The notes under the pieces are model-generated. The model saw only the letters and a list, made by a program, of their open reading frames with translations. It was not told the origin of the DNA and made no database searches. A program made the translations under genes and the position numbers. Shown here piece after piece: positions 1 through 64,000 of a DNA stretch of 64,000 bases. Each line of letters begins with the position of its first letter. Position 1 is the stretch's first letter. This DNA is from Aneurinibacillus sp. (GTDB lineage: Bacteria > Bacillota > UBA5301 > DYFA01): assembly GCA_020725425.1 (NCBI GenBank), contig DYFA01000033.1:1-64000 (forward strand), written 5' to 3'.

Positions 1-29
1 CCCTGCTCTACCAACTGAGCTACCTTGGC
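1..29 (-). tRNA. tRNA, 5' part only, cut by window start (perhaps Phe)
   Basis: On the minus strand this reads as the first 29 nt of a tRNA: a 7-nt acceptor strand, T8-A9, then a D-arm with the typical AGCTCAGTTGGTAGAGC sequence. It begins 4 nt after the CCA end of tRNA-Asp, so the two form a tandem transcript. The anticodon lies outside the window. The GAGCAGGG run entering the anticodon stem would suit tRNA-Phe, but identity is a guess. Confidence 0.8.
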
Positions 30-33
30 ATTA

Positions 34-111
34 TGGCGACCCCGAACGGGCTCGAACCGTCGACCTCCTGCGTGACAGGCAGGCGCTCTAAACCGACTGA
101 GCTACGGGGCC
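34..111 (-). tRNA. tRNA-Asp (anticodon GTC)
   Basis: The minus strand folds as a full cloverleaf: acceptor GGCCCCG pairs with CGGGGTC (one G-T pair), the anticodon loop is CTGTCAC giving GTC, the T-loop is GGTTCGAGCCC, and the 3' CCA is encoded. A strong promoter lies just upstream at 139-168. It is co-transcribed with the next tRNA at the window start. Confidence 0.95.
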
Positions 112-138
112 GGGGTGCCAGGCACCTTGGCAGGAGTT

Positions 139-168
139 ATAATACCATGCAGGGGGAAAGCGTGTCAA
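139..168 (-). promoter_or_regulatory. sigma-A-type promoter of the tRNA-Asp transcript
   Basis: On the minus strand there is a perfect -35 TTGACA, an 18-nt spacer and a -10 TATTAT, ending 27 nt before tRNA-Asp. It sits in the gap between the larA stop codon and the tRNA, so the tRNAs need not depend on read-through from larA. Confidence 0.8.
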
Positions 169-180
169 GCCGGTCGCCGC

Positions 181-1443
181 TTACCTTCCAGTTGATGATC
201 GAAGGCAAGGCACCACGCTGCCGGCATATGGCAGCACGGCCACGGTTCCAGGGTGACGGCCCAAAAGCTCGTCGAGGGCAGCCTGGGCGCTGGCAGCGGG
301 CTCGAAGAGGGCCTGCCTCGCTACCTCAGGAGGCAAGGAGGAGACCAGAATCACCCGCGCCCGCTGCATGGTCAGGGCCACCGCCAGAGCCTTGTGTCCA
401 CCCATCACGAACTCCTTTTTCATGCGGTCGATGATGACCTCCGGGCTGCCGGCGCTCGTCATGCACCGCTCGAACGTCTCGTCGCCAAATCCTTCCCGGC
501 ACTCCGCCACGAGGATGATCGTGCCCCCTGCCTTCACCGCGAGCCGGGCGTTGTCGAGACCTTTCTGCGCCTGGTACAGGTTGAGGTCCTTGGGATATCC
601 GCCGGCCGCTGCGACAACGATATCCGCAGGCTCCGGCAGCTCAACCTTGAACAGGCGGTCCGCAATCCGGCATCCCTCGCGGTGGGCGAGCCGGTGGTGC
701 CCCGCTACAGCTGCCACGATTCCCTTCCGCTCGTTCACTACCACGTTCAGGATGAAGTCGATTCCGACGGCCTCGCCGACTTCCTCGATCGCCGCCCGGA
801 CCGGGTTCCCCTCGACCCGGCCGACCTCCGCTCCCGGCAGGAGCATCAGACGGTGGGTCGCGGTGACCGCCGCCCGGGAGGAGACCCCCGGCATGACAGC
901 CTTGGCGCCTCCGGAATAGCCCACGAAGTAGTGGGGATCGATGTTCCCGGTGCAGATGCGCAAGTCGGCGGCGAGGACGGCCCGGTTCACCTCCACCGGC
1001 AGGCCGCCCGGCGTCACGCCGCAACTCACGCACCGGTCCGGGGAATGGTCCTCGACCGCCACCGAATCCGCTACGGCTTCGCCCACTAGGGCGCTCTGTT
1101 CCTCTCGTGTGTGGCCCCGATGCAGTCCGGTGGCGACCACCACCCTTACCCTGCTCCGATCGAGCCCTCCGTGCTCCAGCTCCTCCAGGAGCGGCGGCAG
1201 AAGAAGCCAAGTGGGAACGGGCCGGGTTATGTCGCTGACCAGGATCACGGCGCTCTTACGCTCTCTGGCTAGTTCGCGCAGCGGCGGTGATCCGATCGGG
1301 CCAGCCAAGGCCCTCCGGAGGAGGCTCTCCGGTTCTCCAGCTTCGCCTACGGAGTGCGGCAAGAAGACACCGAGGAGGTTCTTCCAGGGTACGGAGAGCT
1401 CCCTGTGCCCCTTCCCGTAAGGCAGGGCGATCGTTTCCGGCAT
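181..1443 (-). CDS. larA: LarA-family nickel-dependent racemase (lactate racemase-like)
   Basis: A 420-residue protein of the LarA family, whose founding member racemises lactate with a nickel-pincer nucleotide cofactor bound to a lysine. The key residues are visible: Asp and Arg in SDITRP (about residues 71-74), His in TGLHR, then GNIDPHYFVGYSGGAK, where His and the cofactor lysine are ten residues apart as in lactate racemase, and a further His sixteen residues after the lysine. The start at 1443 is chosen because GGGAGGAG lies 6-7 nt upstream; an in-frame ATG at 1458 lacks a site. It follows the PII gene by 21 nt, so it is probably co-transcribed with amt. LarA paralogues act on several 2-hydroxy acids, so the substrate is open. 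No larBCE cofactor genes are in the window. Confidence 0.85.
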   Translation of the reverse strand: MPETIALPYGKGHRELSVPWKNLLGVFLPHSVGEAGEPESLLRRALAGPIGSPPLRELARERKSAVILVSDITRPVPTWLLLPPLLEELEHGGLDRSRVRVVVATGLHRGHTREEQSALVGEAVADSVAVEDHSPDRCVSCGVTPGGLPVEVNRAVLAADLRICTGNIDPHYFVGYSGGAKAVMPGVSSRAAVTATHRLMLLPGAEVGRVEGNPVRAAIEEVGEAVGIDFILNVVVNERKGIVAAVAGHHRLAHREGCRIADRLFKVELPEPADIVVAAAGGYPKDLNLYQAQKGLDNARLAVKAGGTIILVAECREGFGDETFERCMTSAGSPEVIIDRMKKEFVMGGHKALAVALTMQRARVILVSSLPPEVARQALFEPAASAQAALDELLGRHPGTVAVLPYAGSVVPCLRSSTGR

Positions 1444-1464
1444 CAGCACTCCTCCCATTCTATG

Positions 1465-1803
1465 CTACAAAGCCTCTTCACCCTCTTCTCCCGTCCGAAT
1501 CCGGACCGCATTCTCCGCCGGCAGGACGAAGATCTTCCCGTCCCCCACTTCCCCCGTCCGGGCGACCGAGGTGATCTGCTCGATCACCGACTGCACCGCC
1601 GCATCGGGCAGGAACACCTCGATCTTCACCTTCGGGAGCAGGTGGAGGGAGAACTCGGTCCCCCGATATAGCCCGGTCTGGCCCTTCTGTTTGCCGCATC
1701 CGTCGACCTGCATCACGGTCATTCCGCCCACGCCGAGCTTCTCCAGCGCATCGATGACCTCTTGGGCCACGTTGGGGCGGACGATCAGCTCCAGTTTTTT
1801 CAT
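1465..1803 (-). CDS. PII nitrogen regulatory protein (GlnB/GlnK family)
   Basis: A 112-residue trimeric signal protein that senses 2-oxoglutarate and ATP/ADP and usually gates the Amt channel encoded beside it. PII signatures are clear: GMTVMQVDGCGKQKGQ before the T-loop and a LPKVKIEVFLPD strand. In E. coli numbering Tyr46 is kept (GLYRGTEF) but the uridylylated Tyr51 is Phe, so this protein should not be uridylylated there. The start at 1803 follows GAGGAGGGA; the upstream ATG at 1821 would overlap that site. It lies 14 nt after amt, the usual amt-glnK pairing, which supports a GlnK-like role. Confidence 0.92.
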   Translation of the reverse strand: MKKLELIVRPNVAQEVIDALEKLGVGGMTVMQVDGCGKQKGQTGLYRGTEFSLHLLPKVKIEVFLPDAAVQSVIEQITSVARTGEVGDGKIFVLPAENAVRIRTGEEGEEAL

Positions 1804-1817
1804 CGACGAATCCCTCC

Positions 1818-3458
1818 TCAAGTCTCAACGTGCTGTCCTGACGGAGCCGACGCCGGCCGGAGCCCCGAATGATACTCCGGGTTCAGCGCCCGCCGCCGGG
1901 CGGCGGCGATGTGACCGTCGGTGGTCAGTGGAAACTCGGGATAGCCGAAGACCCCCATCTCCGGCAGATCCAGTCCGGCCAGTTCATTCTCCGCCTTGCT
2001 CCGCAGTCCGAAGGCGGCGTGATAGGCTTTGTAGAAGGCATACGCCATGCCCAGGCCCCACAGCGCCGCCACTCCCACATCGATCAACTGGGCGTAGAGC
2101 TGCCCGAACCCGCCACCGTACAGGAGCCCTGTCACCGCGCCCTTCACTCCGTTGAGCCCCTCCCCGTAGGTGCCGTCGGCGAACAACCCCACGGCGATGA
2201 TGCCCCAGGCACCGTTGACGAAGTGGACGCTCACCGCGCCGACGGGGTCATCGATCCTGAGCCGCCGGTCGATGAAGAAGACCGACTCCACCACCAGCAC
2301 GCCGGCAATCAGGCCGATGATGACGGAAGCAGTAGGATTCACGAAGGCCGAAGGAGCGGTGATCGCCACGAGACCCGCCAGGGTGCCGTTGCAGACCATC
2401 GAGGGATCGGGCTTACCGTAGCGCAGCCAGTGGTAGACCATGGAGGCAAACCCGCCGGCCGCCCCGGCCAGCATGGTGTTGACCGCCACCACTGCCATAC
2501 GGAGGTCGGTGGCCGCCAGGGTGGAACCGGGGTTGAACCCGAACCAGCCGAAGAAGAGGATGATCGTGCCCAGGACAGCCATGGGAAGATCGTGTCCGGG
2601 CAGGGCGTTCGGCGTCCCGTCCGGCTTGTACTTGCCGAGCCGCGGTCCCAGCACCGCCGCCCCGGCCAGCGCCGCCGCTCCCCCGATCATGTGGACCACG
2701 CTGGAGCCGGCGAAGTCCACCGCCCCGTGGCCGAGACCCAGTTTGGCGCCGAGCTGGGCCAGCCAGCCGCCGCCCCACACCCAGTTGCCAAAGACCGGAT
2801 AGAGGAACATCGAGATGAAGAAAGTGCTGGCGACCACGCCGGAGAACTTGACCCGCTCCGCCATGCCGCCCGTCGGGATGGTCGCCGCCGTGTCCATGAA
2901 GACCATCTGGAAGAGGAAGAGCGCCACGACGGTCACGTCATACGCCATCCCGGAGAGGAACCAGCCGCTGTTGCCCAGGAGGTTCCAGCCCCCGACGCTC
3001 AAGCCCTTGCTCAAGATGGATTGTCCGCCCAGCGTGCCGATCGCCCCGAAGTTTCCGAACATGAGGGGGAACCCGACCAGCCAGAAGCCCAAGGCGCCCA
3101 CCAGGAAGACCATGAGGTTCATGGTCATGGTGTGGGCGGCGTTCTTGGCCCGGGTGAAACCCGTCTCCACCAGGGCGAACCCGGCTTGCATGAAGAAGAC
3201 CAGGAACCCGGTCAAGAGCACCCATGTTAGATTAATGGCAACTTTATTCTTCCCTACCTGGGCCGCCACCTCCGCCAGCGTCGGTTGCCCGGGTTGGGCG
3301 GCGCCGATATCCACCGCTCCTCCGGTCAAAGCCCCCGTGGGATCCCCCGCCGCGGTTGCGCCGACAGGGAGCACCGCACCGAGAAGCACCGCCGCCACCA
3401 AGAGTACCACCAGCCGCCAAAGTTGCCCTCCGAACGCCTCCGGCCTGATTTCCGCCAT
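1818..3458 (-). CDS. amt: Ammonium transporter (Amt family)
   Basis: A 546-residue integral membrane channel for ammonium. After an N-terminal hydrophobic segment resembling a signal peptide (about residues 10-35) there is a linker and then the Amt core starting near LTWVLLTGFLVFFMQ. The pore twin histidines appear in SSVVHMIGG and VSVHFVNGAWG, and the conserved aspartate in VDFAGSS. The start at 3458 is preceded by AGGGGG. The extra N-terminal domain makes it longer than the roughly 430-residue E. coli protein, but this is common in Bacillota. It heads the amt-PII-larA transcript from the promoter at 3528-3556, so control by nitrogen status is likely. Confidence 0.93.
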   Translation of the reverse strand: MAEIRPEAFGGQLWRLVVLLVAAVLLGAVLPVGATAAGDPTGALTGGAVDIGAAQPGQPTLAEVAAQVGKNKVAINLTWVLLTGFLVFFMQAGFALVETGFTRAKNAAHTMTMNLMVFLVGALGFWLVGFPLMFGNFGAIGTLGGQSILSKGLSVGGWNLLGNSGWFLSGMAYDVTVVALFLFQMVFMDTAATIPTGGMAERVKFSGVVASTFFISMFLYPVFGNWVWGGGWLAQLGAKLGLGHGAVDFAGSSVVHMIGGAAALAGAAVLGPRLGKYKPDGTPNALPGHDLPMAVLGTIILFFGWFGFNPGSTLAATDLRMAVVAVNTMLAGAAGGFASMVYHWLRYGKPDPSMVCNGTLAGLVAITAPSAFVNPTASVIIGLIAGVLVVESVFFIDRRLRIDDPVGAVSVHFVNGAWGIIAVGLFADGTYGEGLNGVKGAVTGLLYGGGFGQLYAQLIDVGVAALWGLGMAYAFYKAYHAAFGLRSKAENELAGLDLPEMGVFGYPEFPLTTDGHIAAARRRALNPEYHSGLRPASAPSGQHVET

Positions 3459-3527
3459 TGCTTGCTCATCCCCCTTTGTTACTCGCCCACGTCTCATCCT
3501 GCAGGAAAATGACATGAACTTGACACA

Positions 3528-3556
3528 AAGATAACATTCAAGTCGGGTCGCGTCAA
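3528..3556 (-). promoter_or_regulatory. sigma-A-type promoter of the amt operon
   Basis: On the minus strand there is TTGACG, a 17-nt spacer and TATCTT, giving a leader of about 60 nt before the amt start. No riboswitch fold was recognised in the leader. Confidence 0.6.
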
Positions 3557-3606
3557 GAGGGGGGTAGTCAATCTCTGTGCGCGGCTTTCACCGGCGCGAG
3601 CCGAAC

Positions 3607-3648
3607 ATTAAAAGGGCGCCTCCCCCACGATTGGGGAGCCGCCCTTTC
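3607..3648 (-). terminator. Rho-independent terminator after the YjfB-like gene
   Basis: A long hairpin on the minus strand, with outer arms AAAGGGCG/CGCCCTTT and inner arms CTCCCC/GGGGAG around a short loop, followed by a TTTT run. It lies 20 nt beyond the stop of the gene at 3669-3857 and separates it from amt. Confidence 0.7.
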
Positions 3649-3668
3649 CGTCGAAACAGAGGAGGGTT

Positions 3669-3857
3669 TTACAGCCTGATATCGATCGCCCGGCCGAGGT
3701 GTGGCGGGTTGGCCGCGGCGGGTGCGCCGGATTGCGCCATTCTGGCCAGCGTCTCCGTCACCACCGCCACCGCCTGCTTCTGCGCCTCCATCGCCTTCTT
3801 GAGCATGAGCACGTTCACTTGGCCCGGATACTGGTCGAGCGCCCTGACCCCGCCCAT
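3669..3857 (-). CDS. Small YjfB-family protein (putative motility protein)
   Basis: A 62-residue protein ending in PHLGRAIDIRL, which resembles the conserved C-terminal HPNLG-x-IDI signature of the YjfB family of Bacillota. The middle (VLMLKKAMEAQKQAVAVVTE) is predicted helical. The start at 3857 has GGGGGTGA seven nt upstream; a longer frame to 3947 would run through the tRNA-Val terminator, so it was rejected. It lies alone between two terminators. The family is called a putative motility protein but its molecular role is unknown. Confidence 0.7.
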   Translation of the reverse strand: MGGVRALDQYPGQVNVLMLKKAMEAQKQAVAVVTETLARMAQSGAPAAANPPHLGRAIDIRL

Positions 3858-3924
3858 GCCATCACCCCCGGATTCTCTACTGGCATGATTCGCCAATATG
3901 TCAGGCTTTCCTGCACGACGGGCA

Positions 3925-3953
3925 AAGAAAAACCCGGGGAGCCGCACCCCGGG
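3925..3953 (-). terminator. Rho-independent terminator after tRNA-Val
   Basis: On the minus strand a CCCGGGG/CCCCGGG stem closes a 7-nt loop and is followed by TTTTTCTTT. It starts 13 nt after the tRNA CCA. Confidence 0.88.
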
Positions 3954-3966
3954 AGATGTTTAGCGC

Positions 3967-4042
3967 TGGTGGGCGAAGACGGGCTCGAACCGCCGACCCC
4001 CTCCTTGTAAGGGAGGTGCTCTCCCAGCTGAGCTATTCGCCC
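3967..4042 (-). tRNA. tRNA-Val (anticodon TAC)
   Basis: A 76-nt cloverleaf on the minus strand: acceptor GGGCGAA pairs fully with TTCGCCC, the anticodon loop CTTACAA gives TAC, the T-loop is GGTTCGAGCCC, and CCA is encoded. It is flanked by its own promoter (4078-4107) and terminator (3925-3953), so it is a single-gene transcript. Confidence 0.96.
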
Positions 4043-4077
4043 CTTCTGCCGCGCGCCAGAAGCTCGGAAGCACCTGA

Positions 4078-4107
4078 ATTATAGCATTGGCCGGGAGGCG
4101 GGGTCAA
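4078..4107 (-). promoter_or_regulatory. sigma-A-type promoter of tRNA-Val
   Basis: On the minus strand: TTGACC, an 18-nt spacer, and a perfect TATAAT, ending 35 nt before the tRNA. It overlaps nothing coding; the neighbouring gene ends at 4116. Confidence 0.82.
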
Positions 4108-4115
4108 GGCGGCGG

Positions 4116-4490
4116 TCAGGACTCCTCCGGCAAGTCCGGAGCCTCACCAGGCGGGGGGAGCTGACTCAGGAGGCGCTTGGCCTCGCGGGCGGCGGAGAGT
4201 CGGATCAGTTCGCCCGCTTGAGCCTTCTCCCCCAACGCGATCAGCTGCTCCACCAGCTCGGGAGGGGCATAGTTGAAGCCGATCTGCTCCCAACCGCGGG
4301 AGCCGGTCACGGCCCAGGCCTCCCCCAGAATCCACTCCAGCGCTTTGAGCTCCTCCGGCACGAACAGTCCCCACTGCTCCTTCAGTCCGTGACGGAGCCG
4401 GGCCACCGCCGCCTCCACGGCGCGGCTGCGCTCGACCCCATAGGACCGGGAACCGACTTCCTCCTCCTCGATGTCGTGCTTACGTCGCAT
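4116..4490 (-). CDS. Unknown acidic protein at the end of the V/A-ATPase operon
   Basis: A 124-residue protein not recognised. It has an acidic start (IEEEEV), a predicted helical middle with KEQWGLFVPEELKALEWILGEAW and GWEQIGFNYAPPELVEQLI, and an acidic, proline-rich tail. There is no signal peptide, membrane segment or cysteine pair. It starts inside the end of the subunit D gene (11-nt overlap) behind GGAGGG, so translational coupling to atpD is likely. That suggests an ATPase-linked role such as assembly or regulation, but this is inference from position only. Confidence 0.7.
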   Translation of the reverse strand: MRRKHDIEEEEVGSRSYGVERSRAVEAAVARLRHGLKEQWGLFVPEELKALEWILGEAWAVTGSRGWEQIGFNYAPPELVEQLIALGEKAQAGELIRLSAAREAKRLLSQLPPPGEAPDLPEES

Positions 4491-5145
4491 GGCCCTCCAC
4501 CCCGCTCATCCGGCCCCGCGCGTGACGCGTCAGGGCCTTCTTGACTTTCTTCAGGCGGAACAGGTCTTCGCGAGCGCGCTCTTCCAGCACCATCTCGATG
4601 TAGTCAACCTGTTGGCGCAGGTCCGGCAGGATGACATTCTCCAGGGCATTCACCCGCCGGCGGGTTTTCTGGATTTCCGTGCCCAGCCGGCGCAGCTTGG
4701 TCTCGATGCCGGCCAAGCGGATGATGACCTCCAACTCGTCCTCGAAGGCCTCCGCCGCTTCGTCCACGCGGCTGGAGACGCCGGTGATGCTGTAACCCCG
4801 AGTGAGGGCAGTCCGGTGAACGCTCCGCCGTTCGATGGTCGGGCAGGGGACCCCCATCACGTACGTGCCTGACATCTCGATCTCCAGCCGGCTGCGCGCC
4901 GCCATGGCGGCCGACCGGATGGTGACCGTCCCGTCCACCGCGTTCGCCAGCGCCAGCGCCTGCCGGGCGTTCTCCGCGGCGATCTGCAGTTGGCGGCTGC
5001 CTTCCAGCACCCGGTCCATGATCGCCATGAACTCGATGACCAGCGCATCCCGCTTCTCTTTGAGCAGGTCGCGCCCCTGCTCAGCGAGGGTGATCTGGTT
5101 CTTTCGGGCCAGAAGTTCAGTCCTTGTGGCGTGTAGTTCCGCCAC
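4480..5145 (-). CDS. atpD: V/A-type ATPase subunit D (central rotor stalk)
   Basis: A 221-residue subunit D, the rotating central shaft of the V1/A1 sector. The start contains the family helix ([31 protein letters not shown]) and the C-terminal half is the matching long helix ending at [23 protein letters not shown]-like sequence; the two form the antiparallel coiled coil. GTG start with GGAGGGGGAG upstream. It overlaps the end of subunit B by 29 nt, which indicates tight coupling in the operon. Confidence 0.93.
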
Positions 5146-6573
5146 GCTGCTCCCCCTCCGCTTCCTTGGCCACCAGGTACTTCGCGATGAACTCGCGCTT
5201 GATCCGTTTCAGTTCCCCCTCCGGGAAGGCTGAGAGAAGTTGCCAGGCGATCCCGAGGGTCTGCTCGATGTCCCGGTCCTGATTCCCCTGGGAGAGGAAG
5301 GTCGACTCGAAATCCTCAGCGAACTTGAGGTACAGCCGGTCAGTCTCGGACAGGGCTTCCTCACCGACGATGGAGACCAGCTTGCGCAGGGAGCGCCCTT
5401 CGGCATACGAGGCGTACAGCTGGTCCGCCACGTTCCGATGGTCCTCCCTCGTCTTCTCCTTCCCGATACCCAGGTTCATCAGGCGGGACAGGGAAGGCAG
5501 CACGTCGATGGGTGGATAGACGCCCCGGCGGTGCAGTTGCCGGGAGAGCACGATCTGGCCTTCCGTGATGTAGCCGGTCAGGTCGGGAATCGGGTGGGTG
5601 ATGTCGTCATCCGGCATGGTAAGCACGATCAGCTGCGTGATGGAACCGTTCCGCCCCTTCAACCGCCCCGCCCGCTCGTATAGGGTGGCCAGGTCGGTGT
5701 ACATGTAGCCGGGATAGCCGCGGCGTCCGGGCACCTCTTCCCGGGCGGTCGAAACCTCTCGGAGCGCCTCGCAGTAGTTGGTCATGTCCGACAGCACCAC
5801 CAGGATGTGCATGTCGTAGCGGAAGGCCAGGAACTCAGCGACAGTCAGGGCGCAGCGCGGAGTCAGCAGGCGCTCGATCGTCGGGTCGTCCGCCAGGTTG
5901 AGGAAGAACACCACCCGGTCGAGCGCCCCGCTCTCTTCGAACTGATGGCGGAAGAACGCCGCTTCCCGGTGGGTGATGCCCATCGCGGCGAAGACGATCG
6001 CAAACTCCTCGCCGGTCCTCACCTTCGCCTGCCGGATGATCTGGGCCACCAGCTCGTTCGCCGGCAGGCCCGCCCCGGAGAAAACAGGCAACTTCTGCCC
6101 GCGCACCAGGGTGTTCAGTCCGTCAATGGCTGAGATTCCCGTCTGGATGAAGTCCGAAGGCTTCGCCCGGGCGTAGGGGTTGATCGGGAAGCCGGTGATC
6201 GGCAGCCGTTCCTCCACCACCGGTGGCGGCCCGCCGTCGATCGGCTCGCCGACGCCGTTCAGGACACGCCCCAGAAGGTCGAAGGAGACTCCGATCTTGG
6301 CGACCTCCTCGCGGAACTGAACCACCGTGCGATTGAGATCGAGTTGGTTGGTTCCTTCAAAGACCTGGATGACCGCGTGCCGCTCCGAGCAGTCCAAGAC
6401 CTGGCCGGTCCGCCTTTCGCCGTAGGGCAGGAGGAGGTCCACCATCTCATTGTAGCGCACGTGCCCGAGGGTCTCCACGAAGAGCAGCGGCCCCGAGACG
6501 TAGGTCGCCGTGCGGTAATCGCGGCGCACGAGCGGCACGACTTTCGGCGCTTCCCCTTTCCGGAGCGAGAGGC

Positions 6574-6577
<4 letters not shown>
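5117..6577 (-). CDS. atpB: V/A-type ATPase subunit B (non-catalytic nucleotide-binding)
   Basis: A 486-residue subunit B, which alternates with A in the hexameric head. Family sequences are present, such as [31 protein letters not shown] and [15 protein letters not shown], where the degenerate P-loop region lacks a GKT, as expected for the non-catalytic subunit. The start overlaps the stop of subunit A by 4 nt (ATGA). Full length for the family. Confidence 0.95.
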
Positions 6578-8328
<1,751 letters not shown>

Positions 8329-8344
8329 CCCGCGTTCCTCCTTG

Positions 8345-8689
8345 TCAGCCCGACTTGCGGGTGCCGGTCAGCTTGATGTCAAAGCCGACGGCCCGCCGGA
8401 TCAAGTGACGGATGTACTGGCGGCGCTCCTCGGAAACCTCCGCCGCGCTGCGCGAGGGAATAGGAATCAACACCGGCCGGTACACCCGGTCAAGCTTCTC
8501 CCGCAGGGGATTGTCCACCGCTCCCATCAAAGCCTCGTCCAGAGCGATCAGCCCGACCTGTTCGTCGTTGATCAGGCTGATCAGGTGTTGGCGGGCCTCC
8601 TGCACGTCCTCCGCCACGCGCACCTGGACGCCGGCCAGTTGAAAGCCGTAGGAGCTGTCGCGGCTGGTGACCACCACCACGCTAAACAA
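8345..8689 (-). CDS. atpF: V/A-type ATPase subunit F
   Basis: A 114-residue subunit F of the central stalk. It shows the family fold signature: a [18 protein letters not shown] strand-helix start, [13 protein letters not shown] in the middle and PVLIPIPS before the C-terminal helix. The start is taken as TTG at 8689, overlapping the end of subunit C by 8 nt behind AGAGGCG. GTG codons a few residues in are alternatives. Confidence 0.88.
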
Positions 8690-9809
8690 GGATCAACGCC
8701 TCTTTCAACCTGGCTTCAGGCATCCTGACCTCTTTCCCCCGGGCCAGCAGCCGAAGATTGGTCAACTCGTTGAACTTGGCATAAAGATAGGCGATCATCA
8801 CCGCCGAGCTCAGCAAGTCACCGCGGAACAGGCTTACTGCCTGGGTGACCAGGTACTCCTCCAGCCGCCGCTCAAGGAGCGATACGGCTCCCCGTTCGAG
8901 AAACCGGGGAAGGGCCTCCTCCAGGACCTTGGCATAAGGGGTTCCCGCAAGCCCGGTGAGAAGCTCTCCTACGCCCTTCCCCGCAAGCTTCACGAAGCTT
9001 TCCTCAGATACGGCCTTCCCCCCGGGGATGTAGAAGCGCCGACACTCCTCGGGGGGCAGCCCTTCCCGGGACAGGCGCAACAGAGTGACGATGTTGACCA
9101 CGTCGATCTCCCGCCGGACCACTTCCCTGACCAGAGAGACGCTGAACGTCCGCCCGCCGCTGATAGACCGGCCAGCCGGCCGGCGGCGGGCGACCGCCGC
9201 CATCAAGCAAGAACCCGGCCAACGGCGACGGGTGACGTCGCACAGGTAACGGTAGTGGAACTGGTCCAGCTTGAGTTCGAGGGCGCTCAAATCATGGGTT
9301 TTCGCGTAGTCCGGATACCCGGCCAGGAGCGGTCGGGCATACGGGCTTCCCCAGACCAGCAGGAGGTCGATGACCGCCTTCATGCTGGATTGGCCCGACA
9401 ACTCCTCGAGCTGCGATTCATCGAGGCTACCCACGGGCAGCAGGCTCTCCCTGATCTCAAAGGAAGGAGCGCTTATGTGCTGGCCGCGCAGGAGCGTGCG
9501 GAGGTTGTGCACGTCCCACCGGCTCACCAGCACCCGCAGGATGGCCGAGGCCTCGGGGTTGGCCGCGGCATACTGGGCCACCTTCTGCACGGTGACCACC
9601 ACATGGCGGCGCAACCCCTCCTCCAGGCCGGCCGCGCCAGGCTGGCGCAGCCGGCCCCACTCGAGGTCCGGTTTGTAAGCCGTGGACAGAAGCGCCGTCA
9701 TGAGCTGGGCCACGCCTTCCGCTTTGCTCAGCGATTCCAGCGCGGCTCTGCTCAAAAGGCGCGTTTTCATGGCGCGCAGCCTGGCGTTCAGGTATCCGTA
9801 GTCCCGCAT
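8682..9809 (-). CDS. atpC: V/A-type ATPase subunit C (d-type, stalk socket)
   Basis: A 375-residue subunit C/d that caps the membrane rotor ring and receives the D-F stalk. It begins DYGYLNARLRAMKTRLLS, typical of the family, and is mostly helical. A region rich in Arg and Gly (about residues 205-220) looks like a lineage-specific loop. It lies between the E and F genes as in other bacterial V-ATPase operons. Confidence 0.92.
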   Translation of the reverse strand: MRDYGYLNARLRAMKTRLLSRAALESLSKAEGVAQLMTALLSTAYKPDLEWGRLRQPGAAGLEEGLRRHVVVTVQKVAQYAAANPEASAILRVLVSRWDVHNLRTLLRGQHISAPSFEIRESLLPVGSLDESQLEELSGQSSMKAVIDLLLVWGSPYARPLLAGYPDYAKTHDLSALELKLDQFHYRYLCDVTRRRWPGSCLMAAVARRRPAGRSISGGRTFSVSLVREVVRREIDVVNIVTLLRLSREGLPPEECRRFYIPGGKAVSEESFVKLAGKGVGELLTGLAGTPYAKVLEEALPRFLERGAVSLLERRLEEYLVTQAVSLFRGDLLSSAVMIAYLYAKFNELTNLRLLARGKEVRMPEARLKEALILV

Positions 9810-9815
9810 GTCCCT

Positions 9816-10397
9816 CTACCTGCCAAAGAGGGTCTGGTTCACCTCCGGGCGGAGGAACTTCTCCGCCTTGGCCAGCCTCGCCTCGAAGGTGTTGTCGATG
9901 ATCACTCGTCCCCCGTCGACTTCCAGTCTTAGCCCGCCGGCAGTCACCGCCGCCGGTTCAACCTCGGCGTCGACGCCCAGCTCTTTCAGCACCTGGGTGG
10001 TAAGCGTCACGTCCCGGGCGTCGACGATCACTTTGATCTTCCCCCTGACCCCTTCCAGCGCTTCCCGGACCAGCGCCCGAAAAGCGGCCGGGTAGACCGG
10101 AAGCTGGCGCACCCTGTCCAGCTTGGCTTTGGCCTGACGGAAGACCTCGTCGATCAAGGCTTCCTTCGCCAGCGTCACTTCCTTGCGCACGGCAAAGCGG
10201 GCGCGCGTAAGCCGACGGGCCCGCTCCGCTACAAGGGCGGGGTGGACTTTGGCCATCGCCTCCTCTTGGAGGGGCCGGATGCGCTCCTCAGCACCCTTCA
10301 AGAGAGCGCGAGCCTCATCTTCTGCGCGCTGCCGTATGCGCTCGAAGCGGGCGGAGGCCTCCGCCTCGAGCGCCTGCAGCATCTCTGTTACAGCCAT
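9816..10397 (-). CDS. atpE: V/A-type ATPase subunit E (peripheral stalk)
   Basis: A 193-residue subunit E. The N-terminal half is a long charged helix (EAEASARFERIRQRAEDEARALLKG) and the C-terminal half carries the globular head that contacts A/B (KELGVDAEV, TAGGLRLEVDGGRVIIDNTFEARLA). The last motif, IDNTFEARL, is characteristic of the family. It pairs with subunit H to form the stator. Confidence 0.93.
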   Translation of the reverse strand: MAVTEMLQALEAEASARFERIRQRAEDEARALLKGAEERIRPLQEEAMAKVHPALVAERARRLTRARFAVRKEVTLAKEALIDEVFRQAKAKLDRVRQLPVYPAAFRALVREALEGVRGKIKVIVDARDVTLTTQVLKELGVDAEVEPAAVTAGGLRLEVDGGRVIIDNTFEARLAKAEKFLRPEVNQTLFGR

Positions 10398-10419
10398 GCG
10401 TTACACCTCAACCCCCTGA

Positions 10420-10641
10420 TCACTTCAGGGTCGTGACAATCATGGCGGCAACCACGAAGCCCAGCACGACGATGGTTTCGGGGATGGCCTCCAAGGCGAT
10501 GACCATACCCGCCGTCTCCGGCCGTTCGGCGATGGTGCCGGCACCCGCCGACCCGACTCTCATCTGAACGACAGCGGTAGCCCACGAGCACCCCAGGATG
10601 GTCAGGGCAGCAGCCAGTGCCTTGACGGCGATTTCAGACAT
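10420..10641 (-). CDS. atpK: V/A-type ATPase proteolipid subunit K (rotor ring)
   Basis: A 73-residue two-helix proteolipid. Helix 1 spans about residues 5-25 and helix 2 about residues 46-69, with the ion-carrying glutamate Glu55 in IPETIVVLGF. One hairpin per protomer makes it the short 8-kDa type rather than the duplicated 16-kDa type. The start at 10641 is behind GGGAGGTGAG; upstream in-frame ATGs fall inside subunit I. Whether H+ or Na+ is carried is not decided by what can be seen here. Confidence 0.92.
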   Translation of the reverse strand: MSEIAVKALAAALTILGCSWATAVVQMRVGSAGAGTIAERPETAGMVIALEAIPETIVVLGFVVAAMIVTTLK

Positions 10642-10646
10642 CCAAC

Positions 10647-12608
10647 TCACCTCCCTCTGGCAAATGGTTTGTAGCGCTTCCCACCGGTTTCGTAAAACCA
10701 CTTGAAGAACTCGATGACATTGAGGCGGATCGCATGAATGCCGGGACTGAAGGCGTGAATCAGCAGAGCGATGGCGTGCAGCAGGCCGGCGATGGCCAAA
10801 CCGGCAGCCAAATTGCCCATCTTCGTCGCCAGGGTGTTGGCGGTGACCGCCAAGACCACACCGGACATCCCCAGGGCCATCAGACGGGCGAAAGAGGCCA
10901 CGTTGCCCAGCATGCTGAAGACCTCCATCGGACCCATGAGGCCACCCCCGACGACCAGCAACACCAGGCCGACCGGGAGCATGATCCCTCCGAGCGCACC
11001 GGGGATGTTCACCACCATGCGGAGAGCGAACAGCACGGCACTGACCAGAACCAGCGCCATGCCGATCTTTTCCATGGCGTGCCGTGTGTGGCGGCCGCGG
11101 AAAGCGTTGACCGCCCCGAGCAGGAGGCCGACCAGGATGCAGAAGGCGCCGAGACCCACGGTGACGAAGAGGAGCGGCATCATGTTCTCCATGCTGCGTT
11201 CGAAAGGCAGTTCCAGTCCGAAGAGATGAATCTCGCGCACCAGGTGGAAGCGGTGGGGCAGGTCGCCGAAGGCCTCCCCGTAGAGGATGCCGAAGAGGAT
11301 GGTCGCGATGGCCCCGGCCGAGAAGATCCCGAGGAAGGACATCACCCCGGGGTTGTTCTTAAACTTGCGCCTGAGAAGGAGGGCGATGATGAGCCAAACC
11401 AGACCATAGCCGGCGTCGCCGACGATGATCCCGAAGAACACCGGAAAGAAGATCGCAATGAAGGGAGTGGGATCCACCGTGCCGTATACCGGGGGTTGGA
11501 ACAGGGAGAGGATCAGCTCGAACGGCTTGGCCCACTTGGGATTCTCCATCACCACCGGGACTTCCTCGAGCTTCTCCTCGTCGACCGGGCGTTCTTCAAT
11601 CAGCACCCGACCCTCCAGCTCGGTCCTGATGGTCTCTTCTGTCCGGCGGAGATCCTTTCGCGGCACCCACCCCCGGATGACGAAGGTGAACTCGGTTTCG
11701 CCGCACAGCGAGTTGCACTGCAATTCCTCGATCCTGTCCCGGACCGCAGCGGCCAGCGCCTTGAGCGCTACGTACGACTGGCGGGCTAAGGCGGCCAACT
11801 CGCTGTCCACCTCTTTGACGGTATGCGGGAGTTCCTCCGTCCGCTGGCGGATGGCCGTTAGGGCCTCCTGGGGAGAAAGCCCGGCGAATTCGGCCGGCAA
11901 GCGGATCAGACTCACGTTGTCCGCGAGAACCTCATGTATCTTTTGGGAAAGATCCGCAGGATAGACCACGATTCCGGCAGTCGCGTTCTCGTCCAGTTCC
12001 TCATGTTCCACCCGGATGCGGACCCGGTCCAGGTTTACCAGTTCGTGGCGGATGGCATCCAGGGCCGCCGGGTGTGTCCGCTCAATCAAGAAGGCGGTCG
12101 TCTGGTGGTCTGGAGGAATTTCCAGGCGCGCCGCCAGCGGTTGGATTTTCTCCAGGATGGTCTCGTACCGCCGGAGCGTCAGGAGGTCCAGTCTGGCCCG
12201 GTCCTTCTGGGCACTCAGCTCGCGAGTCCGCTCCCCCTGTTCAGCGATGGCCCGGTCCACCTCAGCCAGCAATTCCTCTGAGGTGCGGGCGGATAGTTCC
12301 TTAACGCGCCGCTCCAGCTCCTCATCCGAGGGCGGGTTTTCCAGAGGCGGCAGGGACTCCAGGATTCCGTTGATCACCGAGACCTTGTCCTCCAGAGCCG
12401 CCCGCAACTGCTTGCACTCCTCATCCACGGTGATCGGGCGAACCTCCTCCGCCGCCACCGCTTGACCTGTTTCGGCAGCTTCCTCGGTTGCTTCTGATGC
12501 TACGACGGGTTCGAAGTGGAGAGTGCCCAGACGGTGAAGAAGGCTCAGGGTCTGTGGCAGGAGACTCTTGGGACCCACCAATTCCACTTTCGCCATCGGC
12601 AGGAACAT
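10647..12608 (-). CDS. atpI: V/A-type ATPase subunit I (membrane stator, a-subunit)
   Basis: A 653-residue subunit I. The N-terminal half is soluble and coiled-coil (two long helices around residues 70-300). The C-terminal half has seven to eight membrane helices starting near PFIAIFFPVFFGIIVGDAGYGL. LGNVASFARLMALGMSG contains the essential arginine of the ion half-channel. The start at 12608 is 8 nt after GGAGGA and one base from the stop of subunit H. Confidence 0.95.
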   Translation of the reverse strand: MFLPMAKVELVGPKSLLPQTLSLLHRLGTLHFEPVVASEATEEAAETGQAVAAEEVRPITVDEECKQLRAALEDKVSVINGILESLPPLENPPSDEELERRVKELSARTSEELLAEVDRAIAEQGERTRELSAQKDRARLDLLTLRRYETILEKIQPLAARLEIPPDHQTTAFLIERTHPAALDAIRHELVNLDRVRIRVEHEELDENATAGIVVYPADLSQKIHEVLADNVSLIRLPAEFAGLSPQEALTAIRQRTEELPHTVKEVDSELAALARQSYVALKALAAAVRDRIEELQCNSLCGETEFTFVIRGWVPRKDLRRTEETIRTELEGRVLIEERPVDEEKLEEVPVVMENPKWAKPFELILSLFQPPVYGTVDPTPFIAIFFPVFFGIIVGDAGYGLVWLIIALLLRRKFKNNPGVMSFLGIFSAGAIATILFGILYGEAFGDLPHRFHLVREIHLFGLELPFERSMENMMPLLFVTVGLGAFCILVGLLLGAVNAFRGRHTRHAMEKIGMALVLVSAVLFALRMVVNIPGALGGIMLPVGLVLLVVGGGLMGPMEVFSMLGNVASFARLMALGMSGVVLAVTANTLATKMGNLAAGLAIAGLLHAIALLIHAFSPGIHAIRLNVIEFFKWFYETGGKRYKPFARGR

Positions 12609-12995
12609 TCACCGTTCCTCCTCTCCAGATAGCTCTGGCACTACGCACCGGCTCACAAACTCCACCGCCGCCGCTATCCTTTCCTTGGCAGTCTGACGCA
12701 CTGCTTCTGCCTCGGCGTCCGAGCGGGCGACAATGGCCTGCGCTTCGCGGTCGACCTTGTCCAGTTCAGCCTGAAGAAAAGCCTCTGCCTTCGCCGCCGC
12801 CTCAGTGGCTGCGTTCGCCACGAGCAGGTCCGCCCGGCGTCGAGCCTCGGCGACCACTCCTTCCGCCTCGCGGCGGGCGGCCAGGACGAGTTCCGTCAAC
12901 TCGCGCTCCTTCTCCCGCACCAGCTCCAGGGTGCTCCCCTCGGCATGCCTCTCCCTGGACGCCTGGCGGGAGGGCTTAGTCGGCCCGTGCGCCAT
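12609..12995 (-). CDS. atpH: V/A-type ATPase subunit H/G (peripheral stalk)
   Basis: A 128-residue, almost wholly helical protein with alanine-rich heptads (LVLAARREAEGVVAEARRRADLLVANAATEAAAK), typical of the stalk subunit that coils with E. It is first in the operon. A strong ribosome site (AAGGAGGGGGG) sets the start at 12995. Sequence identity in this family is low, so the call relies on composition, length and position. Confidence 0.85.
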   Translation of the reverse strand: MAHGPTKPSRQASRERHAEGSTLELVREKERELTELVLAARREAEGVVAEARRRADLLVANAATEAAAKAEAFLQAELDKVDREAQAIVARSDAEAEAVRQTAKERIAAAVEFVSRCVVPELSGEEER

Positions 12996-13295
12996 CCTTC
13001 CCCCCTCCTTATCGGTCCCGGCGTCGCGCCAAAGTTTTCGTGAAGCACTTCACGAATTTTGGGTCAAATGACGCGTCGAAACTGCCGCGACCGTCCTCTG
13101 CTACAGTCCCGCTGCATGCAAAGAAGTGAAGACTGGTGAAATGAGCGCTGAGACGAAGAGGGCAACCCTTACCAGCTAGGCTGCCATGTAGAGAAGTGCG
13201 ATGTTCCCCCCACCTGTACTTCCGGTGGCAATATATTCGGACTCCTGGGTCAAAGTCCTTCTATGGTTTGGAATATTTTTGCGAAAGCAGCAGCC
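12996..13295. other. Intergenic region between greA and the V/A-ATPase operon
   Basis: About 300 nt without a gene. It should hold the ATPase promoter, but no convincing -35/-10 pair stood out. It contains the inverted repeat at 13037-13056 and a short CCACC/GGTGG hairpin near 13215. I looked for T-box, cobalamin, SAM and c-di-GMP riboswitch signatures and found none. Confidence 0.5.
13037..13056. promoter_or_regulatory. Inverted repeat, candidate operator of the ATPase operon
   Basis: A perfect 9-bp inverted repeat, TTCGTGAAG-CA-CTTCACGAA, lies 42 nt upstream of the first ATPase codon. Its symmetry and size fit a homodimeric repressor site, or a short mRNA hairpin near the start of the transcript. 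There is no T-run, so it is not a terminator. Confidence 0.5.
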
Positions 13296-13820
13296 TCAGG
13301 CTGTCTCGACTTTGGAGGAGGTGAAGTGATTCTCCGCCGGGCGGACGGCGAGGATCTCGTACTCCACCGCCCCCGCGGGAACCTGGGCGCGGACGCGCTC
13401 CCCCACCCGGTGCCCCAGGACCGCCTGGGCCACGGGGGATTGATTGGAGATGCGGTTCTTGAAGGGGTCCGCTTCAGCGGAACCCACGATGCAGTACTCG
13501 AACTCGTCTCCGGTGGCGCAGTCGCGCAACCGGACCCAGGAGCCGAGCGCCACCACGTCACCGGGCGCCGCCGACTCATCGATCAGCTTGGCGCTGCGGA
13601 TCAAGTTCTCCAGCTCTGCGATCCGCCCCTCGACAAAGGCCTGCTCCGTCTTGGCCGCCTCGTACTCGGGATTCTCCCAGGCATCCCCGAATTCGAGGGA
13701 CTCGCGGATGCGGTTGGCCACCTCCGCCCGGCGGACGTTGCGCAAGTGCTCCAACTCGGCGACGAGCTTGCGCAGTCCCTCCGCGGTCAGGACCATGTCT
13801 TTGTCGGGCCGGTCGGCCAT
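13296..13820 (-). CDS. greA: Transcription elongation factor GreA/GreB family
   Basis: A 174-residue Gre factor that rescues backtracked RNA polymerase by stimulating transcript cleavage. The N-terminal coiled coil contains LTAEGLRKLVAELEHLR and EFGDAWENPEYEAAK; in this tip the usual GDLSENAEY has become GDAWENPEY, keeping the acidic residues. The C-terminal FKBP-like domain includes SPVAQAVLGHRVGERV. The start at 13820 follows AGGGGTGAG; the frame continues upstream to 13901 without a ribosome site. It is slightly longer than typical GreA (about 158 residues). Confidence 0.9.
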   Translation of the reverse strand: MADRPDKDMVLTAEGLRKLVAELEHLRNVRRAEVANRIRESLEFGDAWENPEYEAAKTEQAFVEGRIAELENLIRSAKLIDESAAPGDVVALGSWVRLRDCATGDEFEYCIVGSAEADPFKNRISNQSPVAQAVLGHRVGERVRAQVPAGAVEYEILAVRPAENHFTSSKVETA

Positions 13821-14031
13821 TTCGCTCACCCCTGCTCTGCCCGTGTCGCTAGAGTATATTCCCCCGGCGAGTCCACCTTGCCAGGGGAAAGGGCGCGCCA
13901 ACGAACAATTGTTTCGGCTTTAGTGGAGTATTTCGCCTGTCCGGCCCAGAGTCCTGCCACGGGCGGCGTCGTGGAGTTTATTTTTGCCCGGGCAGGAGAA
14001 AATATGTCCCGTTCCAGCGGGAGGCGAGGTC

Positions 14032-14922
14032 GTGCACGCCCTGTGGAAAGGAACCATCTCCTTCGGGTTGGTCAGCATCCCGATCAAGCTCTATCCTGCC
14101 ACCCGGCACCGCGACGTCCGCTTCACTCTGCTGCACCGCAAGTGCCACACCCCCCTCCGGTACCAGCGCTTCTGCCCCGAATGTGGGACGGAGGTGGCGA
14201 AGGAAGAGATTGTACGGGGGTATGAGCACCAGCCCGGCCGCTACCTCGTCCTCACCGAGGAGGACCTGGCCGGGCTGCCCGCCGCCGCCGCCCAGACCGT
14301 GGAGATACTGGACTTCGTGGACCTGGCTGAGATCGACCCGGTGTACTTCGAGAAGTCCTACTACCTGGAGCCTCAACCGGGCGGGGGGAGAGCCTATGCC
14401 CTCCTGCGCCGGGCTATGCAGGAGAGCGGGAAAGTGGGGCTGGCCCGGGTGGCGCTGCGGGCCAAGGAGGCTTTGGCGGCGGTGCGGGTCTTCGGGCCGG
14501 GACTTATCCTCAACACCATGTTCTCCCACGATGAGGTGCTACCGATGAGCGAACTGGCGGGGCTGGCCGAGCTGCCGGACGAGGCGGCGCTGGACGAGAA
14601 GGAGGTGCAGATGGCAATCACCCTCATCGACCACCTGACTGCGCCTTTCACCCCGGAGAAGTACGAGAATCCGGCTGAAGAAGCCCTTCACCGGCTCATC
14701 CAGCAGCGCCTGGAGGGTGAACCGGCGGTACCCCCGCCGCGCCGGCGGGAAGCGGCTGAGGTGATCGACCTGATGACCGCGCTGAAAGAAAGCGTCGCCC
14801 GGACTAAGCTCCGCGACCGGGAGCAGGCTCCGCCGGGGGCGGTGGCCGGGGCCGGGGCCCGGCGGGCCAAAGCGGGGGAGCCTTCGCCCCCCCGCCGGGC
14901 CAAGCGCAAAGGTGGGAGGTGA
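14032..14922 (+). CDS. ku: Non-homologous end-joining protein Ku
   Basis: A 296-residue bacterial Ku, which forms a homodimeric ring on DNA ends and recruits the ligase. Family sequences include ALWKGTISFGLVSIPIKLY, CHTPLRYQRFCPECGTEV (two CxxC-like pairs), EEIVRGYE and DFVDLAEIDPVYFEKSYYLEP. The basic tail (residues 270-296, rich in Arg, Lys, Pro) may aid DNA binding. The start is taken as GTG at 14032 behind GGGAGGCGAGG; the ATG at 13984 lacks a site. It overlaps the ligase start by 4 nt and forms one operon with it. Confidence 0.95.
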   Translation: MHALWKGTISFGLVSIPIKLYPATRHRDVRFTLLHRKCHTPLRYQRFCPECGTEVAKEEIVRGYEHQPGRYLVLTEEDLAGLPAAAAQTVEILDFVDLAEIDPVYFEKSYYLEPQPGGGRAYALLRRAMQESGKVGLARVALRAKEALAAVRVFGPGLILNTMFSHDEVLPMSELAGLAELPDEAALDEKEVQMAITLIDHLTAPFTPEKYENPAEEALHRLIQQRLEGEPAVPPPRRREAAEVIDLMTALKESVARTKLRDREQAPPGAVAGAGARRAKAGEPSPPRRAKRKGGR

Positions 14923-15923
14923 CCACGCCCGGCCTGCCACCGCTCCTTCCGGCCGCGATCCCCCCGATGCTCGCCACTCTCGGTGGCGCCCCGTTCGACT
15001 CTCCGGACTTCTGCTTCGAGGTGAAGTGGGATGGATTCCGGTGCCTCGCTTTCCTCGAAGCCTCCACCCGCTTGCAGAGCCGGCGGCTGATCGATTTAAC
15101 CGGGCGGTACCCGGAGTTGGCCGACCTTCACCGGGCAGTGCGGGGGCAACCGGCGGTGCTGGATGGCGAGATCATCGTCCTCTCCGGCGGGCGGCCGGAC
15201 TTCGAGACGCTTCTCGCCCGGCATCAGCTTGCGAGCCGCGCCCGCCGGCGGCAGGCGGCGCTCGCCCACCCGGCCACCTACGTAGCCTTCGATCTGCTCT
15301 ACTGGAAAGGCCAGAACATCATGGGCTATCCCCTCTACCGCCGCCAGGAGCTGCTCTCCGAGACACTCAGCGAAGGCGACCATCTCGTCCTCTCCCGCCC
15401 GGTCAGGGAGAGTGGGACTGCCTACGCCCAGGCCGTTTTCGCCCGGGGACTGGAAGGAGTCATGGCGAAGCGGGTGGAAAGCCCTTACCTCCCCGGGAAG
15501 CGCAGCCGGGACTGGCTCAAGCTCAAGCGTCCGCGGGGCCTGTCCGGTGCCATCGTCGGCTACACCGAACGGGCGGACGGAGGAGTGGGCTCGGTAGTGG
15601 TGGGGTTGTACGACCCGGAAGGGAGACTGCACCTAGCGGGCCGGGCCGGGGTCAGTTTGCCTCAAGCGGAAGCCAACGACCTGCTTGAACAGTTGACCTC
15701 CCTTCCCCAGGCCGCCCCCCCGCCGGGGTCCCTCCCGGCGGGGCTCGCCCGGAAAATCCACTGGGTCGAGCCGCGGCTTGTCTGTCGCCTTGAGTACCTG
15801 GAACTGACCTCCGCCGGCCACCTCCGCCACGCCGTCTTCCGCGGGCTGGTTCCCCGGGAGCCGCGGTCTTGCACGACGGCTCAGCTCGGAGAGGCCGGAC
15901 GTCTGGAAGGAAGGTCGGAATGA
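14919..15923 (+). CDS. ligD: ATP-dependent DNA ligase (LigD ligase domain as a separate protein)
   Basis: A 334-residue ligase. The adenylated lysine is Lys36 in FEVKWDGFR; LDGEII, LEGVMAKRVES and WLKLKR are further nucleotidyltransferase motifs, followed by an OB-fold. In many bacteria this domain is fused with polymerase and nuclease domains in LigD; here it stands alone and no nuclease domain is present. GTG start overlapping the Ku stop (GTGA), and the stop overlaps the next start (ATGA). Confidence 0.93.
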   Translation: MTTPGLPPLLPAAIPPMLATLGGAPFDSPDFCFEVKWDGFRCLAFLEASTRLQSRRLIDLTGRYPELADLHRAVRGQPAVLDGEIIVLSGGRPDFETLLARHQLASRARRRQAALAHPATYVAFDLLYWKGQNIMGYPLYRRQELLSETLSEGDHLVLSRPVRESGTAYAQAVFARGLEGVMAKRVESPYLPGKRSRDWLKLKRPRGLSGAIVGYTERADGGVGSVVVGLYDPEGRLHLAGRAGVSLPQAEANDLLEQLTSLPQAAPPPGSLPAGLARKIHWVEPRLVCRLEYLELTSAGHLRHAVFRGLVPREPRSCTTAQLGEAGRLEGRSE

Positions 15924-16870
15924 CGAACGGCAAGAGACGCCTGGTGCAAGTCGGCACACGCACCTTTCCCGTCTCCAACCTGGACAAGCTCCTGTGGCCG
16001 GAAGACGGGATCACCAAGGCGGAGTTGATCCGCTACTACTTCGCTGTCGCTCCTTACCTGCTCCCCCACCTGCGCGGCCGGGCGCTTACCGTAGTGCGGT
16101 ACCCGGACGGCATCCGCGGAGAGGGCTTCTACCAGAAGAACCTCCCGCCTACAGCCCCTGAGTGGCTGCCTCGCTGCGAGATTCCCTCCGAGGAGGCGGG
16201 AACCATCTCCTACCCCGTGGTGGAGGAACTGGCGGCCCTGGTGTGGCTCGCCAACCAGGCGGTTCTGGAGCTCCACCCCTCCCACCACCGCTGCGACCGA
16301 CCGGACCGGCCCGACTGGGCGGTGATTGACCTGGACCCCGCGGAAGGAGCGGGGCTGGACGAGGTGCGCGAGGTAGCCGTGCTGGCCCGGAGGCTCCTGG
16401 ACGACTTCGGCCTCCACGCTTACCCCAAGTTCTCGGGGGCCACCGGCGTCCACCTCTACCTCCCGCTCCCTCGCCGCTACTCCTACACCGAAGTGAGCCG
16501 GGCCATCGGCTACCTGGGCCGCCTCCTCGTCCAGCTCAACCCGCGCCTGGTCACCACCGAGCGGCTGGTCCGCAACCGGACCGGCCGAGTGTACGTGGAC
16601 CACCTGCAGAATCTGGCCAACAAGACGATCGTCGCCGTCTACAGCCCCCGCCCCCGCCCGGGAGCGCCGGTTTCGACGCCGGTGACCTGGGAGGAACTGC
16701 TCAGCCGGCGGCCGGAGGAGTTTACCATCCGCACCGTGCCGGAACGCCTGCGCCGGCTGGGCGACCTGTTCGCCCCGGTCCTGCGCGGGCCCCTGAACGC
16801 GGCGGCGGTGGACCGCTTCTTTGCCGCGGCATCCGCTGGCAAACCGGGAAGGGGGCGGAAAAGCACGTAA
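15920..16870 (+). CDS. ligD: NHEJ primase-polymerase (LigD polymerase domain as a separate protein)
   Basis: A 316-residue polymerase of the archaeo-eukaryotic primase fold that fills gaps at broken ends. The catalytic acids appear in VIDLDPAEG (about residues 135-140); SGATGVHLYLPL carries the conserved His, and VYVDHLQN the third acidic residue. The start at 15920 has GGAAGG upstream and overlaps the ligase stop. Ku, ligase and polymerase thus form a three-cistron NHEJ set, placed just before spoVT. Confidence 0.93.
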   Translation: MTNGKRRLVQVGTRTFPVSNLDKLLWPEDGITKAELIRYYFAVAPYLLPHLRGRALTVVRYPDGIRGEGFYQKNLPPTAPEWLPRCEIPSEEAGTISYPVVEELAALVWLANQAVLELHPSHHRCDRPDRPDWAVIDLDPAEGAGLDEVREVAVLARRLLDDFGLHAYPKFSGATGVHLYLPLPRRYSYTEVSRAIGYLGRLLVQLNPRLVTTERLVRNRTGRVYVDHLQNLANKTIVAVYSPRPRPGAPVSTPVTWEELLSRRPEEFTIRTVPERLRRLGDLFAPVLRGPLNAAAVDRFFAAASAGKPGRGRKST

Positions 16871-16930
16871 CCCTAGCTAGAGAATATGGCCCAAGGGGTT
16901 GGAGAGACTAGAGACCAAGGAGAGATGGGA

Positions 16931-17458
16931 ATGAAAGCGACTGGCATTGTCCGGCGCATCGACGACCTCGGGCGGGTGGTCATTCCGAAAGAGATTCGCC
17001 GTACACTGCGCATCCGCGAAAACGATCCCCTGGAGATCTTCACCGACCGCGAGGGGGAGATCATCTTCAAGAAGTACTCCCCCATGGGGGATCTCGCCGA
17101 CTTCGCCCAGGAGTACGTGGACGCCCTCCACGAGTCGACCGGGCATGTCGCCGTCATCGTCGACCAGGACGAGATCATCGCGGTCAACGGAGCTCCCAAG
17201 AAGACCCTCCTTGGTCGGCGGATCACCGGAGAGGTGGAACGGCTACTCGAAACGAAGCAGAGTCACATCATCACCACTCCCAGCGAAAGCAGCCCCGTCG
17301 ACGGCTTCTCCTGCAGCGCTCAGGTAGTCTCCCCTATTGTCAAGGACGGAGAAGTGCTGGGCGCCGTGATCCTTGTGGCCAAGGAGGGCACGATGACCGA
17401 CGTCGAGCGGAAGCTCTGCGACACCGCCGCCAACTTCCTCGCCAAGCAACTGGGGTGA
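16931..17458 (+). CDS. spoVT: Stage V sporulation protein T
   Basis: A 175-residue forespore transcription regulator. The N-terminal AbrB-type swapped-hairpin DNA-binding domain is nearly invariant (MKATGIVRRIDDLGRVVIPK, then IRRTLRIRENDPLEIF), and the C-terminal half is a GAF-like domain. The start at 16931 has AGGAGAGA upstream. It is read in the same direction as the NHEJ genes, 60 nt after the polymerase, which suggests spore-stage expression of repair if co-transcribed. No separate sigma-G promoter could be called. Confidence 0.95.
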   Translation: MKATGIVRRIDDLGRVVIPKEIRRTLRIRENDPLEIFTDREGEIIFKKYSPMGDLADFAQEYVDALHESTGHVAVIVDQDEIIAVNGAPKKTLLGRRITGEVERLLETKQSHIITTPSESSPVDGFSCSAQVVSPIVKDGEVLGAVILVAKEGTMTDVERKLCDTAANFLAKQLG

Positions 17459-17466
17459 GACCCGCC

Positions 17467-17925
17467 TTAAGCCGGGTCAGTCAGTTCCGGCGCGGTTCCC
17501 AGCTCTGAAGGGCAAGACCAGGGGTAGATCACCGGCGGCCTCTGGTTTTCGCGGCGGTGCCAGAACCGCTCCCAGAGCTGTTCCGGGCTGAGGCCCGCCG
17601 TTTCCGGCACCGCCTCCGCTTCAGGCGGCGGCCCCTGTTTAACGCCAACCCTCTCCCCGCGGCCACCACCAGCATCGGAGCCACCCGCCTTCGCCTCAGC
17701 CGAGGCAGCGGATTCAACGGGGGGTGCAGAAACAGGCGGTGTCAGCTTGGCCAGCAATTCGTCCCGCTCTGCCTGCACCCGCTCCTTGATTCCTTTCAGC
17801 TCGCTCAGGCGCGCCTCGTGCCGGGCGATCCCGGCCTCCAGCGCCAAAAGCCTCGATTCGATCCGCCGCAAGGCCTCCCGGCCGTGCCGGTCCAGGGTTG
17901 CACTCACACTTTCCACCCCCACCAC
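17467..17925 (-). CDS. Unknown protein with N-terminal coiled coil
   Basis: A 152-residue protein not recognised. Residues about 8-60 form a predicted coiled coil (ALRRIESRLLALEAGIARHEARLSELKG is within it). A low-complexity Pro/Ala/Gly linker follows, then a more conserved-looking tail (LSPEQLWERFWHRRENQRPP, then VIYPWSCPSE). GTG start; several GTG codons lie close together, so the exact start is uncertain. It converges on spoVT with only 8 nt between stop codons. Confidence 0.55.
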   Translation of the reverse strand: MVGVESVSATLDRHGREALRRIESRLLALEAGIARHEARLSELKGIKERVQAERDELLAKLTPPVSAPPVESAASAEAKAGGSDAGGGRGERVGVKQGPPPEAEAVPETAGLSPEQLWERFWHRRENQRPPVIYPWSCPSELGTAPELTDPA

Positions 17926-17991
17926 ACACCTGGGTCGGGCGCTTGGCCCACTCCATGGTATTCACCAGGCAGCGGGAGGGAAACCGTTCGG

Positions 17992-18231
17992 CTAGGCCGA
18001 GTGGGCCAGCAGGCGATCGATCTTCGCCCGGTCGAACCCGACCACGACTTCGCCGTCGATGGTGATCACCGGGACGCCGTACTGGCCGGAGATTTCGATC
18101 ATCTCCTGAGCCGCCGCCCGGTTGAGGCCCACGTCGATGTCCTCGAAGGGGATATTGCGGGACCGCAGATAATCCTTGGTCACCTTGCACCACGGGCAGG
18201 TGAGTGTGGAGTAAACCTTGACCGTCGCCAT
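17992..18231 (-). CDS. Glutaredoxin-like protein (CPWC motif)
   Basis: A 79-residue glutaredoxin-fold protein: a first strand VKVYSTLTCPWC with the redox CxxC at residues 12-15, cis-proline in GVPVITIDG, and the GFDRAKIDRLL C-terminal helix. The size and motif resemble NrdH/YruB-type redoxins rather than glutathione-dependent glutaredoxins. A good promoter lies at 18300-18329. Its partner is unknown. Confidence 0.88.
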   Translation of the reverse strand: MATVKVYSTLTCPWCKVTKDYLRSRNIPFEDIDVGLNRAAAQEMIEISGQYGVPVITIDGEVVVGFDRAKIDRLLAHSA

Positions 18232-18299
18232 CTGATCTCAGACTCCTTTCCTGGCACCTGTGCGAGAAGCGGCACGGCCTTTTCGCTGGCTTCGTATAT

Positions 18300-18329
18300 A
18301 TTTTATGTACGCTTCGCCATCCTTGTCAA
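18300..18329 (-). promoter_or_regulatory. sigma-A-type promoter of the glutaredoxin-like gene
   Basis: On the minus strand: TTGACA, an 18-nt spacer and TAAAAT within a notably AT-rich stretch. It predicts a leader of roughly 60 nt. Confidence 0.75.
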
Positions 18330-18458
18330 GGGCCACCGCGCCCGGAGTGCCAAAACTTACCTTTGCCGCGCCGGGAGAGGCAACGTATAGGCCGTTTCGG
18401 AACGGGCATAACTATAACCGCAACCGAGGAAGAGTTTTCTTTCCTCCCCCACAAGCCC

Positions 18459-18496
18459 ATAGCCAGGGAGAATGCGGGAGCATTCTCCCTGGCTAT
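18459..18496. repeat. Perfect 17-bp inverted repeat at the folE2 3' end
   Basis: Two 17-nt arms (ATAGCCAGGGAGAATGC and its complement) enclose a GGGA loop. The repeat takes in the folE2 stop codon, so it ends that transcript structurally, but the T-run (TTTT) follows it on the plus strand, not the minus strand. It could act as a 3' stabilising or terminating hairpin for folE2, or end a plus-strand RNA from the 18.33-18.46 kb gap. Confidence 0.7.
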
Positions 18497-19296
18497 TTTG
18501 TCGGCCGCAGGTTCTCCCCCTTCTGTTCTACGTGATAGGCGAAGGTGGAGTGGTTGTGGATGGACTCGTAGGACTCGCATTCGGCTTCGAACCAAACCAC
18601 GCGGGGCTCCCGTCGCAGCGCCGCCACGACGTCCCGCAGGATGTCCTCGACGAACTTGGGGTTGTCGAAGGCGTGCTCAGTCACGTACTTCTCGTCCTCC
18701 CGCTTGAGCAGCGGGTAAACCTCCTCCGACCCCTGCTGTTCCACGAGAGCGATCAGATCCTCGATCCACAGGTACTGTCCAGGACGAAAGCGGCACCGGA
18801 CCCGGATCACCGCCCGCTGGTTATGCGCTCCGTAGGCCGAGATCTCGCGGCTGCACGGGCAGACAGAAGTCACCGGCAGCTCCACGCCGAGCCGGAAGTC
18901 GAAGTGTCCGCCCTCCAGGAAGCCGGCGAACTCACAGTCGTAGTCCAGCACGGAGAGACTCCCGGAGACCGGCGCCCGCTTGGGCAAGAAGTACTTGAAG
19001 CTCACCTGGATCTCGGCCCGCTCGGCCTGGAGCTTGTCCCGCAGCTCCTCAAGCACCACCCGCAGCCTGCGGCTGGACAACCCCTCCGTGCTCCAGCGCA
19101 TCAGGACCTCGAGAAAGCGGCTCATGTGGGTCCCTTTATAATGGCGGGGCAGGTCCACCGCCAGCCGGACACACCCCAGCACCTGCTGGGTGCCGCCGTC
19201 GCGCTGCTGGATGAGCAGCGGCACGTGGACATCCTTGACCCCCACCTTCTGGAGGTCGATGCCCCGCGGGTCGAAGGCGCTCTGCACGTCCTTCAC
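18493..19296 (-). CDS. folE2: GTP cyclohydrolase, FolE2 (type IB)
   Basis: A 267-residue enzyme of the tunnelling fold that converts GTP to dihydroneopterin triphosphate for folate or related pterins, using a wider range of metals than zinc-dependent FolE. Diagnostic stretches are VGVKDVHVPLLI, QRGTHMSRF-like KGTHMSRFLEVL, and LPVTSVCPCSREIS with the metal-binding Cys, then GAHNQRA. It ends the gene run with the M42 peptidases, 12 nt after the previous stop. Confidence 0.94.
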   Translation of the reverse strand: MKDVQSAFDPRGIDLQKVGVKDVHVPLLIQQRDGGTQQVLGCVRLAVDLPRHYKGTHMSRFLEVLMRWSTEGLSSRRLRVVLEELRDKLQAERAEIQVSFKYFLPKRAPVSGSLSVLDYDCEFAGFLEGGHFDFRLGVELPVTSVCPCSREISAYGAHNQRAVIRVRCRFRPGQYLWIEDLIALVEQQGSEEVYPLLKREDEKYVTEHAFDNPKFVEDILRDVVAALRREPRVVWFEAECESYESIHNHSTFAYHVEQKGENLRPTK

Positions 19297-19308
19297 GCCG
19301 TCTCCTCC

Positions 19309-20310
19309 TCAGAAGCGGCCGGCCAGCGGGGTGAGCGCCAGCGCCCGGAGGAGCCGGTAGGCTCCCTCCAAATCGTCCAGGTCGATCATCTCGGCCGCGG
19401 AGTGGACGTAGCGGCAAGGCAGGGAGACCGCCCCGCTCGGAATGCCTTCCAGTGTCACCTGGATGACGGCGGCGTCGGTGGCGCCGCGCTCCAGGACCTC
19501 CCGCTGGTGGGGTATCCCCTCCCTCCCCGCGATTTCCAGGAGAAGCTCCCGGACCGCCGGGTGGGCGATCAGGCCCGTGTCCATCACCTTGACCGCCGGC
19601 CCCTTCCCCAGCGCCACGGTCCGGCGCTCGGCCTCCGGGGTGTCGCCGGCGGGGCTGACGTCGATGGCCACCGCTACCGCGGGGTGGAGCCCGAAGGCCG
19701 CCGTCCGGGCCCCCCGCTGCCCGACTTCCTCCTGGACACTGAAGACGACCACCAGGTCGTTCGGCACCTCCCGCAGCTCGGTCAGCAACCGGACCAGCAG
19801 GGCGCATCCGGCCCGGTCGTCGAGGGCCTTGGCGACCACCCGCCGGCAACAGACCGAAAAGGAGGGAGCGAAGCTCGCCACCGCTCCTGTTCCGCCGGTG
19901 AGCGCCCGGGCCTCCTCGGCGCTGGTCGCTCCGATGTCGATGAAGAGCCTGGCCGGGCGGAGGTCCTTGACTTCCTCCACCTTCTCCTGGCCGACAACCC
20001 CGGGCACCCCGTTGGAAAAGGCCACCCGGGCGCCGACCAGCCGCCAGGCCGGGATACCCGAGCCCACCGGCATGAACCGCAGAAACCCTCGCTCGTCTAC
20101 CTCCGTCACGATCAATCCGATTTCATCGAGGTGGGCCACGAGCATCAGCCGGGGGCCCAGCCCGAACTTGTGGGCGATGAGGTTGCCGAGGGCGTCGACC
20201 CCTACCTCGTCGGCATACGGCCGCACCAACTCCCCGACCACCCGCCGTATCTCATCCTCCCGGCCCGATACGCCGGCCACCGCGGTCAGATGCTCAAGCA
20301 CCTCTTTCAC
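19309..20310 (-). CDS. M42-family metallo-aminopeptidase (first of three)
   Basis: A 333-residue M42 (FrvX/YsdC/TET-like) peptidase that trims peptides in large cytoplasmic complexes. The dimetal ligands and catalytic residues are visible: VAHLDEIG, LDDRAGCA, SVQEEVGQRG, AIDVSPA, and YVHSAAEM near the C terminus. The start overlaps the preceding paralogue stop by 4 nt. Confidence 0.92.
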   Translation of the reverse strand: MKEVLEHLTAVAGVSGREDEIRRVVGELVRPYADEVGVDALGNLIAHKFGLGPRLMLVAHLDEIGLIVTEVDERGFLRFMPVGSGIPAWRLVGARVAFSNGVPGVVGQEKVEEVKDLRPARLFIDIGATSAEEARALTGGTGAVASFAPSFSVCCRRVVAKALDDRAGCALLVRLLTELREVPNDLVVVFSVQEEVGQRGARTAAFGLHPAVAVAIDVSPAGDTPEAERRTVALGKGPAVKVMDTGLIAHPAVRELLLEIAGREGIPHQREVLERGATDAAVIQVTLEGIPSGAVSLPCRYVHSAAEMIDLDDLEGAYRLLRALALTPLAGRF

Positions 20311-21338
20311 TGAGGTATCCCCTCCTCGGCGATGCTCTCCAGGAAAGCCCGGGCCAGCTTGACGGCGTTCTCCAGGTCGGCGGGGTTCAGTGCGGTCACG
20401 GGCGAATGGATGTACCGGGTAGGCACGGAGATGGTGACTGACGGCACCCCGGCGCCGGTAAGGGCGATCCTTCCGGCGTCGGTGGCGCCTACGTTGAGCC
20501 GGCGCAGCTGGTACGAGATGCCCCAGCGGGTGGCCACCGCCCGCAATCGTTCAACCAGCCACGGCCGCACCACGACCGAGGCGTCCATGACGGTCACCGC
20601 CGGCCCCTGCCCTACCACCGTGGATCTCAGGTGGGATGGGGACTCGGGAACGTCCGAGGCGGTCGTTCCCTCGAACACCAGGGCCAGGTCGGGTTCGAGC
20701 CGGTAGGCTGCCACGCCGGCGCCCCTCATCCCCACCTCCTCCTGGACGGTGAAGACCCCGTAGAGGGGAAAGGGATACCGGTCCTTCAGAAGCTCCGCCA
20801 CGGCGGCGCACCCGACTCGGTCGTCAAAGGCCTTGCCCTTCATCAGGCCCTCGCCGAAAGGACCGGGTTCCGTGGCGAAGACCGCTACCTCCCCGATCCG
20901 GACGAGCTCCGCCGCCTGCGCCTCATCCGTCGCCCCGAGGTCGATGTGCAAGTCGGAAAACCCATAGGGTTTCTTCCGCTCCTCCGGTTCCTGGAGGTGG
21001 ACCGGCTTCCCGCCGATGATTCCGGGGACCCGGCGCGGCCCGACGTACACTGCCTTGGCCGGCAGCACCCGCGGGTCCATCCCACCCACCGGACGGAAGC
21101 GTAACAGCCCGGTCTTCTCGATCTTAGTGATCATGAGGCCGACCTCATCCTGGTGGGCGGCGAGCATAACCCGGGGCCGCTCCGCCCCGGAGCTCCCCCG
21201 CTTCAGGCAGATCAGGTTCCCCAGGGCGTCGGTCTGCAGCTCATCGACGTGCGGGGACATCCGCTGCCGGAGCAGGTCGCGGACCTCATCCTCCGCGCCG
21301 GACACCCCGCTGCAGGCCGCCAGCTCGGCTAGAAGCAT
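20307..21338 (-). CDS. M42-family metallo-aminopeptidase (second of three)
   Basis: A 343-residue paralogue. Motifs: AAHQDEVGLM, FDDRVGCA, TVQEEVGMRGAG, and RYIHSPV. The third metal-site acid that is Asp in its neighbours appears here in LVFEGTTASD, a Glu, which may alter metal affinity. The start at 21338 is chosen for GGAGG seven nt upstream; the open frame continues to 21593 inside the neighbouring gene. Confidence 0.9.
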   Translation of the reverse strand: MLLAELAACSGVSGAEDEVRDLLRQRMSPHVDELQTDALGNLICLKRGSSGAERPRVMLAAHQDEVGLMITKIEKTGLLRFRPVGGMDPRVLPAKAVYVGPRRVPGIIGGKPVHLQEPEERKKPYGFSDLHIDLGATDEAQAAELVRIGEVAVFATEPGPFGEGLMKGKAFDDRVGCAAVAELLKDRYPFPLYGVFTVQEEVGMRGAGVAAYRLEPDLALVFEGTTASDVPESPSHLRSTVVGQGPAVTVMDASVVVRPWLVERLRAVATRWGISYQLRRLNVGATDAGRIALTGAGVPSVTISVPTRYIHSPVTALNPADLENAVKLARAFLESIAEEGIPQ

Positions 21339-22381
21339 TGCCATCCCTCCACCAGCCGGCGGTCGAGCCGCGCCACCGCCTCCGCCAACAACCTCCCCGT
21401 CGCCTCCACGTCGGCCAGGCTGACCACCTCGACGGCGGTGTGCATGTTGCGCACCGGGATGCCGAGAAGCATCGTCGGCACGCCAGCCCGGGCGACCTGC
21501 AGGGCGTAGGCGTCGGTTCCTCTGGGATCCGGTTCCGCGCTGAACTGGTGCGGCAGGCCAAGGCCGCGGGCAGTCGCCGCGAAGTGCTCCCACACCCGCG
21601 GATGGACCGGCGGGCCGATGGCTAGCGAGGGGCCCTTACCCAGTTCGGCGGGGGTCCGGTTGGGTTCCTCCTCCGCAAAATCCACGTCGATGGCGACGGC
21701 CGCATCGGGCGCCAGGGCGAAGGCGGCGGCGGTGGCTCCCCGGTAGCCGTCCGTTTCCTCTCCCACCGTCGCCACCGCATACACATCCGCCACGTGAGGC
21801 CGGCGGCCCAGTTCCTCCAGGCACACGAGGAGGCTGGCCACCCCCACCCGGTCGTCGAAGGCTTTCCCGGCGACCCGGTCGCCGGCCAGGGAGAAGAAGC
21901 GCCCGGCGAGGGTGACCGGGTCCCCCACCCGGATCTCCTCCCGCGCCCGGGCGGCCGGCAACCCGACGTCGATGTACAGCTTCTCCCGCGGGTAAGCCTG
22001 CTTCTGCTCGTCGCCGTCCTGGATGTGAGGCGGCTTGGCTCCGATGATCCCCGGCACCGGCCGCCGCCCATGCACCACCACCTCCTGGGCCACCAGCACG
22101 CGGGGATCGATCCCGCCTACCGGCAGGAAACGCAGGAAGCCGTCGTCTTCGACGGCCGTGATGATCAACCCTATCTCGTCCAGATGCGCCGCCAGGAGGA
22201 CGCGGGGGCGGGGTCCCTCCCCCTCCCCCCGTTTCAGGGCGATCACGTTCCCCAGGCGGTCCCGGCTGACCTCCGCATCCAGCGCGGCGAATTCCTCCCA
22301 CACCACGGCGGCGACGGGGTCCTCGAACCCGGACACACCCGGGGTGGTCGAGAGCCTCGTCAACTTCTCCCGCAGGTCCAC
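21329..22381 (-). CDS. M42-family metallo-aminopeptidase (third of three)
   Basis: A 350-residue paralogue with AAHLDEIGLI, FDDRVGVAS, VGEETDGYRG, AIDVDFAEE and RNMHTAVEVV. The start is taken as GTG at 22381 behind GGAGGAGG; ATG codons at 22405 and 22417 would add an Arg-rich leader. The first six residues after the GTG (VDLREKL) begin the conserved domain. Three consecutive M42 genes next to an ABC transporter suggest peptide or amino-acid salvage. Confidence 0.88.
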   Translation of the reverse strand: MDLREKLTRLSTTPGVSGFEDPVAAVVWEEFAALDAEVSRDRLGNVIALKRGEGEGPRPRVLLAAHLDEIGLIITAVEDDGFLRFLPVGGIDPRVLVAQEVVVHGRRPVPGIIGAKPPHIQDGDEQKQAYPREKLYIDVGLPAARAREEIRVGDPVTLAGRFFSLAGDRVAGKAFDDRVGVASLLVCLEELGRRPHVADVYAVATVGEETDGYRGATAAAFALAPDAAVAIDVDFAEEEPNRTPAELGKGPSLAIGPPVHPRVWEHFAATARGLGLPHQFSAEPDPRGTDAYALQVARAGVPTMLLGIPVRNMHTAVEVVSLADVEATGRLLAEAVARLDRRLVEGWQCF

Positions 22382-22452
22382 GCGCCTCCTCCTTCTCCTT
22401 GGCATTTCGCTGTCCATCGGCGTTTACCTGCGCCACTCATACCCACCGCGAC

Positions 22453-23355
22453 TCAGGTCTTCCAGCCGAGAAACCGCCGCTCCAGCCAGGTCACCCCGTA
22501 GTACAGGGCGATCGAGACGAGGCAGAGCACTCCCACACTCGCCATGATGAGGGACATCTTGAACACCTGGCCGCCGTAGACGATCAGGAAGCCGAGCCCC
22601 GCCTGGCTGACCAGGAACTCTCCGACGATCGTCCCCACCAGGGACAAGCCCACGTTGACCTTGAGGGCGCCGATGATCGTGGGCAGGCTTGCCGGCAGCA
22701 CCACCAGCCGGAGGAGCTGGGTCTTGGTGGCGCCGAAGGTGCGGAGGAGTTTGATCTTGTCCTGGTCCACCTCCTGGAAGCCGGTGAAGACCATGAGGAT
22801 GGTCACGATGACCGAGATCGCCAGAGCCATGGCAATGATGGCGGGGATGCCGTTACCCAGCCAGACGATGAAAATGGGACCCAGGGCCACCTTGGGAACC
22901 GAGTTCAGGACGACGATGTAAGGCTCGAGGACCCGGGAGAGGTTGCTCGACCACCACAGGGCGACGGCGATGAGGGTGCCGATCAGGGTGCCGGCGGTGA
23001 ACCCGACCACCGTCTCCGAAACAGTCCAGGCGGAGTGGCGCCACAGGGACCCGTCCCGGGCCAGGTTGAGCAGCGTGGCGGCGATCTGCGAGGGCTGGGA
23101 GATGATGAACGGATCGATCCAGCGGAGGCGGGCCGCGGTCTCCCACAAGGCGACCAGCCCGACCGCGAGCGCCAAGCGGGCCAGGGCGATCAGGCGGTGG
23201 CGCCGGCGCAATCCGCTGAGGTACCGCCGGTGATCCTCCGAGACTTCGGCAGCCTGGGGCGGAACACCCAACCCCAGGCCCAGCCGGGTCTCGGGGAGGT
23301 ACTGATCAGCACCGGCGAGCTTTTTGGGGAAGTCGTTTCCGCGCCCGTCAGGCAT
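22453..23355 (-). CDS. ABC transporter permease, NitT/TauT/SsuC type
   Basis: A 300-residue inner-membrane permease of the nitrate/taurine/sulfonate/thiamine-precursor group. About six membrane helices follow a cytoplasmic N-terminal segment; the EAA-like loop FTGFQEVDQDKIKLLRTFGATKTQLLRL contacts the ATPase. The start at 23355 uses AAGGAG ten nt upstream and overlaps the ATPase stop. Confidence 0.9.
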   Translation of the reverse strand: MPDGRGNDFPKKLAGADQYLPETRLGLGLGVPPQAAEVSEDHRRYLSGLRRRHRLIALARLALAVGLVALWETAARLRWIDPFIISQPSQIAATLLNLARDGSLWRHSAWTVSETVVGFTAGTLIGTLIAVALWWSSNLSRVLEPYIVVLNSVPKVALGPIFIVWLGNGIPAIIAMALAISVIVTILMVFTGFQEVDQDKIKLLRTFGATKTQLLRLVVLPASLPTIIGALKVNVGLSLVGTIVGEFLVSQAGLGFLIVYGGQVFKMSLIMASVGVLCLVSIALYYGVTWLERRFLGWKT

Positions 23356-24136
23356 GCACGTCAAGCTCCTTCCAAACAGCAGCGAAGTAGGTCCGGAAAG
23401 CCGGCGAGTCGTTCCGCGCCGACAGAGCCGAGTGCGTGCCGAGGCCGAGGTCGATCCGGTGCTCGGCCACCACCGTCCCCGGGCGGTGCGAGAGGACCAC
23501 CACCCGGTCCGACATGGCGATCGCTTCGGAGATGTCGTGAGTCACCAGGACGACCGTCTTCCGCTCCTCCCGCAGAATGTGGCCTATCTCGTCCTCCAGC
23601 GCCAGACGGGTCTGGTAGTCCAACGAAGCGAAGGGCTCGTCGAGGAGCAGCACCTCCGGGTCGGTGGCCAGCGTCCGCACGAGAGCCACCCGCTGGCGCA
23701 TCCCGCCCGAGAGCTGGCGCGGGTAGTATCGTTCGAAGCCGCCCAGGCCGTACCGTTCGAGCATTGACCGCACCTTGCGCACGGCCGCCGCGTCCCGCCG
23801 GCCCATGACTTCCAGCCCGAGCAGGGCGTTGTCGAGGATCGTCCGCCAGGGGAAGAGGTGGTCATGCTGCAACATGTACCCGACCTTGGGCGTGGGGCGC
23901 TCGACGAGGTCGCCGTCGATCCGGACCTCCCCGGCGGTGGGACGGATGAGCCCCGCCACCACGGAGAGGAGCGAACTCTTGCCGCACCCCGAGGGCCCGA
24001 CGATGCTCACGAACTCCTCTGAAGCGACCGTGAGGGACACGTCCCGCAGCGCCTCCGTCTCCCCGTGCCGGTGCTGGTACGTCAGACTGACGCCCTTGAG
24101 GGAGAGGCGGGGCTTGAGGGAGGAGGGGGCGGTCAC
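23348..24136 (-). CDS. ABC transporter ATP-binding protein, NitT/TauT/SsuB type
   Basis: A 262-residue ATPase: Walker A GPSGCGKSS, Q-loop MLQHDHLFPW, signature LSGGMRQR, Walker B VLLLDEPFASLD and the H-loop THDISEA. The start is GTG at 24136, overlapping the binding-protein stop (GTGA). The C-terminal residues resemble SsuB/TauB. Confidence 0.93.
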   Translation of the reverse strand: MTAPSSLKPRLSLKGVSLTYQHRHGETEALRDVSLTVASEEFVSIVGPSGCGKSSLLSVVAGLIRPTAGEVRIDGDLVERPTPKVGYMLQHDHLFPWRTILDNALLGLEVMGRRDAAAVRKVRSMLERYGLGGFERYYPRQLSGGMRQRVALVRTLATDPEVLLLDEPFASLDYQTRLALEDEIGHILREERKTVVLVTHDISEAIAMSDRVVVLSHRPGTVVAEHRIDLGLGTHSALSARNDSPAFRTYFAAVWKELDVHA

Positions 24137-25137
24137 GGAGCGGTGATGGCCGCCACGGCTCTCTCCGCGAACTCGTTCGTCACCAGCTTCTCGAAGGGCA
24201 CCCGCTTCGGCAGTTCCCCGCCGGCGATCATTATCTCCTGCAGACGGTAGAAGCTCTCCTTGCTCAGCACCGGCGTCCGCTGCCACGCCCCGATCCTCTG
24301 GTAACGCGTCACGCACCGCAGCAGCACCTCCTGATCCACCTGGGGGAAAAACTTTTCGATCGCCTTCACCAGCTCGGCCGGCTCGTGCTGTTGCGTCCAG
24401 AGCATCCCCCGGTAGATGGCGTTGGTGAACTTCTGGACCAGGTCGGGGTGGTTCCTGACCCAGTCGGCCCGGGCGTGGAACGCCGTGTAGGCCGTCGGGC
24501 CGACCGCCGCCCCGATGGAGGCCACGACGTACCCCGTCCCTTCCTTCTCCATCATGGAGGGGGTGGGCTCGAAGAGGGCCACGTAGTCGCCGACCCCGGA
24601 GGCGAAGGCTCCGGCGGTGGCGGTGTAGGCAATGTTGCGGATGATGTTGACGTCCTTGAACGGCTCCAGGCCGCTCTTGCGGATCGCTTCTTCCAGGCAC
24701 AGCTCCGGTACCCCGCCCGGGCGGGCGCCGATCACCGTCTTGCCCTTCAGGCTGCTCCACTGGAAGTCCGGCTCCGGCCTCCGGCCGACCAGGAAAGAAC
24801 CGTCCCGGGCGGTCAGTTCGGCAAAGAGAATGAAGTGGTTGGCCGCCCCCTGGGTGTAGACGTAGATCCCCGCCTCCGGACCGAAGAAGCCGATGTCGAC
24901 GGTCCCCGAGACCAGGGCCGCCGCCCCCTTGTCGGCCCCCCAGGCGGTCGACAGCTTGACCTCCAGCCCCTCTTCCTCAAAGAACCCCTGGCTGAACGCC
25001 ACATACAGGGGCACGTAGAAGACCGACCGGACCACTTCTGAAAGCCGCACCTTGGCGAGCGGAGCAGCCTCCCCCACGCCGGCCAGGCTCAGGAGGAGAA
25101 GCGCGGCCACAACCGTCGCCACCAACGCCCGACGCAC
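24133..25137 (-). CDS. ABC transporter substrate-binding protein (NMT1/THI5-like)
   Basis: A 334-residue periplasmic-type binding protein. An N-terminal hydrophobic segment with VAALLLLSLAGVGEA is a signal peptide, possibly cut after GEA. The fold signature VFYVPLYVAFSQGFFEEEGLEVKL is that of the NMT1/TauA/SsuA group. The ligand could be a sulfonate, a pyrimidine or another small organic molecule; sequence does not decide. The start is uncertain: GTG at 25137 fits AGGGGG best; TTG codons at 25143 and 25155 are alternatives. Confidence 0.85.
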   Translation of the reverse strand: MRRALVATVVAALLLLSLAGVGEAAPLAKVRLSEVVRSVFYVPLYVAFSQGFFEEEGLEVKLSTAWGADKGAAALVSGTVDIGFFGPEAGIYVYTQGAANHFILFAELTARDGSFLVGRRPEPDFQWSSLKGKTVIGARPGGVPELCLEEAIRKSGLEPFKDVNIIRNIAYTATAGAFASGVGDYVALFEPTPSMMEKEGTGYVVASIGAAVGPTAYTAFHARADWVRNHPDLVQKFTNAIYRGMLWTQQHEPAELVKAIEKFFPQVDQEVLLRCVTRYQRIGAWQRTPVLSKESFYRLQEIMIAGGELPKRVPFEKLVTNEFAERAVAAITAP

Positions 25138-25151
25138 CGCCAAACACCCCC

Positions 25152-25547
25152 TCAAGGCAGATTAGGCTCCTCCCCTGCAGGGGAAGCCTTGCTTACCTTA
25201 TGCCCTTCGGGGACCTTTGGTATATGTCCATAGACGAGATAGGACGTGATCAGCCCGGCCGAGAGTTGCCCCTCCGCAATCACCCGCCCGTCCGCCACCA
25301 CCAGCGGCAGGCGGACGCCGGGTGTCGCCAACCGGAGCCGCACGTCAGGATAGGCAGCCAGTTCCGGCGCTTCGGCGTCCAGGTAGCGAAGCTGAACCTC
25401 CCCCCCGAACCGGTCGGCCAGCACCGGCTCGATCACCTGCACGGCGCGCTGGACCCACTCCTGCGCGTCCCACGGACGCTGGCCCTCCCCTCCCCCTCAC
25501 CCCTTCCCGGGCGGAGGGCAGCCGACCACGAGGACCTCCCGTGGCAT
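25152..25547 (-). CDS. Small thioredoxin-fold protein with in-frame UGA (candidate selenoprotein)
   Basis: Read through one UGA this is a 131-residue protein. It starts at 25547 with an ideal ribosome site (GAGGAGG, 7 nt), runs MPREVLVVGCPPPGKG, meets UGA at codon 17 (25497-25499), and continues in the same frame as a thioredoxin-like fold: a helix WDAQEWVQRAVQVIEPV, the strand EVQLRYLDAEAP, the probable cis-proline in RLPLVV, and a final helix. The layout resembles the YuzD/DUF1462 family, where a CxxC precedes the EWL helix; the UGA falls close to that redox site. A hairpin placed like a bacterial SECIS follows. A nonsense mutation, or a downstream GTG start at 25442 with a poor ribosome site, are the alternatives. 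It precedes the ABC transporter genes. Confidence 0.55.
25465..25499 (-). promoter_or_regulatory. UGA codon with SECIS-like hairpin
   Basis: After the UGA (25497-25499) come 23 nt, then the start of the apical loop. A 6-bp GC-rich stem GCGTCC/GGACGC (25465-25479) closes a three-base GTG loop beginning with G. This spacing and loop agree with the general bacterial SECIS rules as I know them (about 16-37 nt from UGA to loop, an early G in the loop). Function is inferred. Confidence 0.45.
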
Positions 25548-25613
25548 GCGCCCCACCTCCTCACACCAGCAGGGTATGAGGGGGAGACAGGACCGGTCCA
25601 CAGGCGAAACAAA

Positions 25614-26951
25614 TCAGTTCAACTTCGTGATCTGCAAAAGGTCGCAGAGGTCGCTGAGTCGGGTGGTGAGATCCCCCTCGCTGATGAGGAGGTGATGATC
25701 CACGCCTTGCTCCAGCATCCGTTCGAACACCGCTCTGGCATCGCCCTCCATGCGGATCCGGGCGACAAACTTGCTCCCTGCGCTGATCCATTCCTCCTCG
25801 GATACCCGCTCGGCGGAGCCCCTGGCGATGAACATCCGGTAACTCCCGGCCTTTCCGCACAGGTTGACCAGCGTGACCACCGGGAGCGGCCTGAGGGGGA
25901 AGCCGACCACCGTGCCGCTTTCGCCACCGGGGAGGATATGCACCTTTGACCCGTCCTCCGCCAGGGAATGGGCCGAGCTGCCCTCGTGGGCCAGGAGAAG
26001 GCTGTTGCCCTCCAGGTCGAGACGGCCCACCTCCGCCAAGGCAGTCGGGCCTTCAGCTCCCAGGTCGTTCAAGACGGACATCACGACCGTGTGGCCGATA
26101 TCGCCCTCGGTGTCCAGAACGAGACCCTCGTCGGCCAGCCAGGAAGAGGGAAGGTTCACCACGCCGCTGTAGTTCGGGTAGCACTCCGCCGCCGCCCCGG
26201 TCAGGCCGTACCGTGCCCAGAGGTCCCGCACGCCCAGATACACCTGGGCCGCATAGAGGAGGCGCTCCTCTCCCACCTCGGCTTTCCCGAGCCTTCCGGA
26301 CTGGCGCATCCGCTGCACGACCTCGGCAGCCTCCGCGGGTGGGTGTTGCCGGGCCTGACTGATCAGCTCGTCCATTTCGACGTGAACGATCGTCGTGCCG
26401 AAGGCCCGCGTCAAGTCCCACTCCTCGCTGGTCATGTCCTGGGAGCCGGCGACCCGCCAGGTCTGCCGGGGTCCGATCAGGGCGATCCTCCCCTGGCTCA
26501 CTCTCCTGGCAGCCTTGGCCACCTGAGCGTAGCTGCGGATCTGCTGCACGAGTCCCTGCTCCTCGGGTAGTCCGTACACGTACTTGTAGGGGATCCCGTT
26601 CCCCCGGAGGATGCTCCCGAAATGCTGCACGCAACCGAGCGAAAAGGTTTCCGTGAAGGGAACCGCCCACAGGATCACCGGACGCCGCACGGTGTTGACC
26701 AGGAGATACTGCAGCGAATCCAGCACCCAGGTGGCATGGATGATGACCAGCACATCCGGGTCGGCCTCTGCCAACTGGCCGGCGGCCTCCAACGCCTCGG
26801 CGGCCTCCCAGACGACCTTCCCTGCGGCCTTGACCTCCAGCCCGCTTTGCTTCAGCGCGGCCCCTGCGCCGTTGAAGAGCGCCTCGGCCCTCTCTCCGCC
26901 GCTCTCGAAGTGGCTGGCCACCGCCACCAGCCCCACTCTGGCCTTTGCCAT
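25614..26951 (-). CDS. L-fucose/L-arabinose isomerase-like protein
   Basis: A 445-residue protein of the FucI/AraA isomerase-like superfamily, which interconverts aldoses and ketoses with a divalent metal. VLDTEGDIGHTV carries a Glu/Asp pair in the place of the metal ligands and DHHLLISEGDL a late His. It lacks the sequence of true FucI and may act on another polyol or sugar acid. The start at 26951 has AGGAGGTAGAG upstream. It is the last gene of the large catabolic run, 43 nt after the SDR. Confidence 0.78.
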   Translation of the reverse strand: MAKARVGLVAVASHFESGGERAEALFNGAGAALKQSGLEVKAAGKVVWEAAEALEAAGQLAEADPDVLVIIHATWVLDSLQYLLVNTVRRPVILWAVPFTETFSLGCVQHFGSILRGNGIPYKYVYGLPEEQGLVQQIRSYAQVAKAARRVSQGRIALIGPRQTWRVAGSQDMTSEEWDLTRAFGTTIVHVEMDELISQARQHPPAEAAEVVQRMRQSGRLGKAEVGEERLLYAAQVYLGVRDLWARYGLTGAAAECYPNYSGVVNLPSSWLADEGLVLDTEGDIGHTVVMSVLNDLGAEGPTALAEVGRLDLEGNSLLLAHEGSSAHSLAEDGSKVHILPGGESGTVVGFPLRPLPVVTLVNLCGKAGSYRMFIARGSAERVSEEEWISAGSKFVARIRMEGDARAVFERMLEQGVDHHLLISEGDLTTRLSDLCDLLQITKLN

Positions 26952-26994
26952 GACTCTACCTCCTGTTCTTCGCCTGAAATGAGCACACTCCGCC

Positions 26995-27741
26995 CTAGTC
27001 CATGAAGATTCCCCCGTTGACATCGAGGATCTCTCCTGTGATGTACCTCGCCCGGGGCGAAGCCAGAAAGACGACGGCGTCCGCCACGTCGCTGGGGCGC
27101 CCCGGGCCGCGAACAACCCCTTTGATACTGGCCTCTTTTTTCTCCTGTCCGTAGACATCGAGCATGGGAGTGTCGATCAACCCCGGCGCCACAGCATTGA
27201 CGTTGACGTTGTACGCCAGGAGTTCTTTCGCCGCCTGGATGGTGAGGCAGGAGACGCCGGCCTTGGACACCGAATAGCAGGCTGCCGCGTTGATCCCCCC
27301 GACCTTGGCCGCCACCGACGTCAGATTGATGATCACGCCTTGGCGCCGCTCTTTCATCTCCGGGATAACCGCCTGGGTGCACAGGAAAACGCTCTTAAGG
27401 TTCACCGCCAGGCAGCGGTCCCAGTCGGCCTCGGCAATCTCCTCCAGCCTCCCCCCCATGGTCATCCCGGCGTTGTTCACCAGGATGTCGATCGGGCCCA
27501 GCCGCCGGCGCACCGCCTCGATCGCCGCCACCACCTCGGCTTTCCGGGAGACATCGGCCTTGACCGCCACCGCCCGGCGGCCCTTGCGCTCGAGGTCGGC
27601 CACGAGCAGGGCCGCGGCGTCCGGTTTGGAGTGGTAGCAGACCCCGATGTCCGCTCCCGCCTCCGCCAGGGCGCAGCAGATGGCGCGGCCGATGCCGCCC
27701 GTGGCTCCGGTGACAAACGCCACCCGACCTGCCAGTTCCAT
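26995..27741 (-). CDS. Short-chain dehydrogenase/reductase
   Basis: A 248-residue classical SDR. The nucleotide motif is TGATGGIG near residue 12, the NNAG motif is at about residue 90, the catalytic Ser is in NLTSVAAK and the Tyr-Lys pair in YSVSK; the C terminus ends VNGGIFMD. It resembles FabG-like sugar or hydroxyacyl dehydrogenases. In this cluster it probably oxidises a hydroxyl group of the catabolised compound; specificity is open. Confidence 0.9.
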   Translation of the reverse strand: MELAGRVAFVTGATGGIGRAICCALAEAGADIGVCYHSKPDAAALLVADLERKGRRAVAVKADVSRKAEVVAAIEAVRRRLGPIDILVNNAGMTMGGRLEEIAEADWDRCLAVNLKSVFLCTQAVIPEMKERRQGVIINLTSVAAKVGGINAAACYSVSKAGVSCLTIQAAKELLAYNVNVNAVAPGLIDTPMLDVYGQEKKEASIKGVVRGPGRPSDVADAVVFLASPRARYITGEILDVNGGIFMD

Positions 27742-27771
27742 GTCGTCGAACCCCCCTTCTGCCCGAGTTGA

Positions 27772-28971
27772 CTAGCCTGCCTGTCGGCCCGCCCCCCGGG
27801 CGAAGCGCGACCAGCGCAGGGGCGTCACATCGACCGTGGTCTCCTGGCCCAGGATGATCTGGGTGATGAGTTGCCCCGTGAGCGGCGCCACGCCGATGCC
27901 GTCGCCCTCGTGGCCCGCCGCGATGTAAAACCCGGGCACCTCCTCGACCGCTGAGATGATCGGCAGGTGATCCGGAGTGTACGGCCGCAGGCCGGCGTAA
28001 GTTCTGATGCAGTGCAACTGGGCGAGAGCGGGGATGAAGCGGACCGCCCGGCGGATGATCGCCCTGATCACCGGGTAGGTCGTGCGGGTGTCGTACCCGG
28101 CGAACTCCCGGCTGCTGCCGAGCAACATGTTGCCGGAGGCTGTCGGCTCGAAAACGAAGGCCACGCCGTACTTGAGGGTCTCCGAATCGGTCCCCTCGGT
28201 CAGCTCCGGATGGAACTTCGCTACCACGTAATGGGCTTCCGAGATCTTGCGGTGTCCCACCTGAGCCGTCTGTTCGACGACCACGAGCTGGCCGCGCCGC
28301 GGGATGATGGGGATGTCGAGGCCGACCATCTTCCCCAGGAACGGTGCCCAGGCGCCACAGCAGTTGACGAGGCGCGGGGTCCGGATCTCCCCCCGGTCGG
28401 TGACCAGGCCGGCTATCCGGCCCTGCTCGTCGCGCTTGATGCTCTTCACCTCCTCGTAGGTGCGGATCTCCGCCCCCAGGCGGCGGGCGGCCCGCGCCAG
28501 GGCGACGGCCACCTGGATCGGCATGCAGGAGGCGTCGGAGGCGCACTCGATCGCCCCGAGGAAACCCGGTGCCAGAAGAGGTTCCTGCTCGTACAGCTCA
28601 TCCTGATCGACGAAGCGCACCGGAAGCCCGCAGGCCAGTTGCTGCTTCATCCGGTCCAGCATGAAGTCGAGTTCCTCCGGGGTCTCAATGACCAGGATGC
28701 TCCCCTTCTGCGTGTACTCGATGTCCCAGTCCAGCTCGGGCAGGATTTGCTGATAGATTCGGTTGCTCTGGATGGTGAGGTTGGTGTCGTAGCCCGGCTG
28801 GTGGTCCTGGGCCATGATGTTTCCGTCGCAGCCGCCCGAGCATCCCGCCGCCAGGTCGCCCCGCTCGACCAGAGCCACCTTCATGCCCGCCTTGGCCAGA
28901 AAGTAGGCGCAGGCCGCGCCGCTGACCCCGCCGCCCACCACGGCCACATCCACGCTACTTGACGGAGTCAT
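27772..28971 (-). CDS. FAD-dependent amine/amino-acid dehydrogenase (DadA/sarcosine-oxidase-like beta subunit)
   Basis: A 399-residue flavoprotein of the DAO family. The FAD dinucleotide motif VAVVGGGVSGAACAYFLAKAG is at the N terminus, and the C-terminal GLRPYTPDHLPIIS and AAGHEGDGIGVAPLTG are typical of glycine, sarcosine, D-amino-acid and proline dehydrogenase beta subunits. The start at 28971 is preferred (GGAGG seven nt upstream) over 28977. It overlaps the BFD-like gene and should be the substrate-oxidising subunit of the five-gene complex at 27772-31177. Confidence 0.88.
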   Translation of the reverse strand: MTPSSSVDVAVVGGGVSGAACAYFLAKAGMKVALVERGDLAAGCSGGCDGNIMAQDHQPGYDTNLTIQSNRIYQQILPELDWDIEYTQKGSILVIETPEELDFMLDRMKQQLACGLPVRFVDQDELYEQEPLLAPGFLGAIECASDASCMPIQVAVALARAARRLGAEIRTYEEVKSIKRDEQGRIAGLVTDRGEIRTPRLVNCCGAWAPFLGKMVGLDIPIIPRRGQLVVVEQTAQVGHRKISEAHYVVAKFHPELTEGTDSETLKYGVAFVFEPTASGNMLLGSSREFAGYDTRTTYPVIRAIIRRAVRFIPALAQLHCIRTYAGLRPYTPDHLPIISAVEEVPGFYIAAGHEGDGIGVAPLTGQLITQIILGQETTVDVTPLRWSRFARGAGRQAG

Positions 28972-29248
28972 CGTCATCCCTCCCCAGGAGCCCGATCTCC
29001 AACGGCCGGACGGGCGGCCGCTTCGTCGCCGGCCGCAGCTCCGCCGGGTTCACCCCCGTCTGCTCGGCGATGATCTGCCTGACCAGCCGCTCGCACGTCT
29101 TTCCTTGGCAGAGGCCCATCCCCGCCCTGGTGCGGATGCGCACCCCGCGCAAATCCCGCGCCCCGTCGGCCAACGCTTCGAGGATTTCCTGTCTCGTCAC
29201 CTCTTCACAGCGACAGATGACGGTGTCGCCCTTGTTGCCGCAACTCAC
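28955..29248 (-). CDS. BFD-like [2Fe-2S] subunit of the amine dehydrogenase complex
   Basis: A 97-residue iron-sulfur protein. VICRCEEVT and GLCQGKTCERLV supply four cysteines in the C-x-C ... C-x4-C pattern of bacterioferritin-associated-ferredoxin-type domains, found in small electron-transfer subunits of HcnABC and proline dehydrogenase complexes. The start is taken as GTG at 29248, with AAGGGGA nine nt upstream; GTG at 29257 overlaps the ferredoxin stop. Confidence 0.82.
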   Translation of the reverse strand: MSCGNKGDTVICRCEEVTRQEILEALADGARDLRGVRIRTRAGMGLCQGKTCERLVRQIIAEQTGVNPAELRPATKRPPVRPLEIGLLGRDDDDSVK

Positions 29249-29253
29249 GCCGT

Positions 29254-29778
29254 TCACTCCCCTTGTCCGGGCCGGGGCTTCTGGCCCCGGCGTTCCATGC
29301 TTCTGACCTCGTCGGCCACCTCGAGCGGGACTGCCAGGAAGACCACCGGCGTGCGATCGTTCCGGCTCGAGTTGACCACGCGGATGACCCGGCCTTCGGC
29401 GACTACCTCTCCTGCCCGGTTGGTCGCCGGGACTCTCTCCCCCGCCGCCGGCAGAGGGACGTACTCGTAGGGGAACCCGACCAGCGCCTCGCCGGGGGCG
29501 AACGCTTTGTCGACCAGGAAGATCGCCTGGCCGGGACAGACCGCAAGACAGAGCCCGCACCCCTTGCACAACTCGGCGTCCAGGCGCGGCAGATTGGTGA
29601 TCGGCTGCCCCACCTTGATCGCGCCGTAAGGGCAGACAGTCTCACACGGGTTGCAGGGTATCTCCTGGACACACTCGATCACCGCGCAGGCGCCTCTGTC
29701 CAGCCGCTCCTCGCTCGGATAGCCGGGACTCCTCCGGAGCTCCTCGCGGCTTGGGAAACCGTCCACTGCGACGCTCAT
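29254..29778 (-). CDS. Ferredoxin-type protein with two [4Fe-4S] clusters
   Basis: A 174-residue protein carrying CNPCETVCPYGAI and CKGCGLCLAVCPGQAI, a two-cluster ferredoxin core (residues about 38-90), followed by a beta-rich tail. In size and position it matches the gamma-type subunit of Pyrococcus-type dye-linked proline dehydrogenase, which passes electrons between flavins. It overlaps the flavoprotein gene before it by 4 nt. Confidence 0.85.
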   Translation of the reverse strand: MSVAVDGFPSREELRRSPGYPSEERLDRGACAVIECVQEIPCNPCETVCPYGAIKVGQPITNLPRLDAELCKGCGLCLAVCPGQAIFLVDKAFAPGEALVGFPYEYVPLPAAGERVPATNRAGEVVAEGRVIRVVNSSRNDRTPVVFLAVPLEVADEVRSMERRGQKPRPGQGE

Positions 29779-30863
29779 CCGGCCTTCCCCACTTTCATCA
29801 GTTGTTCTTTGGCGGCTTGACGGCCCTCACCAAAGGGGCCCATCCGCAGGGCAGCCAGCCGCTCCCAGGCCGCCGTCATCCGCTCCTCCGCCTCGTCCGG
29901 TGAGAGCAGTCCGAGCGATGCCGCAGCGGCTATGCCCGCCAACCGACCCTCTTCGATTGCCGTGCTCGCTTCCTCCACCCCCGTCACGTCGCCCGCCACG
30001 AAGATCCCCTTGACGGTGGTTTCCATCCGCTCGTCGTGGACCGGCACGAACCCTCCGAGGGCGGGGAGGTACTCGCACTGGCACCCTGCCATCCAGGCCA
30101 GTTCCGCCAGCGGGGTGAGGCCCACCGCAAGGCACACGGTGTCGACCTCCACCTCCCTCTCCGTGCCGGCCACCGGTTTGAAGTCGTCAAGCTGGCAGAT
30201 GACGGCGGAGCTTACCTCCGGCTCGCCCTTGGCTTCGAGCACGGTGTGGGAGGTGAGGATCGGGACGCCGGCCCGGCGGACTTTCGCGGCGTGAACGGCG
30301 TACCCGCCGATCTTGGGCAGCGCCTCGATGACGGCCACCACGTCCGCCCCCGCCTGCAGCAGCTGGTAGGTCACAATCAGGCCCACATTGCCCGAGCCGA
30401 CCATCAAAATGCGGCTGCCCGGCAGGACCCGGTGGAGATTGATCATGGTCTGGGCTGCCCCTGCCCCCATCACCCCCGGTTTGGTCCAGCCCTTGAAGGA
30501 GAAGGTGTTCTCCATGGCCCCGGTTGCCAGGATGATCCGTTCCGACTCGATCTGGACCGTTCCCTTGGGGGTGGTTCCGGCGACAATCCGTCCGTCGTAG
30601 ATCGCGAAGGCGGCCGTGTCGAGCACCAGTTGGACACCGAGCTCCTGCGCTTCCTGACACAGCTTCCGGGCGAGGTCGATCCCCCGCGTACCGGCGAAGT
30701 GCTCCCGTGAGCCGAAGAACTTGTGGATCTGCTTGAAAAGCTGTCCTCCCGGGCGGGCGTTCTCGTCCACCAGCACGACCTTGGCCCCGGCACGGGCTGC
30801 TTCGATGGCAGCCGCCAAGCCCGCCGGGCCGGCGCCGATAATGGTGACATCGGACCTGGTCAT
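29775..30863 (-). CDS. NAD(P)/FAD-dependent oxidoreductase (alpha subunit, HcnB-like)
   Basis: A 362-residue two-dinucleotide-fold flavoprotein: FAD motif IIGAGPAGLAAAIEAA at the N terminus and a second, NAD-type motif MVGSGNVGLIV near residue 155, then the FAD-closing GIFVAGDVTG. It is the nucleotide-oxidoreductase subunit of opine/HCN-synthase/proline-dehydrogenase-type complexes. Start at 30863 with the ATGA overlap to the [2Fe-2S] gene; the frame extends upstream without a site. Confidence 0.9.
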   Translation of the reverse strand: MTRSDVTIIGAGPAGLAAAIEAARAGAKVVLVDENARPGGQLFKQIHKFFGSREHFAGTRGIDLARKLCQEAQELGVQLVLDTAAFAIYDGRIVAGTTPKGTVQIESERIILATGAMENTFSFKGWTKPGVMGAGAAQTMINLHRVLPGSRILMVGSGNVGLIVTYQLLQAGADVVAVIEALPKIGGYAVHAAKVRRAGVPILTSHTVLEAKGEPEVSSAVICQLDDFKPVAGTEREVEVDTVCLAVGLTPLAELAWMAGCQCEYLPALGGFVPVHDERMETTVKGIFVAGDVTGVEEASTAIEEGRLAGIAAAASLGLLSPDEAEERMTAAWERLAALRMGPFGEGRQAAKEQLMKVGKAG

Positions 30864-31177
30864 TTTGCCTTCCCCCACTTGCCCAGCCCTTGCTGGGTTT
30901 CTACGGTCATCCCTTCCGCCACGGGAGTGACGCACGTCCGCACGTTCGGGACCCCGTTCACGACCATCACGCAGTCCGTGCACCGCCCGATGCCGCAAAA
31001 CAGCCCCCGCGGCTCATGCCGCTTCTTGGTGATCCGGTTGACCCGGATCCCCTTGGCCAGGAGCGCCGCCAGGATCGGCTCCCCCTCGAACGCCTCCACG
31101 GGTTGCCCGTCGACCGTGATCGTCACTTTGCGGCGGGCTTCCAGCCTCCCCAGGATGGGATGATCCAGTACCCTCAT
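30860..31177 (-). CDS. HcnA-like [2Fe-2S] subunit
   Basis: A 105-residue ferredoxin-fold protein with CGIGRCTDC and a later TCVTP Cys, the plant-type [2Fe-2S] pattern of HcnA and of the N-terminal part of the proline dehydrogenase alpha subunit. In Pyrococcus-type enzymes, as I recall them, this domain is fused to the FAD/NAD subunit; here the two are separate overlapping genes. It also overlaps the dehydratase gene before it by 4 nt. Confidence 0.85.
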
Positions 31178-32853
31178 CGTTGTGTGCCCCTTTCCGGATG
31201 AATTGCCGCCCCCGTTTGGGCTTCTCCTGCCAATGCAGCGTAAATCGCCAGGATGCCCTGGGTGACCTTAGGCTCGGGCCGCTTCCATTGGGCGCGCCGC
31301 CTGGCCAGTTCCTCGTCGCTCACCCGCAGGTGAAGGCGGCGGTTGGGGAGGTCGAGGTCGATCGTATCGCCGTCCTGAACCAGAGCGATGGTCCCTCCGG
31401 CCATCGCTTCGGGCGCCACGTGCCCGACGGCCGCGCCCCGCGTGAACCCGGAGAACCGGCCGTCGGTGATCAGGGCGACCGAGCTGTCCAGGCCCATGCC
31501 GAAGAGGGCATCGGTCGAAAGCATCACCTCGCGCATCCCCGGGGCGCCCGCCGGCCCTTCGTAACGCACCACCACCACTGTGCCCCCCTCGATCTCGCCT
31601 CCTCGGATCGCCTGGAACGCCGCCTCGTCGGAGTCGAAGACCTTGGCCCGGCCGGTGAAAGTGAACATGCCGGGCTTGAAGGAGGAGGGCCGGCAGATCG
31701 CCCCCTTGGGGCAGAGGTTCCCCCACAGCACCGCCAGGCCTCCGGCCACGTTCTGAGGGTCGGCGAGCGGCCTGATCACCCGCGGGTCGCGATTCACGGC
31801 GCGGGCCGCCACCTCGCCCACCGTCACCCCGCCGACGGTCACGGCTTCCAACTCCAACACCTCTCTGAGCTCGAGAAGAACCGCCGGGACCCCGCCTGCG
31901 GCGTGCAAATCCGTTACATCGTAGGGTCCGTTCGGAATGACCGAGCACAGGCAGGGCACCCGGCGGCTAAGGGAGTCAAACTCTTCTATCCTGAAGGGGA
32001 TTCCCAGCTCCTGGGCGAAGGCCAGAAGGTGCAGGACAGCGTTGGTCGAACCGCCGATGGCCAAGTCCACCTTCGCCGCATTCCTCAAGGCGGACAGGGT
32101 GAGGATCTCCCGGATCGTCTGCCCCTCCTGCACCATCTCCACGATGCGGCGCCCGGCGGCGCGGGCCGCCCGCACCTTCTCGGACCACACCGCGGGGATG
32201 GTGGACGTGCCCGGCAAAGCCAGTCCCAGGGCTTCGGCCAGGATCTGCATCGTATTGGCCGTCCCCATGAGCGGGCAGGCGCCGGGCGTGGGGTTGACGA
32301 CCTCCTCCATCGCCAGGATGTCCTCCGCCGCAACCCTCCCGGCCGCCGCTCCGCCCAGGACCGCCTCGTCGAACTCGCTCTGCACGAGCTTGCGGCCGCG
32401 GAAGGCGCCCGGGAGCATCGGGCCGCCCGTCACCATGATCGTCGGCACGCCGACCCTGGCCGCCCCCAGGATCTGCCCGGGGATGATGCTGTCGCACGAC
32501 GACAGGAGGACCAGGCCGTCGAACAGATGCTCCGTCGCCACGATCTCGATCGAAGCGGCGATCACGTCGCGGATCACCAGTTCGTAGCGGAGGTGCTTGG
32601 TGCCGACGCAAATGGCGCCGCAGGTCGAGATAGTCCCGAACTCGAAGGGGACTCCGCCCGCCTGCCACACCCCAGCCTTGACCGCCTCCGCCAGGGGCCT
32701 TAGGTGGGCGTGGCCGGGAGCCGCCTCGTTGAAGGCGTTGACGATCCCGATATGCGGACGCAAGAGGTCGTGGTCGCCGTAGCCGCAGGCGTGATAGATG
32801 GCCCGGCGCCGCGCCCCTTCCAACCCTTCAAAGAAAGTCTTGCTCCCCCACAT
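31174..32853 (-). CDS. IlvD/Edd-family dehydratase (sugar-acid or dihydroxy-acid)
   Basis: A 559-residue iron-sulfur dehydratase. The cluster cysteines lie in [18 protein letters not shown] and [11 protein letters not shown], and the active-site region is in [12 protein letters not shown] and PDGRFSG-like [12 protein letters not shown]. The family includes dihydroxyacid dehydratase and aldonate dehydratases. The catabolic setting favours a sugar-acid or hydroxy-acid substrate over valine synthesis. The following [2Fe-2S] subunit gene overlaps it by 4 nt. Confidence 0.88.
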
Positions 32854-32868
32854 GGCAGGTCCTCCTCG

Positions 32869-33609
32869 CTACATGAAACCGGAGTACCGCTTCTGGACCA
32901 CTGCGGTGTAAACCCACCTGATCATCGTGACGAAGTCGAAGACCGGCAGGCCGGTGGCCTCCTGAACTGCCTTGGAGAAGGGCGGCAGGTCGCTGCACTC
33001 GAAGACAAACGCCTCGGTGTCCGGGTAGAGGCGCAAGAGCTTCTTGGCCGCATCGACGACCTCGGCCTCCATCGCGTCGATGTCCGCCTCTACCTTGCTC
33101 TCCTCCAGGATCACTCTGCGGAACTCGTCGTAGTCCTCCAGGCCCACGATGCCCAGCGGAATGACGTCCGGGTCGATCCCGACCGCCTCGAAGTGCCTCT
33201 GCCCCAGGTTCTTGGCGCCAGCGGTGAGAATTCCGACCCGTCCTTTGGCTCCCAGCATCCGGTGGACCATCGGCACCATCAGGAGAGGCGAGGTGAAGAC
33301 GGGAATCCTGACCGCTTCGGCCACCTCCCGCTGGAAGATGGCATAAAAGCCGCAGCCGGTGGTGATCGCGCGGACGCCCTCGGCCTCCAGCTTCCGGGCG
33401 GTCTCGATCACCTTCGCCAGGCGGGTGGCGTCGGGCCCTCTGGCGTCACACCACCAATCAGTGGGCAGGTCGGGGACATTGACAATCCGCACTGGAAAGT
33501 CATACGTCGAGGCGTTGCCCACATTCCCCGGGATCAGGGGATAGGTGGTGCTGTTGAGCATGATGCCGATCGCTTCACCGTAAAAGGCGCGGCCGCCCTT
33601 TATCCGCAT
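32869..33609 (-). CDS. Asp/Glu/hydantoin racemase-superfamily protein (copy 1)
   Basis: A 246-residue protein. Two cysteines in the positions of the catalytic pair are in TTGCGFYAIF and FECSDLPPF, which supports racemase or related cofactor-free chemistry such as isomerase or decarboxylase activity. It ends KRYSGFM. A close paralogue lies at 39993-40736. Start at 33609 with AAAGGAG nine nt upstream, overlapping the AcnX small subunit. Confidence 0.82.
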   Translation of the reverse strand: MRIKGGRAFYGEAIGIMLNSTTYPLIPGNVGNASTYDFPVRIVNVPDLPTDWWCDARGPDATRLAKVIETARKLEAEGVRAITTGCGFYAIFQREVAEAVRIPVFTSPLLMVPMVHRMLGAKGRVGILTAGAKNLGQRHFEAVGIDPDVIPLGIVGLEDYDEFRRVILEESKVEADIDAMEAEVVDAAKKLLRLYPDTEAFVFECSDLPPFSKAVQEATGLPVFDFVTMIRWVYTAVVQKRYSGFM

Positions 33610-34061
33610 GGCTGTTGCTCCTTTCGCGGAATTTTGACGATCTGGCCGGCAGTGCCGTCCACTTTCAGGTAGTCGCCGGTGATTAGGGCGTCGAACACGG
33701 CTTGCTCGACCGTCACAATCGGAAAACTGCGTCCATAAAGCTCCTCCGCGATGATCGGCCCTAACGCCAGGACGGCTTCGGTTTCGAGGTTGATGATAGC
33801 GGCGGGATTGGTCCGACACCGGACCATCTCCATCAACACGCCGCACCCGCTGCTCGAGCCGGCCCCCCAGGGGAAGACCAGCACCTTGCCGGCCACGCTG
33901 ACCCCGCGCCACTCGTGGTGGGCGTCGGTCACCACCCCGGTGGACGGGTCCACGCCCCCCCAGAAGCTCAAGGAGTTCAGCGTCACCAGAGCCTCGCCTT
34001 CGCCGTAACCCCCGATGATGCCGCGGGCCGGATACCGAAGCGCCGGCCGTCCTCTCGTCAT
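33600..34061 (-). CDS. Aconitase X small subunit (DUF126)
   Basis: A 153-residue swivelling-domain protein. Residues GVVTDAHHEWRGVSVAGKVLVFPWGAGSSSGCGVL contain the conserved Ser and Gly-rich turn of the DUF126/AcnX small subunit. It works with the large subunit before it, overlapping by 4 nt. AcnX enzymes include cis-3-hydroxy-L-proline dehydratase and archaeal phosphomevalonate dehydratase. Confidence 0.9.
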   Translation of the reverse strand: MTRGRPALRYPARGIIGGYGEGEALVTLNSLSFWGGVDPSTGVVTDAHHEWRGVSVAGKVLVFPWGAGSSSGCGVLMEMVRCRTNPAAIINLETEAVLALGPIIAEELYGRSFPIVTVEQAVFDALITGDYLKVDGTAGQIVKIPRKEQQPCG

Positions 34062-35302
34062 GCGGCCACCCTCCCGGTCGCAGCCGCCTCGGCGCACTGC
34101 GCCAGGGCGCAATACTTGACCTCCACCCCGATCAACCCGGGGGCGTACTTGGCGAACTTGCCGGAATTGGTGGCCATCGTCCGGAAGTTCCAGTCGGCCA
34201 GGGGCCAGTGCAGGATGCAGGTGTCGGTGGCCAGGCGCACGCCCGCGGCGGCCAGCTCGGCGGCCAGCCCGGTGGATTCCAGAGCCCCCAGGACAGCGCG
34301 ATTGGTGTAGAGGAAACACTCGACGCCCTTGGCCACGCACCGCCCTCCAAGCGCCCGCAGAAAGTCCCAGGCTTCAGCGTAGGAGAAGTGTGGACACCCC
34401 AATGCCACCAGGTCAACCTTTTCGCCCCCTGCGGTGGTGAGTTCGTTGCGTGTCTCAGCGAGGTCGGCCGGGGTGACGGTGAGCACCTCGGCGGGCTTCC
34501 GGCCGCCAAACGCCTGCCGGGCGGTGGGAGCCTCCGGGGTGACTCCGACCACGTGGAACAGTGCCAGGGAGCCCGACGCCGCCCCGGCGGCGCTCAGAGC
34601 CTTGAGGCAGTCGGCCGTGACCTCTTGCGGCACCCCTTCGATGACCGGAATCCTGCTGCCCAAAGTCTTGCCGAGCCAGTAACCCAGGAGGCCGAAGAGC
34701 GACGTGTCGTAGGCCAGTTCGGGGCCGAAACCCCGCAAGCGGACTAAGACGGAGCCATGCCGGTTCTCCGGCAGGTGGAGGCCGAAGCGCGGCGTCCGGC
34801 CGGTGACGGCGGCGCAGGCGTCCACGAAATCGCCGTAGCGGTGGGTGCGCGCGCCGATCACCGAGTTCACGTAGGCGATGGCGTTCGACTCCGCCCAGAC
34901 GATTTGCTCGCCGAACCTGGGAAGAGGCCCGGCCAGGTACGGGGCGCAGGTCCAGGTGGGAATGGCCCCCATGGCCAGGTAAGCCTCTTCCATCCGGCGA
35001 CACTTCTCCGCCAACGCCTCGGGGAAGCGGAACTCCCGCCACCGCCGGATGTCACGTCCCGAGACGTTGGTCGTGGTGGGGACGACCACCTTGGCCCCCA
35101 TCGCCGCCAGCTTCTCGGCAAAATCGAGGCCGGCGTCACCCGCCGTCTGATAGCAGCACCCGTCCACATGGACCTGGGAGATCGACTGGAACTCCTCCGC
35201 CCCATACAGCGCGCCGAGTTTGACCAGGATCCGCATGGCGAAGGCTGCCGCTTCCCCCTTGTCCCCGGCGAGCATCTCCTCTTCGACCCGGCTCAGCCTC
35301 AC
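34058..35302 (-). CDS. Aconitase X catalytic large subunit (DUF521)
   Basis: A 414-residue AcnX large subunit. Cysteines in DGCCYQT, ALGCPHFSYAE and DTCILHWPL are candidate iron-sulfur ligands, and VPTTTNVSGRDI and HLPENRHGSVL are family stretches. The gene pair predicts a lyase acting on a hydroxy acid or hydroxy-imino acid. Bacterial AcnX near amino-acid genes is usually linked to cis-3-hydroxyproline. GTG start behind GGGAGG, 4 nt after livF. Confidence 0.9.
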   Translation of the reverse strand: MRLSRVEEEMLAGDKGEAAAFAMRILVKLGALYGAEEFQSISQVHVDGCCYQTAGDAGLDFAEKLAAMGAKVVVPTTTNVSGRDIRRWREFRFPEALAEKCRRMEEAYLAMGAIPTWTCAPYLAGPLPRFGEQIVWAESNAIAYVNSVIGARTHRYGDFVDACAAVTGRTPRFGLHLPENRHGSVLVRLRGFGPELAYDTSLFGLLGYWLGKTLGSRIPVIEGVPQEVTADCLKALSAAGAASGSLALFHVVGVTPEAPTARQAFGGRKPAEVLTVTPADLAETRNELTTAGGEKVDLVALGCPHFSYAEAWDFLRALGGRCVAKGVECFLYTNRAVLGALESTGLAAELAAAGVRLATDTCILHWPLADWNFRTMATNSGKFAKYAPGLIGVEVKYCALAQCAEAAATGRVAA

Positions 35303-35306
35303 TTCT

Positions 35307-36011
35307 CTAGCCTCCCAGGTACGACTTGCGCACCGTCTCGCTGGCCAACAGGTTTCTCGCGCTGTCCTCCGCCACGACGCGCCCGACCTCCAGGATGTAG
35401 CCCTTGTCGGCGACCTTCAGCGCCATCTTGGCGTTTTGCTCAACGAGGAGGATGGTCACGCCCTGCCGATGGATCTCCTGGATCAGAGCGAAGACCTCCC
35501 GCACGACGAAGGGGGCCAGCCCCATGGAGGGTTCATCCAGGAGCAAGAGCTTGGGCCGGGACATGAGGGCCCGGCAGATGACCAGCATCTGCTGCTCGCC
35601 GCCGGAGAGGTGGCCCGCCCGCTGGTTGCGGCGCTCACCAAGCCGGGGAAACTTGGCGAAGAAGTCCTCGATGTCTTTCTCGACTTCGCCGTCGCGCCGG
35701 GTATACGCTCCTATCTTGAGATTCTCGTAGACAGTCTGACGGGGAAACACCTTGCGCCCCTCGGGACAATGAGAGATTCCGGCCCGGACGACCGCATCAG
35801 TCGGCAGAGTGTCCAGCCGCCTTCCCAGGTACACGATTTCCCCGGCAAAAGGCTTGAGCAATCCGGAGATCGTTTTGAGGAGGGTGGTCTTGCCGGCGCC
35901 GTTGGCGCCGAGCAAGGTCGTCAACTCCCCCTCCTTGACCGAGAGGGAAACGTCCTTGAGCGCCTCGATCTTGCCGTATTTGACCGACAGGCCCTTGACC
36001 TCAAGAAGCAT
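35307..36011 (-). CDS. livF: Branched-chain amino-acid-type ABC transporter ATPase (LivF)
   Basis: A 234-residue ATPase: Walker A GANGAGKTT, signature LSGGEQQM, Walker B LLLLDEPSMGLAP and VEQNAKMAL, which are typical of LivF. It overlaps livG by 11 nt. Despite the liv name, this class carries many ligands such as amides, urea and aromatic acids. Confidence 0.94.
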   Translation of the reverse strand: MLLEVKGLSVKYGKIEALKDVSLSVKEGELTTLLGANGAGKTTLLKTISGLLKPFAGEIVYLGRRLDTLPTDAVVRAGISHCPEGRKVFPRQTVYENLKIGAYTRRDGEVEKDIEDFFAKFPRLGERRNQRAGHLSGGEQQMLVICRALMSRPKLLLLDEPSMGLAPFVVREVFALIQEIHRQGVTILLVEQNAKMALKVADKGYILEVGRVVAEDSARNLLASETVRKSYLGG

Positions 36012-36786
36012 CGGCGTCTTCCTCCTCCCGCCCGAGGTAGGCTTCGATCACGCGTTCGTCAGCCTGCACTTCTGCCGGAGTCCCGTCGGCGATCTTCTCT
36101 CCGAAGTTCAGAACCACGACCCGGTCGGAGATGCCCATCACGACCTGCATGTTGTGTTCGATGACGACCACCGCCGGCCCCATCCGGCGGATGCCGCCGA
36201 TGAGCGTCATCAGTTCCATGGCCTCCTGCGGATTCATCCCGGCCGACGGCTCATCCAGGAGGATCAGCTTGGGCTCGCTGGCCAGCGCCCGGGCGATCTC
36301 CACCTTGCGCTGCCTTCCGTACGGCAGGTTGGCTGCCCGTTCGAACGCCACGTCGTCGAGCCCCAGGTACTCCAGGATCTTGTGGGCCTTGGCGTAGGCC
36401 TCCGCTTCCTTTCTCACCGTGGCCTGTGATCTGAGCACCACTCCCAAAAGTCCCGTCCGCAACCTGGTGTGCATGCCGACCACCACGTTGTCGATGACCG
36501 TCATCTGGCCGAAGAGGCGAATGTTCTGGAAGGTGCGGGAGATACCGCCAGACCTGCACACCTCATAGACAGGCTTGCCGGTGATGTCCGCGCCGTCGAA
36601 GAAGATCCGGCCGTTAGTCGGACGGTCAAACCCGGTGATCACGTTGAACAAGGTCGTCTTGCCGGCCCCGTTCGGTCCAATGACGCCGAGGATCTCGTCC
36701 TCCCTGATTTCGAGGTCGACGTTGATCAGGGCCTTGACCCCCCCGAAGAACTTGTCGACCCCCTGAGTCTTGAGCAAGACGCTCAC
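36001..36786 (-). CDS. livG: Branched-chain amino-acid-type ABC transporter ATPase (LivG)
   Basis: A 261-residue ATPase: Walker A GPNGAGKTT, GRQRKVEIARAL signature-like region, Walker B LILLDEPSAGMNP and VIEHNMQVV, typical of LivG. It overlaps livM by 4 nt and livF by 11 nt. Confidence 0.94.
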   Translation of the reverse strand: MSVLLKTQGVDKFFGGVKALINVDLEIREDEILGVIGPNGAGKTTLFNVITGFDRPTNGRIFFDGADITGKPVYEVCRSGGISRTFQNIRLFGQMTVIDNVVVGMHTRLRTGLLGVVLRSQATVRKEAEAYAKAHKILEYLGLDDVAFERAANLPYGRQRKVEIARALASEPKLILLDEPSAGMNPQEAMELMTLIGGIRRMGPAVVVIEHNMQVVMGISDRVVVLNFGEKIADGTPAEVQADERVIEAYLGREEEDADAS

Positions 36787-37787
36787 CGCGCCTCACCTCC
36801 TGTCCGCGCCGCTTTCCGGCTGGGCATCGGCAGGAAGCGCGCCAGCCCGATCACTCTCTCCCCGATGCCCGCTCTCCCCAGGATCCCGTTGGGGGCCCAG
36901 ATCATCATGACCACCATCAGCACGCCGACGAACATCAGGCGGTACTCGTAGAAGACCCGGGAGATCTCAGGGGCGATCACGAGCAAGGCGGTGCCGAGGA
37001 TGGAGCCGGGCAGGCTTCCCAGCCCTCCCAGAATGGCCATCTGCAGTTGGTAGATCGATTCGTCCAGCGTGTAGTTGAACGGCGAGGCGTACTGAGTGTA
37101 ATGGACCATGGCCGACCCGGCAATTCCGGTGAAAAAGGAGGCCAGCGCGAAGTTGAGAACCTTGTAGTCCGGCACCCGGATCCCCGAGTAGGCGGCGGCG
37201 ATGGGATCATCTCGCACCGCCTCGAACGCCCGGCCCAGCTTTGACTTGGTGATGCGGCGGATAGCCACGTAACACAACGTGAGAAGGACCAGCGAGAAGT
37301 AGAAATACCTCACGTTGGTGTCGAAGGTGAAGCCGAAGAGACTGGGCGCCGGGATGCGCCGCAAACCCATCGCCCCGTTGGTGACCGGAAGCCAGTTGAG
37401 GAAGATGAGGCGGCAAATCTCGTTGAAGCCGATGGTGATGAGCGTCAGGTAGTCAAAGGACGACTTCCGGCACAACAGGCCGAGTCCCGCGCCGATCAAG
37501 GTGCAAAAGAGGCCGGCCGACAGGAACGCCACGAGGAACGGCACATGCAGGCGTAGCATCAGAATGGCCGACCAGTAGGCGCCGAGCCCGACAAAGGCGG
37601 AGCGGCCGAAGTCCAGTTGCCCTGAGAAGCCCACAATCAGGTTGATAGAGAGGGCCACGATGGAGTAGAGCATCACCATGTTCAGGACGCGCAGGTGATA
37701 GTCACCCCGCACCACCAGGGGGATCAGGGCCGCCAGCACCAGCACAATCAACCCGCCAGGCAACGCCCGCGACTTGCCTTTACCCAT
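36783..37787 (-). CDS. livM: Branched-chain amino-acid-type ABC permease (LivM)
   Basis: A 334-residue permease with about eight membrane helices; GFSGQLDFGRSAFVGLGAY near residue 55 and KSKLGRAFEAVRDDPIAAAYSG are LivM signatures. The start at 37787 fits GAGGT seven nt upstream; the frame also has a GTG at 37796. Confidence 0.93.
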   Translation of the reverse strand: MGKGKSRALPGGLIVLVLAALIPLVVRGDYHLRVLNMVMLYSIVALSINLIVGFSGQLDFGRSAFVGLGAYWSAILMLRLHVPFLVAFLSAGLFCTLIGAGLGLLCRKSSFDYLTLITIGFNEICRLIFLNWLPVTNGAMGLRRIPAPSLFGFTFDTNVRYFYFSLVLLTLCYVAIRRITKSKLGRAFEAVRDDPIAAAYSGIRVPDYKVLNFALASFFTGIAGSAMVHYTQYASPFNYTLDESIYQLQMAILGGLGSLPGSILGTALLVIAPEISRVFYEYRLMFVGVLMVVMMIWAPNGILGRAGIGERVIGLARFLPMPSRKAARTGGEAR

Positions 37788-37797
37788 GACGCCCACC

Positions 37798-38670
37798 TCA
37801 CACCTTCTCCGAGATTTGTGCCGGGAAAAGCCCTTGCGGCTTGATCAGCACAAAGAGGATGAATACGCCCCAGACATAGGCGTCACGGTACACCGTGGAA
37901 ACATACCCTGAGACAAAGCTCTCCGTCAACCCGAGGATGAGGGCGCCCATCACCGCACCCTTGAGGCTGCCGATGCCGCCGACGATCGAGGACATCCAGG
38001 CCTTCATCGTGCCCAGCATGAAACCGATGCCGAGAAAGATGCTTTCGTAGTAGGCGCAGAAGAGGACGCCCCCGACCACCCCCAGGGCGGCTCCTACGCC
38101 GTAGACCATGGCGATCACGCGGTTCACCGGAATGCCCATGAGCGCCGCCGTCGGAATGCTCTGCGAAATGGAGACCACCGCCTGGCCCATCTTGGTCCGC
38201 TTGAGGAGGAGACTGATGAAGATCATCAGCGCTACCGCAATGAGCAGGATGTAGATCTGCAGCGTGCCGAAGACGACCTTGCCGACAGTGAAGTAGCTCG
38301 CCTTGATGCCGATGTTGAAGGGATAGGTCTCCGGACCCCAGATCTTCATGATGATGTTGCGCATGATGTAGGCGATACCGACCGCGCTGATGGTGGGCGT
38401 CACCCGCCCGGAGAAGCGCACCGGCCGGTAAGCAAACCGCTCCACGATGAGGTTGATCGTAAAGCCGGCCATCATCCCGCCGAGAATCGCCACCACGACG
38501 TGCTGCTTGAGCCCGATCAACGCCAGGGTGACGAAGCACCCCACCGCATACACGTCCCCGTGAGCGAAGTTGAGGAGTTCCAGAATTCCGTACACCATGT
38601 TGTAGCCGATGGCAATCAGGGCATAAACGCTCCCGATGCTGAGACCGTTGATCACGTACTGCAGGAACAT
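37798..38670 (-). CDS. livH: Branched-chain amino-acid-type ABC permease (LivH)
   Basis: A 290-residue permease: NGLSIGSVYALIAIGYNMVYG at the start and ELLNFAHGDVY are typical of LivH; seven to eight membrane helices. It follows livK after a 75-nt gap that holds a stable hairpin. Confidence 0.94.
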   Translation of the reverse strand: MFLQYVINGLSIGSVYALIAIGYNMVYGILELLNFAHGDVYAVGCFVTLALIGLKQHVVVAILGGMMAGFTINLIVERFAYRPVRFSGRVTPTISAVGIAYIMRNIIMKIWGPETYPFNIGIKASYFTVGKVVFGTLQIYILLIAVALMIFISLLLKRTKMGQAVVSISQSIPTAALMGIPVNRVIAMVYGVGAALGVVGGVLFCAYYESIFLGIGFMLGTMKAWMSSIVGGIGSLKGAVMGALILGLTESFVSGYVSTVYRDAYVWGVFILFVLIKPQGLFPAQISEKV

Positions 38671-38700
38671 GGCGTCACCCGCCTTTCCGGCGACCGGGCC

Positions 38701-38724
38701 GGCGGCGGGCTCGCGCCCGCCGCC
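38701..38724 (-). other. Stable hairpin between livK and livH
   Basis: A 10-bp perfect GC stem (GGCGGCGGGC and complement) with a GCGA tetraloop on the minus strand, 22 nt after the livK stop and without a T-run. Such hairpins often protect the binding-protein mRNA from 3' decay, giving more binding protein than permease. Confidence 0.6.
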
Positions 38725-38745
38725 AGCGCCGCGCGGCAGAATTGG

Positions 38746-39873
38746 CTAGTACTTGGTGGGAATGTAGGTCTGGAAGTCACCGTTCTTCACGACCAGGACC
38801 ATGACTTTCTTGCCGGGCACGTCACCCTTCTCGTCGAACTCGATGACGCCGGTGATGCCCGGGAAGGCTTTGACCTTGTGGAGGTATTGGATGAGCTTCT
38901 CGCGAGTGGTGCCGCCCATCTCGTAGGCCTTCTTGACCAGGTAGACGACGTCATAGGCATGGGACGACCACTCGCCGGGCTTGTCCTTGAAGCGGGTGGT
39001 GTACTTCTGGATGAACTCCGCCTGAACGGGCCGCTTGTCGTTCGGGTCGAAGCAGGTCAGCGCGTAGAAGCCTTCCGCCGCCGGGCCGGCGATTTCGAGG
39101 AGCTTCGGGTTGGAGGCCCCGCTGCCGCCGACGACCTGGGCATTCAAGCCGAGGGTCTTGGCCTGCTTGAGGAAGAGGGCTGCGGCCGTGTACTCGCCCA
39201 TGAAGAAGACGCCATCCGCCCCGGCGCCCTTGAACTTGGTGACCTGGGCTGAGTAGTCGCGGTCGACGCCCGGGACGTAGGACTCATCGCCCACCACGGC
39301 AATTCCCATCTGCTTCAGGTTCTTCAGAGCCACGTCGCGCATGCCCTTGCCGTAGTCAGTGTTCTCCCAGATGATCGCCGGTTTCTTGATCCCCAGTTCC
39401 TTGACGCCCAGGAGAACCTGCTGCTTGACGATCAGGTCGTCGGAGGCGATGATCCGGAAGTAATTCTTGTAACCCATCTCGGTGATCGTCGGGTTGGTGT
39501 TCGTCGGGGAGATCACCGGCAGCCCGACCTTCTCGTAGATCGGAAGAGCCGAGAGACTGCAGCCGGAGTTCACGTGGCCCAGGATGAACAGGATGTCCTT
39601 GTTGGAGGCAAGCTTCTGCGCCAGGATGGTGGCCTGGTTCGGGTTGGCCATGTCGTCGCCGACGATGAACTCGAGCTTCTTCCCCTTGATTCCGCCGGCC
39701 GCGTTGATCTCATCGACCGCAATGATGGCGCCGTTCTTCTCCTGGATGCCGATGGCGGCGCTGTCACCGGTCATCGGACCGCAGATCGCAAAGAGGATCT
39801 TGTCGGCGGCCAGGCTCAGCGGAGTGAGAGTGAGTAACAGCACTATGACAAGGGTCAAGGTCAGGCGTCTCAC
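38746..39873 (-). CDS. livK: LivK-type substrate-binding protein
   Basis: A 375-residue type I periplasmic binding protein. The first 22 residues form a signal peptide (TLTLVIVLLLTLTPLSLA), after which ILFAICGPMTGDSAAIG begins the ligand-binding fold. It shows YEKVGLPVISPTNTNP and NTDYGKGM stretches of the Leu/Ile/Val-binding family. No lipobox Cys is seen. GTG start behind GGAGGGA. Confidence 0.92.
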   Translation of the reverse strand: MRRLTLTLVIVLLLTLTPLSLAADKILFAICGPMTGDSAAIGIQEKNGAIIAVDEINAAGGIKGKKLEFIVGDDMANPNQATILAQKLASNKDILFILGHVNSGCSLSALPIYEKVGLPVISPTNTNPTITEMGYKNYFRIIASDDLIVKQQVLLGVKELGIKKPAIIWENTDYGKGMRDVALKNLKQMGIAVVGDESYVPGVDRDYSAQVTKFKGAGADGVFFMGEYTAAALFLKQAKTLGLNAQVVGGSGASNPKLLEIAGPAAEGFYALTCFDPNDKRPVQAEFIQKYTTRFKDKPGEWSSHAYDVVYLVKKAYEMGGTTREKLIQYLHKVKAFPGITGVIEFDEKGDVPGKKVMVLVVKNGDFQTYIPTKY

Positions 39874-39992
39874 GTACTTTCCCTCCTTTACTTCTTTTGC
39901 CTCTCTCCAGCGTCAGCAGGACGGTGTCGCTTCACGGCACGGTGGTCTGCCCCCTCAGAACACTTTCACCTCCCCCACAGGGGCGACACCCC

Positions 39993-40736
39993 TTACATGA
40001 ACCCTTCGTAGCGGCGAGGTACCGTAGCCCGGTACACCAGGTGCGCCAGCGTGATGAAATCGAATACCGGCAGCCCGGTGGCCTCAGAGGTCGCTTTGGC
40101 AAAAGGCGGGATGTCGCTGCACTCAAAGACGAACGCCCCGATATCCGGGTAGCGCCGGACCAGGTCCTTCGCCACCGCGACCACTTCCTGCTCCACTTTC
40201 TCCGGGTCGATGTCCGGCTTGCGTTGGGTGACGTGGACGTGATAGAACTCCTCGGTATTCTCCAGCCCGCCCACGGCGATCGGAATGGAGGGGTCGATAC
40301 CTACGTTGGCCAGGAAATCCCCCCGCGTCAGGTGCGCGCCGCCGGCGGAGATGATCCCGACCCGCTGGTTCTCTCCCAGCATGCGCGAGACCATCGGCAC
40401 CATGAGCAGCGGAGAGGCGAAGAGCGGAACCTTGAGGTGTGGAGCGGCCTTCTTCTGGTAGATGGCGAAGAAGCCGCAGCCGGTTGTGATCGCCTTGACC
40501 CCCTCCGCCTCGAGCTCCTTGGCGGCTTTGAGGAAGATCTCAAACCGCCGGTCGTCCGGTCCCTGCTCGTCGCACCACCAGTCGGAAGGCACCGACTCCA
40601 GGACCTTGAAGCGCACCGGGAAATCGTAGGAGTTGGCGTTACCCACGTTGCCCGGAATGAGCGGCGCTTTCATGTCGAGCATCAGAATCCCCAAGGCCTC
40701 GCCGTAGAAAGGCCGTCCTCCTCTTGCCACCGGCAC
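39993..40736 (-). CDS. Asp/Glu/hydantoin racemase-superfamily protein (copy 2)
   Basis: A 247-residue close paralogue of the gene at 32869-33609. The catalytic-pair cysteines are again in TTGCGFFAIY and FECSDIPPF, and the tail RRYEGFM matches. Shared blocks such as LIPGNVGNA and SPLLMVPMV show a clear duplication. GTG start behind GGGGGTG. The two copies flank the transporter and AcnX genes. Confidence 0.82.
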   Translation of the reverse strand: MPVARGGRPFYGEALGILMLDMKAPLIPGNVGNANSYDFPVRFKVLESVPSDWWCDEQGPDDRRFEIFLKAAKELEAEGVKAITTGCGFFAIYQKKAAPHLKVPLFASPLLMVPMVSRMLGENQRVGIISAGGAHLTRGDFLANVGIDPSIPIAVGGLENTEEFYHVHVTQRKPDIDPEKVEQEVVAVAKDLVRRYPDIGAFVFECSDIPPFAKATSEATGLPVFDFITLAHLVYRATVPRRYEGFM

Positions 40737-40770
40737 CGCTGATGCACCCCCAATACGTCCGCGTAAGCGC

Positions 40771-42285
40771 CTAGTCCCGCGCGAACACGTCCAAGAGCGA
40801 CTCGTACACGCTCACATAGCGTTGATAGGCTTGGTTGTAGACCTCGAAGTTGTCCGGATTCGGCTCGACCTTGCTCTTGAGAGCGACCATCTCCGCTGCC
40901 GCCTTCGGCAGACTCGGATAGATGCCGGTAGCCACGCCGGCCAGCATGGCCGCGCCGAGACAGCCGGCTTCTTCGTTCTGCATCGTGTAGACCGGGCGCT
41001 GCGCCACATCTGCCTTGATCTGCGCCCACAGAGGGCTGCGGGAGCCGCCCCCCAAGGACCGGATCTCCGAGACCTTGATCCCGAGGTCTTCCAGGACGTC
41101 CAGGTTGCGGCGGATGGCGAAGGCGATCGCCTCCATGATGGCGCGGATGAAATGCGGCTTCTTGTGGTGAAGGGTGAACCCGTAGAAAACCCCCTTGGCT
41201 TTCGGGTTGGACTCCGGCGCCATGGCGCCCTGCAAGTGCGGCAGCATCACCAGCCCCTCGCAGCCGGGCGGAGCCTGAGCCGCCTCCCGGCCGAGCACGT
41301 CGTAGGCGTCCAGGCCGCACAGTGCGCTGACGCCCATCTCCGGTTCGCAGAAACCGTCCCGGAACCAGCGCAACACCATGCCGCCGGTGGTGAAGGTATG
41401 GGCCATGTACGTGTCGGGCATGGCATGGTAATGGCAAGGCATCCGGCCCTTGGGGTCGAAGATGGGACGGTCCACCGTGGCGCAGATGGCCAGGGCCGCC
41501 CCAGTGTTCTCCGAGATCACTCCCGGTGCCAGGTTCCCCACGCCGATCGCGCCGCAGGCCTGGTCCAGCGCGCCCGTCGCCACCAGAGTGTCGGGCGAAA
41601 GGCCCAGCTCGGCGGCGATCTCCGGCCGCAGCGGCCCCACGACCTCGCCGGACTCTCTGATCTCCGGGAGCTGGTCCTGGCTCACGCCGAGGAAGGCCAG
41701 CATGTCCTGCCACCAGACCTTCTTGATGATGTCCCAGTAAACAGTGGAGCAGATCAGCGAGCCTTCGCAGACGAACTTGCCCGTCAGGCGGTAGATGAAG
41801 TAATCCTCGATCAACAGGAACTTGGCGACCCGGTGAAAGAGGTCCGGCGCATTCCGTTTAAGCCAGAGGATCTTGGCCGCCGGCCAGGTCGGCACGATCT
41901 CCACCTGTCCGGTCACATGGTAGGCGTGTTCGTTGCCGAAGTGGCCGGCCAGGAGCTCGGCTTCCTCTTGCGCCCGGTTGTCGAGCCAGACGATGGCGTT
42001 GAGCAGCGGCTGACCTTCCCGGTCCACGGCGATGAGCGTCTCGCCCTGAGCGGAGAGGCCGAGCGCCTTGATCTGCTTCGGGCTCACCCCGGAGGCGGCC
42101 ATCACCTCGGCAACGCCCTTCTTGAACGCCTGCCAATAGGTTTCAACCGGAAGCTCCACCGCCAGAGCGGTCGGAGTCAGCAGGGTGTATTCCTGCGTGG
42201 ACTTGGCGACGACTTTTCCGTCGGCCTGAAACAGGATGATCTTGATGGCAGTCGTTCCCAGATCCAGTGCCAGGATGTACTCCAC
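40771..42285 (-). CDS. FGGY-family carbohydrate kinase (xylulokinase-like)
   Basis: A 504-residue kinase. The first phosphate motif LALDLGTTAIKIILF is at the N terminus, the catalytic-Asp region is ATGALDQACGAIG (about residue 235) and the adenosine motif LGGGSRSPLWAQIKADV is near residue 400. It phosphorylates a sugar or sugar-like alcohol; xylulokinase, ribulokinase and LsrK all share these motifs. GTG start with GAGGAGGGAG upstream. Confidence 0.9.
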   Translation of the reverse strand: MEYILALDLGTTAIKIILFQADGKVVAKSTQEYTLLTPTALAVELPVETYWQAFKKGVAEVMAASGVSPKQIKALGLSAQGETLIAVDREGQPLLNAIVWLDNRAQEEAELLAGHFGNEHAYHVTGQVEIVPTWPAAKILWLKRNAPDLFHRVAKFLLIEDYFIYRLTGKFVCEGSLICSTVYWDIIKKVWWQDMLAFLGVSQDQLPEIRESGEVVGPLRPEIAAELGLSPDTLVATGALDQACGAIGVGNLAPGVISENTGAALAICATVDRPIFDPKGRMPCHYHAMPDTYMAHTFTTGGMVLRWFRDGFCEPEMGVSALCGLDAYDVLGREAAQAPPGCEGLVMLPHLQGAMAPESNPKAKGVFYGFTLHHKKPHFIRAIMEAIAFAIRRNLDVLEDLGIKVSEIRSLGGGSRSPLWAQIKADVAQRPVYTMQNEEAGCLGAAMLAGVATGIYPSLPKAAAEMVALKSKVEPNPDNFEVYNQAYQRYVSVYESLLDVFARD

Positions 42286-42298
42286 TCGCGCTCCCTCC

Positions 42299-42634
42299 TC
42301 ATTGTGGACTGGGTGCGCAACTCCAGGTAATGACAGCTTTCTCCGGGCCGATGTTGGTCAGTTGGTGCGGCGCACCCTCCGGGATGACGATGATGTCCCC
42401 TTCCGACAGTTCGAAGTAGAGGCCCTCGCTCGGGATGTGCATCACGACCTGTCCCCGGCTGACGTAGAAGATCTCGTGGGACACCGGGTGCCCCGGATCT
42501 ACGCCCCCGGTCTGCCCGGGCAGCAAGGTCGAGGTTCCGAAGGTCAGCTTGCCGGTCTTGACGTATTCCCGGCAGACCTCCGGACCGTCCAGGAAGACCC
42601 GCGCCTCACAAGCCCTGACGACCTTTACCTCCAT
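42299..42634 (-). CDS. Cupin-domain protein
   Basis: A 111-residue single cupin. Motif 1, DPGHPVSHEIFYVSRGQ, supplies one His after GHP and the metal-site Glu; motif 2 is IPEGAPHQLTN with a His. It may be a metal-dependent sugar isomerase or a ligand-binding accessory. Start at 42634 with AAGGAGGGAG upstream; 13 nt separate it from the flavin reductase. Confidence 0.82.
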   Translation of the reverse strand: MEVKVVRACEARVFLDGPEVCREYVKTGKLTFGTSTLLPGQTGGVDPGHPVSHEIFYVSRGQVVMHIPSEGLYFELSEGDIIVIPEGAPHQLTNIGPEKAVITWSCAPSPQ

Positions 42635-42647
42635 CCTGTCTCCCTCC

Positions 42648-43112
42648 TTAGAAGAAGTCTGCGGAACGGTAGACCATGGCCGGGGCACCGGTATCGCTCC
42701 CCTCGACCACTTCCCCGATAAACAAGTGGTGGTCGCCGGCCTCGAGCCGTTCGACCACCTTGCAGTCCAAGTAAGCTGCGCATTCCGTAAGAACGGGGGC
42801 GCCGGTCGTCTTGAACGCGACCTCCACGCCGGCCAACCGGTCGGTCTGGCGCCCGGAACCGAAGCCGCATCGGCGGGCCAGCTCATACTGGTCGGAGCGC
42901 AGCACGTTCACTGAGAACGCCCCCGCCTCGGCAATCAGTTCGCTGGTGTAGTGAGTCTTGCCGATCGCAACCAAGACGAGGGGCGGCCGGCTGGAAACCT
43001 GCGTTACCCAGGCGGCGGTCATCGCGTTCATCTTGTGCGGAGTCTTGACGCCGATCAGGTAAACGCCGTAGCCCAGGCGGTCGAGTGCCTGGGCGATGGT
43101 AGAAGAAGTCAT
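42648..43112 (-). CDS. Flavin-reductase-like FMN-binding protein
   Basis: A 154-residue split-barrel flavin protein. KTPHKMNAMTAAWVTQVSSRPPLVLVAIGK is the FMN-binding start of the HpaC/RutF family, and the C terminus HHLFIGEVVEG is also typical. It would bind or reduce FMN, perhaps supplying a partner outside the window. It overlaps the aldolase gene by 4 nt. Confidence 0.87.
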   Translation of the reverse strand: MTSSTIAQALDRLGYGVYLIGVKTPHKMNAMTAAWVTQVSSRPPLVLVAIGKTHYTSELIAEAGAFSVNVLRSDQYELARRCGFGSGRQTDRLAGVEVAFKTTGAPVLTECAAYLDCKVVERLEAGDHHLFIGEVVEGSDTGAPAMVYRSADFF

Positions 43113-43945
43113 TGTTGCGCCTCCATCTCAGCCTTCATCTCGGCCAGCGCTTGTTCGCCGGAGTAGTTCTTCCGGAAGATGTTGGACAGGGCCCGGACCA
43201 TGGCGCGCGGGTTGGGGTGCTCAAAGGCGTTACGGCCGACCGAGCACCCGATCGCCCCGGCCTGGTGCGCCAGGGCCATGCGGTTGAGAAACTCCTCGTC
43301 GGGGAGGAGCGGGCCGCCGGCAAGCACCACCGGCTTCTTTGTCGCCTCGACGATGAACTTGAACGAATCGTAGTCTCCGCTCCAATTGACCTTGACGATG
43401 TCGGCGCCCATTTCGGCGCAGAGCCGGGCGTTGCGTTCCAGGTACTTGGCTCCGAACTTTGTTTCGAGGCTTTCGAGGGACTGGTAGGCGTTGGGATACT
43501 CGGCCTCCGCGATCAATGGCATGCCCAGCGCCTCACAGGCCTCACCCACCTTGGAAAGATAGCTGATCATTTCGGGCTCGTTCTCTCCGCAGAGGGCCAC
43601 GTAGACCACGACGGCGTCGGCGCCGAGCCGGAGCGCCTCCTCGACCGATCCGATCGGCGTGATGACGGATCCCGAGGGGCGGCCGGCGGCGGAGGCGGTC
43701 ATCATCAGCGCCAGCGAAGTCTCGCGTGAAAACTCGCGGCAGGACATTGCTGCCCCGCCGCGGGACAGCATGAAGACGTTAGCCCCTCCCTCCACGCACT
43801 CCCGCACTCTGCGGTTGAGGTCGACCAGTCCCCTGAGCAGGACAGGGGAGGTCAAGGCGTGGTCGATGGCCACGATGATGCTGGAGTTGGTCTCCTTCTG
43901 GATAAGCCGGTTGAGACGAATGTACTTCCCCGTCGACTCCGACAT
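43109..43945 (-). CDS. Class I aldolase, DhnA/LsrF type
   Basis: A 278-residue Schiff-base aldolase of the FbaB/LsrF/ADH-synthase group. The candidate catalytic lysine is in ADIVKVNWSGDY; IVAIDHALTSP and VVLAGGPLLPDEEF are conserved phosphate-site stretches. It probably cleaves the kinase product. The start at 43945 fits GGAG nine nt upstream; an ATG at 43954 overlaps that site. Confidence 0.86.
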   Translation of the reverse strand: MSESTGKYIRLNRLIQKETNSSIIVAIDHALTSPVLLRGLVDLNRRVRECVEGGANVFMLSRGGAAMSCREFSRETSLALMMTASAAGRPSGSVITPIGSVEEALRLGADAVVVYVALCGENEPEMISYLSKVGEACEALGMPLIAEAEYPNAYQSLESLETKFGAKYLERNARLCAEMGADIVKVNWSGDYDSFKFIVEATKKPVVLAGGPLLPDEEFLNRMALAHQAGAIGCSVGRNAFEHPNPRAMVRALSNIFRKNYSGEQALAEMKAEMEAQQ

Positions 43946-43977
43946 GGCTTGCATCTCCTTCTAGGTTCGTACTTGGG

Positions 43978-44871
43978 CTAAGCCAGCAATCCCGCATGCA
44001 CCAGCGCCTGCCGGATAGAGGCGGACTCGTCCGCGTCCACGGGCAGAATCGGCAAGCGCGGAGCGCTGCTGGGCCGCCCGAGCAGGCGGACCGCCTCCTT
44101 GACCGGAGCCGGGAAATTGACCGAGGAACTGATGGCCCGCGCGATCGGCAAGAGACTGAAGTAGATCTTCCGGGCCTCGTCGAGCCTGCCGGCTTTGACC
44201 GCCGCAAGCAAGTCCACCAACATTCTGGGGGCGATATTTCCGAGCGCCAGAATCGCCGCGGGGGCGCCGGTGCAGAAGGCTTGCAGGGTCAGATCGTCCG
44301 CCCCGGTGAAGACCGTAAGCTTGTCGCCGACCCGGCGGACCACTTCCGCAAAGTAGCTCAGATTGCCGCTCGACTCCTTGATCCCGACCACAGTGTCAAG
44401 TTCGGCGAGTTTGTCCAGGGTGTCGAAATCGATCTCCACTCCGGTATGAGCCGGGAGGTTGTAGGGGATAAGGGGGATTCCCACCTCAGCCACCGCGGCA
44501 TAGTGCTTGAACAGGCCGGCCTTGTTGGGGATCGCGTTGAAGGGAGTGATCACGAGAGCGGCATCGGCTCCCGCCTCCAAGGCGTCCCGGGTCAGCGCAA
44601 CCGCCTCACTGGTCGTCGGGGCGCCGGTCCCGGCAATGACCGTCAGGCGGCCCTCGACGGCTTCCACGGTCGCTCGGATGACCGCTTTGCGCTCCTCCCG
44701 GCTCAGATTGACCGCTTCGCCGGTTGAACCGTTGCAGACGATGCCGGTGCACCCTGCCTCCAGGTAGAACCGCGCGTTCTGTTTGATCCCGTCGAGGTCC
44801 AGCTCACCGTTGGCCTTGAAGGGGGTCAACATTGCCGGCATAATACCTTCGTAACGAACCTTCCGGGACAT
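43978..44871 (-). CDS. DapA/NAL-family class I aldolase or deaminase
   Basis: A 297-residue (beta/alpha)8 protein of the dihydrodipicolinate-synthase family. The Schiff-base lysine is in VVGIKESSG, the catalytic tyrosine in LIPYNLPAHTG, and the carboxylate site in CNGSTGEAVNL. Members include DapA, 2-keto-3-deoxy-gluconate aldolase and pyrroline-4-hydroxy-2-carboxylate deaminase. In this locus a catabolic aldolase or deaminase is more likely than lysine synthesis. The start at 44871 has GGGAGG upstream; the frame runs on to 44940 without a site. Confidence 0.85.
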   Translation of the reverse strand: MSRKVRYEGIMPAMLTPFKANGELDLDGIKQNARFYLEAGCTGIVCNGSTGEAVNLSREERKAVIRATVEAVEGRLTVIAGTGAPTTSEAVALTRDALEAGADAALVITPFNAIPNKAGLFKHYAAVAEVGIPLIPYNLPAHTGVEIDFDTLDKLAELDTVVGIKESSGNLSYFAEVVRRVGDKLTVFTGADDLTLQAFCTGAPAAILALGNIAPRMLVDLLAAVKAGRLDEARKIYFSLLPIARAISSSVNFPAPVKEAVRLLGRPSSAPRLPILPVDADESASIRQALVHAGLLA

Positions 44872-44936
44872 GCTCAACCGCCTCCCTATTCCCAGTTCTC
44901 GATCCAAGATGATTGACCAGGCCTTATACCTCTGCT

Positions 44937-45728
44937 TCATCCCTCCTGCTCAGGGGTGGCGACCACCACATTGACCCCCGCATTCTGCAAGGCTTCGCAC
45001 TGCCTTTCAGTCGCGCCGGAGTCGGTCACCAGGATGTGAACCGAACTGAGCGGCGCGATGCGGACCGGTGCCACCCGGTCGATCTTGGTGTGGTCGGCCA
45101 GAACGACGGTCTGGCGCGCGGCGCGAATCATCGCCCGCTTGACCTCGATCTCGTCCATGTTGTAGTCCGTGATCCCCTTCTCGAGCGAAACTCCGCCGAT
45201 GCCCAAGAAGGCCTTGTCCGGATTGAAACCGGCCAGCGACTCGCTGGTCATGCCGCCCACCAGAGAAAGCTCAGTATCGCGGACCGTTCCGCCGAGCATG
45301 ACTATGCGTATGTTGGGGTACTTCACCAGTTCCAGCACGTTCGGAATCCAGTTGGTTATGACGGTGATCTGTTTGTTTCGCCCAATGTTCCGCACAAATT
45401 CGAGCAGAGTCGTGCCGACGTCGACGATGATGACCTCGCCGTCGTTCACCAAGCCGGCGGCGGTCTTGCCGATCATCCTCTTCTCCTGAGCGTTCTCTTT
45501 AGCACGAAGGTAGTATAGGGGCTCATACTCCTCGGTTCGCAGGGGTTCGGCTCCCCCCCTGGTCCTCCGAAGCCTGCTTTCCGCTTCGAGGTGCGCCAGG
45601 TCCCGCCGGACGGTCATCTCGGAAACACCAAAGCTCTCCACCAGCGCCGCCACCGTAAGCGGCTTCCCTTCCTTGAGTAGCTCACAAATCCGCGCCCGCC
45701 GCTGGGATGCAGTCAGGGTAGCCGTCAC
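44937..45728 (-). CDS. DeoR-family transcriptional regulator
   Basis: A 263-residue repressor-type regulator. The N-terminal winged helix is ASQRRARICELLKEGKPLTV, with the recognition helix in VSEMTVRRDL and ending RRTRGGAE; the C-terminal sensor domain carries DVGTTLLEF, which binds phosphorylated sugars in the family. It is the first gene of the supercluster, so it likely controls it and responds to a phosphorylated intermediate such as the FGGY kinase product. GTG start with AAGGAGGG upstream. Confidence 0.92.
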   Translation of the reverse strand: MTATLTASQRRARICELLKEGKPLTVAALVESFGVSEMTVRRDLAHLEAESRLRRTRGGAEPLRTEEYEPLYYLRAKENAQEKRMIGKTAAGLVNDGEVIIVDVGTTLLEFVRNIGRNKQITVITNWIPNVLELVKYPNIRIVMLGGTVRDTELSLVGGMTSESLAGFNPDKAFLGIGGVSLEKGITDYNMDEIEVKRAMIRAARQTVVLADHTKIDRVAPVRIAPLSSVHILVTDSGATERQCEALQNAGVNVVVATPEQEG

Positions 45729-45908
45729 TCCACACCCTCCTTGTCGCCACCCGGCGTTGCTTTGGTTTTGTTTGTTTCGTGACCGTTTGTGTTCAAATAT
45801 TCGCTTTTGTGGGTTGTTTTCCTCCTGTGGAGAAAAAATATTTTTTGGGAAAATCGTGCTGCAAACAGAATTGTGTGCGAAAATTGAGCGGTAGCGAACA
45901 GACGAGGA
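45729..45908. promoter_or_regulatory. AT-rich control region upstream of the DeoR supercluster
   Basis: 180 nt, much more AT-rich than its surroundings, between recD2 and the deoR-type gene. TTTGT-containing repeats recur at about 45764-45817 (for example TTTGTTTCG and CGTTTGTGTTC), which resembles DeoR-type operators. A 14-nt palindrome AAAAAATATTTTTT lies at 45833-45846. A weak minus-strand -35 TTGCAG sits near 45865; no strong promoter is sure. Confidence 0.55.
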
Positions 45909-48155
45909 CTAGCTGAACGGGAGAAGGTCGGGCTGGATGGCCGGAGAGATACGCTCGCCCTGGCGGAGCCGCTCGCTCAAGCGGGTGTAGCGCCGCTCGC
46001 GCCGGTTGTTGCGGACCGCCAGGGCGATCGCCTTGGGACTGCCGACCAGCGCGACGTGGCGACGGGCCCGGGTCACGGCGGTATAGAGGAGGTTGCGCTG
46101 AAGCATGAGATAGTGCTGGGTGAGCAGGGGGAGCACGACTGCCGGGTACTCGCTCCCCTGCGCCTTGTGGACGGTGATGGCGTAGGACAGGACCAACTCG
46201 TCCAGCTCGGGCCGGTCGTAAGGCACCGGCCCGTCGGTCGCTCCGGCAAACTCAACGAAAACAGTGCCCTCCTCGGGGTCGAGGTCCCGGATGCGCCCGA
46301 TGTCGCCGTTGAAGACGCCTTTTTTGTAGTTGTTCCGGATCTGCATGACCTTGTCGCCCACCCGGAAGACCGTCTCCGGGCCCAGCCGCAGCTCGGGCAG
46401 GCCGGGCCGCGGCGGGTTCAGCGCCTCCTGCAGCAGGTGGTTCAGGTTGTCCACCCCACACTCCCCCCGGCGCATCGGAGCCAAGACCTGGACGTCGTCG
46501 ACCGGGTTGAAGCCGCAGTTGCTGGGCAGGCGGCGCGTCACCAGGTCCACCACCACCGCCGCCGCCTCCCCCGGCGTGCCCGCCGGCACGTGGACGAACT
46601 CCCCCTCCCCCCGGGGAAGCTCCGGGTACCGCCCGGCGTTGATGCGGTGGGCGTTGGTCACGATGAGGCTCTCCGCGGCCTGGCGGAAGACCTCGGTCAG
46701 ACGGACGGTCGGGACGACCTTCGACTCGATGAGGTCCCGCAGGACGTTCCCCGGCCCGACTGCCGGCAGTTGGTCCACGTCGCCCACCAGAATCAGGCGG
46801 GTCCCCCGGCGGAGAGCGCGCAGCAGGTGGTAGGTGAGGGGCAGGTCGAGCATGGAGGCCTCGTCCACCACCACCACCCCCGCCTCCAGGGGGCGCTCCA
46901 GGTTCCGCTGGAACCTCATGCCTTCGCCTTCGGAGTAGGTGTACTCGAGGAGGCGGTGGACTGTCTTGGCCTCCTCGCCGGCGGCTTCGGAGAGGCGCTT
47001 GGCCGCCCGCCCGGTGGGCGCGGCCAGAAGCACGGCGACGCCAGCCAGCCGGAAGAGCTGGATGAGCTGCCTGAGGAGGGTCGTCTTGCCGGTGCCGGGG
47101 CCGCCGGTGATCACCAGCACCCCCGCCTCCAGGGCAGTCTCGAGGGCCGCCCGCTGGGCCCGCGCCAGATGCAGGTTGCCCGCGGCCTCCGCTTCGGCCA
47201 GCGCGGCCGGGCCGAGCAAGAGCGGCCGTAGAGGGAAGCGGGCCAGGGCCAGGAGGCGGGCAGCCGTCTCCCGCTCAGCGTGGTGGAACGGGGCCAGGTA
47301 CACTGCTTCTTTAGGGACCTCCGGCGGCTCCTCGCCCTCCTCGGGCCGGCCGAGCGCCTCGCGCACCAAAAGGCCCCGGCCCGCCGCTGACTGAACCCCC
47401 GCCAGCACCCGCTCCGGCTCCACGGCGAGCAGAGTGGCACCCGCCCGAACCAATTGGTGAAGAGGCACATAAAGATGACCCTCCCCGGCGCACTGGCGCA
47501 ACAGGTAGACCAGGCCGGCCTCGAGGCGGGCCGGGGCGTCGGCGGGCAGGCCCAAAGACCGGGCGAGCCGGTCGGCGGTCTTGAAACCGACCCCGAAGAC
47601 CTCCTCCGCCAGCCGGTAGGGGTTCTCCCGGAGCAGGGCCACGGCGTCGGCCCCGTAGGTCCGGTAGATCCGGGCGGCAGCGGCCGGGCCGATCCCGTGG
47701 CCCTGCAGGAAGATCATGACCTCCCGCAGGCCGGCCTCTCCGGCAAAGGCCCGGTGGATCGCCTCCGCTTTGGTGGGACCAATGCCGGGGACCTCCCGGA
47801 GCCGCTCCGGGTCTTTCTCCATGACTTCCAGGGTTTCCAGGCCGAAACGCTCGACGAGGCGGGCGGCCAGCGCCGGCCCGACGCCCTTGACCACCCCGCT
47901 GGCCAGGTAACGTTCGATGCCGGCCAGGGTGGAGGGGCGGCGGAGCTCATAGTAGGCGGCCCGGAACTGCCGGCCGTAGGTGGGGTGGCTCACCCACTCC
48001 CCGGTGAAGGAGACGTCCTCCCCTACTGCCGGCGGGGGGAAGTGGCCGACCACCGTCGCCTGGCCGCCCCCTTCGAGGCGCAGGCGCAGAACAGTGTACT
48101 GCGTGTCGGCGTTGTGGAAGGTGAGGCGCTCGACCGTGCCGGTGAGTTCGGCCAC
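45909..48155 (-). CDS. recD2: RecD2-type ATP-dependent DNA helicase
   Basis: A 748-residue RecD2 (YrrC) helicase, a 5'-3' SF1B motor that works without RecBC. The N-terminal OB fold starts ELTGTVERLTFHN, then tandem helix-hairpin-helix motifs (VKGVGPALAARLVE, VPGIGPTKAEAI), then Walker A GGPGTGKTT, Walker B VVVDEASMLD, and the C-terminal AITVHKAQGSEY motif. The start is GTG at 48155 behind AGGAGGTGG; the frame continues into scfB. Confidence 0.94.
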   Translation of the reverse strand: MAELTGTVERLTFHNADTQYTVLRLRLEGGGQATVVGHFPPPAVGEDVSFTGEWVSHPTYGRQFRAAYYELRRPSTLAGIERYLASGVVKGVGPALAARLVERFGLETLEVMEKDPERLREVPGIGPTKAEAIHRAFAGEAGLREVMIFLQGHGIGPAAAARIYRTYGADAVALLRENPYRLAEEVFGVGFKTADRLARSLGLPADAPARLEAGLVYLLRQCAGEGHLYVPLHQLVRAGATLLAVEPERVLAGVQSAAGRGLLVREALGRPEEGEEPPEVPKEAVYLAPFHHAERETAARLLALARFPLRPLLLGPAALAEAEAAGNLHLARAQRAALETALEAGVLVITGGPGTGKTTLLRQLIQLFRLAGVAVLLAAPTGRAAKRLSEAAGEEAKTVHRLLEYTYSEGEGMRFQRNLERPLEAGVVVVDEASMLDLPLTYHLLRALRRGTRLILVGDVDQLPAVGPGNVLRDLIESKVVPTVRLTEVFRQAAESLIVTNAHRINAGRYPELPRGEGEFVHVPAGTPGEAAAVVVDLVTRRLPSNCGFNPVDDVQVLAPMRRGECGVDNLNHLLQEALNPPRPGLPELRLGPETVFRVGDKVMQIRNNYKKGVFNGDIGRIRDLDPEEGTVFVEFAGATDGPVPYDRPELDELVLSYAITVHKAQGSEYPAVVLPLLTQHYLMLQRNLLYTAVTRARRHVALVGSPKAIALAVRNNRRERRYTRLSERLRQGERISPAIQPDLLPFS

Positions 48156-48166
48156 CCCGCCACCTC

Positions 48167-49555
48167 CTACCCTGCCTGAGCCCGGGCCTGGTCCAGCGCC
48201 AGTTCGGCCTGGACGGCCAGGGCGCATTCGATCCGCTTCCGCTGTAAGGCGCAGCCGAGGGCGTACGGCTCCTCCAGAGATCCGGTGAAGAGGTGGTGGT
48301 TGGCCTGGCACCCGCCGCTGCAGTGGAAGCGGGCCCAGCACTCCCGGCAGGCCGGCTTGGTCAGGACGTTGGCCGAGCGGAACTGGGCCATCAGCTCCTC
48401 GTTGAGGTCCCCGGAGAGGACATTGCCCATCCGGAACCTCTCCCGCCCGACAAACTGGTGGCAGGGGTAGAGGTCGCCCGAGGGGGTGACGGCCAGGTAC
48501 TCGTGGCCCGCCCCGCAGCCGGAGAGGCGCCGGGCAAGGCAGGGGGCGTCGAAGAGCGCCAGGTTGAAGTGGTAGAAGGTGAAGGGGCGGCCAGCACGGT
48601 GCTCAGCCAGGTACAGCCCGGCGAGCCGGTCGTACTCGTCAAAGAGGCGCGGTAGGTCTTCCTCCGCCAGCGCCCACTCCCCCTCGGACGCCACCACCGG
48701 CTCCAGGGAGAGACTGCGGAAACCGGCCGCCAGGAGATAGGCGACGTCAGCCGAAAAGTCGAGGTTCTGCCGGGTGAAGGTGCCCCGCACGTAGTAGTTG
48801 GTCCCGCCCCGGCGGGCGACGAAGTCCCGGCAGTTGGCGAGCACGGCGGCGTGCGAGCCCTCCCCCCGCGGGCGGCGGCGCCAGCGGTCGTGCACCTCCG
48901 GTCGCCCGTCGAGGGAGAGGACGACGTTGAGGTCGGAAGAGGCGAGGTACTCCAACGCCTCACCGCGAAGAGCCACGCCGTTGGTCGTAAGGGTGAAGGC
49001 GAACTCCTTCCCCGCCTCCCCGCCGCGGCGGCGGGCGTAGGCGATCAGTTCCTTGACCGCTCCGAAGTTGAGCAGGGGCTCGCCCCCGAAGAAGTCGACC
49101 GCCAGCCTGCGCCGGCGCCCGCTCCGCTCGATCAGGAAGTCCAGGGCGCGGCGGCCCACCTCGGCGGACATGAGCCCCCGCTCCCCACCGAAGCCGCCCT
49201 CCCCGGCGAAGCAGTAGGCGCAGCGCAGGTTGCAGTCGTGGGCCACGTGGAGGCAGAGGGCCTTCAAGGCCGGTGGCGCCGTCGGAGCATCCGGCAGGGC
49301 GGCCAGAGGGGAGTAGAGCGTCCCCTGGCGGACCAGCAAGGTCAGCTCGGCCCAGGCCTCCTGCTCGGCGGGAGTAAGCGGCACGGGTGGGGCCGCTGAC
49401 CCGGAGGCCAGCGCCCGCCGGATTTCCTCCCGTTGAAGTAGGCTAAAGGCCGCCTCGTCCAGGGCGTGGAGCGCCCCGCTGTTGACATCCAGGGCGTACC
49501 CTCGCCCGTTGACTGCAAAAGAGTGAACTTGGGGGGCTAGGGCAGATAGCGTCAT
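48167..49555 (-). CDS. scfB: SCIFF peptide radical SAM maturase
   Basis: A 462-residue radical SAM/SPASM enzyme. An N-terminal peptide-recognition segment begins VHSFAVNGRGYALDVNSG. The radical SAM CxxxCxxC motif is Cys108, Cys112 and Cys115 (CNLRCAYCFAG), with FFGGEPLLN after it, and the SPASM auxiliary-cluster cysteines are in CGAGHEYLAV, LYPCHQF and CRECWARFHCSGGC. This family forms Cys-to-Thr-type thioether links in the SCIFF peptide, encoded 75 nt upstream. Start 49555 with GGAGGAG. Confidence 0.95.
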   Translation of the reverse strand: MTLSALAPQVHSFAVNGRGYALDVNSGALHALDEAAFSLLQREEIRRALASGSAAPPVPLTPAEQEAWAELTLLVRQGTLYSPLAALPDAPTAPPALKALCLHVAHDCNLRCAYCFAGEGGFGGERGLMSAEVGRRALDFLIERSGRRRRLAVDFFGGEPLLNFGAVKELIAYARRRGGEAGKEFAFTLTTNGVALRGEALEYLASSDLNVVLSLDGRPEVHDRWRRRPRGEGSHAAVLANCRDFVARRGGTNYYVRGTFTRQNLDFSADVAYLLAAGFRSLSLEPVVASEGEWALAEEDLPRLFDEYDRLAGLYLAEHRAGRPFTFYHFNLALFDAPCLARRLSGCGAGHEYLAVTPSGDLYPCHQFVGRERFRMGNVLSGDLNEELMAQFRSANVLTKPACRECWARFHCSGGCQANHHLFTGSLEEPYALGCALQRKRIECALAVQAELALDQARAQAG

Positions 49556-49570
49556 GGCTCCTCCGATATG

Positions 49571-49608
49571 AAAAACGGGACCTGACGCTTGCCGGTCAAG
49601 TCCCGGTT
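49571..49608 (-). terminator. Terminator between scfA and scfB
   Basis: On the minus strand the arms AACGGGAC..TGAC and GTCA..GTCCCGTT form a hairpin followed by a T-run (TTTTT). It lies 22 nt after the scfA stop and 15 nt before the scfB start, so it should limit read-through into scfB and recD2. Confidence 0.85.
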
Positions 49609-49630
49609 GAGTCCAGCTTGCCTGGTCGCT

Positions 49631-49765
49631 TCACTTCTTCTCGCACGCCTGATTCCCGACGGTGCAGGAGGTCTTGCAGGCCGACTGACAGGAGTTCTGG
49701 CACTCGCCGCAGCCGCCGCCCGCCCTAGGCTGGTTGCCGGTCGTGATGGTCACCACGTGCTTCAT
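49631..49765 (-). CDS. scfA: SCIFF ranthipeptide precursor (six cysteines in forty-five)
   Basis: A 44-residue peptide: a leader beginning MKHVVTITTGNQPRAGGG and a core with six cysteines at residues 19, 22, 26, 30, 34 and 41 (CGECQNSCQSACKTSC is within it). The number, spacing and length match the SCIFF family, nearly universal in Clostridia. Start 49765 behind GGGAGGGAGGA. A ribosomally made thioether peptide linked to cell-density signalling in some clostridia. Confidence 0.95.
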   Translation of the reverse strand: MKHVVTITTGNQPRAGGGCGECQNSCQSACKTSCTVGNQACEKK

Positions 49766-49792
49766 CTGGACATCCTCCCTCCCTGGTTGGGA

Positions 49793-49821
49793 AAAGAGCC
49801 CGCAGGGCCTTGAGCCCTGCG
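49793..49821 (-). terminator. Terminator-like hairpin after tRNA-Ala
   Basis: On the minus strand CGCAGGGC and GCCCTGCG close a 5-nt loop; the TTTT run starts about four bases after the stem, so termination may be partial and allow expression of scfA. Confidence 0.65.
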
Positions 49822-49832
49822 AGCGCTAATAC

Positions 49833-49908
49833 TGGTGGACCTGAGGGGATTCGAACCCCTGACCTCCGCGATGCGAACGCGGCGCTCTCCCAACTGAGCC
49901 ACAGGCCC
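49833..49908 (-). tRNA. tRNA-Ala (anticodon CGC)
   Basis: A 76-nt cloverleaf: acceptor GGGCCTG pairs with CAGGTCC (one G-T), the anticodon loop TTCGCAT gives CGC, the T-loop is GGTTCGAATCC, and CCA is encoded. It has its own promoter at 49921-49950. Confidence 0.95.
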
Positions 49909-49920
49909 GAAAGCGTTTCT

Positions 49921-49950
49921 ATTTTACCGCCCCGGTCGCGCCTTCGTCAA
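49921..49950 (-). promoter_or_regulatory. sigma-A-type promoter of tRNA-Ala
   Basis: On the minus strand: TTGACG, an 18-nt spacer, TAAAAT, ending 12 nt before the tRNA. It may also serve scfA by read-through, as no other promoter is seen before that gene. Confidence 0.75.
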
Positions 49951-49967
49951 GCCAAGATTCAAGTCCG

Positions 49968-50072
49968 TTACCTCATCATCTGCCGCAGGAGCCTCCCGGC
50001 CCCGTTCACGGCCATCTCCACGGCGTCGTTGGGGTTCGGGCTCTGCCCGCCGAGCACCAGCATGACCGCCAT
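49968..50072 (-). CDS. Possible small protein of 34 residues
   Basis: A short reading frame behind AGGGGG, six nt from its ATG. It encodes a hydrophobic start (MAVMLVLGG) and an amphipathic tail (NDAVEMAVNGAGRLLRQMMR). No family is recognised. The ribosome site and composition make translation plausible, but this may be chance. Confidence 0.3.
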   Translation of the reverse strand: MAVMLVLGGQSPNPNDAVEMAVNGAGRLLRQMMR

Positions 50073-50189
50073 GACCAGCCCCCTCTGAGCACCTCCTGCT
50101 TGGCCGGGCTACCAAGGAGGCCCACGTTTACGAGCGGATGAAGGAGATGGTTCCCACCCTCAAACAGATGAATTGGCCGAAAACAGGCG

Positions 50190-50218
50190 TTGCTTGAAGC
50201 TGGCAAGCGTGATAGAAT
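50190..50218 (+). promoter_or_regulatory. Promoter upstream of the DEAD-box helicase leader
   Basis: TTGCTT, a 17-nt spacer and TAGAAT on the plus strand. Transcription would start near 50226, giving a leader of about 90 nt with a terminator inside. Confidence 0.6.
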
Positions 50219-50253
50219 TAGTTGAATCATTCGCCAAGCTGTGCAACTGTGGA

Positions 50254-50284
50254 GGGTGTCAGCGCTCGGCTGACGCCCTTTTTT
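50254..50284 (+). terminator. Leader terminator before the DEAD-box helicase
   Basis: A 10-bp stem GGGTGTCAGC/GCTGACGCCC with a 5-nt loop, followed by TTTTTT. It lies between the promoter and the helicase start (50316), so it is placed as an attenuator. If it instead ends an older upstream transcript, no intact plus-strand gene for it is visible. Confidence 0.8.
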
Positions 50285-50315
50285 GGTGGCGACAGACTTA
50301 GAAGAGAGGTAGTTC

Positions 50316-51431
50316 ATGTTCAGCGCTTTCCAACTTGACCAGGTATTGCTCGACAACGTGAAGAGAGCGGGCTACGTCAAACCCACGCCCATCCAGGCGT
50401 CGGCCATCCCCCCCGCTCTGGCGGGGCGCGACGTGGTGGCCACGGCGGAGACCGGCAGCGGGAAGACGGCCGCCTTCCTCCTCCCCCTTCTGCAACGGAT
50501 GTCCGCCCTCCCCCGCGGCCGGGTCGGGGGCCTCGTCCTCTGCCCCACCCGGGAGGTCGCCCTGCAGACGGAGCACCATGCCCGCCGGCTGAGCCGGCGG
50601 ACCGGGCTCCGCAGCGCCGTGATCTACGGCGGGGTGGGCTTCGAACCCCAGATAAAAGCCCTGCGCGCGGGGGCGGAGATCGTCGTGGCGACTCCCGGCC
50701 GGTTGCTCGACCACCTGGGGCGGGGGAACGTCGACCTGAGAGGCGTCTCCCTGCTGGTCCTCGACGAAGCCGACCGCCTGCTGGACATGGGCTTCCTGCC
50801 TGACCTGAAGCGGATTCTGGCCCACCTGCCGGCGGGGCGGCAGACGCTCCTCTTCTCGGCCACCATGCCGCCCGAGATCCTCGCCTTGGCCGACCGGTTC
50901 ATGAAGAACCCGGCGCGCGTGGCGGTGGGGCGACCGGCGACCCCCCCGAAAACGGTGTCGCAGGGCGTCTATCCGGTCGCCCCCGACCAGAAGACGGTCT
51001 TCCTGCTCCACCTGATTCGGCAGGAGACGGCGGAGAGCGTCCTGGTCTTCACGCGCACCAAGCATCGCGCCGACCGGCTGGCCCGCCAACTGACCCGGGC
51101 CGGCGTCCAGGCGGCCTGCCTCCACGGCGACCGCTCCCAGCGGCAACGCGAGGCGGCGCTCGAGGGGTACCGCAACGGTTCCTTCCGGGTGCTCGTGGCG
51201 ACCGACCTGGCCGCCCGGGGCCTGGACATCCAGGGGGTCACCCACGTCATCAACTACGACCTCCCGGCCGCCCCGGAGGATTACATCCACCGGATCGGCC
51301 GCACCGCCCGCGCCGGAGCGTCGGGCCAGGCACTGAGCTTCGTCACGGCGGACGACGCCCGCGCCCTCCGGGAAATTGAGAAGACGCTCGGCCACCCGCT
51401 GCGGCGGCTCGGAACGGGGGAATCGGTGTGA
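50316..51431 (+). CDS. DEAD-box ATP-dependent RNA helicase
   Basis: A 371-residue compact helicase: Q motif FSAFQLDQ ... KPTPIQ, Walker A AETGSGKT, PTREVA, DEAD box VLDEADRLLD, SAT, and C-terminal HRIGRTAR. It lacks the long C-terminal extension of CshA/DeaD, which leaves a near-minimal core. The ribosome site is GAGAGGTAG. It overlaps the next gene (GTGTGA). Confidence 0.94.
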   Translation: MFSAFQLDQVLLDNVKRAGYVKPTPIQASAIPPALAGRDVVATAETGSGKTAAFLLPLLQRMSALPRGRVGGLVLCPTREVALQTEHHARRLSRRTGLRSAVIYGGVGFEPQIKALRAGAEIVVATPGRLLDHLGRGNVDLRGVSLLVLDEADRLLDMGFLPDLKRILAHLPAGRQTLLFSATMPPEILALADRFMKNPARVAVGRPATPPKTVSQGVYPVAPDQKTVFLLHLIRQETAESVLVFTRTKHRADRLARQLTRAGVQAACLHGDRSQRQREAALEGYRNGSFRVLVATDLAARGLDIQGVTHVINYDLPAAPEDYIHRIGRTARAGASGQALSFVTADDARALREIEKTLGHPLRRLGTGESV

Positions 51432-52390
51432 TCCCGAAGCTGCGCATTGCCCACATGGCGCCCCGGCTCCCGATCATCCAGGGCGGAATGGCCGTGAAGG
51501 TCTCGACCGGCCGGCTGGCGGCCGCCGTCGCCCAGGCGGGGGGCATCGGCACCATCGCCGGAACCGGTTTGACCCAGGCCGAACTGGTGGACGAGATCCG
51601 CAAGGCCCGCGACCTCACCGCGGGCTACGTCGGCGTCAACGTCCTCTTCGCCGTCCAGCAGTTTGCCGAGCTCATGCTGACTGCCATGAAGGAGAAGGTC
51701 GACTTTGTGGTCTCCGGGGCCGGCTTCTCCCGGGACATGTTCACCTGGGGCAAGGACCACGGCATCCCGGTCCTCGCCATCGTCTCCTCGGCCCGCCTGG
51801 CCCAGGTCGCCGAGAAACTCGGGGCTGCCGCGGTGGTGGTGGAGGGGAAAGAGGCGGGCGGGCACCTGGGGACCGACCGCTCCGTCAACGAACTGGTGCC
51901 GGAGGTCGCCGCCGCGGTGAGGATCCCGGTGGTGGGCGCCGGGGGGATCATGGACGGCTTCGACATCGGGCGCCTCCTGAAGCTGGGGGCGGCTGGGGTC
52001 CAGATGGCCACCCGCTTCGTCGCCAGCCTCGAGTGCGAGGCGCATGCCAGGTTCAAGGAGAAGTACCTCTCCGCCCGGGCCGAGGATGTCGTCCTGATCA
52101 AGAGCCCGGTCGGACTGCCGGGCCGGGCGATCCGCAACAACTTCACCGAAAGCATCGCCGGCGAAGGGCGGCGGGCGATCGAGCACTGCGAGCGGTGCCT
52201 GAAGCGGTGCAGCGCCAAGTTCTGCATCCTGGAGGCGCTCCGCCGGGCGGCGGCCGGGGACGTCGAGAACGGGCTGGTCTTCTCCGGCGAGTTCGTCCAC
52301 CGCATCACGGAGGTCCTCCCCGTGCAGGAGATCATGGACCGCCTGGCCGCTCAACTGGGGCAGGCGCTGGCCGCGCCCGCCAACGCCTGA
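51428..52390 (+). CDS. Nitronate monooxygenase / FabK-like flavoprotein
   Basis: A 320-residue FMN (beta/alpha)8 barrel. PIIQGGMAVKVSTGRLAAAVAQAGGIGTI is the typical start of the 2-nitropropane-dioxygenase family, GKEAGGHLG and VVGAGGIMDG bind FMN. FabK enoyl-ACP reductases share these motifs, so the reaction is unclear. The Cys-rich segment ERCLKRCSAKFC (about residues 257-268) could bind a metal or an Fe-S cluster. Start GTG, overlapping the helicase stop. Confidence 0.85.
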   Translation: MIPKLRIAHMAPRLPIIQGGMAVKVSTGRLAAAVAQAGGIGTIAGTGLTQAELVDEIRKARDLTAGYVGVNVLFAVQQFAELMLTAMKEKVDFVVSGAGFSRDMFTWGKDHGIPVLAIVSSARLAQVAEKLGAAAVVVEGKEAGGHLGTDRSVNELVPEVAAAVRIPVVGAGGIMDGFDIGRLLKLGAAGVQMATRFVASLECEAHARFKEKYLSARAEDVVLIKSPVGLPGRAIRNNFTESIAGEGRRAIEHCERCLKRCSAKFCILEALRRAAAGDVENGLVFSGEFVHRITEVLPVQEIMDRLAAQLGQALAAPANA

Positions 52391-52408
52391 GCGCGTTCAA
52401 GCGTCCTT

Positions 52409-53357
52409 CTAGTCCGGTTCCGCGCCCCGGCGCTGCTTTTGACAGGGGCTTTTGCGGGCCTTTGGGAATTCGTCCTCAGTCTCGGCCAAGATCAAGAGGC
52501 AGTCATTCTGCGCCCCCTGAAAGCCGGAGATCGCTTGGGTTACCTCGCCTCCGTCACGGAGTGCCGCCACCATGGCGTTGTACGGCACGACGAAGGGGCC
52601 GATGCCCGTTAGAGCGATGACGATGATCATGAGGGGGCTGATCAGTCCGGCGGAGACGGACGCCCGGCCGATGATCAGCGCCCTGACGATGCTGATTGGC
52701 CTCACCCAGCTGGCGCGGCAGCCGGGCGCCCGCTTCACGCACGATCTCAATGGCGATTTGCATGATGAAGGCCTCCAGGATGGCCGGAAACGGCGTCCCC
52801 TCCTGTCCGGGAGAGAACGGGCTGTCCTCAATGAACTCCTCGATATACCCGCTCTCCAGGACCGCGTCGACGTCGATCCGGGAGATCCGGCGCCGCGCCT
52901 CCTCGACGATCCGGTCGTTCGCCGTCCCTGTCAAGTAGGCCAGCACGACCCGGGTTTGGGTCACCCGCCCGACCAGAAACGCCTCAAAGCGGAGGTTGGG
53001 ACTCTTGATCCGGCAGCGGAGCAGGCCGGTGTTGGTTCGCAGGTTTTCCACAAAGCCCTCCCGCGGGCCGAGGATGACGCTCTCCGTCATCGGCTCTTCG
53101 ACGGTCCGGCCCTCCACGCCACGGAGGTCCATGCACAGGGCTTGGCGGTGTCCCTCGACCAGCATCACTGTGAGGTTCACGGTCAGGTCTTCGCTTAAGG
53201 GAACGCCCTTCAACTCAGCCTTGGCGACCGGCGGTCTCAACGCCCGCGCCTCGGTTCGCTTCTGGTTTGGAGGCCGGAACCGCCTGAGGAACCGAACCAT
53301 CCTGCGGAAAATCGACCTGCCGCACCCCTTGGAAGAGTATCTCCCAAAGGGCTTCAT
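52409..53357 (-). pseudogene. Decayed spore germinant receptor subunit (GerAA/SpoVAF family)
   Basis: The frame starting at 53357 encodes an N-terminal GerA domain (ESVILGPREGFVENLRTNTG, LESGYIEEFIEDSPFSP), then jumps to GTPFPAILEAFIMQIAIEIVREAGARLP. An internal stretch with several membrane helices, present in intact GerA proteins, is missing. Near 52700-52750 the family sequence moves to another frame (ALIIGRASVSAGLISPLMIIVIALTGI) and then stops early. Deletion, frameshift and truncation together mark a pseudogene. Confidence 0.85.
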
Positions 53358-53361
53358 TTCT

Positions 53362-53475
53362 TCACTTTGCCAAGGATACTATCTTCGACCACCGCTCCGG
53401 GCGGTCCAGAACCGGTAAGACCCGGGCCATCAGCTGCGGGTCGAACTGGCTGCCGGCGCACCGCTTCAGCTCGGT
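53362..53475 (-). pseudogene. 3' remnant of an HD-GYP domain gene
   Basis: Only the last 37 codons remain: TELKRCAGSQFDPQLMARVL resembles the C-terminal end of HD-GYP c-di-GMP phosphodiesterase domains, and the frame ends in a normal stop. Nothing of the catalytic part precedes it; the SHOCT gene does. Confidence 0.6.
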
Positions 53476-53483
53476 CTGCGCGG

Positions 53484-53723
53484 CTACTTTCCCTCGCTCA
53501 ACTCCTGCAGTAGCCGCCGGTACTCCTCCAGCGTGATCTCGCCTTTGGCCAGCCGGCGGTCGAGGATCTGCTTCGGCGTTTCCACCGGTTGCTCCGGCCG
53601 GGGCTCCGGCCCGTACCACCGGGGGCCGCAGCCTCCCCGCCAGAAGAAGCCGCGTCCACAGCCGCCGAACAGGAACCAGAGGATGGCCAGGAGCAACAAC
53701 CAGAATACGTATCCACCCATCAT
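53484..53723 (-). CDS. Small membrane protein with SHOCT domain
   Basis: A 79-residue protein: one membrane helix (GGYVFWLLLLAILWFLF), a Gly/Cys/Arg-rich linker and a C-terminal SHOCT motif (ILDRRLAKGEITLEEYRRLLQEL). It appears intact within a decayed area. Start at 53723 with AAGGGTGA upstream. The function of these proteins is not known. Confidence 0.8.
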   Translation of the reverse strand: MMGGYVFWLLLLAILWFLFGGCGRGFFWRGGCGPRWYGPEPRPEQPVETPKQILDRRLAKGEITLEEYRRLLQELSEGK

Positions 53724-53764
53724 TGCAGTCACCCTTTTTTGTTATCGGCCGGCGCACCTTTGTG

Positions 53765-54174
53765 TTATTTTTTCGCCAGCCACTGGCGGACGGCCTCCCG
53801 GACCTGTTCCACCTCGAACCCGTCGATCTCGTCCTTGAACTCGCGCAGTGGCTGGTTGGCACCGGTTCCGGCCGACAGCCCGGACTTGGTCTTGAGTTCA
53901 GCCAGCGGGATGCCGAAGGTCTTGTCACCTCGGCCAGGGTCATCGAGCCTTTGATGTCGTCCGGCTCGCCGGTGGGTAAGCCCGGTTCCGCCCGAGTCCG
54001 CGGCGGAGCCGGAACCCCGCTCAGGATATCCGGTTGAATGGTGCCGGCCGCCGTCTTCTGGGCGATGGCGACCCGCCCGGAGGAAACCCAGTAACCTGTG
54101 GCCATGGCGACGGCGATAGTCAGCGCCATCACCCCGACGCCGATCACCGGCACCCAGCGCTTATCTAGCCGCAT
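53765..54174 (-). pseudogene. Frameshifted membrane-anchored protein of the NapH-like locus
   Basis: The frame from 54174 (behind AGGAGGTGG) has a membrane anchor (VIGVGVMALTIAVAMATGYW) and a linker ending DIKGSMTLAEV. The domain then continues in another frame as FGIPLAELKTKSGLSAGTGA, then LREFKDEIDGFEVEQVREAV, to a stop at 53765. One base seems lost near 53925. This C-terminal domain is one seen beside NapH/NosR-type ferredoxin genes. It overlaps the gene at 54161. Confidence 0.7.
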
Positions 54175-54553
54175 CGGTCGCCACCTCCTGCTTGCTCGGG
54201 CGGCCGCCCGGCCCCTCGATCACCAGAGCCTTCTGCGGACAGGCGTCCACACACTCCAGGCACATGCTGAAGAAGCTCACCCGGTTCATCAGGCTGACCA
54301 GCGCCCCCAAGGGGCAGGCGAACCGGCACCAGAATTTCGGGATCAGGAGGGCGAGAGCCAACACGACCCCCGTCACGATCCAGCCTGACAACGCCACCTC
54401 ATCCGGCGAGAAGAGCCAGTGCAGACTGAAGATGGTCCGGTAGGGGTCGTAGTCGGCAAAGACCAGCTCGGCCGTGGAGTAGGTGGCCCACAGGATCGCC
54501 ACCAGCACTACGTACTTCAGGAGCACGAGGTAACGATCGTACCGCTCCGGCAC
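54161..54553 (-). pseudogene. Truncated NapH-like polyferredoxin membrane protein
   Basis: The frame has two membrane helices (LLKYVVLVAILWATYSTAELV and WIVTGVVLALALLI), the CRFACPLGALVSL motif of NapH/NosR/RnfB-related proteins and a single CLECVDACP cluster. The first ferredoxin motif that should lie between is missing and the N-terminal half is absent, with family-like sequence (RLKVPERYDRY) continuing only to an upstream stop. It looks like a deleted remnant. Confidence 0.65.
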
Positions 54554-54775
54554 CTTCAGTCTCGAGCGAGGCTGCGATCTGCTGGTTCAACTGGTGGGCG
54601 ACCGCCTTCCACAGAGAGAGCGAGGAAGACGCGGGACGAACTCGCGTCCAACGAGTCGTGCTGACCCCGGGCGGGGTATAGTCTACGTCCCCTGCCGTGC
54701 TTCTGGTACATCGTATGTAGAATCGGTGCGCCAGTAACCGCCAGAGCCCCGCCCGACGTCCGGCAGAGGTTGCGC
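54554..54775. other. Non-coding gap after the antiporter operon
   Basis: About 220 nt. The end nearest 54554 keeps traces of the upstream part of the NapH-like gene. The rest holds no open frame with a ribosome site, no terminator and no recognised RNA. Confidence 0.5.
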
Positions 54776-56770
54776 TTACCAGACTGCCCTGACCAGATAG
54801 AACATCCCGACCAGGAGCACCATGAGCGTCGCCGCCAGGAGGAGAAGATCGAAGCCGATGTTGACCTCGCTCCATTCGGGGGAGGTCCGGCGAGCCCCGG
54901 GAGTCACCAGGAAGAGCCAAGCGCGGTAGAAGGGCAGAGCCAGGGCCGTTCTGGCCATCCGGAGGCGTAGGAGCACTGCCAGCCCCGCCGCCCACGCCAC
55001 CGCGCGACTGGCGGGTTCGGCCAGTTCCAAGGCGCGCGCCAAGTCGACCGTCCGCCGGCCCAAGCTGACCAGGGGACGGTAGACCAGCTCCTCGACGCTC
55101 AGCCAGGGTGGGGCCGCCCCGACCGGACGGCGGCCGGCCAAGAGGTACACCGCCGCCCCGATCCCCAGGGCGATGAGCGGCCCCTCCAGGTCGTGCAGGG
55201 TGAAGACGCTCAGGTGGGTGAGGTGCTCCAGGGCGTGAGGGTCGAAGCGCAAGCCCTTCGCCGCCGGCAGGATAAGCCCCGCCAGCACGGGCCCGGGAGC
55301 CACGCCAATGGCCGCTACCAGGAGAGCGAGACTGGCCAGGGCCAGTTCCTGGCTGACCGGTAGCAGCTCTGCCCTCCGGGGCTGGGGACTGCGGCCCAGG
55401 AAGACCTGGAAAAGCAGGCGCAGGGCATAGACGACCGTAAGCCCGCTGGTGAAGACGAAGATCTTCTCCAGGACGAGCGCCGCCGCGCCTCCGCCGTGCC
55501 CGGCGACTTCCAGGATGGCGTGGTGAAGCAGGGTCTTGCTGACGTAGCCGTTAAAGCCGGGCAGCCCGGTAAGCCCGCCGGCCGCCACCAGAAAGGCGAC
55601 GAAGACGAGCGGAAGCTGCCGGGCCAGCCCCCCCAGGTCGCTCAGGCGCCTCTTGCCGGTATGCTGCATCACCGCCCCGGCCACGAGGAACAGCGTGCTC
55701 TTAAAGAGGGCATGGTTGATCATATGCAGCCAGGCGGCGCCGAAGGCCACTCCGCCCTGGGACCCCAGGAAGGCGGCGCCGCCCAGGCCGAAGATGATGT
55801 ACCCCATCTGGCTCACGCTGCTGTACGCCAGCACCTTCTTGAATTCCGGGGCCAGGATGGCCATGATCGCCCCGCCGAGCATCGTGGCCGCCCCCGCCCA
55901 GAGCAGGAAGGTGCCCACACCGTGGCCGACCGCCGCGGTGTAGGCGGTCTGGACTGCCTGCCCGACGGCGTCGCCGGACTGGAGCAGGACCAGCGCGCTC
56001 CGGGCGATACCATAGGCGCCCGCCTTGATCATCAGGCCGGACAACAGGGCGCTGGCCGGGGACGGCGCCACGGGATGGGCCCGGGGCAGCCAGACGTGGA
56101 GGGGAAGCATCCCCGCCTTGACCCCGAACCCGGCGCATAAGAGGGCGAAGAGAAGATAGGGGTTGACCCCGGCTTCCTGCAGGCGGTCCGCCGCCGGCAT
56201 CCAGGCCGTGGTCCCGAGGACGTGCCGGAGGAGAAACGCCCCCAGCAGGATGAGCAGCCCGCCGGCGACGCTCAGGTAGAGATAGAACCCGCCGGCCTCC
56301 AGCGCCTCGGGGCTCTCTTCATGGACCACCAAGGGATAAGCGGCGAAGGTCATCAGCTCGAAGAAGAGATAGAGCGTGAAGAGGTCGCCGGCCAGGAAGA
56401 CCCCGAGACAGCCGCTGAAGGTGAGGAGGTACATGAGGTAAAAGCGGTTGGGGGCGTGCTCGTGCGCCACGTAGCGGAAGGAAAACGCCGTGACCAGGAG
56501 CCACACCAGGGCGACCAGGAGAGCCAGTTGGGCACCGAAGGCGTCGACGTGAAAGGTCAGCCCCTCCCCCAACGCCCAGGATATCCGGTAGGCGGCGGCC
56601 CCCTGCCGCCTGACGATCGAGTTCAGCCAACAGCAGAGCGCGAAGGCAGCGGCCGCGGTCGTGAAGACAGCGGCATTGCGGAGTCTGCCTGATCGGCGGC
56701 CCGCTCCGTACGCCAGCACCGCACCGGCCGCCGGAACGATCCCGACCAGCGCCGGAAGGGGGGTGCTCAC
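54776..56770 (-). CDS. Large antiporter-like membrane subunit (NuoL/MrpA/HyfB type)
   Basis: A 664-residue polytopic protein of the proton-pumping antiporter family, with about 16 membrane helices. The conserved glutamate is in YLFFELMTFAAYPLVVHEE and the broken-helix lysine region in HVWLPRAHPVAPSPASALLSG; KVLAYSSVSQMGYI follows. The longer C-terminal part resembles NuoL/MrpA-type subunits. Last gene of the complex, overlapping the one before by 4 nt. Confidence 0.87.
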   Translation of the reverse strand: MSTPLPALVGIVPAAGAVLAYGAGRRSGRLRNAAVFTTAAAAFALCCWLNSIVRRQGAAAYRISWALGEGLTFHVDAFGAQLALLVALVWLLVTAFSFRYVAHEHAPNRFYLMYLLTFSGCLGVFLAGDLFTLYLFFELMTFAAYPLVVHEESPEALEAGGFYLYLSVAGGLLILLGAFLLRHVLGTTAWMPAADRLQEAGVNPYLLFALLCAGFGVKAGMLPLHVWLPRAHPVAPSPASALLSGLMIKAGAYGIARSALVLLQSGDAVGQAVQTAYTAAVGHGVGTFLLWAGAATMLGGAIMAILAPEFKKVLAYSSVSQMGYIIFGLGGAAFLGSQGGVAFGAAWLHMINHALFKSTLFLVAGAVMQHTGKRRLSDLGGLARQLPLVFVAFLVAAGGLTGLPGFNGYVSKTLLHHAILEVAGHGGGAAALVLEKIFVFTSGLTVVYALRLLFQVFLGRSPQPRRAELLPVSQELALASLALLVAAIGVAPGPVLAGLILPAAKGLRFDPHALEHLTHLSVFTLHDLEGPLIALGIGAAVYLLAGRRPVGAAPPWLSVEELVYRPLVSLGRRTVDLARALELAEPASRAVAWAAGLAVLLRLRMARTALALPFYRAWLFLVTPGARRTSPEWSEVNIGFDLLLLAATLMVLLVGMFYLVRAVW

Positions 56771-58260
56771 AGCAGGCCGCCTCCTGCCTTGAAGACCGCC
56801 GCTGCGGTGGCCTGCGCCAGCTCAAGCGGCAGGTTCCGGGGGAGCACGTCGAACAGGACAGTCAGCACTGCCAACGTCACCATCGGCACTAGCATGGTGT
56901 ACCCCACTTCTCTCCGGGGAATGGCCTCCTCCGCAGGCGGTTTGAAGTAGGCGTTGACGATAATGGGGAAATAGTAGACGGCGTTCAGGAAGCTCGACAG
57001 GAGAAGAATCACTGTATAGAACGCCCGCCCGGCGTCCAAGGCGCCCAGGCCGATGATCCACTTGCTCAGGAAACCGTTGAACGGCGGAAGGCCGATCATG
57101 GCGAAGGCGGCCGCCGTGAAGGCGCCCATGGTCACCGGCATCTCCTTGGCCACCCCCTTCAGCTCTTCGATGGTGCGCCGGCCGGTCTGAAGGATGATGG
57201 CGCCGGAGGTGAGAAAGAGACAGCTCTTCATCACCGCGTGGCTCAGGATGTGGAAGACGTCGCCGGTCAAGGCCCGGCCGCTGAGCAGGGCCAGGCCGAT
57301 CAAGACGTAGCCCATCTGCCCGATGCTGGAATAGGCCAGCCGCCGCTTCAGGTCGGTTTGGGCGATCGCCAGGACCGATCCCCAGATCGTGGTGATGGCG
57401 CCCAGCACCAGGACGATCTGGTTCCACCCGGCGTTGCCCACCGATGCCGGATCGAACAGGTTGTAGATCACCCGGATCAAGCCGTAGGCGCCGATCTTGA
57501 TCATGATCCCGGAGAGCAGGGCGCTGGCCGGCGACGGGGCCACCGGGTGGGCTTCGGGCAGCCAGATGTGGAGCGGCACCATGCCGGCCTTCATGCCGAA
57601 GCCGGCGAGCAGGGCGAGGAAGGCGGCGAAGGGCAGGCCGCTGGCCGCCGGAAGGGTGCCCGGAACAGTCAGCGCCACGCTGCCGGTGAGCCGGTACACT
57701 ACGATGATCCCGAAGAAGAGCGCCAGCGCTCCGCCGATGGTCATCAGCAGGTACAGGTAGCCGGCCCGCATCGCCTGAGGCGTCCCGTCGTGCACCACCA
57801 GGACGAAGGCGGCCAGCGACATGACCTCGAAGAACAGGTACAGGGTGATCAGGTCGCCCGCCATCACCGTGCCGAGACACCCGCCCAGGGTGAGCAGCAG
57901 GAAGGCGTAGAAACGGGTCCGGTCTCCCTCGTGGAGCATGTACTCCCAGGAGTAGAGGGAGACCAGCACCCAGATGAGCGCGGTGATCAGGCCCAGGGTG
58001 AAGCTGAGCAGGTCGGCGCGGAAGGAGAGCCCGAAGGGCGGCATTACGGACGGGAACGAAACTCCAGCCACCCCTCCCCCGCTGACCGCCGGGTACAGCG
58101 AACAGACCAGCAGGAGGACGGCCAGCGACACCCAGAAAGCCGCCTGGTCCCGGGCCCGTTCGGAGATCCGGGCGGCCGGGGCCACCAGGAGAGCCCCTCC
58201 TATCGGCAGGATACTGGCCAGGAACGGCAGCCACGAGGTTTCACTCGGTACTCCGGCCAA
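56767..58260 (-). CDS. Antiporter-like membrane subunit (MrpD/NuoN type, second)
   Basis: A 497-residue paralogue with about 14 helices: ITLYLFFEVMSLAAFVLVVHD holds the glutamate, HIWLPEAHPVAPSPASALLSG the helix break, and RRLAYSSIGQMGYVLIG follows. The start is uncertain; TTG at 58260 fits GAGGGG eight nt upstream, while GTG at 58284 has no site. Confidence 0.87.
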   Translation of the reverse strand: MAGVPSETSWLPFLASILPIGGALLVAPAARISERARDQAAFWVSLAVLLLVCSLYPAVSGGGVAGVSFPSVMPPFGLSFRADLLSFTLGLITALIWVLVSLYSWEYMLHEGDRTRFYAFLLLTLGGCLGTVMAGDLITLYLFFEVMSLAAFVLVVHDGTPQAMRAGYLYLLMTIGGALALFFGIIVVYRLTGSVALTVPGTLPAASGLPFAAFLALLAGFGMKAGMVPLHIWLPEAHPVAPSPASALLSGIMIKIGAYGLIRVIYNLFDPASVGNAGWNQIVLVLGAITTIWGSVLAIAQTDLKRRLAYSSIGQMGYVLIGLALLSGRALTGDVFHILSHAVMKSCLFLTSGAIILQTGRRTIEELKGVAKEMPVTMGAFTAAAFAMIGLPPFNGFLSKWIIGLGALDAGRAFYTVILLLSSFLNAVYYFPIIVNAYFKPPAEEAIPRREVGYTMLVPMVTLAVLTVLFDVLPRNLPLELAQATAAAVFKAGGGLL

Positions 58261-58294
58261 CGTCAACACCCCTCTCCAAGCCACACAAGATGAA

Positions 58295-59782
58295 TCAACG
58301 GGCCGCCCAGGCAGCCACCGTCCGGCCGACCAGGCCCAGCTGCACGGAGGGAAACAGCCCCATGAGCAGAGTGGCCAGCGCCAGCACCAACAACGGCGCC
58401 GTGGCGGACGCCGGCCGGCTCGGCGCCTTCAGTCCGGCCCGGGCGGGGGTGAGGAAACACCTGACCACCACGGGTATGTAGTAGGCGGCGTTGAGGAGCG
58501 AACTGAGCAGAACCACCCAGAGATAGAGCGGCATTCGGGCTTCCAGCGCCCCCAGGCTCAGATACCACTTGCTGATGAAGCCGTTCAGCGGGGGGATACC
58601 CACCATGCTGAGCGCTCCTACCGCAAAGGCCGCGGCCGGCAGGGGCGCCTGGAGGCCCACTCCCTGCCATTCGCTGACGCGTCGCCGGCCGGTGGAGCGG
58701 ATGATCGCCCCCGCCGCCAGGAACAGCATGGCTTTGACCACCGCATGGTTCAGAACGTGCAGGAGGCTCCCGAGAAGTCCGCTCCTGGACAGAAGCCCGA
58801 CTCCAAGAAGGAGGTAGCCCACCTGGGAGACGGTGGAGTAGGCCAGCATCTTCTTGATGTCGTCCTCCCGGATGGCAGCGAGCGACCCGGCGAAGATAGC
58901 GGCGGTGGAAGCCCAGAGAACCGGCAGACGCCAGGCGGAAGAGGCTGCCACAGGCGCCGGAAACAGGTGCAGAACGAGTTTGAGCAGGACCAGCGCGTAG
59001 GCCTCCACCACCACCCCCGAGAGGATGGCGCTCGACGGCGTGGGGGCAGCGGCATGGGCGTCCGGCAACCAGATGTGCAGAGGGTACAGGGCCGCTTTCA
59101 CCATCAGGCCCAGCAGTAGCATGGCGAGAGCCGCGGCCACGCTCAGAGGGTAGGAAGCCAGGGCCGGTGCGAGCGCCTGTTTCAGGTACTCCAGGTTAAG
59201 ATGGCCGGTGACGGCGTACAGTAGGGCGATCGCGAAGAGAAAGGCGCCCGAACCGAGGGTGCTCAGGATCAGATAGCGGTAAGCAGCCTCGATAGACAGC
59301 CGGTCGTTCTTCAGCGCCACCAGGCCGACTGCGGCGATGGCGCTGATCTCCAGGAAGACAAAGGTGTTGAAGAGGTCGTTGGTCGCTACCAGGCCCAGAA
59401 GCGCCGCTTCCAGGAGGAGATACAAAGCGCTGAAGTGGGGCAGGCCGGCCTCCCCGATCTCGGCCTCGAGCTCATCCTCGGCAAAGAGCGCCACCAAGAA
59501 GAAGATCCCACTCAAACCGAGCAGGAGGTATGCCGCGACCGGGTCGATCAGGAACTCGATCCCCCAGGGGGCAGGTCGGCCACCGATGGCGTAGAGGAGC
59601 GCTCCCTTCTGCATCACCTGCGCTGCGAGGAGGACGCAGAAGCCGAACACCGCCGCCGCCGTCACCGTGGCGAGGCGCAGGGAAGCCCGGCGCCAGGCCT
59701 GCCATGGGAGCTCTGCGCAGTACGCCGCCAACAGGGGAACGATCACGACCAGGACGCCCAGGTGGCTCACGGGCGAAGTCAT
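58295..59782 (-). CDS. mnhD: Mrp antiporter subunit MrpD (MnhD)
   Basis: A 495-residue antiporter subunit: NTFVFLEISAIAAVGLVALK carries the key glutamate; HIWLPDAHAAAPTPSSAILSG and MLAYSTVSQVGYLLLG are typical. It directly follows the mnhC-like gene (ATGA overlap), the standard Mrp order, so it is the true MrpD equivalent. Confidence 0.9.
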   Translation of the reverse strand: MTSPVSHLGVLVVIVPLLAAYCAELPWQAWRRASLRLATVTAAAVFGFCVLLAAQVMQKGALLYAIGGRPAPWGIEFLIDPVAAYLLLGLSGIFFLVALFAEDELEAEIGEAGLPHFSALYLLLEAALLGLVATNDLFNTFVFLEISAIAAVGLVALKNDRLSIEAAYRYLILSTLGSGAFLFAIALLYAVTGHLNLEYLKQALAPALASYPLSVAAALAMLLLGLMVKAALYPLHIWLPDAHAAAPTPSSAILSGVVVEAYALVLLKLVLHLFPAPVAASSAWRLPVLWASTAAIFAGSLAAIREDDIKKMLAYSTVSQVGYLLLGVGLLSRSGLLGSLLHVLNHAVVKAMLFLAAGAIIRSTGRRRVSEWQGVGLQAPLPAAAFAVGALSMVGIPPLNGFISKWYLSLGALEARMPLYLWVVLLSSLLNAAYYIPVVVRCFLTPARAGLKAPSRPASATAPLLVLALATLLMGLFPSVQLGLVGRTVAAWAAR

Positions 59783-60156
59783 GGCTCGGGACCTCTTCTC
59801 CGGGCGAGTTCGTCCACGTCCACTGTCCCGTAATGCTGGTATATCCTGCTGACCAGGGCCAGCGAGAAGGCGGTCACGCTGACGGAGACCACGATACCGG
59901 TCAGTATCAGGGCGGACGGAACCGGGTTGATGTACCCCCCGGGGCCGGGTGGCGCGGTCAGGATCGGCGCCCGCCCCCCTTCCACGTACCCCGTGGCGAC
60001 AAAGATGAGGAAGACGGCGCTCTCCATCACGTTGATCCCGATAACCTTCTTGATGAGATGATTGTCGGCCAGGACGATGTAGAATCCCGTCAGAAACAGG
60101 ATGGCCGCTGTGGCGTAGAACCCGTTGTGATAGAGCTTACCCAGCAGTTCCGTCAC
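59779..60156 (-). CDS. mnhC: Mrp antiporter subunit MrpC (MnhC, NuoK-like)
   Basis: A 125-residue protein with three helices, related to NuoK: GFYIVLADNHLIKKVIGINVMESAVFLIFV includes the first helix and conserved Glu. A loop with GGYINPVPSALILTGIVV precedes the last helix. Start GTG at 60156, overlapping mnhB; the frame extends upstream without support. Confidence 0.92.
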   Translation of the reverse strand: MTELLGKLYHNGFYATAAILFLTGFYIVLADNHLIKKVIGINVMESAVFLIFVATGYVEGGRAPILTAPPGPGGYINPVPSALILTGIVVSVSVTAFSLALVSRIYQHYGTVDVDELARRRGPEP

Positions 60157-60581
60157 GGCCGCTCCCCGCCTTCCCCGCCCATCAGTCGGCGAAATAGGGT
60201 GACCATCGTGGCCGCCACCTTCAACCCCACCCCGGCGGTGACCAGGGCGATGATACCGCCGCTCAGCAGGCGGCCGGGGGACCCCGGCGGCAAGACGTTG
60301 GCCAGGTAGTTGCGACCGGCCGCCAGGCCCACCAGCCCGAGCACGGCGAACCAAGCGGCACCCAAGCTCTCCGCCGTCCTGGCTGTTCTCTCCGGGAGCC
60401 GGCGGTCCAGCGCCTCCTGGCCGAAGGCCAGGGCATAGAGGACGAATCCGGCGGCCAGAACGGTGCCGCCGGCGAACCCGCCCCCGGGGGAGACATGGCC
60501 GTAGGCGATGATCGCCAAGCCGCAGAGTTGCACCAGCGGGACCAGCACCCGGGCGACGGTCCGCAGGATCAGATCGTCCAT
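60153..60581 (-). CDS. mnhB: Mrp antiporter subunit MrpB (MnhB)
   Basis: A 142-residue protein with four helices. YGHVSPGGGFAGGTVLAAGFVLYALAFG is the diagnostic MrpB stretch. Start 60581 with AGGAGGAGGGGG upstream. Confidence 0.93.
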   Translation of the reverse strand: MDDLILRTVARVLVPLVQLCGLAIIAYGHVSPGGGFAGGTVLAAGFVLYALAFGQEALDRRLPERTARTAESLGAAWFAVLGLVGLAAGRNYLANVLPPGSPGRLLSGGIIALVTAGVGLKVAATMVTLFRRLMGGEGGERP

Positions 60582-60597
60582 CCCGGCCCCCCTCCTC

Positions 60598-60876
60598 CTA
60601 CGGGCGGCTCCGGCCCTCGAGCACCACCAGCAGGGCAGTCACCGCCGTGAAGAGCACGGTGACTTCCCCCAGGGTGTCGAAGCCCCGGTAGTCGGTGATA
60701 ATGCCGGCGACCACGCTGGACGCCCCGGTCTCGTTCAGTGACCGGTCCAGGTAGTGTCGCGCCACCTCGTTCCAGGAGGGAACGGCGCGCTCGCCGAACG
60801 GGGGGAGCTCCACCGCCACACCCAGAAGCGCCACCCCGATCAACACCAGGATCACCAAGCCCCCCCATCGTCTCAC
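60598..60876 (-). CDS. MbhE-like subunit
   Basis: A 92-residue protein with two helices and the soluble segment LNETGASSVVAGIITDYRGFDTLGE, the hallmark of MbhE and of the corresponding C-terminal part of MrpA. Start GTG at 60876, overlapping the preceding gene (TGA/GTGA). It shows that MrpA is split here, as in the archaeal Mbh. Confidence 0.88.
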   Translation of the reverse strand: MRRWGGLVILVLIGVALLGVAVELPPFGERAVPSWNEVARHYLDRSLNETGASSVVAGIITDYRGFDTLGEVTVLFTAVTALLVVLEGRSRP

Positions 60877-61112
60877 TGCGGCCGGCCCCCCGTCTTCGCG
60901 ATGGTGCCGAAGAAGAGCAGCGAGGTCACCCCGGCCCCGACTGCCGCCTCGGTGATCGCCACGTCCGGCGCGCCCAGGAGCTGCCAGAGCACGGCCATGA
61001 TGAGGCTGTAGGCGGCGAAGACGATGACGGCCTGGAAGATGTTCTTGAGGCAGGCGACGACGACCGCACAGGCGATAAGCAACGCCAACAAGGCGGAGAA
61101 TACCGGCGTCAT
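60873..61112 (-). CDS. MbhD-like subunit (DUF4040, MrpA fragment)
   Basis: A 79-residue protein with two to three helices; AAYSLIMAVLWQLLGAPDVAITEAAVGAGVTSLLFF is the DUF4040 signature that occurs fused in MrpA and alone in MbhD. Start 61112, overlapping mnhG by 4 nt. Confidence 0.88.
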   Translation of the reverse strand: MTPVFSALLALLIACAVVVACLKNIFQAVIVFAAYSLIMAVLWQLLGAPDVAITEAAVGAGVTSLLFFGTIAKTGGRPQ

Positions 61113-61465
61113 GGGCGGTCACCGCTCCCCTCCAGCTGGCGCAGGTCGATGGTTTGGAAATGCCCGCTTGCCGGGGGAACGCCGCAGCGCCGGGCGGTCC
61201 TGGCCACCAAGTGAGCGGCTGTCGGGCTGGTGAGCCAGAGGAAGCCGAGAATCAAGGCCAGCTTCAGTGCCCCGGCCTGCCAGCCCAGGTAAACGATGCC
61301 GCCCAGGATGACCAGCGCCACCCCGAGGGTGTCTCCCTTCGCCGTGGCGTGGAGCCGCGTGTAGACGTCGGGCAGGCGAAGGAGTCCAAGCGTGCTCACG
61401 CTGAAGAAGAAAATCCCGCTGCCCAGAAGAAGCGCCACCACAGGGTCACGAACCGCCGCCGGCAT
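61109..61465 (-). CDS. mnhG: Mrp antiporter subunit MrpG (MnhG)
   Basis: A 118-residue protein with three helices: STLGLLRLPDVYTRLHATAKGDTLGV is the MrpG signature and LTSPTAAHLVARTA its end. Start at 61465 with GGGAGGGAGGAG upstream. Confidence 0.93.
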   Translation of the reverse strand: MPAAVRDPVVALLLGSGIFFFSVSTLGLLRLPDVYTRLHATAKGDTLGVALVILGGIVYLGWQAGALKLALILGFLWLTSPTAAHLVARTARRCGVPPASGHFQTIDLRQLEGSGDRP

Positions 61466-61742
61466 GGGACTCCTCCCTCCCCTGCTCACCGTAGTACGCC
61501 AAGCCGACCGTCATCAGAAAGTTGATCAGAGCGTAAACCAGTGCCACGTCCAGAAAGAAGAACTGCTCCCGGGCGAGGGCGAACAGGATGATGAGCGCTA
61601 CCGCCTTGGTGCCGACGAGGTTGACCGCCGCGACGCGGTCAGCAAAGCTGGGCCCTCGGTACGCCCGGTACAGGCAACCCAGGACCAGCACCACCAGCAC
61701 CTTGGCTCCCAGGTCCATCGCACTCAGCACCACCGCTCTCAC
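61446..61742 (-). CDS. mnhF: Mrp antiporter subunit MrpF (MnhF)
   Basis: A 98-residue protein with three helices: YRAYRGPSFADRVAAVNLVGTK is the MrpF signature, with the conserved Asp, and DVALVYALINFLMTVGLAYY follows. Start GTG at 61742, overlapping mnhE by 4 nt; ATG at 61718 is an alternative. Confidence 0.92.
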   Translation of the reverse strand: MRAVVLSAMDLGAKVLVVLVLGCLYRAYRGPSFADRVAAVNLVGTKAVALIILFALAREQFFFLDVALVYALINFLMTVGLAYYGEQGREESHAGGGS

Positions 61743-62275
61743 TCCCCCCTTCGCCCCAAGGCCGCTTCCATCCGCCTCAACCTCGTCTCCGCCGGACTGT
61801 TCACCAGCAAGGAAGCCTGGTCCAGGTTCAAGGCGTGGACGAGCAAGCCTTCTTCGCCCAGCTCGACGGAGAGCGTTCCGGGGGTTAGGGTGACGGCGTT
61901 GGCCAGAGTGACGCGGGCGAATGGACTTTCCAGAGCGGGTTTGATCAGGACGAGCCCCGGTTTGATTCTGAGCCGCGGACTCAAGACGATGAGAGCCACT
62001 TGAATGTTGGCTTTGACGACATCCCAGAACAGGCCGGTGAGAAAAGTCAGACCCACCCAGGCGGTGCGCAACCCCGGCACCGGAAGGCGATCCTCCCCTT
62101 GGAACCACAGTCCCCGACTGAGTCGTGCTGTGCCCAGCGCGCAGGCTGCTCCGAGCACCAGGTTTTCCACGTGGAGATCAGCGGTGATCGCTACCCAGAC
62201 GGAGAACAGCAGAAGAACCTCGGCTGCCAGACGATGAACCCTGAACGCCCCCCTGGCAGCGCCGCCGGCTCCCAA
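61739..62275 (-). CDS. mnhE: Mrp antiporter subunit MrpE (MnhE)
   Basis: A 178-residue protein with two helices and a soluble tail; ESPFARVTLANAVTLTPGTLSVEL is the MrpE signature. It is first of the ten-gene complex. The start is TTG at 62275 behind AAGGGGGG; no ATG or GTG occurs earlier in frame with a site. Confidence 0.87.
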   Translation of the reverse strand: MGAGGAARGAFRVHRLAAEVLLLFSVWVAITADLHVENLVLGAACALGTARLSRGLWFQGEDRLPVPGLRTAWVGLTFLTGLFWDVVKANIQVALIVLSPRLRIKPGLVLIKPALESPFARVTLANAVTLTPGTLSVELGEEGLLVHALNLDQASLLVNSPAETRLRRMEAALGRRGE

Positions 62276-62452
62276 CGAAGCGCCCCCCTTTCCCCCTCAC
62301 CCCTCCAATTTCTAACCTACGGCGGAAAAATCCTGCCCCTCTCGCAACTCCTAGAGACTGTTCGCGACAAATGTTGGTCGACCTGATCAGCAGCGAGGGG
62401 ATCTTGGACCCGGCTGATTAACTGGCGGTGGCTATCTCAGAGCAAGGCTTCT

Positions 62453-63094
62453 TTAACCGATGGCGCATAGTCCGCAGCAGGCCTGGCGCCTTATGGGCGG
62501 GAGCCTGTGGCTTTCCCCCTCGATGCGGGTCCACAACGCCTGCTGGTCGACGGAGAGTCCGGTGAAGACCCTCGACAGCAGCTTCGTCAGCGCCGCCTCC
62601 GGCCCAAGCTCGCAGGCCTGATCCATAAACGAGAACCAGGCCAGGTAGTTGTGGTAATACCGGGCCGCAACCCCGCGGAACTGTTCCCCCCAGGCCATCA
62701 GCCGCCGCCGATAGGCGATGAGGTTGGTCACGGTCAGTTCGGGTACGCCGGTCAGGCGCGGTTTCTCGTGAGCCCGCAAGGCGGACAGAAAGCGATGTCG
62801 CCAGCGGAAGGCGGTACAGGGATGCACGCCGAGCATTTGTGCGCTGCGCCGGATCGATAACCCTTTCCACAAGCACCACCCCATCCCGGCCCACTTATCC
62901 CGGTACTTCAGGCGGGCCAGCGGGGTCCCGGTCAGTCCGGTGAACGTCTTGGCACAACTCTTGCACCGGTACCGTTGCCTTCCGCCGAACCGTCCCCACT
63001 TCCACACATGGGCCGAATGGCAGTGGGGACAGACCGGCTCGACAGAAAACAGGGCATGTTGAAGAATGGTTCGCTCGATCAGGACGAGGGCCAT
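62453..63094 (-). pseudogene. IS1595-family transposase lacking its catalytic core
   Basis: The frame (213 residues) keeps the N-terminal zinc ribbon (CPHC at about residue 22 and CKSC in YRCKSCAKTF), the helical SIRRSAQMLGVHPCTAFRWRHRFLSAL segment, and a C-terminal YRRRLMAWGEQFRGVAARYYHNYLAWF. The DDE/DDN catalytic domain that should lie between, starting at GxVEVDExY-like sequence, is absent. Reading frame is kept across the join. Start 63094 with AAAGGAG upstream. Confidence 0.85.
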
Positions 63095-63135
63095 AAACAG
63101 GAAGCTCCTTTTCCATAACCTACCATCCAAGGGCT

Positions 63136-63164
63136 ATTATAACCGAACGTATGTTTGGTAGCAA
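63136..63164 (-). promoter_or_regulatory. Promoter of the transposase remnant
   Basis: On the minus strand: TTGCTA, a 17-nt spacer and a perfect TATAAT, inside the element and upstream of the transposase start. Confidence 0.65.
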
Positions 63165-63270
63165 TTCCTCTCGCGTTGGCTGGCGACGTCGGGTGCGGGT
63201 AATGGCGGACATGGCGCTGCCCGAATGTTTTCTTGGGCTGCCAGACGCCCCCAACATTTGCTGAGAACGG

Positions 63271-63474
63271 AATGCAGAGTCCGCAAAAAAGATGACGCGG
63301 GGATGGACACGGGGGCGGGTGGCATGGGGCGGAACCCAGCATAGATCCCGTAGCCCGAGAGGTGGCCGGGGCTCTTGGCGATCGCGGCCGCCCACTCCCG
63401 GGCGTCCTTGGTCGCCTCGCCAGGAGCTGCTTCTTGATCTCGGTCAGCCTGGAGCGGTCAGTGCTCGCCACCAT
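63271..63474 (-). pseudogene. Gene remnant interrupted by the IS element
   Basis: From an ATG at 63474 the frame encodes ASTDRSRLTEIKKQLL, then, one base lost near 63420, the other frame gives GEATKDAREWAAAIAKSPGH and SGYGIYAGFRP, up to the IS end. I do not recognise the family. It follows the radical SAM gene by 33 nt and may once have been its partner. Confidence 0.45.
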
Positions 63475-63507
63475 GGACCTGCCCGATAGTCCAGGGGTGC
63501 TGTCCGC

Positions 63508-64000
63508 CTAGGCGAACCGCCACAACCCCGCCTCGCGCGCCGCCTGCATGGCCTCCCGATACTCAGCGGGGGTTATGCGCCGGTTCAGCGGAGGCCGGCG
63601 CTGAGCCCGGTGGGCCGGGTAATACTGGTCCATCAGGTTGACGTAGGTATCCCGGGAGAGCTCGGTGGCCACGAATTCCATGAGTTCGGCCGTGCCCGCC
63701 AGCCCCTCCGGCAACACGAGATGGCGCAGGAGCAAGCCGCGCCGGGCGATCCCCTCCTCGTTCACCACCAGATCCCCGACCTGGCGGTGCATCTCCTTGA
63801 TCGCCGCTTTGGCCGCCGCCGGATAGTTCCTGGCGCCGGCGAGTTCCTCGGCCACCCGGGCGTCGGCGAACTTCAAGTCCGGCATGTAGATGTCCACCAC
63901 ACCGTCCAGCCACCGGAGGGTCGGCAGGGCGTCGTACCCGCCGGTGTTGTAGACCAGGGGAATCCGCAAGCCGCCCTCGGCCGCCAGGTTCAGCGCCTCG
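63508..64000 (-). CDS. Radical SAM protein, PflX/COG1313-like (5' end outside window)
   Basis: The C-terminal 163 residues of a radical SAM protein resembling the putative pyruvate-formate-lyase-activating-enzyme group (COG1313). Visible are LVYNTGGYDALPTLRWLDG, VDIYMPDLKFADARVAEELA and LVLPEGLAGTAEL; the CxxxCxxC cluster motif lies beyond the window. The frame is open to the last base. Its substrate is unknown. Confidence 0.82.
   Translation of the reverse strand, partial: EALNLAAEGGLRIPLVYNTGGYDALPTLRWLDGVVDIYMPDLKFADARVAEELAGARNYPAAAKAAIKEMHRQVGDLVVNEEGIARRGLLLRHLVLPEGLAGTAELMEFVATELSRDTYVNLMDQYYPAHRAQRRPPLNRRITPAEYREAMQAAREAGLWRFA

Follow-up and report, generated by a model that had tools for sequence, protein, structure and literature searches.

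In this study, we concluded that the minus-strand gene at 25547-25152 of the window, by which we mean the whole 64-kb stretch of DNA analyzed here, very probably encodes a 131-residue selenoprotein, in which the UGA of codon 17 is decoded as selenocysteine (Sec) through SelA, SelB, SelD and tRNA-Sec together with a downstream hairpin. Selenocysteine is the rare 21st amino acid, inserted at a stop codon that is read through on purpose, and selenoprotein genes are readily mis-annotated as truncated. Sec decoding best explains the reading frame, the homology across the UGA, the Cys or Sec at this site in relatives, the Sec machinery of the genome, the covarying SECIS of relatives and the predicted fold. 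From these sequence data, we infer that Sec is inserted at UGA17 in vivo. The gene and its elements are as follows:

25152..25547, minus strand: predicted selenoprotein gene with an ArsD/YuzD-like thioredoxin fold; ATG at 25547, stop TGA at 25154-25152, 131 sense/Sec codons
25497..25499, minus strand: in-frame UGA, codon 17, probably read as selenocysteine, as judged from the Cys/Sec column and the Sec machinery
25556..25561, minus strand: ribosome-binding site AGGAGG, seen in the sequence 8 nt 5' of ATG 25547
25518..25520, minus strand: codon of Cys10, the sole Cys of the protein and a possible partner of Sec17

The original prediction of a ribosome site and ATG followed by 16 codons, one UGA and 114 further codons was borne out on the minus strand, where the ATG at 25547 is followed by 16 codons, TGA at 25499-25497, 114 sense codons and the stop TGA at 25154-25152. 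A plus-strand reading of 25152-25547 gave no sensible protein and was rejected. The product is MPREVLVVGCPPPGKG-U-GGGEGQRPWDAQEWV..., with Cys10 as its single cysteine, and the stop codon of the gene overlaps the TTG start of the next gene (TTGA).

At such a GC content every frame contains long ORFs, so that an open frame by itself says little. Therefore, homologues from other genomes, but not the source genome, were used to build a profile, which was searched against all six frames of the window, TGA being translated through. This profile matched the read-through frame before and after the UGA (E=2.6e-14), from about residue 5, ahead of the UGA, to near residue 103, and no other match was found in the six frames of the 64-kb window. 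GC content by codon position was similar before (0.81/0.56/0.88) and after (0.81/0.46/0.76) the UGA. A close orthologue for a test of purifying selection was looked for, and none was found. Rfam searches of 24000-27000 returned sub-threshold matches only, one to a group II intron (22.4 of 40 bits) and one to a microRNA, which were taken as chance.

Family matches were present in 83 of the 399 genomes of the phylum that were searched, and by table count about 41 matches carried one in-frame TGA, compared with about 5 carrying TAA or TAG. Every row of a 25-row alignment (25/25) held Cys or Sec in the column of Sec17, with Sec itself in L040, L047, L056 and L058, the exact column match being uncertain because the loop is short and gapped and the match depends on gap placement. 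The first alignment put the window Sec on the second loop site and later alignments put it on the first, Cys/Sec prevailing in each of the two columns. Homologues thus have Cys or UGA at codon 17, a result that had been named in advance as support for Sec, and in many of them UGA lies in the same loop. One Sec layout reads FGSR...C-x4-U-G-P (e.g., L016, L032 and L036), and the other has Sec at the first loop site (the four members named above); most Sec relatives carry it at the second site (C-x4-U). In a quick tree, Sec was found in the loop of 27 of 39 distinct members, and the window protein was divergent, with a long branch, a best identity of 33% and an unsure placement. In a genome-contig collection, a search with a four-row profile gave just three loci, two of them labeled Thermincola, and a profile search of a viral contig collection gave no family match.

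The genome also contains the Sec machinery, selA, selB, selD and tRNA-Sec all being present, as the original prediction had proposed to check. Among the genome contigs, selB (357 bits, cut-off 242), selA (594 bits, cut-off 268) and selD (373 bits, cut-off 125) were found adjacent in a row on contig 8 (C8):

G000:C8:30658-35262: selenium genes in the order tRNA-Sec, selD (with Sec), selA, selB

The selD gene has an in-frame TGA of its own in the motif K-S-G-U-A-A-K, followed 20 nt on by an 8-bp hairpin with a GGA loop. The tRNA-Sec gene, with anticodon TCA (UCA), adjoins selD and has its 5' side cut by the contig end; it scored 41.2 bits for model positions 12-82 of this cut gene, the gathering score being 47. 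ARAGORN did not call tRNA-Sec, presumably because the gene is cut by the contig end.

According to the bSECIS model, a bacterial SECIS has a loop of 3-9 nt with G in its first two positions and a stem of 4-16 bp, and lies 16-37 nt from the UGA with an MFE <= -7.5 (PMC13188914). The window has the following candidate:

25465..25479, minus strand: SECIS-like hairpin GCGUCC-GUG-GGACGC, 6 bp, with its loop 23 nt after the UGA

The hairpin claimed at the outset is present as described, and its 6-bp stem, GUG loop, 23-nt spacing and local folding energy of about -10 to -11 kcal/mol agree with the bSECIS constraints; it is weak alone, however, since an equally good hairpin follows 97 of the 1704 TGA trinucleotides of the window (5.7%). 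When more than about 45 nt were folded, alternative folds competed with it, and its base-pair probability was 0.02-0.25. The window hairpin supports the case for Sec without carrying it. In the paralogue of the same genome and in 18 relatives of other genomes, the UGA is followed by a hairpin of the UGAGGnCCnnnnCAGUCUC-AGGnn-GAGACUG type, from which the window hairpin differs. The 7-bp stem of this family hairpin was paired in 85.7% of cells, compared with 29-44% when slid by 1-3 columns, and 10 cells had compensatory changes on both sides. Its covariation score was reached by 0 of 500 shuffles, which ignore relatedness, whereas the slid controls keep it. The same-genome Sec paralogue has an 8-bp hairpin with a GGA loop, 17 nt from the UGA.

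A real stop at codon 17, leaving a 16-codon leader remnant, a shorter protein started from an internal GTG at 25442 or a decaying gene, is improbable. A 96-aa ORF from GTG 25442 does exist, and the SECIS-like hairpin of the window is weak by itself; however, the profile alignment starts before the UGA and continues through it, the 114 codons that follow the UGA are intact in a genome that decodes Sec, and an internal start would drop strand 1 of the predicted fold, because this strand precedes the UGA. It is less likely still that an error of sequencing or assembly turned a Cys codon (TGT/TGC) into the UGA. A single base decides this point, no second genome of the lineage was found and Cys stands in the Sec17 column of many relatives, but many other, independent genomes of the phylum have TGA in this loop too, and a second family member with TGA is present in the same genome (L022/L039).

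An AlphaFold run on the 25-row alignment predicted a fold with a mean pLDDT of 83 (about 60 in the Sec loop) and the order E-H-E-H-H-E-E-H, with strand 1 before the UGA and Sec17 in the glycine-rich loop that follows this strand. Among the listed PDB matches, the top target-normalized TM-scores were those of ArsD (3kgk/3mwh, 0.61-0.63), followed by YuzD (1xg8, 0.55), with classical thioredoxins ranking near them; the E values of the ArsD fold match (1.8e-3 to 4.9e-3) are supportive and modest. By sequence profile, the best solved relative was 1xg8 (YuzD, SA0789; E=8.7e-6). The window protein alone scored 12.2 bits with DUF1462 (PF07315), below the cut-off of 25, and weak Pfam matches to DUF1462 and ArsD were obtained in 12 and 6 of the 25 members, respectively, together with weak NCBIfam ArsD matches in 5 of 25 (best E=0.00081). 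No NCBIfam model reached E 0.1 with the window protein, in a copy that includes models of families by Haft and co-workers. The window protein is in ArsD/YuzD fold space and is a member of neither family by their cut-offs. The link to YuzD/DUF1462 in the original prediction holds for profile and fold, but it is distant, with a score short of the Pfam cut-off, and the fit to ArsD is no worse.

ArsD (PF06953, NF033727) has the same thioredoxin-like fold as the window protein, and the loop C-x4-[C/U]-G of many relatives resembles the ArsD-like C-C-S-T-G-V-C-G of L063, which was found by the family profile. In contrast, the window protein scores below the PF06953 and NF033727 cut-offs and has Cys10 and Sec17 only, whereas ArsD has a three-Cys arsenite site near the N terminus. 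ArsD belongs to the ars operon, whereas the neighbors of the window gene are SsuABC-like, SDR, DAO and others, with no ars cluster; two Sec family members do sit in ars clusters. YuzD/DUF1462 (PDB 1xg8, SA0789) matches the window protein in fold and sequence profile, but the score is below the gathering cut-off. Classical thioredoxin (PF00085) has a CxxC/UxxC site, in contrast to the loop C-x6-U-G-G-G of the window protein. SaoT (NF040730), UXX-star (NF041114/NF041211), the CC/Se motif family (NF041239) and HUIPC (NF047660) are likewise small Sec proteins, and several of this catalogued group have a thioredoxin-like fold with Sec in the redox loop, as predicted here. The best NCBIfam selenoprotein-model match of any of the 25 members was to NF047660, with E=0.0011 in one member.

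The window gene is placed between an isomerase-like gene and an SsuABC-like transporter:

24133..25155, minus strand: SsuA-like (NMT1) ABC substrate-binding protein with a TTG start (PF09084, 4.1e-17; TIGR01728, 85 bits, below the cut-off of 163.5)
23348..24760, minus strand: ORF with an SsuB-like ABC ATPase, the domain at residues 238-378 and the true start inside the ORF (PF00005, 2.5e-32)
22453..23364, minus strand: SsuC/TauC-like ABC permease, from profile matches
25614..27158, minus strand: isomerase-like upstream gene, distant to the sulfoquinovose isomerase SftI (NF048012, 94.5 bits, cut-off 700), its true start probably inside the ORF

Further upstream are genes for an SDR, a DAO-type FAD oxidoreductase, BFD, ferredoxin, pyridine-nucleotide and 2Fe-2S subunits, an IlvD/Edd dehydratase and aconitase X. 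The minus-strand stretch 27772-38670 forms a catabolic cluster with the DAO oxidoreductase and its subunits, IlvD/Edd, aconitase X and a branched-chain-type ABC transporter, a layout that suggests the breakdown of an imino or amino acid. Directly downstream of the SsuABC-like transporter, at 19309-22417 (minus strand), are M42 aminopeptidase genes in tandem; Pfam confirmed two of them, and a similar third ORF lies at 20307-21593. The Sao systems (SaoX, SaoP) likewise pair the gene of a small Sec protein with an SsuABC-type transporter, but the window transporter genes score far below their cut-offs (29.6 of 300 and 87.6 of 295 bits).

Other members have different neighbors. The same genome holds a paralogue:

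G000:C24:62464-62775: second Sec family member with the motif C-H-G-U (L039; L104, about 6965-7276)

Its neighbors are ArsM (340 bits, cut-off 263), a SaoE/SO_0444-like permease and ACR3 (394 bits, cut-off 283). In G040, ArsR and ACR3 precede a Sec member. An ArsM neighbor was confirmed only at G000 C24; the neighbors of L109, L110, L112 and L113 looked like other methyltransferases on inspection. In another subgroup, a thioredoxin reductase gene is nearby in several genomes, and the one that was scanned was over the cut-off.

These neighborhoods bear on what the selenoprotein does. An ArsD-like arsenite chaperone that handles metalloids instead of serving in redox chemistry agrees with our reading on Sec and differs from it on function only, and we consider it possible, though rather unlikely. 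The highest TM-scores among solved matches, with YuzD next, belong to ArsD, weak ArsD-model matches occur in 5-6 of 25 members, and Sec members lie beside ars genes in the same genome and in G040, but the window copy is outside an ars cluster, its Cys10 and Sec17 make no three-thiol site and other Sec members stand beside thioredoxin reductase. The ArsD-like fold and the ars-linked paralogue would favor soft metal(loid) binding for some members, and the thioredoxin-reductase neighbors would favor reduction of a disulfide or organosulfur compound for others.

Considering the selenoprotein reading of the window gene, we have proposed a probable model. SelA, SelB, SelD and tRNA-Sec would decode UGA17 as Sec, aided by the hairpin directly downstream, and the protein would adopt a beta-alpha-beta-alpha-beta-beta-alpha core, as in ArsD and YuzD. 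Sec17 would be carried by the loop that follows strand 1, a place at which relatives have Cys or Sec, and may lie near the invariant Pro81 by analogy with thioredoxins. Sec17 would be the reactive group, perhaps as a selenenylsulfide with Cys10. We infer that the chemical center for thiol/selenol redox or for soft metal(loid) binding is Sec17, possibly together with Cys10. The operon layout suggests that the substrate of the window copy is presumably that of its sulfonate-type (SsuABC-like) ABC transporter operon.

A 2026 review listed 119 prokaryotic selenoprotein families and subfamilies in its Table 1, none of them named ArsD, DUF1462 or YuzD (PMC13188914), in line with the earlier remark that no described selenoprotein of exactly such a family was known, and the deep-Sep paper has no mention of ArsD, DUF1462 or YuzD (PMC12013277). 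A literature search on ArsD or metallochaperone and selenoprotein found nothing relevant, although a subscription paper or preprint might describe the family. A Sec-containing ArsD/YuzD-like family therefore appears to be missing from current selenoprotein catalogues. The window gene points to a family that carries Sec in many genomes and for which recognition by a current NCBIfam model was not observed, and some members of this family adjoin arsenite efflux and methylation genes. Tentatively, this may be a widespread, uncatalogued Sec family of one phylum, whose selenol would capture or reduce arsenic, soft metal(loid)s or organosulfur compounds, with copies recruited to arsenic clusters and to the sulfonate-type transport operon of the window. 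The finding opens to direct test whether a selenol substitutes for a thiol in a metallochaperone fold of the arsenic type, and what advantage this brings.

NF041239, the known Moorella-type Sec family, was rejected as the identity of the family; it matches other genes in some family-bearing genomes and nothing in G000. In a class-mate genome, several family copies lie in a row (G001:C22:19592-22959 and 23609-23881), and they adjoin a member of NF041239 in the form without TGA.
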